Origin: Acidobacteriota bacterium
GTDB lineage: Bacteria; Acidobacteriota; UBA6911
Assembly: GCA_012719355.1 (NCBI GenBank)
Contig: JAAYAM010000069.1
Span: forward strand, 1 to 41,762
Direction of reading: 5' to 3'
Length of the DNA stretch: 41,762 nucleotides
Position numbers and translations under genes: made by a program. Each line of letters begins with the position of its first letter. The stretch's first letter is position 1. The notes below the pieces were generated by a model, which was given only the letters and a program-made list of their open reading frames with translations, did not search any database and was not told where the DNA came from. Positions 1 to 41,762 of the stretch are shown in pieces.

Positions 1-405
1 CAACTGCCGCCCTTTACCGATTACGCCATGAAGGGGCGCACCTACCGCTATTTTAAGGGTGAGCCGCTGTACTCTTTCGGTTTTGGATTGAGTTATTCCA
101 CCTTTGAATATTCGGGGCTGAGCGTGAAGCGGACTCCGGAAGGGGCCACAATCCAGGCTACAGTCAAAAACACTTCGGACCGGGACGGGGATGAAGTCGT
201 GCAATTGTACGTTGGAGGCGGCGCCGGCGAAGATGCGCCCATCCGGAGTCTGCGCGGCTTCCAGCGAATTCATCTCCGCGCGGGTGAGAGCCGTCAGGTG
301 AATTTCTCCCTCAGCGGCGAGGATTTGCCGAAGTCCGCGGTCGACATCAGCGTCGGCGGCGGACAGCCGCTGGCTAAGATTCCGCACGTGCGGGGCACAT
401 TCTAA
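1..405 (+). CDS. Glycoside hydrolase family 3 beta-glucosidase, C-terminal end (partial)
   Basis: This is the last 134 codons of a protein that begins before the window. The start reads LPPFTDYAMKGRTYRYF and then LYSFGFGLSYSTFEYS, the conserved stretch linking the second GH3 domain to the C-terminal fibronectin III-like domain. The remainder (VKNTSDRDGDEVVQLYV, then a LRGFQRIHLRAGES segment) is that Fn3-like domain. GH3 enzymes remove terminal beta-linked glucose or xylose from oligosaccharides. The catalytic Asp and acid/base residues lie upstream of the window, so specificity cannot be read. The gene ends at a TAA and is followed by 421 bases without a gene. It fits the glycan- and ester-degrading genes that follow. 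Confidence 0.93.
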   Translation, partial: QLPPFTDYAMKGRTYRYFKGEPLYSFGFGLSYSTFEYSGLSVKRTPEGATIQATVKNTSDRDGDEVVQLYVGGGAGEDAPIRSLRGFQRIHLRAGESRQVNFSLSGEDLPKSAVDISVGGGQPLAKIPHVRGTF

Positions 406-826
406 CGATCGCTCCCTCTGCCGGCCAAGTCCCAGCCCGAGACTCCGGCAGGTCCGGCCGGCACGAGACTTCTACTGTCAAACTGGAACTGCCTGCCCCC
501 GGCAGAATCGAATCTTCTTTGGAGCGGAGACGAAACATAAAATGCAATATGCATGCAGATAACATAAGATATGCATAAATGTTCGCGAGAAGATGGATCG
601 GATCAATGGGCAGCATGGAGATCTGTCCGGTTGCTTGACAAGAGATCGATATGAAGAGATATGTCTACACTCCGTCCTATCCCTCTTACATCAGTCTTCC
701 TGTAATCAACCCCCAAGATGCTAGTCAATTGAGAAAGGGAGAGAAGCCGGGCAAATAGGAATAGTCCGGCCATTGCACTTGCAGCATGATCAGCTACACA
801 ATCGTTCCCGATAGGAGAAAATCACA
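406..826. other. Intergenic region with hairpin, ATGCAT-rich block and possible promoter
   Basis: These 421 bases hold no convincing gene. Just after the GH3 stop there are nested inverted repeats: CTGCCGG (418-424) with CCGGCAG (445-451), and GCCGGCC (420-426) with GGCCGGC (456-462). No T-run follows, so this is a weak terminator candidate. The block at 539-578 is listed separately. A TTGACA at 635-640, 17 bases and then GATATG at 658-663 could be a weak sigma70 promoter for the hydrolase gene at 827. Confidence 0.5.
539..578. promoter_or_regulatory. ATGCAT-rich block shared with the 6.3 kb divergent promoter (putative GntR operator)
   Basis: This AT-rich stretch starts AAAATGCA, continues through ATGCATGCA and ACATAA, and ends ATATGCATA. 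Almost the same series of words in the same order occurs at 6287-6326, between the CoA-transferase and dehydratase-like operons. The two copies differ by a few substitutions and small gaps. Regulators of the FCD class of GntR bind short palindromes, and such a regulator is encoded at 3003-3803, so it is the natural candidate. That assignment is inference. Confidence 0.5.
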
Positions 827-1817
827 ATGCTTCGACGAATTTGCATTTTAGGATGCATGTTTGGTTTATTGGCTGCAGTTGCGGCCGCGCAGCCGGGACC
901 GCCACAGGCTCCGCAGGGCCCGCCCCCCAAGGGCTCCGGGCCTTACTCCGCCATCATTGAAGGGGATCCCGGTGTTCCAGGGCACACAATTTACCGGCCT
1001 GAGAACCTGAGCCCCTTCAATCAAAAGAATCCGTTGCCGGTTGTAGCCTGGGGCAACGGAGGATGCGCCAACTCATCTCAGTTTTATTCCCCCTTCCTTG
1101 CGGAAATTGCATCCCGTGGATTCCTGGTTGTGGCCATTGGCCCATACACGCCGGAACCTGCTCCCAAAACCGGCGGCATGGGTATGGGTGGCCAGACGAA
1201 ATCCTCCCAATTGCTGGAAGCCCTTGATTGGGCGACGGCGGAGAATAAGCGCCAGGACGGCAAGTATTTCCAGAAACTGGACCCGTCAAAATTTGCAGTA
1301 TTCGGTCACAGCTGTGGTGGATTGCAGGCATTGGAAGTCTCGCCCGACCCGCGCGTGACGACGACCCTCGTGATGGATAGCGGCATCGTCATCCCGGGAG
1401 CGATGCGGAATGCCGCCGGGAGGAGCGCCGAAAAAGCCCGCACCTAAAGCGGGAGTGGCCCAGGGGGCGGCTCCAAAAGTGCCCATGGGCGGAGCCATGG
1501 CGATCGGCAAGGATATCCTCAATAAGCTCCATTCTCCCGTGATCTATATCAATGGCGGAGAAAAGGATATTGCTTATGCCAACGGAATGGACGACTTTGC
1601 AAAAATTGAGAAAGTCCCGGTCGCGATGGCCAATCTCGATGTAGGGCATGGCGGAACATATAGCGAGCCGAATGGAGGAGAATTCGGAAGAATCGCGGTA
1701 GCATGGCTGCAATGGCAACTGAAGAAGGATGAAAATGCCGGAAAGATGTTCTCCGGACAATCCTGCGGTCTATGCAAGGACGACAAATGGAAGTTTGAAA
1801 AAAAGAAACTGCCATAG
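827..1817 (+). pseudogene. Exported alpha/beta hydrolase, frameshifted
   Basis: Two overlapping frames together make one exported alpha/beta hydrolase of about 330 residues. The first (827-1447) has a good RBS (AGGAG), a signal peptide ending near AVAAAQP, a WGNGGC segment and the nucleophile elbow GHSCGG (Ser162). The second (from about 1410 to 1817) carries DVGHGGTYS, with the likely catalytic His, and the C-terminal SCGLCKDDKW. The intact paralogue at 16356-17276 has all these parts in one frame, including the matching DCRLCRDKRW tail. Reading A1409 as an extra base joins the two frames. The stretch after the break is rich in Pro, Ala, Gly and Lys (PPGGAPKKPAPKAG), unlike the paralogue. 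It may be a true pseudogene or a sequencing or assembly indel. The substrate is unknown; an ester is likely. Confidence 0.75.
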
Positions 1818-1923
1818 TTGTCCGTATCTGAGCGCCTGTTCAGAAACTGCGCAGGGCAGCGAGAGCGCAAGGTCGCCCGGTCCTGCGCAGTTTGTTCACG
1901 CCCTTCCACGGGAAAGGAGAAAT

Positions 1924-2913
1924 ATGGCTCGTGTAGTGGAAAAGCTGCTTCTGCCCGCCGCGTTGTTCCTGGTCGCTGCTGCGGCATTGCCACCCATTTT
2001 CCCTCAAACAAAAGGGGGCCGGCCCATCGCCGCCCATTCCGAGGCTCAGTCGAAGCCCACGATATCGATCTGGCCCGGCAAAGCACCCGGTTCGGAGGAC
2101 TGGACCTTTAGTGAGAGAGCAACGAAAGGTCCCGACGGATCGATTATGTATTCCAATGTGGTTAATCCCACGCTTACGGTCTATCTGCCCGATCCGGCGA
2201 AGGCGAACGGTGCAGCCGTTGTCCTCTGTCCGGGTGGCGCAATGCGGGTGCTGGGCTTCGCAGAGACAGAACGAACGGCAGAGTGGCTTAATTCCAAAGG
2301 GATTGCAGCTTTCATCCTTAAGTACAGGCTTGTGCCCGATGCCCCACCAGCGGCCGGCGCCGCAAAGTCTCCCGTTCCTTCCCGGACGGGCTTTACCATG
2401 GGCAAAGAATTGTCATTCGGCGAAATCCTGGGAAGGCGCGGCAATGCGAATCCCGCGATCAATGATCCACTGCAGCTCAAAGTGATTTCAATGGCGATAG
2501 CCGACGGCCATCAAGCGATTCGAGTTCTCAGACGTGAAGCAGCAAAGTATCACATTGATCCGAAGCGCATCGGCATCCTTGGATTCTCTGCGGGCGGAGG
2601 CGTTGCTGTCGGCACGGCGGTTACGGAATCCTCCGACGGCTATCCGGATTTCGCAGCCACCATCTATGGGCCGTCGCTAGTGGATGTGACTGTGCCAAAA
2701 ATGGGAGCTCCGCTGTTTATCGCCGTCATGGACGGGCATTTCAATGTGACCAATGGATGTATGGCGTTGTTCACGCTGTGGAAAGAAGCCGGACGCCCGG
2801 TTGAGATTCACGTTTATGATCATGGCTACGGCCCCGCTTCGGGAATGCCGGTGGCAAGCTGGACTGACAGGTTCTATGACTGGCTTCAGACCCGAAAGCT
2901 CGTGATCGACTGA
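1924..2913 (+). CDS. Exported alpha/beta hydrolase, acetyl-xylan-esterase-like (BD-FAE type)
   Basis: A 329-residue exported hydrolase. The ATG at 1924 is preferred over upstream in-frame codons because it has an AAAGGAG site and begins a clear signal peptide (KLLLPAALFLVAAAALPP). The mature part starts with KPTISIWPGKAPGS and has NPTLTVYLPD, an oxyanion-region LCPGGAM, and the nucleophile elbow GFSAGG (Ser222). It ends with HVYDHGYGPASGMP, where the catalytic His is expected. This is the layout of secreted esterases often annotated as xylanase or acetyl xylan esterase, which take acyl groups off plant polysaccharides. It starts 106 bases after the frameshifted hydrolase and may share its transcript. 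The exact ester is not predictable. Confidence 0.82.
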   Translation: MARVVEKLLLPAALFLVAAAALPPIFPQTKGGRPIAAHSEAQSKPTISIWPGKAPGSEDWTFSERATKGPDGSIMYSNVVNPTLTVYLPDPAKANGAAVVLCPGGAMRVLGFAETERTAEWLNSKGIAAFILKYRLVPDAPPAAGAAKSPVPSRTGFTMGKELSFGEILGRRGNANPAINDPLQLKVISMAIADGHQAIRVLRREAAKYHIDPKRIGILGFSAGGGVAVGTAVTESSDGYPDFAATIYGPSLVDVTVPKMGAPLFIAVMDGHFNVTNGCMALFTLWKEAGRPVEIHVYDHGYGPASGMPVASWTDRFYDWLQTRKLVID

Positions 2914-3002
2914 CTCAGCACAGGAAGTGGCGGTAATGTATTGAATGTCATCCCTGCATAACTAGGGTAGAAAATGAGATCAGATCAGGAACTGCCGGAG
3001 AT

Positions 3003-3803
3003 CTATTCGCCATCCTTGTCGTGGAAAAAGTCACTCACCTGATTTCTAACGAGCGCTTCGCGCTCCCAGTAGGCATACTCTTCCATTCGCTCATGCTGGC
3101 TTTTCTGGATATGCTGAGAGATGGCTTGCATCGCCTTCTCCATATCCCCATCCGCAAGAGCGCTAATCATATTCAGATGCTCATTGTGAATTCTGGCCAG
3201 GGCTTCGGCCGTATGTCCTGCGTGGCGTGCTGCAAAAGCGCGGATCAGATATCGCACCTTATTGTAAAATTTCAGTGAAACGGAATTTCCCGCCACACTC
3301 ATGAGGAATGTGTGGAAGCGGATATCGGCCATTTCAAACTGCCGCATTTGCGCGTTGCTCAGATTCTTTTTTCCCGATTTGACCAATTCATTCCTCAATG
3401 TCTCGATCTCTTCGGCGAGGGCATGGAGCCTTTCGAGTTCTTTTCCCGACAATGTGCGTGTGGCTATCTTCGAAACCGCATGGGATTCGAGCACGGAGCG
3501 TACTTCGTAGAGCTCTGCAAAGTCCTGCATGGAGAGGCGTACAACGGCAATAACTCCATTGGAATCTTCTTCCAGCAAGCCTTCGCCAAGCAATTGGCGT
3601 ATCGCCTCATGTACAGGTGTGCGGCTGATGCCGAGTTCGGCCGCCAGGGCTACCTCGGAAATTGCTGCGCCCGCGGGCAGTTCACGGCCGGCAATTTTCT
3701 GCAGGATAAACGCGTAAGCTCTCTGGCGTGCGGATTTTTGATTGCCCTTCCGGGAATTTGTCTTCGGCAATTTTGGCATGGCGTCGCTCTGTCTCTTCAG
3801 CAT
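3003..3803 (-). CDS. GntR-family transcriptional regulator, FCD domain
   Basis: A 266-residue repressor-type regulator. Residues about 20-85 form the winged helix-turn-helix of the GntR family (ISEVALAAELGISRTPVHEA, then RQLLGEGLLE). Residues about 95-245 are an all-helical FCD ligand-binding domain. Its usual metal-binding positions look intact: Asp and His in ADIRFHTFL, His in RIHNEHLNMI and His in ISQHIQKS. FCD regulators sense small organic acids. The start at 3803 lies 32 bases after the capA-like stop; an internal ATG at 3779 is also possible and neither has a strong RBS. As third gene of the CoA-transferase operon it probably controls that operon and the divergent one, perhaps through the ATGCAT-rich block at 6287-6326. 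Confidence 0.9.
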   Translation of the reverse strand: MLKRQSDAMPKLPKTNSRKGNQKSARQRAYAFILQKIAGRELPAGAAISEVALAAELGISRTPVHEAIRQLLGEGLLEEDSNGVIAVVRLSMQDFAELYEVRSVLESHAVSKIATRTLSGKELERLHALAEEIETLRNELVKSGKKNLSNAQMRQFEMADIRFHTFLMSVAGNSVSLKFYNKVRYLIRAFAARHAGHTAEALARIHNEHLNMISALADGDMEKAMQAISQHIQKSQHERMEEYAYWEREALVRNQVSDFFHDKDGE

Positions 3804-3835
3804 ATAGCCCACTGATGCGCCGGCGCGGCGAATGT

Positions 3836-4951
3836 TTATAGAAAGCGAACCCAGTCTCCGTCCCACGCGAAGTCGGTACGAAGCCCGGCTCTGCCGGTGA
3901 TCTGAGCGATGTAGGAGGCCACTGCTTGACCTCGTGCATCATCGGTGCAAATTTCCGGCTGTCCTTTGGAATTCACCCAGCAGGGAATAAATCCTGCTTT
4001 GCGAACACACCCGGCGCTAATCTCACAAACCGCAATCATTGCATTTCGTGATTCAGGATGAAAGGGATATGTCGGGCAGTCTGGATCCGGCTCAAAGCCG
4101 AACAGTTCCCGGCGCCGGCGAGCCCATTCGAGGCGCTTAGGGCTGGGGTTCGCTTCGATATTCAAAGCCCGGGTCACCGTTACAAAGTTGCCCAATCCAT
4201 GATAGATCGGTTTTCCCTTATAGACCTCGACGCCTCGCAAAATGTGAGCATGATGCGATACCACAATGTCCGCGCCTGCGTCGATCACCGCTTTGGCCAG
4301 AGGGCGTTCGTACATGGCCAAAGCAGCGGGTATGTGCCCGATTCCTTTATGAAGGGCCACAATGACCACATCAACGTCGCGGCGCAACTTCTCCACATCA
4401 GCAACCATTGCTTCCGTGCTCTCGGGTTCGGCGAAGGTGTATATCCGGGGAGGGCCTCCGGGAGATGCGTGATCGAGTTCGTAGTGGGTGATCACATGAA
4501 TGTAGGCGCACCCCGGCCTTTTTTCATTGGCCCATGAATCCTTCGGTCCCACACAGTTGTAACTGAGGGTTCCCACTTTCATATTCCTGCACGCCACGAT
4601 GGCAGGCTTGCGTGCCTCTTCGATACAGCTTCCCGCTCCTGTGGTGGCTATTCCCAATTTTTGCAGCGTTGCCACGGTGTCTTCGATTCCGGCGGGCCCT
4701 GCGTCATGTATGTGGTTTCCGGCCAGCGTGGCCACATGGAATCCGGCATGTTTCAGTGCTGCCAGATTATCCGGATTGCTGGGAGGAGCCGGGATGTCGG
4801 ATGTATTCTCCTGCCCGCGAAGCGTGTGTGGAACTTCCACATGTCCCACCAGCAAATTCGCCTCCCGCAGTTTGCTGCGCGTGAGATCGAAGAATGAATC
4901 GGGCTCCGGTTCGTCCAGGATCAAATCACCCACCAGCATCACCTTGAGCAT
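3836..4951 (-). CDS. CapA-family metallophosphoesterase-like protein
   Basis: A 371-residue protein of the CapA/PgsA family, calcineurin-like phosphoesterase fold. Visible motifs are VGDLILDE near the N-terminus, GHVEVPHTLRG, AGNHIHDAGPAG, ALHKGIGHIP, and VVSHHAHILRGVEVYKGKPI followed by HGLGNF. The family's usual HWG motif is altered to HKG. There is no signal peptide or membrane anchor, so unlike capsule-type CapA it should be cytosolic. Its ATG overlaps the CoA-transferase stop by one base (TGATG), which suggests translational coupling. CapA-like proteins in catabolic operons have no settled biochemical role. A hydrolase acting on a phosphorylated or amide-linked intermediate is possible, but this is inference. 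Confidence 0.85.
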   Translation of the reverse strand: MLKVMLVGDLILDEPEPDSFFDLTRSKLREANLLVGHVEVPHTLRGQENTSDIPAPPSNPDNLAALKHAGFHVATLAGNHIHDAGPAGIEDTVATLQKLGIATTGAGSCIEEARKPAIVACRNMKVGTLSYNCVGPKDSWANEKRPGCAYIHVITHYELDHASPGGPPRIYTFAEPESTEAMVADVEKLRRDVDVVIVALHKGIGHIPAALAMYERPLAKAVIDAGADIVVSHHAHILRGVEVYKGKPIYHGLGNFVTVTRALNIEANPSPKRLEWARRRRELFGFEPDPDCPTYPFHPESRNAMIAVCEISAGCVRKAGFIPCWVNSKGQPEICTDDARGQAVASYIAQITGRAGLRTDFAWDGDWVRFL

Positions 4952-6222
4952 CAGATTACCTTTAGCGCTTTCAGTTCTAAAATTCTCTCCGGTGAATAGC
5001 CCAACATATGGCCATACACTCTGTCATTATGCTCCCCCAACGCCGGAGGCGGTTGATCGAAGCCGATTCGGGAGCCGGAAAACGTGAAGGGCATGCCCAT
5101 GCCGTATACATCCGCTACCGCGCCATACTTTGGATGAAGGAGGGGCTGGGTTTCGCCGCGTCGCACCACCCTTGGGTCTCGCGTGGCTGCATAGGGATCG
5201 CGCACCTCGGCGGCCGGTGCGCCGGCGCGCTCCAGCCGGGTAACTGCCTCTGCCGAGGTCAAGGAGCTGGTGAACCGTTCAATAAACGCATTCAACTCCT
5301 GGAAGTTTTTCACGCGCGCATTGCGTGTGGAGAATCTCTCATCGTCAGCCAGTTCCGGATGGCCGGCAGCTTCAAAGAAGGCGCGGGCCATCGCTTCGGT
5401 CGGGGCGCAAAGAGCAATGAAGCCATCCTTGGTCGGATAAACGCCGAAAGGCGCGAGGCGCGGGAGAGTCTGCCCCGTACGCTGCGGAATCCCGCAGCGT
5501 TCGAGCAGATCAAAAGGTTCCACCGAAACCATCATCGTCAAAGCCCCCAGCATCGAGACGTCGATATGTTGCCCCGCGCCTGTGCGCTGCGCCTGGTGTA
5601 TGGCTGCCATCACGCCAATGACACCGAACATCGGGGCGCAAAGATCGGCCATGGGAATGCCTACTCGAATCGGCGGATCTTCAGGCTCGCCCGAAGTGTA
5701 CATCATTCCGCTTTGAGCCTGAATGATCGTGTCCATTGCCTTGGCCGGGCTGGAATCGTCTTCGCTGCCAAAGCCGGTAATGGAGCAGTAGACCAGCCGA
5801 GGATTTACCGTTTTCATCCAGCCGTAGCCCACTCCAAGACGATCGAGTGTTCCCCGGCTGTAATTTTCGACCAACACGTCGCACCGCTTCAAAAGGTCGG
5901 CAAAAACAGAGCGCCCTTCCGGATGTTTGAGGTTCAGAGTAATGCCAAGTTTGTTGCGCAGGCGGTTGATCGCTGAGACGGATATGTCGTCCGGGCCGCG
6001 GCGGACCAGACTGGCGCCCTCCGCTCCGAGATAGGGGGCGTTCTCGCGGCAAGTGTCCCCGTTGGCCGGATTTTCCACCTTAATCACGTGTGCGCCGAGT
6101 CCGGCGAGCAGGAGGGTCGCAAAAGGCCCTGCCAACGCCACCGTCATGTCCAGAACGGTAATATCGTCCAGGGGCCTTGGGAGTGTGTTTCCTGCTTGTT
6201 CCGTTTTCATTGATCCGTCCAT
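4951..6222 (-). CDS. Class III CoA-transferase (CaiB/BaiF family)
   Basis: A 423-residue enzyme expected to move CoA between carboxylic acids, activating an acid as a CoA thioester. The N-terminus LDDITVLDMTVALAGPFAT and VIKVENPANGD is the family signature. VENYSRGTLDRLG, YCSITGFG and GIPMADLCAP follow; Asp193 in the last motif matches the catalytic aspartate that forms the acyl-anhydride. Length is normal for the family. The frame extends upstream to 6408, but ATG 6222 has a perfect GGAGGAG at 6-9 bases distance and starts just before the conserved region. It is the first gene of a three-gene operon (CoA-transferase, CapA-like, GntR), divergent from the dehydratase-like genes. The acid substrate is unknown. 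Confidence 0.92.
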   Translation of the reverse strand: MDGSMKTEQAGNTLPRPLDDITVLDMTVALAGPFATLLLAGLGAHVIKVENPANGDTCRENAPYLGAEGASLVRRGPDDISVSAINRLRNKLGITLNLKHPEGRSVFADLLKRCDVLVENYSRGTLDRLGVGYGWMKTVNPRLVYCSITGFGSEDDSSPAKAMDTIIQAQSGMMYTSGEPEDPPIRVGIPMADLCAPMFGVIGVMAAIHQAQRTGAGQHIDVSMLGALTMMVSVEPFDLLERCGIPQRTGQTLPRLAPFGVYPTKDGFIALCAPTEAMARAFFEAAGHPELADDERFSTRNARVKNFQELNAFIERFTSSLTSAEAVTRLERAGAPAAEVRDPYAATRDPRVVRRGETQPLLHPKYGAVADVYGMGMPFTFSGSRIGFDQPPPALGEHNDRVYGHMLGYSPERILELKALKVI

Positions 6223-6286
6223 TTCAGCTACTCCTCCGGTTTGTGCATCAAGCCTGAAATACTTTAGTTCAGTATGAAATAAAAAT

Positions 6287-6326
6287 AAAATGCATAATGC
6301 ATGCACATGACATAATATGCATATGT
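6287..6326. promoter_or_regulatory. ATGCAT-rich block in divergent promoter (putative GntR operator)
   Basis: This block lies between the divergent starts at 6222 and 6389. It contains TGCATAATGCATGCA and ATATGCATATGTATGCATAT (the latter running to 6333), a dense set of palindromic ATGCAT words. It matches 539-578 in word order and sequence. It sits directly upstream of a TTGACA (6334-6339), a place from which a bound repressor could block both directions. Assignment to the GntR protein of the left operon is inference. Confidence 0.6.
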
Positions 6327-6333
6327 ATGCATA

Positions 6334-6362
6334 TTGACACGGGTCAGGGATGTGTGAAATAA
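6334..6362 (+). promoter_or_regulatory. Possible sigma70 promoter for the dehydratase-like operon
   Basis: A perfect TTGACA at 6334-6339 is followed after 17 bases by AAATAA at 6357-6362, a poor -10 match. It is 27 bases from the ATG at 6389 and touches the ATGCAT block. The -35 is convincing; the -10 is not. Confidence 0.35.
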
Positions 6363-6388
6363 GCCTGTAATCGAAAAGGTGTTTGCAG

Positions 6389-7570
6389 ATGCCCTCCTCT
6401 AACAGCACAAAGCCTGATTCAATGATGAAACCTTACGATGAAAACGATCCGATAGAGCGGCTGACGTGGCATTATGAGAATCCTTCGGCACAATCCAGAG
6501 GATTGGCTGATCAAGGTTTGCCGGTGGTCGGAGTCACTTCCAACACCGTGCCATGGGAGCTGATTCGAGCCGCAGGAGCGTATCCCTGCGTGATCAATCC
6601 TGGAGATGGCAAACAGGAAGACATCCACCGTTTTATGGAAGAAGGCGTTTTTGAGGAACGCACCCGAGCCATTTTTGGAGCTGCAATATCGGGAGATCTG
6701 CAATATCTCAAGCTCCTGCTGATTCCACGGACCTCCGAGCAGGAATACAAATTGTATCTCTATCTCAGGGAAGTTGCCCGCCGGGAGCCAGGGCGCCGCC
6801 TGCCGCCCGTATACCTTTATGACATGCTTCACTCCCGCTCGTCGGAATCCTACTCCTATGGATTGGAGCGCACGCAAGTTCTCCGGCAGCGGCTCGAGAG
6901 TCTGACGGGCATTCCGATTAGTGAAGGGTCTCTCCGGCAGGCGATCGAGGAATCCAACCGTGCTCGAAAGGCAATCCGGTCGCTGCTCTCGTTGCGGCTG
7001 CAGGAGCCGCGCATGACCGGAACAGAAGCCCTGGCCCTGACCGGAGCATCCTTCCTCATCAGCAGAGATGAATACGCTCAGTTGGCCGAACGTGCAGTGA
7101 AGATGATTTCGGAGCGTGAGTCCCTTGCGGGCAAGAGACTGATGATATCCGGAGCTTCGCTGAATCACCGAAGTCTTCATCAGGTGCTGGAAGAGCATGG
7201 AGCCGTGGTTGTCGCTGAGGATGACTGGTGGGGATCCCGCAGTGCGGGAGGCGATATCGATGTGGATTCCGGAGACCTGTTGAAAGCCATATTTGAGAAA
7301 TACTATCTGGATACCCCGAGTCCGCGCCTATTTCCTTTTGAAGCCGCGGATGCGTGGTTTCAACGGGAATCATTGAATGGGGTCGATGGCATTATTTTCT
7401 ATTTGCCGCCGGAAGACTGCGTTGCGGGATGGGATTACCCCAGGCGCCGGAAATACCTTGATGAGAAGGGCATCCCGCATATGCTTGTGCGTGAGGATGC
7501 CAAGTCTATTTCGGAAGAATGTCACAAGCAGATCGAAACGTTTATATGCAGCCTTAGCCAGGGACGGTAG
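6389..7570 (+). CDS. 2-hydroxyacyl-CoA dehydratase / benzoyl-CoA reductase-like subunit 1 (HgdB/BcrC family)
   Basis: A 393-residue member of the HGD-D family, whose paired subunits hold a [4Fe-4S] cluster and carry out radical elimination or reduction on acyl-CoA. ATG 6389 has AAAAGGTG upstream. Family features include PVVGVTSNTVPWELIRAAGA, the LLLIPRTSEQEYKLYLYLRE segment, LPPVYLYDMLHS, and near the C-terminus DGIIFYLPPEDCVAGWDYP and KGIPHMLVREDAKS. Cluster ligands look unusual: where many relatives have a Cys-Asp pair this protein has Thr115-Ser116-Glu117, and the early Cys motif is absent, while the late Cys in PPEDC is present. Its partner starts 5 bases downstream. The reaction is unassigned; dehydration of a 2-hydroxyacyl-CoA is the family default. 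Confidence 0.8.
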   Translation: MPSSNSTKPDSMMKPYDENDPIERLTWHYENPSAQSRGLADQGLPVVGVTSNTVPWELIRAAGAYPCVINPGDGKQEDIHRFMEEGVFEERTRAIFGAAISGDLQYLKLLLIPRTSEQEYKLYLYLREVARREPGRRLPPVYLYDMLHSRSSESYSYGLERTQVLRQRLESLTGIPISEGSLRQAIEESNRARKAIRSLLSLRLQEPRMTGTEALALTGASFLISRDEYAQLAERAVKMISERESLAGKRLMISGASLNHRSLHQVLEEHGAVVVAEDDWWGSRSAGGDIDVDSGDLLKAIFEKYYLDTPSPRLFPFEAADAWFQRESLNGVDGIIFYLPPEDCVAGWDYPRRRKYLDEKGIPHMLVREDAKSISEECHKQIETFICSLSQGR

Positions 7571-7575
7571 ACATC

Positions 7576-8880
7576 ATGGCGGAAAAGCAGCTCGATTGCA
7601 CTCTTGCAGCCGGCGAGCATCAGAGAACCTGGTTTGCACAGCTCAGGAAGGATGTGTTTGAAAGGCAGCGGCCTTACGCCATAGTTCAGGCAGACATGCC
7701 CTTCGAGCTTTTCCAGGTAATGGACATGCCGGCCGTGAGCAACCAATGGTGGGCCGCCATCATTTCGGCCAAGCGACTTTCGTCCTATTACCTCGATGTC
7801 TTGAATTTTCTCGGGTTCCATAGCGGGCTCTGCCGGTACTGCAGTCTGGCGGCCGCATCGACGCTGGCAAACGATCCGGACCGGGCTCCATGGGGCGGGC
7901 TGCCCAAACCGGCGCTGCTTTGTGCAAGACTCACCTGTGATTGTCTTCAGCGGGTTTTCGGAATATGGGCCGAGGCCTTTGGGTCAGAATTTGTTTTTCT
8001 TGATAATCCGGGCGCAACAGAACTGCCGCCCCGCTGGTGGGAACTCAGCCGCTATCATTGGCGTGAACTCTTTGAAGCGCACCGCCTGAGATTCACGGTG
8101 GAACAATTTCAACATCTAATCAGGGTGCTCGAACGGGTCACGGGGAATAAATTCCGGATTGAGCGCCTGCGCGATCTGATGGAGCGCGTCAACCGCCAGG
8201 AGGAGTACTTCGAGGAAGCATGGCAGCTGATCTGCTCCGCACCCAGAACTCCGGTGCGAATGCACGAACAGGTGGCGAATGTCATGGCTGCGCAATGGGA
8301 GCGCGGCAGTGATTGGGCCGTGGGTCATGCCCGCAGCTTCCGTGACGAAATCAGGAATCGGGTAAGACAAGGAGTCGCGGCATGCTCGAATGAGCGCCTG
8401 CGCCTGATGTGGGTAGGCGCCGGACTTTGGCACGACACCGATTTTTATACGGCGTTCGAGGAAGAACTCGGCGCCGTTTTCGTGTGGTCCATGTATCTGG
8501 CCTTCGGCCCCGACGGATATATACGCTATGGTTTGGACGATCCGCTGATGGCGCTGGCAAGCCGCACCGTCAGCATGAATGAGCAGTTGCACAATCCGCC
8601 ATGGGCCAACGAGTGGGTGGTTCACCAGGCCCGGCTGCACAGAATTGATGCCGCTCTTGTGCTGACTCCGCTGGGAACCAAGCCCGCGGCTTCAGGTAAT
8701 CGCTTTATCGAAAGAGCTTTGGAGGAGGCGGGAATCCCTGTGCTGCCGGTTGTTGCCGATATGGTCGACAGCCGCGGATGGGACCCGCAAAACATGCGCC
8801 GCAAAGTTGCTGAATTCCTGACAACGCGCGTTCTGTCGCGAACGCAGCGAGGGCAGGGCGTCCGGCATACCGGCTTCTGA
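7576..8880 (+). CDS. 2-hydroxyacyl-CoA dehydratase-like subunit 2 (HgdA/BcrB family)
   Basis: A 434-residue partner of the preceding protein, starting 5 bases after its stop. N-terminal FHSGLCRYCS (Cys86, Cys89) and ARLTCDCLQRVFGIW (Cys121, Cys123) match the first two cluster-ligand regions of the family. LMWVGAGLWHDTDFYTAFEE resembles the usual segment opening the second domain. At the third ligand region, where relatives have a Ser-Cys-Arg sequence, this protein reads LTPLGTKPAASGNRF with no Cys. So this subunit keeps the first two ligand regions and the partner keeps the third. The two may form one heterodimer with a rearranged cluster set. No activator ATPase of the HgdC/FldI type is present in the window; it would have to be encoded elsewhere. 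Confidence 0.8.
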   Translation: MAEKQLDCTLAAGEHQRTWFAQLRKDVFERQRPYAIVQADMPFELFQVMDMPAVSNQWWAAIISAKRLSSYYLDVLNFLGFHSGLCRYCSLAAASTLANDPDRAPWGGLPKPALLCARLTCDCLQRVFGIWAEAFGSEFVFLDNPGATELPPRWWELSRYHWRELFEAHRLRFTVEQFQHLIRVLERVTGNKFRIERLRDLMERVNRQEEYFEEAWQLICSAPRTPVRMHEQVANVMAAQWERGSDWAVGHARSFRDEIRNRVRQGVAACSNERLRLMWVGAGLWHDTDFYTAFEEELGAVFVWSMYLAFGPDGYIRYGLDDPLMALASRTVSMNEQLHNPPWANEWVVHQARLHRIDAALVLTPLGTKPAASGNRFIERALEEAGIPVLPVVADMVDSRGWDPQNMRRKVAEFLTTRVLSRTQRGQGVRHTGF

Positions 8881-8901
8881 AGAACGAATGTCGAGGTGTT
8901 C

Positions 8902-10134
8902 ATGAAAGCGGAAAAACATAAGGGGAATGCGGAAAGATCGTGGATTGTCCCGTTTCTTGCAACGCTTTTCGGAATGTTGACCCTTCAAATGTCCAATCTG
9001 GGATTTTCTCCCCTGTTGCCTGACATCCAGAAGGAGTTCTCAATGAGCCATACCCAGATCGGGCTTTTCACGGGAATGTATGGCTTGCTGGCTTTGGCAC
9101 TAAGCGTTCCTGCCGGTCTGGCGGCGAAGCATTACGGTGAGAAGCGGGTGCTGGTTGTGGCTCTCTTTCTGGTGGGATGCGGATTATTCATGCTGGGCAG
9201 GGCGCCCGGCTTTTTTTCGGCTTTCGCAGCCCGCGCTGTATGGATCGCCGCTTACCGGTTTGCATTCGTTGGAGTCCTGACGGCTATTGCCCTCACAGCA
9301 CCCCCTTCTCTGAAGGGATCCTCAATGGGCCTCCTGGGATCGACTGCCTCACTGGCTACGGTAATCGGAGCTCCTTTCGGCAGCAAAATCGGCGAGCTCT
9401 TCGGCTGGAGAACCGGAATGACAGGTTTCGCCTGTGCCGCTGTTCTCGGCTCCTTTATCATGTGGGCATTTTACCGCCAGAAATCCGGCGTACGGGAGCA
9501 GGTGCCGATGCACAATATCGGCAGTTCGCAGGAAGGAGGACGGAGCGCATTCCGGTCGCCCGTTGTCTGGGCCCTTACCATTCTGGTGGGATTGGTAGGG
9601 ATGGCCTCCTATAGTGTGACCTTCTTTGTTCCTGCCGCCGCAAGCGCCATCTTCAAAATGGATGCCGTCGGAGCTTCTCTCGTCATCAGCACGGGGTACG
9701 TTTGTGCAATTTTTCTGAACCTTCTTGCCGGCTATTTGATGGACCATTACAACAGATGGATTGTTCTTGGCTCGCTCCTGCTGGTGTTGATGCCCGCCTC
9801 TCTGGCTATGACCATCGGGAATGAGCTGGTATTCCGAATCGCCACGGCAGTGGTACTTGCAGTAGGGTTCGCTGCGACGAATCAAGTGTATGGTCTCGCC
9901 GGAAGCGTGCTGAGGGGCCGGGAAACCGGAAATGTAATGGGTGTATTGAGCCTTGGTGCGGGAATCTGCGGTTATGTGGGGCCTCAAATGCTCGGGCTGC
10001 TGCGCGAATGGACGAAAGGATTCGCCGCCGGGTGGTACATGATGGCCGGCATCGCATTGTTGACGTTGATCCTTCTATTGCTGCTGAAACGCCACAGTGA
10101 GAAGCGTCAGGTCGAGACGGTGGCGGCCGCTTAA
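8902..10134 (+). CDS. MFS transporter
   Basis: A 410-residue integral membrane carrier of the major facilitator superfamily. Hydrophobic helices run through the whole length, in two halves separated by a hydrophilic loop near residues 195-215 (YRQKSGVREQVPMHN). The first half begins with FLATLFGMLTLQMSNLGFSP and LPDIQKEFSMSHTQIG, typical of organic-anion porters that import carboxylates. ATG 8902 follows GAGGTG closely; a GTG six bases upstream is an alternative. It lies 21 bases after the dehydratase-like pair, so the transported molecule is probably the substrate or product of that pair or of the CoA-transferase. Substrate identity is inference. Confidence 0.88.
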   Translation: MKAEKHKGNAERSWIVPFLATLFGMLTLQMSNLGFSPLLPDIQKEFSMSHTQIGLFTGMYGLLALALSVPAGLAAKHYGEKRVLVVALFLVGCGLFMLGRAPGFFSAFAARAVWIAAYRFAFVGVLTAIALTAPPSLKGSSMGLLGSTASLATVIGAPFGSKIGELFGWRTGMTGFACAAVLGSFIMWAFYRQKSGVREQVPMHNIGSSQEGGRSAFRSPVVWALTILVGLVGMASYSVTFFVPAAASAIFKMDAVGASLVISTGYVCAIFLNLLAGYLMDHYNRWIVLGSLLLVLMPASLAMTIGNELVFRIATAVVLAVGFAATNQVYGLAGSVLRGRETGNVMGVLSLGAGICGYVGPQMLGLLREWTKGFAAGWYMMAGIALLTLILLLLLKRHSEKRQVETVAAA

Positions 10135-10157
10135 CGGAATGAACCCGAGTGCAAAAT

Positions 10158-11111
10158 ATGAAAGGGACATTCGCAGTGAATACTAATCCTTCTTTCCGAA
10201 AAGGGGCGTTGCTCCTGTGTATTGCTTTTGTTTTGGGCATTCCGGCAACGCTGCTGCGGGCACAGACGTCCGCACCCATACCATTCGGCTGTGCCATTGA
10301 TGCCCGGGACCAGACGCGCGAATCCCGGGCGCTTGCAAAAAGCATTGCCTCTCCCGGCGGCCCGCAATGGCGCGCAAAGGGCGACCTTCACCGGAAGTAC
10401 CATTTTCCTGCAGCCAACGCGGATATGCCCTATCGTTTGTATGTTCCGACTACATGGGATGGAAAAGCTAAACTGCCTCTGGTTATGATCCTGCACGGTG
10501 CCGGGTCGGATGAAAACTGGTATGTCGATGCGAATGACAAGCAGCTGATTCGACTGGCTGAACAACACGGATACCTGCTGGTCTCGCCGTTGGGCTACAC
10601 CCGTATGGGAGCCTACGGAACGCCGCTGCGCCTTCCGGCGGTTTTCGGAAATCCCGAAATCGCCGCAAAGCAGCGTGCAGCGGTAACCCCCGAACAGGAG
10701 CGAACCCTGGAACTCAGTGAGAAGGATGTTATCAATGTGCTCGAGATTGTGCTCAGCGAGTATCCCGTTGACCGGCGTTCAATGTTCCTGACCGGACATT
10801 CCATGGGAAGCGGCGGTACGTGGTATCTCGGCGCCAAGTATGCGCAGTATTGGGCCGGCATTGCGCCCATGTCGGGCCCGTTTGTGGACGAAGCTAATTA
10901 TCCGTGGGAAAACATACGTAGAATGCCGGTGTTTATGACGGAAGGGACAGGGGCAACTCCATCGCTTGTCGGAAGCAGGGCTATGTTTGCCTGGATGAAA
11001 GAGCACGGCTTCAAGATTGAGTATATGGAGGTGAATGCCGATCATGGCGGCATGATTCCACTCGTGTTGCCAAGCATTTTTAAGTTTTTTGATCGTTGCA
11101 GATCCAAGTAA
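10158..11111 (+). CDS. Exported PHB-depolymerase/feruloyl-esterase-like hydrolase
   Basis: A 317-residue exported alpha/beta hydrolase. A basic N-terminus and hydrophobic core (RKGALLLCIAFVLGIPATLL) form a signal peptide ending near RAQ. The body has PYRLYVPTTWDGKAKLPLVM, the oxyanion-hole ILHGAGSDENW, HGYLLVSPLGYT, the nucleophile elbow GHSMGS (Ser215), and a C-terminal ADHGG with the probable catalytic His. This is the pattern of the PHB-depolymerase / feruloyl-esterase group acting on polymer-linked esters. ATG 10158 lies 23 bases after the MFS stop, without a clear RBS; a GTG at 10149 is an alternative. It probably belongs to the dehydratase-MFS operon, linking ester hydrolysis outside the cell to uptake of the released acid. 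Confidence 0.8.
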   Translation: MKGTFAVNTNPSFRKGALLLCIAFVLGIPATLLRAQTSAPIPFGCAIDARDQTRESRALAKSIASPGGPQWRAKGDLHRKYHFPAANADMPYRLYVPTTWDGKAKLPLVMILHGAGSDENWYVDANDKQLIRLAEQHGYLLVSPLGYTRMGAYGTPLRLPAVFGNPEIAAKQRAAVTPEQERTLELSEKDVINVLEIVLSEYPVDRRSMFLTGHSMGSGGTWYLGAKYAQYWAGIAPMSGPFVDEANYPWENIRRMPVFMTEGTGATPSLVGSRAMFAWMKEHGFKIEYMEVNADHGGMIPLVLPSIFKFFDRCRSK

Positions 11112-11151
11112 CAGTTGCCGGGAGGCATGTGCCCCCCGAGAGGGAGGATCA

Positions 11152-12849
11152 ATGTCTTTTTCGAATTCGAAAAGCAGCAGCAAACTGAATCGCCGCGAGG
11201 CGCTGCTATTGTCTGCAACCGCAGGCGCCGCTGTGCTGGCAGGAGCATCCTGCAGTTCGAGCGGGAACACGCATACAGGGGCGCCCAATGCAGCGGCTGC
11301 GAGCTGCAGTACGCCGCGGACGGCCATTGCCAACACACAATACGGAAAGGTTCGCGGCTATGTCGAGGATGGCGTCCTGACGTTCAAAGGCGTTCCCTAT
11401 GGCGCGGACACAGGAGGAGAAAATCGTTGGCTGCCGGCCAAACCGCCCGCGCGTTGGGATGGCGAGTACCCCGCGCTGACCTATGGGGCCAATTGCCCTC
11501 AGAACCTGCATAACTGGTCGAGCGAGCAGACATTTCTTCAACAGTGGACTGACGGCTGGCAGAGCGAAGACATGCTCAAACTGAACATTTGGACTTCCAG
11601 CCTGACGGGCAAACGGCCTGTGATGTTTTATATTCATGGCGGCGGCTTCAGCTTTGGCTCGGCGTACGAGCTCGCTTCGCAGGATGGAGCGCAGTTGGCG
11701 CGCCATCACGATGTGGTATCCGTAACAGTAAATCACCGCCTCAACATACTTGGATTCCTCGATGTATCCTCCATCGGCGGAGAGGCGTATGCCGATTCGG
11801 CGAATGTCGGGATGACGGATCTGGTCGCGGCGCTTCGATGGGTTCGGGATAATATCGCAAATTTCGGCGGTGATCCGGATTGCGTGATGATTTACGGCCA
11901 ATCCGGCGGCGCCTCCAAGGTGACCACGCTGCTGGGAATGCCCTCGGCCCAGGGATTGTTCCATCGCGCTGCGGCCCACTCAGGCGGTGGTGGGGATGCA
12001 CCCAGCGCGGAGCAGTCCAGAGAATACGCTAAACGCGTTTTTGCCGAGCTCGGTGTTAGAGACATCGCAGCACTCCAAAAGATGGAATGGTCCCGATTGA
12101 ATGCGGTCGCCAGCGCCGTTGCGGCCAAAATGAATCCGCCCATGGGAGTGTATGGGCCGATCGCCCCTCCGGGAGTAGAGAAACCACGCGTGGGTTGGGG
12201 GCCGACCTGCGATGGACGCGTTATTACGATGAAGTCTTTCTTCGATGCAGCTCCCGAAATATCGAAGAACATTCCGATGCTGATCGGCTCCGTGAGCGAA
12301 GAAGGGAATTCCATGCTGTCCCGGCCAACAGAGGCGGAGTGGAAGGCCAACCTTACAAAGTGCTACGGTGAGGCTAAAGCTGTTGCATTAATTGCAGCCA
12401 TGAAAAAGGCGCATCCGGAAAAGAGCATCCGGAAGCTGTCCTATATGTGCAATGGCAGCGGCCTGAACACGTTCAATATCTGCAACAATGCCATACGCAT
12501 GGCCACCATGAAGTACCAGCAAAAGGGGGCGCCGGTGTTTCTATGGTATTTCTCCTGGCAGTCGCCGATGCTGGAAGATGCCGGCGCCTGGCATACCGCC
12601 GAACTGGCCTTCTGCTTCGACAACACGAAGCGCTGCGAACAGGGCACGGGCAACGGGCCGGAGGCACGAGCGTTGGCTAAGAAAATGGCGACCGCCTGGG
12701 CCAATTTCGCTCGCACCGGTAATCCGAGTCAGCCGGGATTGGCATGGGAAGCGTTTGATCCGAAGCGGTGCCAGACCATGGTGTTTGATAACGACTGCCG
12801 GATGGTAGACGATCCGGAAGGCGATGTGCGCAAAATCCTGCTTTCCTGA
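11152..12849 (+). CDS. Type B carboxylesterase, Tat-like signal
   Basis: A 565-residue carboxylesterase of the para-nitrobenzyl-esterase/cholinesterase family. ATG 11152 has a strong AGGGAGG site. Residues 13-34 read NRREALLLSATAGAAVLAGA and then Ser-Cys; the twin Arg (14-15) suggests Tat export, and Cys34 could be a lipid anchor although the lipobox is not perfect. Family motifs include VYGADT-like VPYGADTGGENRW, SEDMLKLNIWT, the oxyanion FYIHGGGFSFGS, the nucleophile elbow GQSGGA (Ser251), SVSEEGNS for the acidic residue, and AWHTAELAFCF with the catalytic His. Such enzymes hydrolyse small aryl or alkyl esters. It follows the previous esterase by 40 bases, probably on the same transcript, and is followed by a large hairpin. 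Confidence 0.9.
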   Translation: MSFSNSKSSSKLNRREALLLSATAGAAVLAGASCSSSGNTHTGAPNAAAASCSTPRTAIANTQYGKVRGYVEDGVLTFKGVPYGADTGGENRWLPAKPPARWDGEYPALTYGANCPQNLHNWSSEQTFLQQWTDGWQSEDMLKLNIWTSSLTGKRPVMFYIHGGGFSFGSAYELASQDGAQLARHHDVVSVTVNHRLNILGFLDVSSIGGEAYADSANVGMTDLVAALRWVRDNIANFGGDPDCVMIYGQSGGASKVTTLLGMPSAQGLFHRAAAHSGGGGDAPSAEQSREYAKRVFAELGVRDIAALQKMEWSRLNAVASAVAAKMNPPMGVYGPIAPPGVEKPRVGWGPTCDGRVITMKSFFDAAPEISKNIPMLIGSVSEEGNSMLSRPTEAEWKANLTKCYGEAKAVALIAAMKKAHPEKSIRKLSYMCNGSGLNTFNICNNAIRMATMKYQQKGAPVFLWYFSWQSPMLEDAGAWHTAELAFCFDNTKRCEQGTGNGPEARALAKKMATAWANFARTGNPSQPGLAWEAFDPKRCQTMVFDNDCRMVDDPEGDVRKILLS

Positions 12850-12859
12850 CCTTCGCAGC

Positions 12860-12907
12860 CTCCAGCCACGAATTTCATGAGCCGGCTCGTGAAACTCGCG
12901 GCTGGAG
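12860..12907 (+). terminator. Long imperfect hairpin between esterase and activase genes
   Basis: CTCCAGCC (12860-12867) pairs with GGCTGGAG (12900-12907), and TTTCATGAG (12873-12881) pairs with CTCGTGAAA (12886-12894) around a CCGG loop. The 5-base stretches between them also pair partly. There is no T-run after it. It may end the operon by a factor-dependent route or protect the transcript end. Confidence 0.5.
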
Positions 12908-12945
12908 CGATCATATCAGGAAGCCGCTGTCCATAGAGTGACGCG

Positions 12946-13866
12946 ATGGCCAATTCGGACGATGGAATTATCTTCAACATCCAGGGATATTGCATCCACG
13001 ACGGCCCCGGCATCCGCACTTCGGTCTTTCTAAAGGGATGCCCGCTGCGCTGCCTCTGGTGTCAGAATCCGGAGTCTCATTCGTTTCATCCCGAGCTCCT
13101 CTTTGTAGAGGAAAAATGCACCGGGTGCGGGACGTGCATCCAGGTCTGCCCGGAAAAGGCAATCCGCATGCGCGGAAGGTCATCCCGGACGGATCAGCAG
13201 CTCTGCCGAGGCGCAGGATTGTGTGCGGAAGCCTGTCCCAGCGGGGCTAGAAATTTGATCGGACGCCGGACAACGGCCGATGACGTCTTCAAAGAGGTCG
13301 CGGCAGATTCGTTGTTCTACCACGAGTCGGGAGGCGGTGTTACGTTGAGCGGCGGAGAGCCCCTTGCGCAACTCGAATTCGCGGCCGCCATTCTGAGGAA
13401 ATGCCGGGATGCCGGATTTCACACGGCGCTGGACACCTGCGGGTATGCAAGCTGGACTACCGCGAAAGAGGTCCTGCGGTATGCAAGCCTCGTGCTTTTC
13501 GATTTCAAGCACATGAACCCGGAAATGCACAGGAGATACACGGGAGTATCAAACGAGCTGATTCTGCAGAACGCAGAGAAGATTCATCATGAGATGTCGG
13601 TACCGATGCGAGCCCGCGTAACACTCGTTCCCGGTTTCAACGATTCCCGGGAAAATCTCGAGGCCACCGCCGAATTCATTGCCGGAAGACTGTCGAACGC
13701 CATTCCGGTTCATCTGCTTCCCTACCACCGCCTTGGGGAAACCAAGTGGCAGGGACTGGGAAGGAAACATGAGACTGCATCCATTGAAGTCCCCGGTGAA
13801 CGGCAATTGGAGATGTGCAGCCGGATTTTTGAATCCTTCGGCCTGAGTGTGATCATGGGCGGTTGA
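12946..13866 (+). CDS. Glycyl radical enzyme activating enzyme (radical SAM)
   Basis: A 306-residue PflA-type radical SAM enzyme that would install the glycyl radical on the neighbouring enzyme, using S-adenosylmethionine and a reduced [4Fe-4S] cluster. The N-terminus IHDGPGIRTSVFLKGCPLRC holds the CX3CX2C radical SAM motif (Cys32, Cys36, Cys39). An inserted ferredoxin-like domain follows, as in activases of non-PFL glycyl radical enzymes. Its first motif CTGCGTCIQVCP is complete (Cys58, 61, 64, 68). The second, CRGAGLCAEACP, has Cys87, Cys93 and Cys97 but Ala90 in place of the usual second Cys. GGGVTLSGGEP is the family's Gly-rich SAM-binding strand. The gene ends 4 bases before the glycyl radical enzyme start, so the two are surely cotranscribed. 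Confidence 0.93.
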   Translation: MANSDDGIIFNIQGYCIHDGPGIRTSVFLKGCPLRCLWCQNPESHSFHPELLFVEEKCTGCGTCIQVCPEKAIRMRGRSSRTDQQLCRGAGLCAEACPSGARNLIGRRTTADDVFKEVAADSLFYHESGGGVTLSGGEPLAQLEFAAAILRKCRDAGFHTALDTCGYASWTTAKEVLRYASLVLFDFKHMNPEMHRRYTGVSNELILQNAEKIHHEMSVPMRARVTLVPGFNDSRENLEATAEFIAGRLSNAIPVHLLPYHRLGETKWQGLGRKHETASIEVPGERQLEMCSRIFESFGLSVIMGG

Positions 13867-13870
13867 TTCT

Positions 13871-16315
13871 ATGAAAGGGACCGGCTTTGTTGCCGCGGGG
13901 TGTTTTGGAGAACTGGAGAGCATGATGGGAGTACTGGCAGACAAGATACGCAGGAGAGGGTTTCCTTTATCTATCGAGAAGGCGCGCCTGATTACCGAAT
14001 CCTATCAGCAGACAGAGGGCGAGCCGTCCATCATAAGGTACGCCAAAGCCTTCTCCTATATGCTGGAAAATATGCCTGTCCTGATAGACCGCGACGAGCT
14101 GCTCGTCGGTGAAGGAGCCAGCATACCGTGGGGAGCCGAGATAGATCCGTTTTTGGGAGTGTGGCGGGAAGAGGAGATCAAGGCGGCAGCCGAAGAGGGT
14201 ATCATCACTCTTGACGAAATAGACTGGCCGCTGTTCAGAGAGCTTGGCAGGTATTGGGAAACCAGGTGCTCCGAGTACATTCAGTCGAAGCTTTTCGATG
14301 AGAGGATATTCAGGTACCTGCAGCTCGGCATTACACTTCCACCGATGAAAAGAAAAGATGAGTTCAGGGGAGCCTATGCCGGCTCCGGACTCTGCCTGTC
14401 CTTTGCCTTCACTGACTGCTATTCCGACTTTTCGAGATGGCTGAACGGATTGAATCCAATAATCCTGGAAGCGGAAGAAGAACTCCGGAATTTGAGGTTC
14501 TTCAGTCTGGACGATGTGGAGAAAAAACTGTTTCTGGAAGCGGCCATAATCGTGCTGAAAGCGGCAATCAGGCTGGCCGACAGATATTCTGAGGCGGCCG
14601 GGGCGCTGGCCGAGATCGAGGCAGATACCCGTCGGAAAGAAGAGCTGAGGAAAATTGCGGAAGCTTGTCGTCGGACGCCGGCCGATCGTCCCGAGAACTT
14701 TCACCAGGCTATGCAGTCGCTATGGTTCAATCAACTCCTGTCCGCTCCCACTTCGACCCATAATCTGGGCAGATTCGATCAATACATGTATCCCTTCTAT
14801 AAAAAAGATATCGAGGAAGGCAGAATCAGCAATGACGAAGTCCTGGACCTGTTGTGTGAACTGCGCATTAAATGCATGAAGCCTGAAAATATCAAGCTCT
14901 CAGGCGCCAAGCGATCCCAGCACGCAGGCTTCGCCAAATGGCGGAATATGACCATCGGAGGAGTCACAGCCGACGGCAAAGATGCCACCAATGAGCTGAC
15001 CTATCTGGTCCTTGAGGCGGCCAACAGGTGCAGAACGGCGCACCACACCATCACCTTGAGAGTTCACGAAAACACGCCGGAAGATCTGCTATTGAAGGCG
15101 CTGGATGTTGTTAAAACAGGCATCGGCATGCCGGCCCTGGCACTGGACAAATCCTTTCTCGACTACATGACCTCCGGAGGCATACCGGTGGAAGAAGCCC
15201 GCAATTACCACCTCGCCGGGTGCGTAGATCCGGCCATTCCGGGAAAAGCCAGTTTCCTGGCAGGCAGCTTTTTCGTAGTTCCCAAGGTCCTGGAAATTTT
15301 CTTGAACGACGGGGTGGATCCGCGCACGGGTCTGACAGCCTATCCCTGCAGATTGCCCGTTGATGATATAGAGACCTTTGATGAGCTCTATGAGGCATTC
15401 AAGAGCACCCTTTCCTATTTTATCGGCCTCTGGCATGAACACAGCTTCCTCAGTGGACATCCCAAGGACTACTACGATGTTGTCGAAATCCTGGAAACGG
15501 TTCTGATGCAGGATGGAATCAAGACAGGCAAGCCCCTGTCCAGGAGAAAGCCGGTGCCGCCGTATGACTTCAGGGCGGCGATGGTGCCCGTCGGCGCCAT
15601 CAATGCGGCAGATTCCCTGGCAGCAATAAAGATGCTGATCTTCGATGAAAAGAAGTTGTCCATGAAAGCGCTGAGGCAAGCATTGGCTGATAACTGGGAA
15701 GGCCACGAAAATATCAGAAGGATGTGTCTGCAGGCGCCCAAATACGGAAATGACAACGACTTTGTGGACTCCATAGTCAAAGATCTCTACAGGTTTCTAA
15801 TAGACGAGGAAGCGAAATATTGCACCTTCGGACGGCCCGAGTATGCGAAAATCCGTGGAATTGGAGGTGCCTCCATTTCATCGATGTTTGCCGGCGGCGC
15901 CATAGTCGGGGCAACGCCCGACGGGAGACACGCCGGCACGACCCTGGCTGACGGGACGGCCTCTCCTGCCCAGGGACGGGACACACACGGGCCTACGGCA
16001 ATGCTCAGGAGTGCGGCGAAGATCGATCAGTCCATGTGTGCGTCGACGCTTCTAAACGTGAAGCTTCATCCATCGTCTTTGAGGAGCCGGGAGGACCTGA
16101 AGAAACTGGGAAGCCTGATCAAAGCCTACGCTGCCATGGGAGGCAAATGGATTCAGTTCAATGTCGTTGGAAACAGCCAGCTGCTCGAAGCTCAGAAGTT
16201 TCCTGAAAGGTATCGCGACCTGATCGTGAGAGTGGCAGGATACAGCGCCTATTTTGTCGACCTGAATAAAGGCGTTCAGGATGATATCGTCCGACGCATG
16301 GAGGTCAGCATCTGA
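13871..16315 (+). CDS. Glycyl radical enzyme, substrate unassigned
   Basis: An 814-residue glycyl radical enzyme of the PFL-like dehydratase/decarboxylase type. The N-terminal KARLITESYQQTEGEP and IDRDELLVGEGAS are family landmarks. The thiyl-radical Cys is in NYHLAGCVDPAIPGK (Cys451), and the glycyl radical site is RVAGYSAYFVDL near the end (Gly790). Choline lyase, glycerol dehydratase and arylacetate decarboxylases have Cys-X-Glu at the active site; here it is Cys451-Val-Asp453. I therefore do not name a substrate. An alternative start at 13922 has GGAG upstream and begins closer to the conserved region. Many Arg codons are AGA or AGG, unlike the activase gene, which hints at separate origin. 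The enzyme is O2-sensitive by nature, so it marks an anaerobic lifestyle. Confidence 0.92.
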   Translation: MKGTGFVAAGCFGELESMMGVLADKIRRRGFPLSIEKARLITESYQQTEGEPSIIRYAKAFSYMLENMPVLIDRDELLVGEGASIPWGAEIDPFLGVWREEEIKAAAEEGIITLDEIDWPLFRELGRYWETRCSEYIQSKLFDERIFRYLQLGITLPPMKRKDEFRGAYAGSGLCLSFAFTDCYSDFSRWLNGLNPIILEAEEELRNLRFFSLDDVEKKLFLEAAIIVLKAAIRLADRYSEAAGALAEIEADTRRKEELRKIAEACRRTPADRPENFHQAMQSLWFNQLLSAPTSTHNLGRFDQYMYPFYKKDIEEGRISNDEVLDLLCELRIKCMKPENIKLSGAKRSQHAGFAKWRNMTIGGVTADGKDATNELTYLVLEAANRCRTAHHTITLRVHENTPEDLLLKALDVVKTGIGMPALALDKSFLDYMTSGGIPVEEARNYHLAGCVDPAIPGKASFLAGSFFVVPKVLEIFLNDGVDPRTGLTAYPCRLPVDDIETFDELYEAFKSTLSYFIGLWHEHSFLSGHPKDYYDVVEILETVLMQDGIKTGKPLSRRKPVPPYDFRAAMVPVGAINAADSLAAIKMLIFDEKKLSMKALRQALADNWEGHENIRRMCLQAPKYGNDNDFVDSIVKDLYRFLIDEEAKYCTFGRPEYAKIRGIGGASISSMFAGGAIVGATPDGRHAGTTLADGTASPAQGRDTHGPTAMLRSAAKIDQSMCASTLLNVKLHPSSLRSREDLKKLGSLIKAYAAMGGKWIQFNVVGNSQLLEAQKFPERYRDLIVRVAGYSAYFVDLNKGVQDDIVRRMEVSI

Positions 16316-16355
16316 ACAATATCCCGAAAAACCGGATCTTCCCTCGGGGGGTACT

Positions 16356-17276
16356 ATGACAATGATTTGCGCAGCATGCTGCAAAGTCGGTTTGTTGAGT
16401 CTGCTCTTCGCGGCTGCGGCCGCCGGAACAGTCCTGGCACAGGACAACACGGCGCCGTTCCCGGGCTTCATAGGCGAACAGGGAGGAGGCGGCAGCATGC
16501 CGGCCGTCGCACAGTCACGAGCCGACCTGCGCACCCATACCCTGTACCGTCCCGTATCGCTGCCGGCGGAGCCGTTGCCTTTGCTGATCTGGGGCAATGG
16601 AGGCTGCAGCGACAACGGACTGTCACATGACAGGTTTTTGCGCAACATCGCCTCCCACGGTTACATCGTCATTGCGCTGGGCTATGCGTGGCGGCGCCCG
16701 CTCCGCAAAGATCCTGCCGGTCAGCAAAAAGACCCCACTGATGTCTCCCAGATGAGCCAGGCCATGACATGGGCCGCCAGCCGCACTGCGGACCCTGCCG
16801 ACGAGTTGTACGGGCACATCGATACCAGCCGGATCGCTGTGGCCGGCCACAGCTGTGGCGGCCTGCAGGCCATTAAGATTTCAGCCGACCCGCGCATCTC
16901 GACCTCGATGATTTTCGACAGCGGCGTGTACAACAAGGCCGGCGGCCTCAGCAGGATCCAGGTGAGCAAGGATGAACTGGCTGGTCTGCGTGGCCCGATT
17001 GCCTACTTCACCGGGGGGCCGACCGATGTTGCCCATCTCAATGCCGCCGACGACGTCAAGCGTATCAAGCATGTCCCGGTCTTCTTCGGCTGGTTGCCCG
17101 TGGGACACGGTGGCACGTTTTCGGCGCCCGATGGAGGCGACTGGGCGGAAGTGGCCGTTCACTGGCTTGATTGGCAGTTGAAGGGAAACCGTTCGGCCGG
17201 GGACTGGTTCCTCGGCAAAGACTGCAGACTGTGTCGCGATAAGCGCTGGACGATCGAACAGTTCGTCAGTCCCTGA
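16356..17276 (+). CDS. Exported alpha/beta hydrolase (intact paralogue of the frameshifted gene at 827)
   Basis: A 306-residue exported alpha/beta hydrolase. ATG 16356 follows GGGGGG and starts a signal peptide (KVGLLSLLFAAAAAGTVLA, cut near AQD). The mature region has LLIWGNGGCSDNG, HGYIVIALGY, the nucleophile elbow AGHSCGG (Ser166), LPVGHGGTFS with the likely catalytic His, and HWLDWQLKG. It closes with KDCRLCRDKRW, a CxxC pair shared with the frameshifted paralogue. Serine hydrolases of this type act on esters, sometimes on PET-like aryl esters, but the substrate here is unknown. It starts 40 bases after the glycyl radical enzyme. Its last 170 bases are duplicated at 18567-18725. Confidence 0.82.
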   Translation: MTMICAACCKVGLLSLLFAAAAAGTVLAQDNTAPFPGFIGEQGGGGSMPAVAQSRADLRTHTLYRPVSLPAEPLPLLIWGNGGCSDNGLSHDRFLRNIASHGYIVIALGYAWRRPLRKDPAGQQKDPTDVSQMSQAMTWAASRTADPADELYGHIDTSRIAVAGHSCGGLQAIKISADPRISTSMIFDSGVYNKAGGLSRIQVSKDELAGLRGPIAYFTGGPTDVAHLNAADDVKRIKHVPVFFGWLPVGHGGTFSAPDGGDWAEVAVHWLDWQLKGNRSAGDWFLGKDCRLCRDKRWTIEQFVSP

Positions 17277-17283
17277 CGGCATG
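17112..17283 (+). repeat. Direct repeat, copy A (3' end of hydrolase gene)
   Basis: This segment is the end of the hydrolase gene, from GGCACGTTTTCGG to CCTGACGGCATG. It is nearly identical to 18567-18725; copy B lacks 13 bases just before the stop codon and has a few substitutions. Copies A and B flank the GH43-like gene. Confidence 0.9.
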
Positions 17284-17334
17284 AATCAGGTGCTCCGTAT
17301 AGTTCAGCGCGACCATCGGAATTCCATCATTGTT
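17279..17334 (-). pseudogene. Fragment of the 3' end of the large esterase gene
   Basis: These 56 bases match 18900-18958, inside the large esterase gene, apart from a G/A substitution and a 3-base gap. Read on the minus strand they encode NNDGIPMVALNYTEHLIHA, the same peptide as in that esterase. The fragment is joined directly to copy A of the hydrolase repeat at the shared word GCATG, so it looks like a microhomology junction. Confidence 0.85.
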
Positions 17335-17395
17335 ACCGGTGATATCAAACTTGGAAAGACCATTCATCTGAAGTGAATGAATGCATGGAGGAAAT

Positions 17396-18553
17396 GTGAA
17401 GACATTATCGATCACTGGCCTGCTGGCCGCCTGTCTCATGATGATGCTGGTTGCCTTGGGAGGAACGAAGCTTGCCACGGCTCAGGAACACAGGCGGGTG
17501 AAAATCCCGGCTGTCCCGGGAGAACAGGCGCCTCCGGCCGATCCGGGACAGAACAATTTTGGCTGGCCGATCCTGACGCCCGGCGCCGGCGGGCAAAAAC
17601 CGCCGATGATGCCACGTCCGGAGCCGAAGATCGGGACTTTTGCGCTTGAGGACATTTCGCTGAGCGATCCTTTCATCTATCCTGACGAGAAGTCGCGCAC
17701 CTACTATTTGACGGGTACCGGCGGGTATCTCTACAAGAGCAAGGACCTGCTGACATGGACTGGCCCTTATTCCGTCATTGACCTCAAGGGGACGTGGATG
17801 GAAGGGAAGTTTGTAGCCGCGGCCGAGATCCATCACATCGGGCAAAAGTATTACATGGCGGGCACCTGGAATGATCATAGCCACCTGATAGAGAACATTC
17901 CTCGCCGGTACAACGTTCCAACCAACCAGACGCAGTTGCTGGTGGCCGACACGCCCGACGGGCCGTACAAGCCTCTTGTGCCCGAGTTCGACTTCTGCCT
18001 CGGTCCCGGGGATTGGGACATCATTGACGGCACGCTCTATGAGGAAGACGGCACGATTTACATGGTCTTCGTCCACGAGTGGACCCAGATCATCGACGGC
18101 ACGATCGACTACATGCCGCTCTCGAAGGATCTCACTCGGCGCACTGCCGAGCCCACTACCATCTTTCGTGCCAGCGAAGCGCCCTGGGTAAGGGAGATGA
18201 ATAGCATCGGCGAGGCAACTTTCGGCCTGAAGATGCCGGGATGGGTGACCGACGGCCCACAGCTGTTCAGAACTCAAACGGGAAAGCTGGGAATGCTGTG
18301 GTCGAGTTGGGGCGAGCACCGCTACGCGCAGGGCGTTGCTTATTCGGTGTCAGGAAGCATCAAGGGACCCTGGGTGCAGGAACCGGAGGCTTTCAAGGGC
18401 GACAACTCCGGACACGGCATGCTCTTCCGAACCTTCGAGGGGAAGCTGCTTCTCATCATTCACCACTCGGAAGGCAATGGGCCACGCAAGCCGCAGCTCT
18501 GGAACGTAGATGATTCGGGCGACAAACTTGTGCTGAAGGACAGATACCGCTGA
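17396..18553 (+). CDS. Exported GH43-like glycoside hydrolase
   Basis: A 385-residue exported protein with the five-bladed propeller signature of family 43 glycosidases (xylosidases, arabinofuranosidases). I chose GTG 17396 because GGAGG lies 4 bases upstream and it starts a clean signal peptide (LAACLMMMLVALGGTKLATA); an ATG at 17381 lies before the RBS. LSDPFIYPD has the base Asp, and GDWDIIDGTLYEEDG has the pKa-tuning Asp. WVTDGPQLFRT sits where the general acid is usually written EGP, so the acid is either Asp here or another residue. GKLGMLWSSWG and GSIKGPWVQEP are typical later blades. It probably removes arabinose or xylose side groups. It stands between duplicated ends of both neighbours. 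Confidence 0.88.
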   Translation: MKTLSITGLLAACLMMMLVALGGTKLATAQEHRRVKIPAVPGEQAPPADPGQNNFGWPILTPGAGGQKPPMMPRPEPKIGTFALEDISLSDPFIYPDEKSRTYYLTGTGGYLYKSKDLLTWTGPYSVIDLKGTWMEGKFVAAAEIHHIGQKYYMAGTWNDHSHLIENIPRRYNVPTNQTQLLVADTPDGPYKPLVPEFDFCLGPGDWDIIDGTLYEEDGTIYMVFVHEWTQIIDGTIDYMPLSKDLTRRTAEPTTIFRASEAPWVREMNSIGEATFGLKMPGWVTDGPQLFRTQTGKLGMLWSSWGEHRYAQGVAYSVSGSIKGPWVQEPEAFKGDNSGHGMLFRTFEGKLLLIIHHSEGNGPRKPQLWNVDDSGDKLVLKDRYR

Positions 18554-18566
18554 TCCCCCATTATGC

Positions 18567-18725
18567 GGCACGTTTTCGGCGCCCGATGGAGGCGACTGGG
18601 CGGAAGTGGCCGTTCACTGGCTTGATTGGCAGTTGAAGGGAAGCCGTTCGGCCGGGGACTGGTTCCTCGGCAAAGACTGCAGACTGTGTCGCGATAAGCG
18701 CAGTTCGCCAGGCCCTGACGGCATG
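18567..18725 (+). repeat. Direct repeat, copy B (truncated hydrolase 3' end)
   Basis: This is the degenerate copy of 17112-17283, 14 bases after the GH43 stop. It encodes the tail HWLDWQLKGSRSAGDWFLGK and then CRLCRDK, but has no start of its own and lacks 13 bases of the original end. It marks the right edge of the rearrangement that placed or trapped the GH43 gene. Confidence 0.9.
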
Positions 18726-18737
18726 CAACTTCGAGCA

Positions 18738-18776
18738 GGGGATCCGGCTGGGATCAAGAGCCTCAGCCGGATCCCC
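18738..18776. terminator. Strong hairpin between convergent GH43 and esterase genes
   Basis: GGGGATCCGGCTG (18738-18750) and CAGCCGGATCCCC (18764-18776) form a perfect 13-base-pair stem with a 13-base loop. There is no T-run on either side. Its place between convergent stops suits a two-way terminator. Confidence 0.65.
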
Positions 18777-18799
18777 TGAGTGCTGGACCGGGTGACCGG

Positions 18800-20734
18800 T
18801 CATTTGACGTGCGGGTTATATCTGATCGCGCCCGTTTTCTGATCCCGGGAATAGTGTTTTGCAAAATCCCAGGCGATCCTGGCATATTCGGGATAAAGCG
18901 CATGAATCAGATGCTCCGTATAGTTCAGCGCGACCATCGGAATTCCATCATCATTGTTCAGATACCAGCAATAGTTGTCGTACTCGTCGTTGAGCCGGGT
19001 CTTCTCAAAACGGTCAGCCTTGAAGCCGTTGATCGGATACGTCGCGAAATCAAAAGCATCAATCACCTTCATGCCGTTGTAACCAAGGAAGAGGTTGAGC
19101 TGGGTCTGGTACGGAACGGCGATGTTTCCGCGGGCCTGATCGAAAGCGCCCGGAAGATCGAACGACGAGGTCGTGAACATCACAGGCATGTGCGCCTTCT
19201 TCAATTGGGCGGCCTGTTCCGGTGTGCCAGTGTATCCGGCGGCAGCCATAGGAATCGCTGCGGCAAACAGAGATGGATCGCCATTGACGGCCTTGAGCGT
19301 CGCGGCGCCCCCCATCGAGTACCCGGTGACGTAGACGCGAGACCGATCCAATGCCGGGTAAGTCTGGATAATGTGTTTTACAAACCTGGGCAGGATATTG
19401 CACAGCAAGCCCTGGATGCCGGGATCGCTGGTTCTCGCAAAATTCAGCGACTGGTGCTCCGGCGCCACCATGACGAAGCGCTCGGAACCTGCCAGATCGA
19501 GCAGTCCGATTTCGTCCACGAACACTCGGGGATCGTCTCCACCTCCATGCATGGCAAGAATCAGGGGCACGGTTCCCGCGGGCACCGTGCCTTTCAGCAC
19601 TTCGTCCGGAATATACTCAAACCATGTCTGAAGGTATTCCCCGTCCTTCGTTTTCAGGTCGCTGAACATCTCCGAGGTCTTGCGGGTCAGGTGAATGCCG
19701 TCTCGCGTCACACCGTTGATAACGGCATTCCTGCGGCATAGTGAATATGGAGCCTGATCGAAGTTGTATCCCTGATACGGAGTGGACGCGGAGTACAACC
19801 CCTGCTTGATGACAGGCACCCGCATAGCCTTGATAAACATGTTGTAGTAGGCGTCCCTGATGTATCTGGCGATTTCCGTGTTTCCGGCCTCCCTGACGAC
19901 GGCGACTCTCCTGAGCGGGAATGCCTGGTTGAAGTGTGTCTCGACGCCATTTTCGATTGTGAAGGCATCGACATCGTTCGCTTTCTTATATTTTTCGATG
20001 ACTGCATCCGGCGCATTTACCAGGTACGCGGGAACCAGCGCCGCGACCTGGCGAATTTTTTCCATTTTGCCGTTGATCAGCAGCATGCCGGCGATACGGC
20101 TGACATAGTCAAACGTTCCGGCAACGTAGTTGTTGAGGAATGTTGCGCCTCCGTCGATGCCGATGACATAGGTGTAGCCATAGCCGCCGAAGTACTCGGC
20201 GTCGGAGTAGTATGTCATTGTCTTTCCGCTTCTTTCAGAAGCCTTCTGGGCGAGCATGGCAGTCTGGAGGGCGTAATAATACTTCTGATCGCCGGCGGTG
20301 AAACCGGCCTTGGGATCCGATGGCGTGACCAGCACGACGCTGCCGATTGCCTCATCGATGATTCTGATCAAATCCAGGCTTTTGAGGTAGGCGAGCGCGT
20401 CATCCTTGCCCGGGAAGGATTTTTCGGCAAACACCAGGATATTCGTGTTGAGTCTTGCGGCGGCGCGCCCGCCGAACAGATTGGCGGACCGGTAGACATA
20501 GGTGGTTCCCTTGGGATAGCCATCCAGGACTGGATGGGATTTGAACGTCTTTCCATTATTTGTTTCCAGGTGAGCGACGGCCGCCGGACTGCTGGCGCGG
20601 GTCTCTTCCAGGGTCTCGAAAGTGGCAGGATTCCCCTGGCTGCCCGAGTAGTCGAGCGCCAGGGCGCTGGAGGAGGTCAGAAAACCTGCTGCAAGCGCCA
20701 GGACAACTGTCAGAAACAACTTGTTATTGAACAT
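18800..20734 (-). CDS. Large exported esterase, PHB-depolymerase-like
   Basis: A 644-residue exported protein. ATG 20734 has AGGAGG upstream and starts a signal peptide (KLFLTVVLALAAGFLTSSSALA). The first 350 residues are an uncharacterised domain without motifs that I recognise. The C-terminal half is an alpha/beta hydrolase: LILAMHGGGDDPRVF with the oxyanion hole, FVMVAPEHQ, the nucleophile elbow GYSMGG (Ser473), and LNYTEHLIHALYPEYAR with the likely catalytic His. The catalytic half resembles the protein at 10158-11111. It is convergent with the GH43-like gene and separated by a strong hairpin. A polymer ester such as feruloylated or acetylated polysaccharide is a plausible target, but not shown. 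Confidence 0.82.
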   Translation of the reverse strand: MFNNKLFLTVVLALAAGFLTSSSALALDYSGSQGNPATFETLEETRASSPAAVAHLETNNGKTFKSHPVLDGYPKGTTYVYRSANLFGGRAAARLNTNILVFAEKSFPGKDDALAYLKSLDLIRIIDEAIGSVVLVTPSDPKAGFTAGDQKYYYALQTAMLAQKASERSGKTMTYYSDAEYFGGYGYTYVIGIDGGATFLNNYVAGTFDYVSRIAGMLLINGKMEKIRQVAALVPAYLVNAPDAVIEKYKKANDVDAFTIENGVETHFNQAFPLRRVAVVREAGNTEIARYIRDAYYNMFIKAMRVPVIKQGLYSASTPYQGYNFDQAPYSLCRRNAVINGVTRDGIHLTRKTSEMFSDLKTKDGEYLQTWFEYIPDEVLKGTVPAGTVPLILAMHGGGDDPRVFVDEIGLLDLAGSERFVMVAPEHQSLNFARTSDPGIQGLLCNILPRFVKHIIQTYPALDRSRVYVTGYSMGGAATLKAVNGDPSLFAAAIPMAAAGYTGTPEQAAQLKKAHMPVMFTTSSFDLPGAFDQARGNIAVPYQTQLNLFLGYNGMKVIDAFDFATYPINGFKADRFEKTRLNDEYDNYCWYLNNDDGIPMVALNYTEHLIHALYPEYARIAWDFAKHYSRDQKTGAIRYNPHVK

Positions 20735-21088
20735 CAGCTTGATCCTCCTGATTCTCTGCAAAACGCATGAGTGCTTCCATCGAACTGTTGTGTTCATAGG
20801 GGAAAATGGCTTTGTAGAAATTGTTGAATGCCGGAGCAAGGATATCGGAAAAGACGAAGAATCTTTAAACCTGCCTCCATTTCAGGTTTCATCTCTGGCC
20901 AACACCCATTTTGCTTAGAAAAAGGCTGTCTGCGCTGAGCCTTATGCAAACTCAGACGGTACTGACATATCTTTCGGAGTTTATATCTACACGTCAATGC
21001 AAAAATCTATAAACGAAAATGGCTATTTGCGAGGTTTTGGGGAGTTGTTGGCGGGTGTTGATAGGGAGGCCGTCTTTAGTCCCTTTGT
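20735..21088. other. Intergenic region before the IS66 remnant
   Basis: About 350 bases without a convincing gene. It must hold the promoter of the large esterase, but no clear -35/-10 pair stands out. AAACCTG (20867-20873) and CAGGTTT (20883-20889) form a short inverted repeat with a 9-base loop. The right end (CCCTTTGT, 21081-21088) is the sequence next to the IS66-like terminus. Confidence 0.4.
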
Positions 21089-21470
21089 GTAAGCGTCAAA
21101 TAATCCCCACCTGTTGCTGAGCCGCCGCCAGGTCTTATCATATCCTCCGACAAATGGAGGGAAGCATGGGAAGACACAGCTCACTAAAGGCGGAGCAGTG
21201 GCGACAACACGTCGAATCGTACAGATCAAGCGGACTTACTCGCAAGGCCTACTGCGAAAGGAACCAGATCAAGGAGTCTGCATTCGGTTACTGGTACACG
21301 AAGATGAAGAGAGGAGAAAAGAGCCAGGACGACTTGACCAGACCAAGGTTGGTTGGGGTGGGTCCCTTTTACGTTAGCGAAATCATCTATACATGTGAGC
21401 GTTGCGGAGCTAATGCCGTCGACTACCTGACTGAACTGCAGAAGCATTCCGTCGAACTGAGCGAGAATCC
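21089..21470 (+). mobile_element. IS66-family remnant, internally deleted
   Basis: The left end begins GTAAGCGTCAAATAATCCCC; GTAAGCG is the usual first word of IS66-family inverted repeats. About 75 bases in, a TnpA-like gene starts. Its reading frame then passes straight into the C-terminal tail of an IS66 TnpC transposase. The body of TnpA, all of TnpB and most of TnpC are missing. No right inverted repeat was found; an IS481-like remnant follows instead. Confidence 0.7.
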
Positions 21471-21498
21471 TGGAACGACAGACGCCACCAGTCGTTGA
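21166..21498 (+). CDS. Chimeric IS66 TnpA-TnpC remnant protein
   Basis: A 110-residue chimera. ATG 21166 is preferred because GGAGGG lies just upstream. Residues 1-50 (KAEQWRQHVESYRSSGLTRK, then AYCERNQIKESAFGYW) are the helix-turn-helix start of an IS66 TnpA accessory protein. From about residue 65, SEIIYTCERCGANAVDYLTE and LQKHSVELSENPG match the end of an IS66 TnpC transposase. The join near 21355-21375 stays in frame, so the deletion left an open frame. It lacks the DDE catalytic part and cannot transpose. It might still bind DNA through the helix-turn-helix; that is speculation. Confidence 0.7.
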   Translation: MGRHSSLKAEQWRQHVESYRSSGLTRKAYCERNQIKESAFGYWYTKMKRGEKSQDDLTRPRLVGVGPFYVSEIIYTCERCGANAVDYLTELQKHSVELSENPGTTDATSR

Positions 21499-21828
21499 AT
21501 GGCCTCTATCCACCTGAACTGTATTCACTTCTGCCCGCCAGTATCGGGCTCCAGAACATCCCGAGTATCCCTTCCACGACCGTACCGTTTTAGTCACCCA
21601 CTGCGGCCGTATCTGTATCGGAAAACGCAAAATCAGTCTCAGCAGAGTCTTCGCCGGCCAGTATGTCGGAGTTACCGAGGTCGCCGACGACATATGGCTT
21701 GTCAGTTTTATGGATTATGATCTAGGCTTTTTTGATAACGAGGTGAACCGGGTCGAGCCTGTGGGCGAAATCCGTTCGCCCCAAAAGTGTTACCCATGTC
21801 TCCGGGATGGACCGGTGAGTCTTGGTAG
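21465..21828 (+). pseudogene. IS481-like integrase-core transposase, C-terminal remnant
   Basis: Three frames give the tail of an integrase-type transposase. The first part reads WNDRRHQSLNGLYPPELYS. After a shift near 21562 it reads EYPFHDRTVLVTHCGRICIG, then FAGQYVGVTEVADDIWLVSF and MDYDLGFFDNE. After a shift near 21775 it reads PKVLPMSPGW, the usual end of such proteins. The catalytic DDE core is absent. The remnant follows the IS66 piece at once and ends at the 3' end of tRNA-Met, whose last bases it overlaps. Confidence 0.72.
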
Positions 21829-21899
21829 CGACGGGTGGAATCGAACCACCGACCTTGGGGTTATGAATCCCACGCTCTAACCGACTGAGCTACGTCGCC
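21823..21899 (-). tRNA. tRNA-Met (CAT), CCA encoded
   Basis: Read on the minus strand, the 77 bases fold as a full tRNA. The acceptor GGCGACG pairs with CGTCGCT with one G-U pair, followed by A and an encoded CCA. The D arm is AGCTCAGTCGGTTAGAGC. The anticodon loop is TTCATAA with anticodon CAT, and the T arm is GGTGGTTCGATTCCACC. The sequence is close to elongator tRNA-Met; a tRNA-Ile2 with modified CAT is less likely. Its 3' end is the right border of the transposase remnants. Confidence 0.95.
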
Positions 21900-21980
21900 C
21901 CATCCAAGATCAAATGTAACAGGGCCATCATTTTGCTGACTTCCGCGACGCTTTTCAAGAGCAAAAACGCCACCCGGCGC

Positions 21981-22403
21981 TTACCTCGCCTTGCCCGCGC
22001 GCAGATAGGCGATGATCGCCCCCGCGTCCTCCGGAGTCATGTTGTATATATGCATCGGCGGCCGTATCGGCAGACCGTTCGGCCCCGTTCCCTTCTCGAG
22101 CACCGCCCGGATCTGCTCGTCCGTGAAATTCGGAAGTCCCGCAAGCCTCGGCGCCAGATATCCCCAGTCGGTAACCGGCTGCACCGGCCGGAACCATATC
22201 GGTGCCCCCATCAGCCATTGCTTTTCATCCCATCCGCCCTGCCCGTCTCTCGGAGTGTGGCATTCCCCGCACTTCGCCACCTGCTCGACCAGGTACTCTC
22301 CACGCGCCACAGGAGCCTGCGGAAAAGAGGCGGCAGCCAATCCCGTAACCACAATTAGCAGTACCAGACCTGCAAGAACGCGATTCGTTCGGGAATTCAT
22401 CAT
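21981..22403 (-). CDS. Small exported cytochrome c
   Basis: A 140-residue monohaem cytochrome c. The start at 22403 (MMNSRTNRVLAG) begins a signal peptide ending near LAAAS; upstream TTG codons lack support. The haem site is VAKCGECHTPRD, and the axial Met is probably in MHIYNMTPEDAGAIIAYLR near the end. The spacing resembles the cytochromes that serve periplasmic dehydrogenases. No redox partner gene is beside it; tRNA-Met lies 81 bases downstream and an unrelated gene diverges upstream. It implies at least some periplasmic electron transfer in an otherwise fermentative gene set. Confidence 0.9.
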   Translation of the reverse strand: MMNSRTNRVLAGLVLLIVVTGLAAASFPQAPVARGEYLVEQVAKCGECHTPRDGQGGWDEKQWLMGAPIWFRPVQPVTDWGYLAPRLAGLPNFTDEQIRAVLEKGTGPNGLPIRPPMHIYNMTPEDAGAIIAYLRAGKAR

Positions 22404-22645
22404 GGCAGAATCCGGAATCAGGGGGAGTTTCGTATAAACCTTAATCAACAACGACAGCTTTCACAAGAGGGCCGCCTCGATTCCCTCTCTTTACCGGCGA
22501 CGCCTCCACAGATTCTAGCCGTCGCTCGGTCTCCAATTAAAAGCCTCGCGACAGAGGTTTTCTGAGCTTCTTGGAGCTTGACAACGTCGGCATTTCTCCC
22601 CTAGTCTCAGCCTCAGCCTTGATGATGATCTTCGGAAAGGATCCT

Positions 22646-23923
22646 ATGAAATACAGACATTCACCGGCTGTGCTTGTTCTGTTACTCGCTCTGACCCTCT
22701 TGCCGGCGCCACCCGCCGACGTCGCCGGCAGCGGCGCCACCCCTGTTCCCGACCACATAACTCTCACCTGGACAGGAGACCCTGCGACCAGCATCACGAT
22801 CAGCTGGAGAACCGACACGAGCGTCACTGCCGGATTCGTGCAGTACCAGCCGGGGAATGCAATCCCGCACGGAGCACCCCAGGTGAAAGCGGAAGCGCGC
22901 GACTTTTCCACCGATCTCGGCACCAGCCGTCTCTTTTCAGCCACTCTCGTCAACCTTGCTCCGAACCGCCAGTACTCCTACCGAGTGGGCGACGGAAACC
23001 GCTGGAGCGAAATGCGTTCGTTTTCTACCGCCGATCCGAAGATCCGCTCATTCAAGTTTCTCGTTTTCGGCGACAGCCAGTGGCATCTTAATGACAATCC
23101 TCCTTATCTCCCGTGGCGCAACACCGTGCACAACGCGTATAACGCCAACCCTGACGCCAGATTCATGATCAATGTAGGAGACCTCGTCGACTGGGGGCAG
23201 CGCGGAGCCCATTGGAATGCCTGGTTTGCGGCGGCAAAAGGAGTCATTGATCGGATACCGATCATGCCTGCCTCCGGCAATCACGAATCGTACGGTTCGC
23301 GCGATACGATGCGCCCGAAATTCTGGACCGAACAGTTTACCCTGCCTCGAAACGGCCCTGACGGACACAGTAACGTTTACTCGTTCGACTATGGTCCGCT
23401 TCATGTTGTCGTCCTCGACAGTCAGCAGGAAGAACAGAAGCAGTATGGCGATATCCTCAAACCGCAGGTGGAATGGCTCGAGGCGGACCTGAAAGCCAGC
23501 AAGGCCACATGGAAAATCGCGGTTTTCCACAGGCCGCCTTACGGTGTCCACATAAAGAGAAACGAAAAAGAGATCCGTGAGGCTTTCTGTCCCGTGCTTG
23601 AGAAGTATGGCGTCGACATCGTGTTCGGCGCTCACGACCATGGCATCGCCCGCACGTATCCGGTCAGGAACGGAGCGCGGATGCAGCGAACCTCGGAAGG
23701 GACGATTTATTACGTCGTGGGACACAGCGGCGGAAAAGTGTACAAGGATATCGAAAAAAAAGAATTGCACGCCTTCTTCCATAATCCCGTGGATCACCCG
23801 AACTATCTCGTTGTTAATGTCGGCGAAAAGCAAATGACCGTAAGGGTGATGAAGCAGGACGGAACCCTTATTGACACTTTTTCAGTGGATAAGAAGAAGC
23901 GGTCTCGTCCCACAGACTACTGA
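22646..23923 (+). CDS. Exported purple acid phosphatase-like metallophosphoesterase
   Basis: A 425-residue exported enzyme. ATG 22646 follows GAAAGGA and starts a signal peptide (AVLVLLLALTLLPAPPADVA). Residues about 35-135 are the Fn3-like N-terminal domain of purple acid phosphatases (ITLTWTGDPATSITISWRTD). The catalytic domain shows the five metal-binding blocks: VFGDSQW, NVGDLVDWG, SGNHES, AVFHRPPYG and FGAHDHGIAR. Such enzymes use a two-metal centre to hydrolyse phosphomonoesters outside the cytoplasm. It stands alone, divergent from the cytochrome c gene, and is closed by a terminator. Phosphate scavenging is the likely role. Confidence 0.92.
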   Translation: MKYRHSPAVLVLLLALTLLPAPPADVAGSGATPVPDHITLTWTGDPATSITISWRTDTSVTAGFVQYQPGNAIPHGAPQVKAEARDFSTDLGTSRLFSATLVNLAPNRQYSYRVGDGNRWSEMRSFSTADPKIRSFKFLVFGDSQWHLNDNPPYLPWRNTVHNAYNANPDARFMINVGDLVDWGQRGAHWNAWFAAAKGVIDRIPIMPASGNHESYGSRDTMRPKFWTEQFTLPRNGPDGHSNVYSFDYGPLHVVVLDSQQEEQKQYGDILKPQVEWLEADLKASKATWKIAVFHRPPYGVHIKRNEKEIREAFCPVLEKYGVDIVFGAHDHGIARTYPVRNGARMQRTSEGTIYYVVGHSGGKVYKDIEKKELHAFFHNPVDHPNYLVVNVGEKQMTVRVMKQDGTLIDTFSVDKKKRSRPTDY

Positions 23924-23958
23924 TGTATCGTGGATCAGCAGCAGTGACTATGTCACCG

Positions 23959-23988
23959 AGGAGACCGGGCGGCGCTCGGTCTCTTTTC
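23959..23988 (+). terminator. Rho-independent terminator after the phosphatase
   Basis: GAGACCG (23961-23967) and CGGTCTC (23977-23983) form a 7-base-pair stem with a 9-base loop, followed by TTTTC. It is 38 bases past the phosphatase stop. Confidence 0.75.
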
Positions 23989-24271
23989 TCAAAAGACACG
24001 GTTGCAGGGCTCCCTGATCGACCCCACAAATCTCATTTCCTGGCATATCTGACGCAGCCGCTCCGCGACGGTTCATTCACAAGCCCTCACCCCTGATTGC
24101 GACCGAAGGCACTTCCTCGACAGATTCAAGACGCGCGTCTCTTTTCGTTCTGAAGAACCCCGTCGCGCGAGAGGACCTTGGGTCCGGATAGGCGCCGCCA
24201 GCCGCCCCTCAATCGCTCGCAAAACAATTTACTAGGCGGATCGTATAAGCGTTTGAGGAGGTAAAAAGCGC
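23989..24271. other. Leader region of the molybdenum hydroxylase gene
   Basis: With the terminator, the gap from the phosphatase stop to the next start is 348 bases. It has no gene. I see no confident promoter or riboswitch; in particular nothing that I can call a molybdenum-cofactor element. The end holds a strong GAGGAGG at 24255-24261 ahead of ATG 24272. Confidence 0.4.
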
Positions 24272-26737
24272 ATGGCAGAACGACCGTGGGAGTGGAAAGT
24301 TCCTGTATCGAGCGAAAAGATCAAGCAGACAATGAGCCGCCATGATGCGCTTGACCGGGTATCGGGGCAGGCGGTCTACACTCGGGATATCTCATTTCCT
24401 GGAATGCTATATGCTAAAGTCCTGACTTCACCTTATGCTCACGCAAAAATCCTGAGTATCGATGCAGGCGAGGCAAGGAGGCTGTCAGGCGTCCGGGACA
24501 TCCTGACATATGATGACCCGGAAATTGCCAAGGACGGCGGCGCGGGCGCCGATGCCGCGATGAGTTACAGTATCCTTACGCTTCCCGGAACCAGCGATTT
24601 CTTTCAGCATCCCATGGGAGTGGCGGTCGTCGCCGACAGCGAGGAGATCTGTGACCGCGCGCTGCGGCTGCTGAAGATCGAATGGGAAGAACGTCCGTTC
24701 GTGCTCGACATGGAAGAAGCTGCCAAACCTGATGCTCCAAAAATTATGACGGAAGTCAGGCGCATGGGATTCAGGTCGAAAGAGCCCAACATAGTCACGA
24801 CCGAAGATGTCAAAATCGGCGACGTGGAGAAGGGTTTCGCCGAAGCAGACAAAATCATCGAGTACACGATAACCCGGGAGATGAACTCTCCTGCCGGCGT
24901 TGAAGCCATGGCGTGCGTCGCCTGGTGGCGCAACGACGCACTCGAGCTCTGGGTACATCATCAGTCCAATCCGCAGAGCAATCTCAGTTCTTCTGGGATG
25001 GGATTCCCCGGCATGGGGATGTTCGGGTTCGGGCAAAACGCTCCGCAGTCTCCATTTCCGCACTGGTCGAAAATCACCGTGACGTTTCCTTACCAGGGCT
25101 CGTGGTTTGGCGGGCTTGCCTGGCTTGCCTATTCCACGCTTTTTGTGCGGCTCGCAGCCATACTCGCGAAAAGGTCAGGAGGGAAGCCGGTTAAGATCCT
25201 CTACGATGAAAGCAGCTTCTACTGCGGCGGAGACGAAGCCGGCAAATATGAATGCAAGGTCGGAGCCAAGAAAGACGGCACCATCACGGCGTATCACTGG
25301 CATATGATCGGGATCAGGAATCCGGCGACCGATAAGACATTTGAATGCACACGCATCCCTAATATCCGCGGCACGCAGGTATGGGCTTTCACCAACAAAG
25401 GCCACCAGGAGTGCTTCCGCCACGGAGCGGCATCGTGCGTACCTCATAACGTGATGTTTGACAGGGTGGCGGCCGAATTCGGACTCGATCCCACAGAAGT
25501 CGCTCTCAAGAACGACGGCTGCCAGGGGCATGACTGGGACTGGATCACAGAATATCAGAAAAAGAACGGCTTCCCGCAGCGACACAGCCTGAAAGAAGTC
25601 ATCGAAATGGGAAAGAAGGCGATCGATTGGGACCGCAACTGGCACCCTCCCGGAGTACAGAAGCTGGAAAACGGAAGAATGCACGGTATGGGGTTTACCT
25701 CCGTCAATGAATGGCACTGGGGCGCCGGGATGATGAGCTTTGTCTCGAATACCAATGCGTGCCTCATGCTGCAGGACGGCAAGGTGACGATTGTCGGGCT
25801 GAGATGCGACATGGGGATCGACACCGAATCCGCCTATCGCCATTGTGTCGCGGCGGAACTCGGGATGAAATACGACGACGTGCTCATTCAGGAGCAGCGT
25901 TCCGACAACAGCGCATTCACCCTGGCACAGCCCGCGGGTTCGAGCGGAACAGTCAATGCAACGCTGCAGCTTGCGGTTGCAGCGAGGGAACTGAAACGCA
26001 AAATCCTCGAAAGAGCCGCGGCGGCGCCTCCCTTCGGTTTCATGATGAATATGGGAGAAAGCCGGCAAACCGCGCCACGGACCGCCGACGAGTTCGATAT
26101 CGTCGACAGCATGATAATAGAGAAGGCGAATCCCGACCGGAAAAGACCGCTGGCGCAGGTGGCCGGCGGTTTCTTTGCTTCCAGTCCTCTGATGGCTCAT
26201 CCCGAAGTGAGCCCGATGACGATGTTCCCGACCTCTCCCGAAGGCGGTCCCCCGGCCGGGGGCATGCCGCCCATGATGCAGGAGGTCTATGTCATGGGGA
26301 GACAGGCCCACTTCATCGAAGTGGAAGTCGATACCGAAACCGGGATGGTCTATGTGACGAGAGTCGTGTGCGTTAATGATGTCGGTCACATATTCAATCG
26401 CAGGGGAGCCGAGGCGCAGCAGTACGGCGGGGCCGTGATGGGACTCGGGAAGAGCGCCACCGAAGAGAAGATCTACTGCCCACGGACTGGAGTGGGACTG
26501 AATCTGGATCACATAAACTATCACATAGGAACTATGAATGATTATCCGGTCGTCCAGTGCCTCCTGAACGAAAGCCACACGGGATACGGGCCTTACGGAT
26601 CTTTTGGAATAGGTGAAAACATCGGAGCCAGTCTTGCGGCCATCACATCCTCGGCGATTTACAATGCGACCGGGAGATGGATCTCCGAGTATCCGATCAC
26701 TCCTGATCGTGTTCTGATGGCGCTGGGGCTGATTTAG
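24272..26737 (+). CDS. Xanthine-dehydrogenase-family molybdopterin-binding subunit, orphan
   Basis: An 821-residue large subunit of the molybdenum hydroxylase family, which adds oxygen from water to aromatic, purine or aldehyde carbons. The N-terminal region (SRHDALDRVSGQAVYTRDIS, then LYAKVLTSPYAHAKI) is the a/b hammerhead domain. Near the end, GSFGIGENIGASLAAITSSA has the expected catalytic Glu (Glu782). Other cofactor motifs vary: the usual GGGFGGK is GSWFGGL, and the Arg-Gly motif region reads FTNKGHQECFRHG. Length is normal. No iron-sulfur (CoxS) or FAD (CoxM) subunit is nearby, so electrons must leave through proteins encoded elsewhere. Its end overlaps the convergent protease gene by 41 bases. 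Substrate unknown. Confidence 0.88.
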   Translation: MAERPWEWKVPVSSEKIKQTMSRHDALDRVSGQAVYTRDISFPGMLYAKVLTSPYAHAKILSIDAGEARRLSGVRDILTYDDPEIAKDGGAGADAAMSYSILTLPGTSDFFQHPMGVAVVADSEEICDRALRLLKIEWEERPFVLDMEEAAKPDAPKIMTEVRRMGFRSKEPNIVTTEDVKIGDVEKGFAEADKIIEYTITREMNSPAGVEAMACVAWWRNDALELWVHHQSNPQSNLSSSGMGFPGMGMFGFGQNAPQSPFPHWSKITVTFPYQGSWFGGLAWLAYSTLFVRLAAILAKRSGGKPVKILYDESSFYCGGDEAGKYECKVGAKKDGTITAYHWHMIGIRNPATDKTFECTRIPNIRGTQVWAFTNKGHQECFRHGAASCVPHNVMFDRVAAEFGLDPTEVALKNDGCQGHDWDWITEYQKKNGFPQRHSLKEVIEMGKKAIDWDRNWHPPGVQKLENGRMHGMGFTSVNEWHWGAGMMSFVSNTNACLMLQDGKVTIVGLRCDMGIDTESAYRHCVAAELGMKYDDVLIQEQRSDNSAFTLAQPAGSSGTVNATLQLAVAARELKRKILERAAAAPPFGFMMNMGESRQTAPRTADEFDIVDSMIIEKANPDRKRPLAQVAGGFFASSPLMAHPEVSPMTMFPTSPEGGPPAGGMPPMMQEVYVMGRQAHFIEVEVDTETGMVYVTRVVCVNDVGHIFNRRGAEAQQYGGAVMGLGKSATEEKIYCPRTGVGLNLDHINYHIGTMNDYPVVQCLLNESHTGYGPYGSFGIGENIGASLAAITSSAIYNATGRWISEYPITPDRVLMALGLI

Positions 26738-27191
26738 CGAGCAGGAGCCGCACGGCGTCGGCGCCCGTGGCGGCGCGTTCCGGGGTGGCATACGAAGGCG
26801 TGTGGGTGATGCGGTCGACGAGAAGGCCTACCAGATAAATGCGTGTTTCGGCTGCGGGATTCAGCATCCGGAAAAGCTTGATCGCGGTAACGGGTGTCAT
26901 CTGATGCGCGCTCGCTGAGACCTCGTTCCAGCACGAAAAGCTGTCTTCCGCCACCGTTATGACATGTCCGGGAGATCCCATTTTCCCATTGGGGTCAAGA
27001 ATCGCATCGATCAGGATGACCTGGCCGTATCCGGAAAAGTCGTCCAGGTGATTCAGCAGGTCTGTTCCTGCATCCGCGGCGACTGTTTCCGGGGGAAGGC
27101 CGCTCCTGCTCAAGACATCGAGCACCAGGGATCCGAAGGCGTCGTCACCGCTAAGCGGGTTGCCCAGCGCCAATATCAGAGTCCTGACCAA
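26697..27191 (-). CDS. Hydrogenase maturation protease (HycI/HyaD family)
   Basis: A 164-residue endopeptidase that clips the C-terminus of the [NiFe] hydrogenase large subunit after nickel insertion. The N-terminus LALGNPLSGDDAFGS has the first metal-binding acidic residue, VILIDAILD the second and SASAHQMTPVTA the His. It is the last gene of the hydrogenase operon; its start overlaps the end of the histidine kinase gene by 41 bases. At its other end it overlaps the convergent molybdenum hydroxylase gene by 41 bases. The client is most likely the large subunit encoded at 29233-30528. Confidence 0.92.
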   Translation of the reverse strand: MVRTLILALGNPLSGDDAFGSLVLDVLSRSGLPPETVAADAGTDLLNHLDDFSGYGQVILIDAILDPNGKMGSPGHVITVAEDSFSCWNEVSASAHQMTPVTAIKLFRMLNPAAETRIYLVGLLVDRITHTPSYATPERAATGADAVRLLLAKSAPAPSEHDQE

Positions 27192-29151
27192 CTTTCCTAT
27201 CCTCTCGGGCGATTGGAAGCCGCACCGTAAAGATCGCGCCCTGGGAGGAGCTGGAGACCTCTATGGTGCCTCCGGCGCGTGTCACGATTCCGTGTACTAT
27301 TGCCAGCCCGAGCCCTGTTCCTTTTCCCACCTTCTTTGTGGTGAAGAAGGGCTCAAAGATCAGAGGGAGCACGTCATCGGGAATCCCTTTTCCGGTGTCG
27401 CTGATTCTTATCAGGATTTCCTGTGTCTGGGGAGCGTCACAGGTCTCGATGGTAAGGGTGCCGCTTTCCTCCATCGCATCAACGGCATTGATGACAATGT
27501 TCATCACCACCTGCTGCAGTTGTCCTGCATCGATGAGCACATTAGGCAGATTCTGGTCGAACTTGCGCACCGTCCGGATATTCTGAAACATCGTCTGGTT
27601 TTCGAGCAGCAGAAGCGTCTTGTCCACAACCGTGTTGACTTCTGTTATTGACGGCGTGGCGCTCGACTGGCGCGCGAAATCGAGGAGCCCCTTGACCGTC
27701 TCGCGGCAGCGTAGCGTCTGCTTGACGATGACTTCCAGGCTTGGTTTTAGCGGATGATCATCGTCGCACTCTTCCAGTGCGAGCATGCTGAAGGTGAGAA
27801 TTCCCCCCAGCGGATTGTTGATTTCGTGCGCCACTCCCGCGGCGAGCCGTCCGATCGAGGCAAGTTTTTCCGACTGCGCCATCTGGGTCTGGACGGCGAC
27901 CAGTTCCTCGGTCCTCTTGTTCACCTTCTCTTCGAGCGTACGGCCCCACTCCTCGAGTTCGAGTTTCATAGTCTTGATGCTGGCGGACATCTTGTTGAAT
28001 GAATCGGCCAGAATCCCGATCTCATCGTTGGACTGGATGGCGACCGAATGGTCGAAGTCTCCTGCGGCGATGCGGTTGCTCGCCTTCACCATTTCCTCGA
28101 GCGGAAGAATCATGCTGCGGGTAATGAAGTAGGTGATGACCAGAACGACCAGAACTCCTATTCCTGCCACGAGCAGGAAGGTGAGCATCATGGAGGTGCG
28201 GACTGCGAGAAACGGATTTTCCGGGATCCCGACATACAGGATCCCGATAATTCTGCCCAGGCGGCTGCGAATCGGTTCGTAAGCCGTTAGATGCCAGTTG
28301 CCGGCAATATAGTCAGTGCCATAGTACCGGCCTCCTTCGGCCAGCACGGTCTTTCTGACTTCGTCGGGAATGCGGGTGCCCAACTCGTGACGCCCGGACA
28401 CGCTGACGATATTCGATGCGACGCGCACGTCGTTCATGAAAATCGAAACCGTCCCGGCGCCATCTCCCGCCTGCTCCTCGCCGCCGAACACGAAGTTGTT
28501 GATCTGGTTGACAAGTTCGGCGTTGCGGTTCAGCAGGATTCCACCATAGAGGACTCCCGTAAACCCGGCCGTAGTTTTTACAGGGGTGGCCGAAATCAGG
28601 ACCATACCCTCGGCGGTGGCCTTCTGCTCGCCGGATGACGCGATCAGGGCCTTTTCGGAGAGGGCCGGGTCCTCGGCTTCCAGCGCCGCCCGGCTGAACA
28701 GCTCCGTCCCTGCGCTCGTTCTCCCCGACAGGGCCTCTCTGACATATTCCTCCATCACGGGCGGGATCGTGTCACGCGCAAGATTTTCGGTGTATGCTCG
28801 TGTGCTCTTTCCTCCGTTGACGAAAGTCAGGAAATGCAGCCGGTGATCGTCTCGCAGTCGGGCCAGGGCTCCCGGTGAAGGATCACCTCTGCCGGCCGCC
28901 AGCGATGCGGCCAGCTCCTCGGTTTCGGCCGCCGCCTTCACCGATCTGCGAACGGTTTCGAGCCGGGCGGAATAGACCATCTCAGCGGCCTTGAGTCCGT
29001 GCCGGATCTGCTTGTGCGCTTCATTGAGCATTGCACGGGTAATAATCTTCGAGCCGAGAAAGGTAGAAATAGAAGTGCCGCAGATGACGATCAGCACGAA
29101 ACTGATGGTGATCTTCGAGCGCAGTGAAATATCGCGAAGGAAGCTGAGCAT
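27151..29151 (-). CDS. Membrane sensor histidine kinase (Cache-like, HAMP, HisKA, HATPase)
   Basis: A 666-residue sensor kinase. A first membrane helix (ITISFVLIVICGTSISTFLG, 14-33) and a second (about 322-343) bracket an extracytoplasmic sensor of the Cache type with a VLYGGILLNRNAELV segment. A HAMP linker follows (LEEMVKASNRIAAGDFDHSV), then a coiled coil. The H-box is GRLAAGVAHEINNPLGG (His442). The ATPase domain shows VVMNIVINAVDAM, DTGKGIP, EPFFTTK and GTGLGLAIV. It is placed between the hydrogenase large subunit (81 bases upstream) and the maturation protease (overlapping), so it is very likely cotranscribed with the hydrogenase. The partner could be the response regulator at 33191-33622. 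The signal is unknown. Confidence 0.93.
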   Translation of the reverse strand: MLSFLRDISLRSKITISFVLIVICGTSISTFLGSKIITRAMLNEAHKQIRHGLKAAEMVYSARLETVRRSVKAAAETEELAASLAAGRGDPSPGALARLRDDHRLHFLTFVNGGKSTRAYTENLARDTIPPVMEEYVREALSGRTSAGTELFSRAALEAEDPALSEKALIASSGEQKATAEGMVLISATPVKTTAGFTGVLYGGILLNRNAELVNQINNFVFGGEEQAGDGAGTVSIFMNDVRVASNIVSVSGRHELGTRIPDEVRKTVLAEGGRYYGTDYIAGNWHLTAYEPIRSRLGRIIGILYVGIPENPFLAVRTSMMLTFLLVAGIGVLVVLVITYFITRSMILPLEEMVKASNRIAAGDFDHSVAIQSNDEIGILADSFNKMSASIKTMKLELEEWGRTLEEKVNKRTEELVAVQTQMAQSEKLASIGRLAAGVAHEINNPLGGILTFSMLALEECDDDHPLKPSLEVIVKQTLRCRETVKGLLDFARQSSATPSITEVNTVVDKTLLLLENQTMFQNIRTVRKFDQNLPNVLIDAGQLQQVVMNIVINAVDAMEESGTLTIETCDAPQTQEILIRISDTGKGIPDDVLPLIFEPFFTTKKVGKGTGLGLAIVHGIVTRAGGTIEVSSSSQGAIFTVRLPIAREDRKVGQDSDIGAGQPA

Positions 29152-29232
29152 GGAGAAAAAGAATACAGAAGCCGGGAGCAGGAAGCCAGAAGCAGTTTGT
29201 TCCGGCTTCCTGTTTTTCCGGAGGATGCCCGA

Positions 29233-30528
29233 TCACACCCTAACGAGGTGTACCGAGCAGCTGATGCACGGATCGTAAGCCCGGGCCACGATCTGCAGAC
29301 GTTGTGCAATCGTGTCGTCAGACGCCCCGGCTCCAAGACCCTGGGTGACCGTCGCCCGCATCTGGTCTTCCACGTTATTGAAGTTCTGGGCGGTCGGGGT
29401 GATCACGTCGGCCCCGGCTATCAACCCTTTCGAGTCAATCTCGTAGGAGTAGAAGAGGGTGCCGCGCGGGACTTCGGTTGCCGCCGCGCCGGCGCAGGCC
29501 TTTACCTCGTACGGTACGGGGGTTTCCGCAGCGTAGCCCGCTTCGAACAGCTCCTGGATAAGATCGAGAGCATGTTCCACGGAGTACACGAGCTCGACCA
29601 CCTGGGCGATGTTGTTCATCACAATGTTCGCGCAGGGGAACTTCAGCTTCAGCGCTTCCATGACCTGCCGTGCGAGACCCTGGATCCGGTCGCCGTTCAG
29701 GGTGAGTCTCGCCAGGGCGCCGACCATGTAGGAGCGGCCCTCGAACAGGCTGCGCTTCGCGTGCGAATGAGCCACCAGGTGTTCATTCGTGAAGGTGCGG
29801 TAGTCGCTCACAGGAATACGTTTTCGGGTAGTGCCGTCCAGAATCTCTATGGTATTACCGAAAAAGAACGCTTCGTCTTCCGGAGCAAGAGCCGCGCAGC
29901 GTATGGGCTCGTTGACGAAATCCGGTATCGGAACGGTAAGGAGCACGTCGAGCGCTCTCTTGCAGTCTTCAAGACCCTCTTTCAGCTGTTCCTTCAGCGA
30001 GAGGAGCTGATCGGTGGTCGGGACCTTGCCGAATCCGCCAATGACGTAATTGACGGGATGGATGGCCCGTCCGCCGAGGACTTCCTGTACCGTGTTCCCC
30101 AGTTTCTTCAGCCGCAGGGCCAGTTTGACCGCGTCTGGAGCCACCGCCGCAAGGCTGATGGCGCTGGGATGCCCCATGAGGTCGGGGAGGGCCAGGACAA
30201 AGACGTGCAATGAATGGCTCTCGATATTCGCACCCTGGTATGCGAGATCGCGCAGCTTGCGGGTTTGAGGTGTAACGGTTATTCCTAGCGCATTCTCCAG
30301 AGCCTGCAGCGAGGTTATGCTGTGGCCGTGAGAACAGATTGCGCAGATACGGGAGCAGATTTGAGTGACATCCTCAACGGCTCTCCCCCGTACAAGACCT
30401 TCGAAAAGGCGAATGCCTTCGAATATGTTGTAGTCAACTTTCTTGACCTCGTTTCCTTCGAGGACGACGGTAATGCCGCCATGTCCTTCGACTCTTGCGA
30501 GGTGGTCAACCGAAATGGTCCGCGTCAT
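29233..30528 (-). CDS. hydA: [NiFe] hydrogenase group 3b large (alpha) subunit
   Basis: A 431-residue catalytic subunit that binds the Ni-Fe(CN)2CO centre. The L1 motif is SRICAICSHGHS (Cys62, Cys65), and the L2 motif is YDPCISCSVH (Cys421, Cys424). The protein ends LVRV only four residues after that His. Sulfhydrogenases of this group have a similar very short tail (VVRL in Pyrococcus, from memory) which the protease removes; this matches the protease gene downstream. It starts 2 bases after the small subunit stop with GAGGGGAT as RBS. Gene order beta-gamma-delta-alpha is that of cytosolic NAD(P)-linked group 3b enzymes, which interconvert H2 and NAD(P)H and can reduce sulfur. Confidence 0.93.
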   Translation of the reverse strand: MTRTISVDHLARVEGHGGITVVLEGNEVKKVDYNIFEGIRLFEGLVRGRAVEDVTQICSRICAICSHGHSITSLQALENALGITVTPQTRKLRDLAYQGANIESHSLHVFVLALPDLMGHPSAISLAAVAPDAVKLALRLKKLGNTVQEVLGGRAIHPVNYVIGGFGKVPTTDQLLSLKEQLKEGLEDCKRALDVLLTVPIPDFVNEPIRCAALAPEDEAFFFGNTIEILDGTTRKRIPVSDYRTFTNEHLVAHSHAKRSLFEGRSYMVGALARLTLNGDRIQGLARQVMEALKLKFPCANIVMNNIAQVVELVYSVEHALDLIQELFEAGYAAETPVPYEVKACAGAAATEVPRGTLFYSYEIDSKGLIAGADVITPTAQNFNNVEDQMRATVTQGLGAGASDDTIAQRLQIVARAYDPCISCSVHLVRV

Positions 30529-30530
30529 TC

Positions 30531-31295
30531 CTATCCCCTCTCCTCAGTTCTGTCCAGCACGGGGGCGGCAAAGACCCTGAGTTTGAGTTTGATTTGTTCT
30601 TTGGGAAGCTCCTTATCTCCGAATATCTGTTCAATCGAGGCCATGTTGGCTTCTTCAACAGGGCCTCTGCAGCCGATGCAGGCGATGTTGTGGCTGGGGC
30701 AGCGTGCATCACAGCCGGCCATCGTGACGGGCCCGGCGCAGGGAAGTCCACGCTGAACCAGGAGACACTCGTTCTCCTTCATCTTGCATTCGAGACAAAC
30801 CGGGTATGTCGGCATCAGCGGCATGTCGCCGTTGAGGAGCGCCGACACTGCCCGTACGAATTCGGTTGTTTCCATCGGGCAGCCGGGGATTGCAAGATCC
30901 ACTTTCACGAAATCCGAGAGCGGCCGGTGCGGCCCGATATCCCATGATTTTATGGGACCGTTGCTGCCGTACACCGTTTCAATCACTTTGGGCCGTTCAA
31001 ATGGAGCGTCCATGGCGCTGACACCGCCAAAGCAGGCGCAGCTGCCGCAGGCGACGACAAGATCGGAACGTTCCCGGATCTGGCGGATCTTGGCCTCTTC
31101 GCGGGCGTTGGCCACGGATCCTTCAACGAACGAGACAAGGAGCCGGCTCTCGGCGTCATTGACAGAAGAACCGCCAAGGAAGTCGACGATGTCGACGGCT
31201 CCGATAATATCGAGCAACTGATCTTCGCAATTGAGGATGGCGATCTGTTCGCCCCAACAGCCGCTCAGTCCGAATATGCCAATTTTGGGTTTCAC
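30531..31295 (-). CDS. hydD: [NiFe] hydrogenase group 3b small (delta) subunit
   Basis: A 254-residue electron-transfer subunit with three iron-sulfur clusters. The start is GTG 31295, with GAGGTGACC upstream and 8 bases between it and the gamma stop. The proximal cluster region reads LSGCWGEQIAILNCED: Cys13 is present, but the position of the usual second Cys of a Cys-X-X-Cys pair is Glu16, with another Cys at 23. The later ligands are in ACGSCACFGG and AIPGCPMETTEF. The C-terminal clusters use YPVCLECKMKENEC, GLPCAGPVTMAGCDARCPSH and ACIGCRGP. Everything else matches a functional subunit, so Glu16 may be a real alternative ligand. Confidence 0.93.
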   Translation of the reverse strand: MKPKIGIFGLSGCWGEQIAILNCEDQLLDIIGAVDIVDFLGGSSVNDAESRLLVSFVEGSVANAREEAKIRQIRERSDLVVACGSCACFGGVSAMDAPFERPKVIETVYGSNGPIKSWDIGPHRPLSDFVKVDLAIPGCPMETTEFVRAVSALLNGDMPLMPTYPVCLECKMKENECLLVQRGLPCAGPVTMAGCDARCPSHNIACIGCRGPVEEANMASIEQIFGDKELPKEQIKLKLRVFAAPVLDRTEERG

Positions 31296-31303
31296 AGGTC
31301 ACC

Positions 31304-32173
31304 TCACACGATTTCCGGAAGGTTAATGGCATCCCAGTATGTGAATACCGGTCCGTGGATGCACGTGTACTTGTACCCGACGCTGCAGTGTCCGCACTTG
31401 CCCACACCGCATTTCATGCGGCGTTCAAGGCTCATCAGGATGCGGTCTTTGTGGAAATTGAGCTTCAGCAGTTCTGCGAGGACGAACTTGTACACGATCG
31501 GCGGGCCCACCACCGCTGCATAGGTCCTGTTCGGATCGAAGGTCGCCTTCTGGAACAGGCTTGGCAGCAGCCCGACGTTGTGTTTCCATGTTCCGGTCGG
31601 ATCACGATCCACCGTCAGGAGGCAGTTCAAATCGTCGACGTCCGTGAGCGAAAGGAGTTCTTCCCTGAATAGCATCTCCTCAGGACTGCGTGCCCCGTAC
31701 ATCAACGTCACGGTGCCGAATTTTTCCCGGTTGTCGAGCGCGTACCAGAGCAATGAGCGCAGGGGCGCCATCCCGAGTCCGCCGGCGATGATCAGCAAAT
31801 CGTTTCCCGCCATCTCTTCAACAGGGAAGCCGTTGCCGTAAGGGCCACGGATTCCCACCATGGCGTTGGTCGGCAGCCGGTAGAGCGCCGAGGTTACCCG
31901 GCCCGCCCGGCGGATGCACAGTTCCAGGATTCCTTTGCGGGTCGGAGGCGAGGAAATTGAAATCGGCGCTTCTCCGGTCCCTATGACAGAAAGCTCGACA
32001 AACTGGCCGGGCCGGTGTTCCCAGTTCTGCACGACCGAGTCATCGGCGAAGCGCAACTGAAACAGATAATTGTCCGGCACCATCCGGTGAATCCGGACGA
32101 TTCGTGCCATATGCGGCTGATACGGATTGTCCATGTGTTCAGGCGGACGCTGGTGCACTGCTGCTGATTCCAT
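31304..32173 (-). CDS. hydG: Hydrogenase gamma subunit, FAD/NAD(P)-binding
   Basis: A 289-residue flavoprotein that links the hydrogenase clusters to NAD(P)H. ATG 32173 is chosen for its GAGGTGAG at 5 bases; it overlaps the beta gene end by 35 bases, and ATG 32134 is the alternative. The FAD domain has HRPGQFVELSVIG and APISISSPP; the nucleotide domain has IIAGGLGMAPLRSLLWYA. The C-terminus RRMKCGVGKCGHCSVGYKYT and then C forms the [2Fe-2S] site of the dihydroorotate-dehydrogenase electron transfer family. This name is the sulfhydrogenase gamma subunit and not the [FeFe] maturase HydG. Fourth-to-third in a tightly packed operon. Confidence 0.9.
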   Translation of the reverse strand: MESAAVHQRPPEHMDNPYQPHMARIVRIHRMVPDNYLFQLRFADDSVVQNWEHRPGQFVELSVIGTGEAPISISSPPTRKGILELCIRRAGRVTSALYRLPTNAMVGIRGPYGNGFPVEEMAGNDLLIIAGGLGMAPLRSLLWYALDNREKFGTVTLMYGARSPEEMLFREELLSLTDVDDLNCLLTVDRDPTGTWKHNVGLLPSLFQKATFDPNRTYAAVVGPPIVYKFVLAELLKLNFHKDRILMSLERRMKCGVGKCGHCSVGYKYTCIHGPVFTYWDAINLPEIV

Positions 32174-33194
32174 CTCGCTCACCTCGAATAGTTTCAATGA
32201 CGGTTATTATGTTGATCTCTGCCGGGCAGACTTCGACGCAGCGGCCGCAGCCGACACAGCTGGGCCTGCCATATTCGGCCACAAATCCGCGCTGCTTGTG
32301 ATAGAAGCGGAATTTCACCCGCGAGGAACGTTCTTCCCTGAAGTTCTCCCCTCCAGCGACAAGTGCATGGGTTCTGAGGAGGCAGGAATCCCAGGACCTT
32401 ATCCTGCGCCCCGCGCGGTTCCCAAGTTCAGTCTCATCCGTGACATCGAAGCAATAGCATGTAGGGCAGACCATGCTGCAGGAACTGCAGGAGAGGCACC
32501 GCGCCCCGAAATCGTCCCAAACCTTGCTGTTATACTCCATCTCGAGGATCTCAGGGAGATCTCCCAGTTCGAGCTTGGTTTTGTAGGAATCGCGGCGGAT
32601 TCTGGATCGTTTCTTGTACTCGGCAAAATCGGCCTCGGTTGCGGGCTGCATGAGGCAGCCGCTCTTGACCACGATGTCGTCGCCCCGGCTCGTTCCGACA
32701 AGCACCAGGTAATCGTCTCCGATATCGCTCAGGAAAATATCGAATCCGTGGTCGACGAAGTCCGCATTCATCGAGCCCGCACAGTGCTTGTCATCCGGCA
32801 CGAAATCGATCCCGATCACAACCGTGGCTCTTCTCCGGGCGATGTAATAGGGATCCGGGAATTTCGCTTCCGCATAGACGCGGTCGAGAATGTTCAGCCC
32901 GTAAATGTCGTACGGGTGGACCCCAAACAAAACCACGGGTTTGGAAGCCTCGGCGAGATTGTCGGTAAACCCTTGGTCAGGGTCGAAAGAGAATGTAGTC
33001 TCTCGTGGAGGGAGCAGCAATTTCTTCGGCGGCAGAATCGTGCGAGTGTAGTCCATCCGGACTTCCGACCACGCGGACGGTTTGTCGAAGACGAACCCTT
33101 TTCCACGTTGCACCGGAGCATACACTTCGCCGAAAGCAGGAAGAACCGATGCGAAGAAATCCAGGTCGTGCTTTGCCATTTTGAGAATTTTCAT
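32139..33194 (-). CDS. hydB: Hydrogenase beta subunit, 4Fe-4S (AsrA-like)
   Basis: A 351-residue iron-sulfur protein, the beta subunit of group 3b hydrogenases and related to anaerobic sulfite reductase subunit A. ATG 33194 has GGAGG upstream and overlaps the response regulator stop by four bases (ATGA). The N-terminal part (ILPPKKLLLPPRETTFSFD, then LFGVHPYDI) is the family's conserved domain. Two cluster motifs follow: RCLSCSSCSMVCPTCYCFD and PSCVGCGRCVEVCPAEIN. It passes electrons between the gamma and delta subunits, and in sulfhydrogenases is linked to sulfur reduction. Confidence 0.9.
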   Translation of the reverse strand: MKILKMAKHDLDFFASVLPAFGEVYAPVQRGKGFVFDKPSAWSEVRMDYTRTILPPKKLLLPPRETTFSFDPDQGFTDNLAEASKPVVLFGVHPYDIYGLNILDRVYAEAKFPDPYYIARRRATVVIGIDFVPDDKHCAGSMNADFVDHGFDIFLSDIGDDYLVLVGTSRGDDIVVKSGCLMQPATEADFAEYKKRSRIRRDSYKTKLELGDLPEILEMEYNSKVWDDFGARCLSCSSCSMVCPTCYCFDVTDETELGNRAGRRIRSWDSCLLRTHALVAGGENFREERSSRVKFRFYHKQRGFVAEYGRPSCVGCGRCVEVCPAEINIITVIETIRGERDGISSSAPASA

Positions 33195-33622
33195 AATTGC
33201 CTCCTGCCCGTCGCTGCGGTGCTCTTCTCCGAGGTTTCGCTGGTAAGCCGCTTCACCTCGGACAGCAGTTTGGCCGGTTCGACCGGCTTCGCCAGGAAGA
33301 GATTGGCCGGCAGCCATCCCGTCTCGGGATCCACCCTGAAGACCGGCTCATCGGAATAGATGCTGGAGACGACGATGACGGGTGTGTTGCTAAGCACCGG
33401 AACTCGCCGCATCTCCTGCAGCAAAAAGAACCCTTCGGTCCTTTCCGACATCATCACGTCGAGCAGGATGAGGTCAGGCTGCGTTGTCTTGGCCAGTTGC
33501 AGTCCTTCCCTTCCGTTCAGAGCACTTCGGACCCTGTAGCCCGAAGACTCCAGAAGAGCCTGGACCGCCCTGACGAAATCACTATCATCATCGATGATCA
33601 GTACTGATTTGGATTCGCTCAT
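33191..33622 (-). CDS. Stand-alone response regulator receiver (REC)
   Basis: A 143-residue receiver domain with no DNA-binding output. It shows the acidic pocket IIDDDSDF, the phospho-acceptor in LILLDVMMSE (Asp55), the Ser/Thr of VIVVSS and the Lys of LFLAKPVEP. ATG 33622 with GGTGGAA upstream is preferred over GTG 33631. It overlaps the start of hydB by four bases, which couples its translation to the hydrogenase. It could receive phosphate from either operon kinase, or act by protein contact. Confidence 0.92.
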   Translation of the reverse strand: MSESKSVLIIDDDSDFVRAVQALLESSGYRVRSALNGREGLQLAKTTQPDLILLDVMMSERTEGFFLLQEMRRVPVLSNTPVIVVSSIYSDEPVFRVDPETGWLPANLFLAKPVEPAKLLSEVKRLTSETSEKSTAATGRRQL

Positions 33623-33639
33623 TATTTCCACCAGGTATT

Positions 33640-33659
33640 GGCGCCCACGGGTGGGCGCC
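33640..33659. terminator. Hairpin between REC-kinase and response regulator genes
   Basis: GGCGCCCA and TGGGCGCC form a perfect 8-base-pair stem with a CGGG loop, directly after the REC-kinase stop on the minus strand. No T-run follows. It could lower read-through into the hydrogenase genes or be an RNA processing or stability site. Confidence 0.5.
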
Positions 33660-33660
33660 G

Positions 33661-34791
33661 TTAGTTCTTGTCGACCTCCTCTTCAGACTCGGCCGCCGGA
33701 AGTTTCACAGTGAAGACGGAGTACTCTCCTTCCTTGCTGTCCACTTCGATTGAACCGCCGAGTTCATCGACGATTCTCTTGCAGATGACCAAGCCAAGTC
33801 CTGTCCCCGGAATCTTCTGGGTTTCCGGGGTCTTGACGCGATAAAACTCCTCGAAGAGATGCGGGCGGAAATCCTGGGGGATCCCAAGCCCCGTGTCGCT
33901 CACCTCGAGGACAATCGACCGGCCTTCCCGACCGGCGCGAACCGTTACCTTCCCCCCCGGCCTGTTGTACTTCACTGCGTTGCTCACAAGATTATCGACC
34001 AGCAGGCCCAGGCCGGCTTTGTCTCCCCGTACCGGCACAAGGTCCGGAGCGATTTCTCCTGTCAGCGTTATCTCATTGGCTGAGGGGATCTGTTGATACT
34101 CCTGCAGGGTCTCCTCGATGATCTTGCCCAGATCGCACAAGGAGGCGCTTTCACAAAGAACGCCCCGGTCGAGCTTGGCCAGCATAAGCCAGTCCTGGAT
34201 CATGCTGATCATCTCGCTGATCCTCGACTGAGAGCGTGAAATCCATTCAATAGCCTCTGACGAAAACTGGTCGCGGCAGGTGTAGAGCAGCACGTCGAGA
34301 TACTGCTTTACCGCGCCCAGAGGGGCTTTCAGCTGATGTGAAACGAGTGTGACGAATTTGCGTTCGACTTCTTCTTTCTGCTTCCGGAGCAGCCGGGTTT
34401 CATTCGCCAGCCGCCAGCGTTCAAACCCGCGATCGATGATCAACCGCAGCTCGCTCGGCGTGAATGGTTTGGGCAGAAAATCGTAGGCCCCCATCTTCAT
34501 CGCATCCACTGCCGTCTCAATTGTCGCGTAGCCCGTTATGACCACAATCACCAGTTCCGGATCGATCTTGCGAACGATTTTTATGACTTCGAAGCCGTCG
34601 AGTTCAGGCATCTTTATATCGACAACCAGGAGCGGCGGCTTCACTGCCTTAAGGCGTTCGATCCCCTCGTAACCATTCCCGAAGGTCTCGACTCTATAGC
34701 CGGATTTGTGAAGGATTTGCTCACAGGAGAGCCGGATGATCTCGTCGTCGTCGATTACGAATACAGTCTTCTCTCGTTCGGAACTCGGCAT
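33661..34791 (-). CDS. REC-histidine kinase hybrid, soluble
   Basis: A 376-residue cytosolic kinase with an N-terminal receiver. Residues 1-125 are REC (VIDDDEIIR, VVDIKMPELDG with Asp58, VITGYAT, LPKPFTP). HisKA follows with the H-box TLVSHQLKAPLGAV (His152), and the ATPase domain has LVDNLVSNAVKYN, DTGLGIP and GTGLGLVICKRIV. There is no membrane segment, so it senses through its own receiver. It is the first gene of the apparent hydrogenase operon. The RBS is weak. A phosphorelay with the membrane kinase at 27151-29151 is a plausible inference. Confidence 0.92.
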   Translation of the reverse strand: MPSSEREKTVFVIDDDEIIRLSCEQILHKSGYRVETFGNGYEGIERLKAVKPPLLVVDIKMPELDGFEVIKIVRKIDPELVIVVITGYATIETAVDAMKMGAYDFLPKPFTPSELRLIIDRGFERWRLANETRLLRKQKEEVERKFVTLVSHQLKAPLGAVKQYLDVLLYTCRDQFSSEAIEWISRSQSRISEMISMIQDWLMLAKLDRGVLCESASLCDLGKIIEETLQEYQQIPSANEITLTGEIAPDLVPVRGDKAGLGLLVDNLVSNAVKYNRPGGKVTVRAGREGRSIVLEVSDTGLGIPQDFRPHLFEEFYRVKTPETQKIPGTGLGLVICKRIVDELGGSIEVDSKEGEYSVFTVKLPAAESEEEVDKN

Positions 34792-35331
34792 GGCGGCTGT
34801 CCAGGAGCAACCCGGAGCGATCTTCCTTCAGCGCATTTCCTGGAAAGAAAGCACTGCGAATAGCGGAAAGCCTATCTGGGACGGATCAGGCCATACCAGG
34901 GTTTCCGGCTGATAGTTACAACAACGACGCCCAGACCAAAACTCCGTCGGCTTCACAAACTACGAACCAGTCCGACTAATCAACAGCAACAACAGAAGTG
35001 AGCTATCAGGCGGTTTGAATACATCTCTCCACCCGAAAGCTCGTAAGAGCGTTATCGAATGCGGAGCAATCGATTCAAACGAATACAGGAAACAATTAAA
35101 CCCAAAACGGGATTTTAGTCAAGCTCATACTGATTAGAACTCCTTATCGACGGAGAACAGTCAAGAAGAAACCGTACTGTATCAAGAATGGTTTCGCCGC
35201 GCAGCGCCGGCTGGGTCAAACGCGCTATCGGGAGTAGTAATCGTGACCGCCGTTCCGGTTGATCGGCCGCAACCCATCCTGTATTCTGGTTCACGTGAAC
35301 CGTGGAACCCTGAAGTTTTGCGAGGAAGATC
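34792..35331. other. Intergenic region upstream of the hydrogenase operon
   Basis: These 540 bases separate divergent genes and hold no convincing gene. It should contain the promoter of the operon on the minus strand and that of the zinc-ribbon gene on the plus strand. I looked for -24/-12 sigma54 pairs and found none. The palindrome at 35288-35301 is listed separately. Confidence 0.45.
35288..35301. promoter_or_regulatory. Perfect 14-base palindrome upstream of zinc-ribbon gene
   Basis: GGTTCACGTGAACC is a perfect palindrome 30 bases before the GTG start at 35332. Its position fits an operator overlapping the promoter or transcript start. No regulator can be assigned. Confidence 0.5.
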
Positions 35332-35640
35332 GTGGTACAACCAAAGAGCAAGAATCTATCGATAGAATGTCCCTGCTGCGGGGCGCTGCTGGCAATCGAT
35401 CCTGAACTCGGGAAGGTTGTAAGCCATGAGGCCCCTCCACCGAAACGAAATGCGCTCGACCTCGATCAGGCGGCGGCGCTTCTGAAAGAGCAGGCGGCAC
35501 GAAGGGAAGCCATCTTCCGGCAGAGCACGGAAGACATGAAGATCCAGTCGCAGCTTCTGGAGAAGAAGTTCGAGGCGGCCCTCGAGAAAAGCAAGGACGA
35601 GCCGGTGAAGAAGCCGACCCGCGACATCGACCTCGACTAG
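35332..35640 (+). CDS. Small zinc-ribbon-like coiled-coil protein, unknown function
   Basis: A 102-residue protein starting at GTG 35332 with GAGGAAG upstream. The N-terminus has a single CPCC motif (SIECPCCGALLAIDPELGKV), like half of a zinc ribbon. The rest is charged and helical (QAAALLKEQAARREAIFRQS), probably a coiled coil, ending with an acidic tail. A dimer could share a metal through two CPCC pairs. I do not recognise a function. It converges with the response regulator at 35656 with 15 bases between the stops. Confidence 0.75.
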   Translation: MVQPKSKNLSIECPCCGALLAIDPELGKVVSHEAPPPKRNALDLDQAAALLKEQAARREAIFRQSTEDMKIQSQLLEKKFEAALEKSKDEPVKKPTRDIDLD

Positions 35641-35655
35641 CCGCGTCGACGCTCC

Positions 35656-36027
35656 TTATCTGCGCAAAGTGATGCTCTGCTGCAGGGCATGGTGGAGCTG
35701 CTTGAAGTCGAGTGGCTTGTTGAAGTAGCTGTCAATCAATCCGGTATCGACCGAAAGCTCATTGAGCTGAAAAGCGGTAAGAAGAAAAATGACGGCTTGG
35801 GGTTGCCTCTTCCGGACCATTCTGGCGACGGCGAGACCGTCCACGTCCGGAAGCCGGTAATCCAGCAACACTACATCGAATCCCGATTTTTCAATCTGGT
35901 CAAGCGCGTCGGTCCCGGTGAAAACGGGTCTGACGTCGAATCCCCATTTCGTAAGAGATGAGGACAGGGACCAGTTCAACAGTTTCTCATCTTCAACCAC
36001 AAGAACGGTGACATCCTCTCTTGCCAT
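35656..36027 (-). CDS. Stand-alone response regulator receiver (REC)
   Basis: A 123-residue receiver domain without output domain. It has VVEDEKLLN, the phospho-acceptor in VVLLDYRLPD (Asp56), LLTAF and the Lys in YFNKPLDF. The start at ATG 36027 removes a poorly supported upstream extension from a TTG; a GTG at 36036 is also possible. It resembles the receivers near the hydrogenase genes and may belong to the same signalling set, though transcribed separately. NtrC-like N-terminal sequence is suggested by the motif order, but no AAA+ domain follows. Confidence 0.88.
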   Translation of the reverse strand: MAREDVTVLVVEDEKLLNWSLSSSLTKWGFDVRPVFTGTDALDQIEKSGFDVVLLDYRLPDVDGLAVARMVRKRQPQAVIFLLTAFQLNELSVDTGLIDSYFNKPLDFKQLHHALQQSITLRR

Positions 36028-36057
36028 GACACTCACTTTCCTCTGCTCCCTCGACAA

Positions 36058-36384
36058 GCAACTCCTTTGCCATCGGATGAATCCGCCGTATCCCGCATGT
36101 TTCTAAGCATCGTCATTTCATCGGATTAAGTATCTTCCGGCCGGTGCGGAGCGGCCCTGGATCCAACTGCTTCCGGGGCTTTTGATGACCGGGCTGCGGG
36201 TTATACCCCCCGAAACGTTCAAAAGAACCATCCTGGAATGATGTTGTAATCTCCTTAAGATTCAGCACTTCCTTTCGCCGGCGTTGTCAATAAAATGTAC
36301 AGCGAACCGAACAGCTATTGCCTCTGGGAAGAAACCAGATTAGAGTAGTGGTTTTTACTCAGGTCCTTTGATCCGGAGGCGATA
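36058..36384. other. Intergenic region upstream of the 2-oxoacid oxidoreductase genes
   Basis: About 330 bases between divergent genes. No gene or clear hairpin is seen. It should hold the promoter of the 36385-39104 operon, but I cannot pick one with confidence. The end has GGAGGCGATA ahead of GTG 36385. Confidence 0.35.
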
Positions 36385-36612
36385 GTGGGAGAATCTGATC
36401 GCGGCGATATCGAGATCGCTCAACATTTATGTAAAGGATGCTCCCTTTGCATAGCGGCGTGTCCACCCGGAGTTCTGGTTCAGGGAACGTCTTTGAATCG
36501 TCAGGGATATTATGCAGTGTCGTACACCGGATCGGGATGCACGGGGTGCAGCATCTGTTTCTACGTGTGTCCTGAGCCGGGAGCTATAACGATCCGTATC
36601 CGTAAAAAATAG
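36385..36612 (+). CDS. 2-oxoacid:ferredoxin oxidoreductase, ferredoxin-like delta subunit
   Basis: A 75-residue protein with two [4Fe-4S] motifs: [17 protein letters not shown] and [17 protein letters not shown]. It starts at GTG 36385 with GGAGG seven bases upstream. It is 31 bases ahead of the alpha subunit gene, the usual order for this enzyme class. It takes electrons from the TPP site and gives them to free ferredoxin. Confidence 0.9.
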
Positions 36613-36643
36613 GTGATTACACCGGGATTTCTGGAGGCGATGA

Positions 36644-37708
36644 ATGCGCCAGTTTCTTAAAGGGAATGACGCGGTTGTCCGAGGAGCCATTGCCGCAGGC
36701 TGCAAGGCTTATTTCGGGTATCCGATAACGCCGGCGAGCGAAATCGCCGAGCAGGCATCGCTGTTGATACCTCAGTCCGGGGGGATATTTGTTCCGGCCG
36801 AGAGTGAAATCGGCGCCATCCAGATGCTTTTCGGGGCGGCCGCAGCAGGCGTCAGGGGGATGACTGCCTCTTCGGGTCCGGGAATCAGCCTGATGCAGGA
36901 AGGAATCTCCTATATGGCGGGGGCGTCGCTCCCCGGAGTCATCGTCGACATCATGCGGGCAGGCCCCGGTCTCGGCAACCTTGGCGTCGAACAGGGAGAC
37001 TATCACCTTGTCGTCAGGGGGGGAGGACACGGCTGCTACCGCACGCCGGTCTTTGCTCCCAACAGTGTCCAGGAGATGTGCGACCTGACGATCCATGCCT
37101 TTGAGGTGGCCGACCGGTACCGGAATCCGGTCTACGTCCTTGCAGACGGCGCCCTCGGCCAGATGATGGAACCGGTGGAAGTTCCCGTGCTGACCTCGAG
37201 TGAGCCCGAAAAGTCCTGGGCCGTAATCGGCAATGCCGCTACCCGCGGAAACCTTATCACGTCGATTTATCTCGAGCACGAGAAGCAGGAAGTGCTCATC
37301 ACGGACCTCGAGAAGAAATACGAGGAGATGGAAAAAAGGGAACTCCTCTGGCAGGAAATTCAGACGGAAGATGCTGAGCTCCTGATCGTCGCTTACGGAA
37401 TCAGCAGTCGGATCGCGCGGGCTGCCGTCGAAGTTGCGCGCGCCGAAGGGGTACGGGTAGGGCTTTTCAGACCCATCAGCCTCTATCCTTTCCCTGGGGC
37501 GCGTCTGCGCAAGCTGGCGGGCAAGGCCTGCTCGGTGATGGTCTTGGAACTCAGCAGCGGCCAGCTTATCGAGGATGTGCGGCTGTCTCTGGGCGGAATC
37601 ACCCCGGTGCAACTCCTCAGGCGGACGGGCGGAATGATGCCGACGACCGAGGATGTTGCGCAAGCCATCAAGAAAATGGAGAAAGAGTGTGTGGGAAATT
37701 ACGCATAG
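36644..37708 (+). CDS. 2-oxoacid:ferredoxin oxidoreductase alpha subunit
   Basis: A 354-residue subunit carrying the pyrimidine-binding and domain II parts of the enzyme. KGNDAVVRGAIAAGCKAYFG and YPITPASEIAE open the chain; FVPAESEIGAIQMLFGAAAA holds the conserved Glu that activates TPP; TASSGPGISLMQEGISYMAG follows, and domain II has VAYGISSRIAR and GLFRPISLYPFP. It oxidises a 2-oxoacid to acyl-CoA and CO2, with electrons to ferredoxin. VOR/KOR-type (branched-chain or 2-oxoglutarate) relatives are closest by layout, but the acid cannot be fixed by eye. ATG 36644 has GGAGGCG upstream. Confidence 0.92.
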   Translation: MRQFLKGNDAVVRGAIAAGCKAYFGYPITPASEIAEQASLLIPQSGGIFVPAESEIGAIQMLFGAAAAGVRGMTASSGPGISLMQEGISYMAGASLPGVIVDIMRAGPGLGNLGVEQGDYHLVVRGGGHGCYRTPVFAPNSVQEMCDLTIHAFEVADRYRNPVYVLADGALGQMMEPVEVPVLTSSEPEKSWAVIGNAATRGNLITSIYLEHEKQEVLITDLEKKYEEMEKRELLWQEIQTEDAELLIVAYGISSRIARAAVEVARAEGVRVGLFRPISLYPFPGARLRKLAGKACSVMVLELSSGQLIEDVRLSLGGITPVQLLRRTGGMMPTTEDVAQAIKKMEKECVGNYA

Positions 37709-39104
37709 AAGGCCTGCGACTTTTTACGACATATACGAGCGCAAAGGGGGCGATACCGAAGTAACCCACTATTGTCCCGGCTGCGGCCACGGCGTGTTGC
37801 ACAAACTCGTCGCCGAGGCGATCGAGGACCTCGGGATTCAAGACCGGACCATTCTGTGCGGCTCCGTCGGCTGCGGGGTGTTCATGTATTACTACCTCGA
37901 TGTCGGCAATATCCAGTGCTCTCACGGGCGCGCTTCGGCAGTGGCGACGGGAGTCAAGCGGGTGCGGCCGGATGCAATCGTGTTCACGTACCAGGGAGAC
38001 GGAGACCTGGCCGCCATCGGCGGGAACGAAATCCTTCATGCGGCGAACCGCGGCGAACCAATTACGGTCTTTTTCATCAATAACGGCATCTATGGAATGA
38101 CCGGAGGCCAGATGGCCCCGACGACGCCGCTCGGCCAGAGGACGACTACGTCACCACGCGGCCGGGCAACTGCCGTGGAAGGGCCGCCCATGCGCGTCTG
38201 TGAACTGCTTGCCACCTTGGACGGTCCCGCCTACATCGAGAGGGTCGCGCTGACCGATGCGAAGAACCATATGCGCGCCCGAAAGGCGGTACGAAAGGCT
38301 TTTCAGAACCAGATCGACGGGCGCGGCTTCTCTCTTGTCGAAGTGCTTTCTGCCTGTCCGAGCGGCTGGAAAGTCAATCCGCAGGAGGCGATCCGGTGGG
38401 TGGAGAAGAACATGATGCCGATCTTTCCGGTCGGGGTTTTCAAAGACATAGACCGGAAGAATGAGTTGGAGCAGGTGACGTCGCCAAGACCGGCCGGCCG
38501 CAGGGTTGACGCTGCTCCTGAGGAGAGCCGGACGGTCGATCCCGTGGGTGCCATCGCCCGCGGCGAACTCGACGACGTAGCATTGACCCTGAGCGGCTTC
38601 GGCGGTCAGGGGGTACTGTTCGCCGGGCTTGCGCTGGCGGAGGGGGCCGTGCGCGAAGGGTTGGAAGTCACCTGGATTCCTTCCTACGGCCCGGAGATGC
38701 GAGGCGGAACGGCACACTGCCACCTGAGGCTTTCTCGCAGTCCGATCGCATCCCCCTGGATCAGCAGGCCGTCCAGTGTGATATCTTTTAATCAGCCTTC
38801 AATTGCAAAATTCGCCGATAAGATCGTGCCCGGCGGGTTGCTTATGGTGAATTCATCCCTGGTGAAGGACCTGCCGGACCGCACCGATATCCGAATCGTC
38901 CAAGTCCCCGCCTATGAGGCGGCGAGCAATTTGGGGAATATGAAGGCTGCGAATATGATAATGCTCGGAGCATATCTGGAGGTGACGCAGGCAGTCAGTC
39001 AGGGATCGATATTGTCGGCTTTCGTGGAACATGGCATAAAGCCGGAAATGCTGAAAAGCAACCGGGAAGCAATCGAGATGGGCCGCCGTATAGTCAGTTT
39101 GTAA
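37689..39104 (+). CDS. 2-oxoacid:ferredoxin oxidoreductase, fused beta and gamma subunits
   Basis: A 472-residue fusion. GTG 37689 is chosen because GGAGAAAG is just upstream; it overlaps the alpha gene by 20 bases. Residues 1-255 are the TPP-binding beta subunit (HYCPGCGHGVLHKLVAEA, CGSVGCGVF, YQGDGDLAAIGGNEILHA and INNGIYGMTGGQ). Residues about 256-293 are a Pro- and Arg-rich linker. Residues 294-472 are the gamma subunit (TLSGFGGQGVLFAGLALAEG, then SYGPEMRGGTAHC). In most organisms these are separate chains. The delta, alpha and beta-gamma genes form a complete enzyme. Confidence 0.93.
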   Translation: MWEITHRRPATFYDIYERKGGDTEVTHYCPGCGHGVLHKLVAEAIEDLGIQDRTILCGSVGCGVFMYYYLDVGNIQCSHGRASAVATGVKRVRPDAIVFTYQGDGDLAAIGGNEILHAANRGEPITVFFINNGIYGMTGGQMAPTTPLGQRTTTSPRGRATAVEGPPMRVCELLATLDGPAYIERVALTDAKNHMRARKAVRKAFQNQIDGRGFSLVEVLSACPSGWKVNPQEAIRWVEKNMMPIFPVGVFKDIDRKNELEQVTSPRPAGRRVDAAPEESRTVDPVGAIARGELDDVALTLSGFGGQGVLFAGLALAEGAVREGLEVTWIPSYGPEMRGGTAHCHLRLSRSPIASPWISRPSSVISFNQPSIAKFADKIVPGGLLMVNSSLVKDLPDRTDIRIVQVPAYEAASNLGNMKAANMIMLGAYLEVTQAVSQGSILSAFVEHGIKPEMLKSNREAIEMGRRIVSL

Positions 39105-39316
39105 CGCGCAAGTCCCCCCTTCTGCCCCAGCGAGCTGAGAGCTCTGCAGAGAGCGACGGCTGATTTGATCCCTGCCATACTCCTTATCCAGCAGGTCATG
39201 CTGCGATATAGGAAAAGGTCTGGCCATAGCCTCGGTATTGCTTTATTATGTACAGTTTGCTTTGCACGCGGAAATCAACTACTGAAGCAATTCATACAAT
39301 TTACTTATGGTGAGAA
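39105..39316. other. Gap before the pyruvate oxidoreductase gene
   Basis: These 212 bases hold a short palindrome CTCTGCAGAG near 39140-39155 and an AT-rich stretch near 39240-39300. TACAAT at 39295-39300 could be a -10 element but has no good -35 partner. No gene is seen. Confidence 0.35.
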
Positions 39317-41762
39317 ATGAATAGACGGATGGTTACCATCGATGGGAACGAAGCTGCCGCATACGTAGCTTACAACACCAACGAAGTGATTGCGATTTAC
39401 CCGATAACCCCTTCTTCCGCAATGGGGGAATGGGCGGACGCATGGTCTGCTCAGGGCAAGAAGAACATCTGGGGTATGGTCCCCTCGGTGACCGAGATGC
39501 AGAGCGAAGGCGGGGCCGCCGGTGCGGTTCACGGAGCGCTCCAGACGGGTGCCCTGACCACGACCTTCACCGCCTCCCAGGGTCTTCTGCTGATGATTCC
39601 CAACATGTTCAAGATTGCCGGGGAATTGACTTCGACGGTGTTCAACGTTACGGCCAGAACGATTGCCACCCATGCGCTTTCCATTTTCGGCGATCACAGC
39701 GACGTGATGTCGGTCCGGTCGACCGGCTGGGCGCTTCTGGCATCAAACTCCGTCCAGGAGATTATGGATATGGGACTCATTGCCCAGGCCGCCACCCTGG
39801 AGGCCCGGGTTCCTTTCATCCACTTCTTCGATGGATTCCGCAGCTCGCATGAAGTGATGAAAATCGAGCAGCTTACGGTGGATGACATGCGGGCCATGAT
39901 CGATGATAACCTCGTCCGCGCACACCGGCTGCGCCGCCTGTCCCCGGATAACCCGATCATGAGAGGGACCGCGCAGAACCCGGATGTCTTCTTCCAGGCC
40001 AGGGAAGCCTGCAACCTCTTCTATCTGGCGACTCCCGCCATCGTGCAGAAGGCTATGGACAAGTTCGCCTCCATCGTCGGACGGCAGTATCATCTGTTCG
40101 ACTATGAAGGAGCGCCTGATGCGGAGCGCGTCATCGTGATCATGGGATCGGGCGCGGAGGCGACGCAGGAGACGGCTGAATACCTCAACAGCAAGGGCGA
40201 GAAGGTCGGGTTGCTCAAGGTGAGACTCTACAGGCCGTTCTCCGGCAGGGATATGGTTGCGGCGCTGCCGCCGACCACCCGCACAATCGCTGTCCTCGAC
40301 CGTACCAAGGAGCCGGGCGCTTCGGGCGAACCACTCTACAAGGATGTGGTCACCGCAGTCGCTGAGGCCTTCAGTTCCGGCGCACTGAAGCTGAAGGAGT
40401 TCCCGAAGATCATCGGCGGACGGTACGGCCTCTCCTCCAAGGAATTCACTCCGGCAATGATCAACGGGGTGTACCAGGAGATGCAGAAGGAGAATCCGAA
40501 AAATTATTTCAGTGTCGGAATCGAGGATGACGTCACCGGCAATTCGATCGAATACGACCGGGACTTCTCCACGGGCGACAACGTGACCAAGTGCCTCTTC
40601 TATGGTCTGGGATCCGACGGCACCGTTGGCGCGAACAAGAACTCCATCAAGATCATCGGTGAAGAGACCCCCAATCATGCGCAGGGATACTTCGTCTATG
40701 ATTCACGCAAGTCAGGGACGGTGACGGTATCGCACCTCCGTTTCGGTGCCCAGCCGATCCATTCGATCTACCAGGTAGACAAGGCGAATTTCATCGCGTG
40801 CCACCAGTTCGTGTTCCTTGAAAGATACGACATGCTGAAGAATGCTCTTCCGGGCGCGACCTTCCTGCTGAACAGCCCGTACGGCCCTGAGGAGGTCTGG
40901 GACAAGATTCCGCAGAGCGTCCAGAAGCAGATTATTGAGAAAAAGATCCGATTCTTCGTCATCGACGGCTACAAGGTGGCCAAGATGGCCGGTATGGGCG
41001 GGCGCGTCAACACGATCATGCAGACCTGTTTCTTTGCAATCTCCGGCGTCCTCCCGAGAGAGGAGGCGATCGAACGGATCAAGCAGTCGATCAAGAAATC
41101 CTACGGCGCCAAAGGGGAAGAGGTAGTCAAGAAGAACTACGCCGCTGTTGAACAGACCCTCGCGAATCTGTTCGAGGTGAAGATCCCTGCCGATGCAAGC
41201 AGCGGGATCCAGAGACCGCCCGCAGTTCCGCCCGAGGCTCCGGAATTCGTGCAAAAGTTTACCGCCCGGATTATCGCGGGTGGAGGCGACGAACTCCCGG
41301 TGAGCGCATTCCCGGTAGACGGTACTTTCCCGACCGGAACTGCACAGTGGGAAAAACGCAATATTGCGCTCGAGATTCCGTCCTGGGATCCGGACGTCTG
41401 TATCCAGTGCGGCAAGTGCTCGATCTCGTGCCCGCACGCAGCCATCAGGATCAAGGCGTACGATGCAAAACTGCTCGAGAATGCGCCCGCAACGTTCAAA
41501 TCAATGAGCGCCAAGGGAGCCGATTTCCAGCCCGGCATGGCCTACACGATACAGGTCGCCCCCGAAGACTGTACCGGCTGCGGAGTTTGCGTCGACGTCT
41601 GCCCTGCCAGGAACAAGAGGGAAGCGCGCAAGAAGGCGATCAATATGGTTCCGCAGCCTCCGATCAGGATGCAGGAGAAGGAAAACTACGAGTTCTTCCT
41701 GAACCTTCCGGAGTACGACCGAAGGCTGGTTCGGTTGAGCAGTGTCAAGACCAACCAGCTGC
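39317..41762 (+). CDS. nifJ: Pyruvate:ferredoxin (flavodoxin) oxidoreductase, partial
   Basis: The first 815 codons of a single-chain pyruvate:ferredoxin oxidoreductase; the gene runs off the window. The start ATG 39317 gives MNRRMVTIDGNEAAAYVAYN and IAIYPITPSSAMGEW, the usual N-terminus. VPSVTEMQSEGGAAGAVHGA, TASQGLLLMIPNM and FGDHSDVM confirm the domain I signature. Domain III includes GLGSDGTVGANKNSIK. Two ferredoxin motifs follow: CIQCGKCSISCPHAAIRIKA (from Cys695) and CTGCGVCVDVCPA. The TPP-binding C-terminal third is outside the window. It makes acetyl-CoA, CO2 and reduced ferredoxin from pyruvate, the central step of fermentation here. The closest RBS is GGTGAG at very short spacing. 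Confidence 0.94.
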   Translation, partial: MNRRMVTIDGNEAAAYVAYNTNEVIAIYPITPSSAMGEWADAWSAQGKKNIWGMVPSVTEMQSEGGAAGAVHGALQTGALTTTFTASQGLLLMIPNMFKIAGELTSTVFNVTARTIATHALSIFGDHSDVMSVRSTGWALLASNSVQEIMDMGLIAQAATLEARVPFIHFFDGFRSSHEVMKIEQLTVDDMRAMIDDNLVRAHRLRRLSPDNPIMRGTAQNPDVFFQAREACNLFYLATPAIVQKAMDKFASIVGRQYHLFDYEGAPDAERVIVIMGSGAEATQETAEYLNSKGEKVGLLKVRLYRPFSGRDMVAALPPTTRTIAVLDRTKEPGASGEPLYKDVVTAVAEAFSSGALKLKEFPKIIGGRYGLSSKEFTPAMINGVYQEMQKENPKNYFSVGIEDDVTGNSIEYDRDFSTGDNVTKCLFYGLGSDGTVGANKNSIKIIGEETPNHAQGYFVYDSRKSGTVTVSHLRFGAQPIHSIYQVDKANFIACHQFVFLERYDMLKNALPGATFLLNSPYGPEEVWDKIPQSVQKQIIEKKIRFFVIDGYKVAKMAGMGGRVNTIMQTCFFAISGVLPREEAIERIKQSIKKSYGAKGEEVVKKNYAAVEQTLANLFEVKIPADASSGIQRPPAVPPEAPEFVQKFTARIIAGGGDELPVSAFPVDGTFPTGTAQWEKRNIALEIPSWDPDVCIQCGKCSISCPHAAIRIKAYDAKLLENAPATFKSMSAKGADFQPGMAYTIQVAPEDCTGCGVCVDVCPARNKREARKKAINMVPQPPIRMQEKENYEFFLNLPEYDRRLVRLSSVKTNQL

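Follow-up and report, generated by a model that had tools for sequence, protein, structure and literature searches.

We analyzed a stretch of 41,762 nucleotides from an Acidobacteriota bacterium (contig JAAYAM010000069.1; hereafter the window), in which one open reading frame encodes a glycyl radical enzyme (GRE), an oxygen-sensitive type of catalyst, termed GRE-A. The Pfam profiles for the PFL-like domain (PF02901) and the Gly_radical domain (PF01228) matched GRE-A at 1e-143 and 2.7e-28, respectively. The protein fits the GRE superfamily, with a PFL-like barrel and a C-terminal Gly-radical domain carrying the RVxG[FWY] motif as RVAG790Y (radical motif RVAG790YS, glycyl loop IVRVAGYSAYF). The mid-protein radical-loop cysteine is Cys451, which lies in the loop NYHLAGCVDPAIPGK (NYHLAGC451-V-D453-PAIPGK) and aligned with Cys433 of glycerol dehydratase and Cys434 of HypD. 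It is preceded by Gly450, and thus the Cys-Cys pair of PFL is absent. The frame and its Cys451-Val452-Asp453 motif were found exactly where a preliminary description of this DNA had placed them. Translation probably begins with the ATG at 13922 (residue 18), since the first 17 residues are absent from most orthologues and GGAGA is found just upstream; Cys451 would therefore become Cys434. An AlphaFold2 model built from five orthologues had a pLDDT of 38.8 and was discarded.

Table 1. GRE-A and the genes around it in the window.
Feature	Position	Strand	Evidence and remarks
GntR/FCD transcriptional regulator	3003..3866	-	PF07729, PF00392; orthologue directly beside GRE-B in G113, G242
PGA_cap (CapA-like) protein	3836..4951	-	PF09587 9.4e-53; 78-80% orthologues
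CoA-transferase family III	4951..6408	-	PF02515 2.6e-106; 76-81% orthologues in G113, G242, G266 clusters
Second HGD-D subunit	6383..7570	+	PF06050 1e-41; 69-77% orthologues
2-hydroxyacyl-CoA dehydratase / benzoyl-CoA reductase-type subunit (HGD-D)	7576..8880	+	PF06050 1.7e-47; 82-88% orthologues
MFS transporter	8896..10134	+	PF07690; 78-82% orthologues; kept in G250, G266 clusters
Secreted esterase-like alpha/beta hydrolase	10149..11111	+	PF00756; 75-80% orthologues in G113, G242, G250, G266 clusters
Carboxylesterase type B	11089..12849	+	PF00135; signal/lipoprotein-like N-terminus; annotated ORF start uncertain
Radical-SAM GRE activase	12946..13866	+	TIGR02494 348.9 bits vs cut-off 174; stops 4 bases before GRE ORF
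Cys-X-Asp glycyl radical enzyme (GRE-A)	13871..16315	+	814 aa; Cys451, Asp453, Gly790; PF02901 + PF01228; orthologue alignment
Secreted chlorophyllase/PETase-like alpha/beta hydrolase	16281..17276	+	downstream of GRE; 80% orthologue downstream of G266 GRE

GRE-A is the last gene of a catabolic cluster comprising a regulator, a family III CoA-transferase, a pair of HGD-D subunits, a transporter and secreted esterases (Table 1). The regulator, PGA_cap and CoA-transferase genes lie on the minus strand (3003-6408), and the genes from the HGD-D pair through the GRE lie on the plus strand (6383-16315). The activase upstream of GRE-A carries a CX3CX2C motif (CPLRCLWC) and two ferredoxin-type cluster motifs, and its orthologues adjoin the GRE at four further loci (L067, L006, L008, L065). 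The preliminary description had seen no known partner beside the enzyme. This held for microcompartment shell proteins and a decarboxylase small subunit, neither of which was found among the window genes scanned, but not for the activase and the conserved catabolic cluster, both of which adjoin GRE-A. No BcrAD/BadF activator was found in the cluster, such genes being located elsewhere in the genome, and promoter and terminator scans gave signals not above shuffled expectation. The HGD-D subunit at 6383-7570 has five cysteines in the open frame, fewer than its partner, and may lack the usual cluster ligands. The catabolic cluster included the PGA_cap protein in at least three species.

Most cluster genes were also present in two related genomes (G113, contig C339; G242, contig C107), encoding proteins 70-87% identical to those of the window, with a subclade-B GRE (GRE-B; see below) beside the GntR gene. 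In G266 and G250 the cluster included the MFS gene (partly in G250, where the contig ends), and the Cys-X-Asp GRE lay on another contig. The HGD-D gene at 7576-8880 was used as a marker. Its orthologues (82-88%) were found in 5/5 genus members with a Cys-X-Asp GRE and in 0/10 other genomes (five genus members without such a GRE and five further members of the family; best match 26%), counts that are not corrected for kinship. The cluster was not found in the genomes of Dehalococcoidia or of SM23_31, so linkage to HGD-D characterizes the genus of GRE-A. FAD_binding_2 flavoproteins were encoded near the GRE in G266, G113 and SM23_31.

Esterase genes adjoin the GRE in the window, G266, G113 and G397 (bacterium SM23_31), a recurrence that crosses phyla. 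The window carboxylesterase lies upstream of the activase, the G266 carboxylesterase is divergently placed by the activase and the GRE, and the COesterase of SM23_31, 64% identical to that of G266, lies ~100 bp upstream of the GRE. In G266 and the Dehalococcoidia genome G396, S15-type esterases were found downstream of either the GRE or its activase. By our own arithmetic, with 7 matches in 4.57 Mb, a carboxylesterase within 3 kb of the window GRE is roughly a 1-2% event; the corresponding figure is ~1% or lower for SM23_31 and ~3% for G266. The SM23_31 contig (L008:12618-17968, G397:C142:19204-23284) also encodes UGSC-family proteins, a second activase and two more GREs (36%, 32%) besides the Cys-X-Asp GRE.

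Close relatives of the source genome were Acidobacteria metagenome-assembled genomes. A scan of genome contigs recovered four orthologues of GRE-A with 74-89% identity (subclade A), two of them from Acidobacteria and one each from a Dehalococcoidia genome and bacterium SM23_31. Genome searches identified a second subclade (B) with 45-48% identity to GRE-A, found in three members of the genus of GRE-A and in the same Dehalococcoidia genome. Both subclades were encoded in G113 and G396, and the clade spans Acidobacteriota, Chloroflexota and a third lineage. All members carry Cys-Val/Leu-Asp and hence lack the eliminase Cys-X-Glu motif. The Asp was invariant in the 9 distinct members (five A, four B; 45-100% identity) and was absent at this position (Cys+2) from every other GRE among the 62 aligned. 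Chance or an assembly error as the source of Asp453 was therefore excluded, since the nine sequences came from separate assemblies, and the invariance argues for a role of the Asp within the clade. The radical Cys and Gly, Arg809 and the activase were likewise intact across both subclades and all three lineages, and GRE-A is by these sequence features predicted to be a working glycyl radical enzyme. No relatives of the Cys-X-Asp GREs were found in a scan of viral contigs, and a plasmid scan returned distant GREs and one relative from Novosphingobium, nothing else. We found no description of Cys-X-Asp in GREs in the open literature searched.

GRE-A scored far below the cut-offs of all NCBIfam equivalogs, including those for HPAD (378.5 bits vs 1150), IAD (459.9 vs 1100) and pyr_form_ly_1 (110 vs 994), and below that of the PFL2-3 subfamily (552 vs 678). 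It thus lies outside every characterised GRE group that could be tested in this way, a result that supports part of the preliminary description. NCBIfam scores gave no separation of GREs like the structurally determined enzyme 7E7L from other GREs. Among PDB entries, the top single score was that of glycerol dehydratase (418 bits); TutD, BSS and MasD were weaker matches (277-299 bits), BSS having no row in the tree described below.

To place GRE-A, a maximum-likelihood tree of 41 GREs was built, with HPAD, IAD, PAD and the X-succinate synthases left out and PflB removed because of long-branch trouble in a first tree. The Cys-X-Asp enzymes of both subclades and the Novosphingobium plasmid GRE (Cys-Leu-Gly) formed one clade (100/100). 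Its sister comprised 7E7L and three Cys-Val-Gln GREs from the Dehalococcoidia genome G424, with 99/94 at the joint node. Glycerol dehydratase, 9RCO, CutC, HypD, 8ID1 and 8IOF were separated from the clade of GRE-A by a 100/99 branch. Forcing 7E7L to the eliminases lowered the log-likelihood by 39 and was rejected by the AU test (p = 0.0005). The Cys-X-Asp enzymes and 7E7L share a one-residue insertion in the DG-x-xSP motif and ten residues (R332, H391, T393, L411, P573, Y640, A715, Q720, K745, K759), none of which was found in five Cys-X-Glu references (glycerol dehydratase, HypD, CutC, 9RCO, 8ID1). In the clade alignment, His164, His281 and Asp447 of glycerol dehydratase were replaced by Asp/Leu, Ser/Pro/Gly and Ala, respectively. 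Together, these results indicated that the Cys-X-Asp GREs are a small clade of two subclades within no characterised group. The motif is a feature of a clade, and no clustering inside a characterised group with Cys-X-Asp, which the preliminary description had named as contrary evidence, was observed.

The PDB title of 7E7L is hydroxyphenylacetic acid decarboxylase, and we take this entry to be the Olsenella scatoligenes AAD discussed in PMC9248008. Judged from sequence comparison, this single-subunit hydroxyphenylacetate/arylacetate decarboxylase, not a Cys-X-Glu eliminase, is the characterised enzyme nearest to GRE-A. Like GRE-A, it has no small subunit. However, the two enzymes come from different phyla, differ in aligned pocket residues and in the Cys loop (Cys-Val-Leu in 7E7L), and share 32.7% identity, no higher overall than that of GRE-A to glycerol dehydratase (32.0%). 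With this identity and a long branch (1.17), 7E7L is best taken as a relative and not as an orthologue, despite the 99/94 node and the AU test. The G424 GREs, 39-41% identical to GRE-A, have Gln instead of Asp; in this 5.0-Mb genome of the Dehalococcoidia class, 26 candidate GRE places were seen at first look, an unusual number, and the three that were read (L047, L059, L062) are Cys-Val-Gln. The GRE on the Mpl plasmid of Novosphingobium sp. PP1Y (L046) is 38-45% identical to the clade, is nested beside subclade B and has an esterase-like gene nearby, but it has lost the acid (Cys-Leu-Gly) and its Gly loop reads RIGGCS. Novosphingobium is a genus known as aerobic. This megaplasmid GRE (L046:8881-11379) has transposase-like ORFs upstream and is without annotation in PLSDB.

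The residue at Cys+2 has been studied in several GREs. In eliminases, the Glu of Cys-X-Glu holds or deprotonates the substrate hydroxyl and is essential (PMC7077986, PMC8473560). The HPAD and IAD decarboxylases also have Glu at this position (PMC6181972), and an IAD E502Q variant, made 'to mimic PAD', kept the radical but did not make skatole, indicating that the Glu is needed in IAD (PMC9248008). From the design of this variant we infer that PAD has Cys-X-Gln. The preliminary description had started from the premise that characterised decarboxylases have Cys-X-Glu, which fails for 7E7L and, on this inference, for PAD. Among the GREs that fall with 7E7L in the tree, relatives had Leu, Gln, Ser, Asn, His or Gly at Cys+2, and Cys-X-Glu occurred in one distant row only (L050). 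Cys+2 is thus free on this branch and Asp is one further state, so it is not clear that the Asp arose by shortening of a Glu. Since the position is free over the whole branch (Asp, Gln, Leu, Ser, Asn, His, Gly), Cys-X-Glu should not serve as a guide to function except among the eliminases. In the wider branch, uncharacterised GREs from Dehalococcoidia loci (L044, L048-L061) show Ser, Leu, Asn, His, Gly or Arg where the acid would stand or at an adjacent residue.

We tentatively read GRE-A as a radical decarboxylase, or a similar lyase, that may act on an acid released from an ester. Its placement beside 7E7L, the AU test, the shared signature residues and insertion, and the replacement of the three glycerol dehydratase residues all point to a decarboxylase, and the role of the acid in IAD (PMC9248008) was counted for it as well. 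HPAD and IAD resemble GRE-A in having an acid at Cys+2, but GRE-A misses their equivalog cut-offs and has no HPAD small subunit beside it. An acid freed from an ester is suggested by the esterases that adjoin the GRE; an aryl, hydroxyaryl or hydroaromatic acid would be our guess. The cluster marker, found in 5/5 genus members with the GRE vs 0/5 without, was also counted for the main reading. Against a decarboxylase stand the nearly equal identities to 7E7L and glycerol dehydratase, the long 7E7L branch, the absence of HPAD, IAD, PAD and the X-succinate synthases from the tree, and the HGD-D class, which could equally follow a dehydratase. The Leu of 7E7L also counts against it, and because of this Leu a role of the Asp in decarboxylation does not follow. 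Quinate or chlorogenate as substrate found no support in the literature searched.

In the proposed scheme, secreted esterases would free the acid from its ester and the MFS protein would import it. The activase would generate the Gly790 radical, which would oxidize Cys451 to a thiyl radical that attacks the carboxylic acid. CO2 or another small fragment would be lost, and the product radical would regain a hydrogen atom from Cys451. Asp453 may take the part of Glu505/Glu502 of HPAD/IAD and handle the proton next to the Cys, and the CoA-transferase and HGD-D pair would handle, as a CoA thioester, either the acid that remains or a parallel one. For the clade as a whole, it is conceivable, if somewhat doubtful, that these enzymes perform a radical reaction new to GREs. 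The substrate would be an acid split from a plant ester or some other ester, and the reaction would open, or form a branch point in, an anaerobic pathway that also employs the family III CoA-transferase and the divergent HGD/benzoyl-CoA-reductase-like pair.

The first idea was an eliminase whose acid had been shortened; it was demoted after the tree and now appears unlikely. GRE-A would then be a dehydratase or a lyase of C-N or C-O bonds, with Asp453 standing in for the essential Glu of Cys-X-Glu (PMC7077986, PMC8473560) in deprotonating or holding the substrate hydroxyl, and the esterases would supply an alcohol or polyol, not an acid. No residue is chemically closer to Glu than Asp, ester hydrolysis also releases alcohols, and glycerol dehydratase gave the best single PDB score. 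The eliminases (glycerol dehydratase, CutC, HypD, IslA, HpsG) further share with GRE-A the superfamily, the Cys and Gly loops and similar general scores. However, the tree and the AU test put GRE-A away from all eliminase references, with glycerol dehydratase, CutC and HypD across the tree; the diol ligands of glycerol dehydratase are not kept, and Gln, Leu and Gly in relatives leave the ancestral state at Cys+2 not clearly Glu.

A GRE of a new type that cleaves or forms C-C bonds in aromatic or hydroaromatic compounds (e.g., by ring cleavage, acyl transfer or fumarate addition) is improbable. The varied loops of the wider Dehalococcoidia branch (Ser, Leu, Asn, His) suggest many still unassigned reactions, and an HGD-D pair with a CoA-transferase typifies the anaerobic catabolism of aromatic compounds or amino acids, but the accessory subunits of X-succinate synthases were absent from the clusters read and the PDB scores to BSS and MasD were weaker. 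That GRE-A is an ordinary or decaying paralogue with Asp as neutral variation at a free loop position is very improbable: relatives do have Gln, Leu, Ser, Gly, Asn or His at Cys+2, including the Gly of the nested Novosphingobium GRE, but the 9/9 invariance and the intact catalytic residues and activase argue against it.

GREs perform hard anaerobic bond cleavages, and the finding of new GREs has repeatedly accounted for chemistry of the gut and of sediments. The Cys-X-Asp clade offers a testable target, having a loop residue undescribed in the open literature searched and a defined activase, and the transporter and conserved pathway cluster narrow the choice of substrate. Elsewhere in the window, an alpha/beta hydrolase (827-1817) was split over two overlapping frames; in L066 and L088 its homologues are each encoded by one ORF, which points to a frameshift or an assembly error. 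Downstream of the cluster, the region 24272-33359 contains a molybdenum hydroxylase-like gene and a hydrogenase-type set of NiFe large and small subunit-like proteins, a HycI-like protease and an NAD-binding oxidoreductase.
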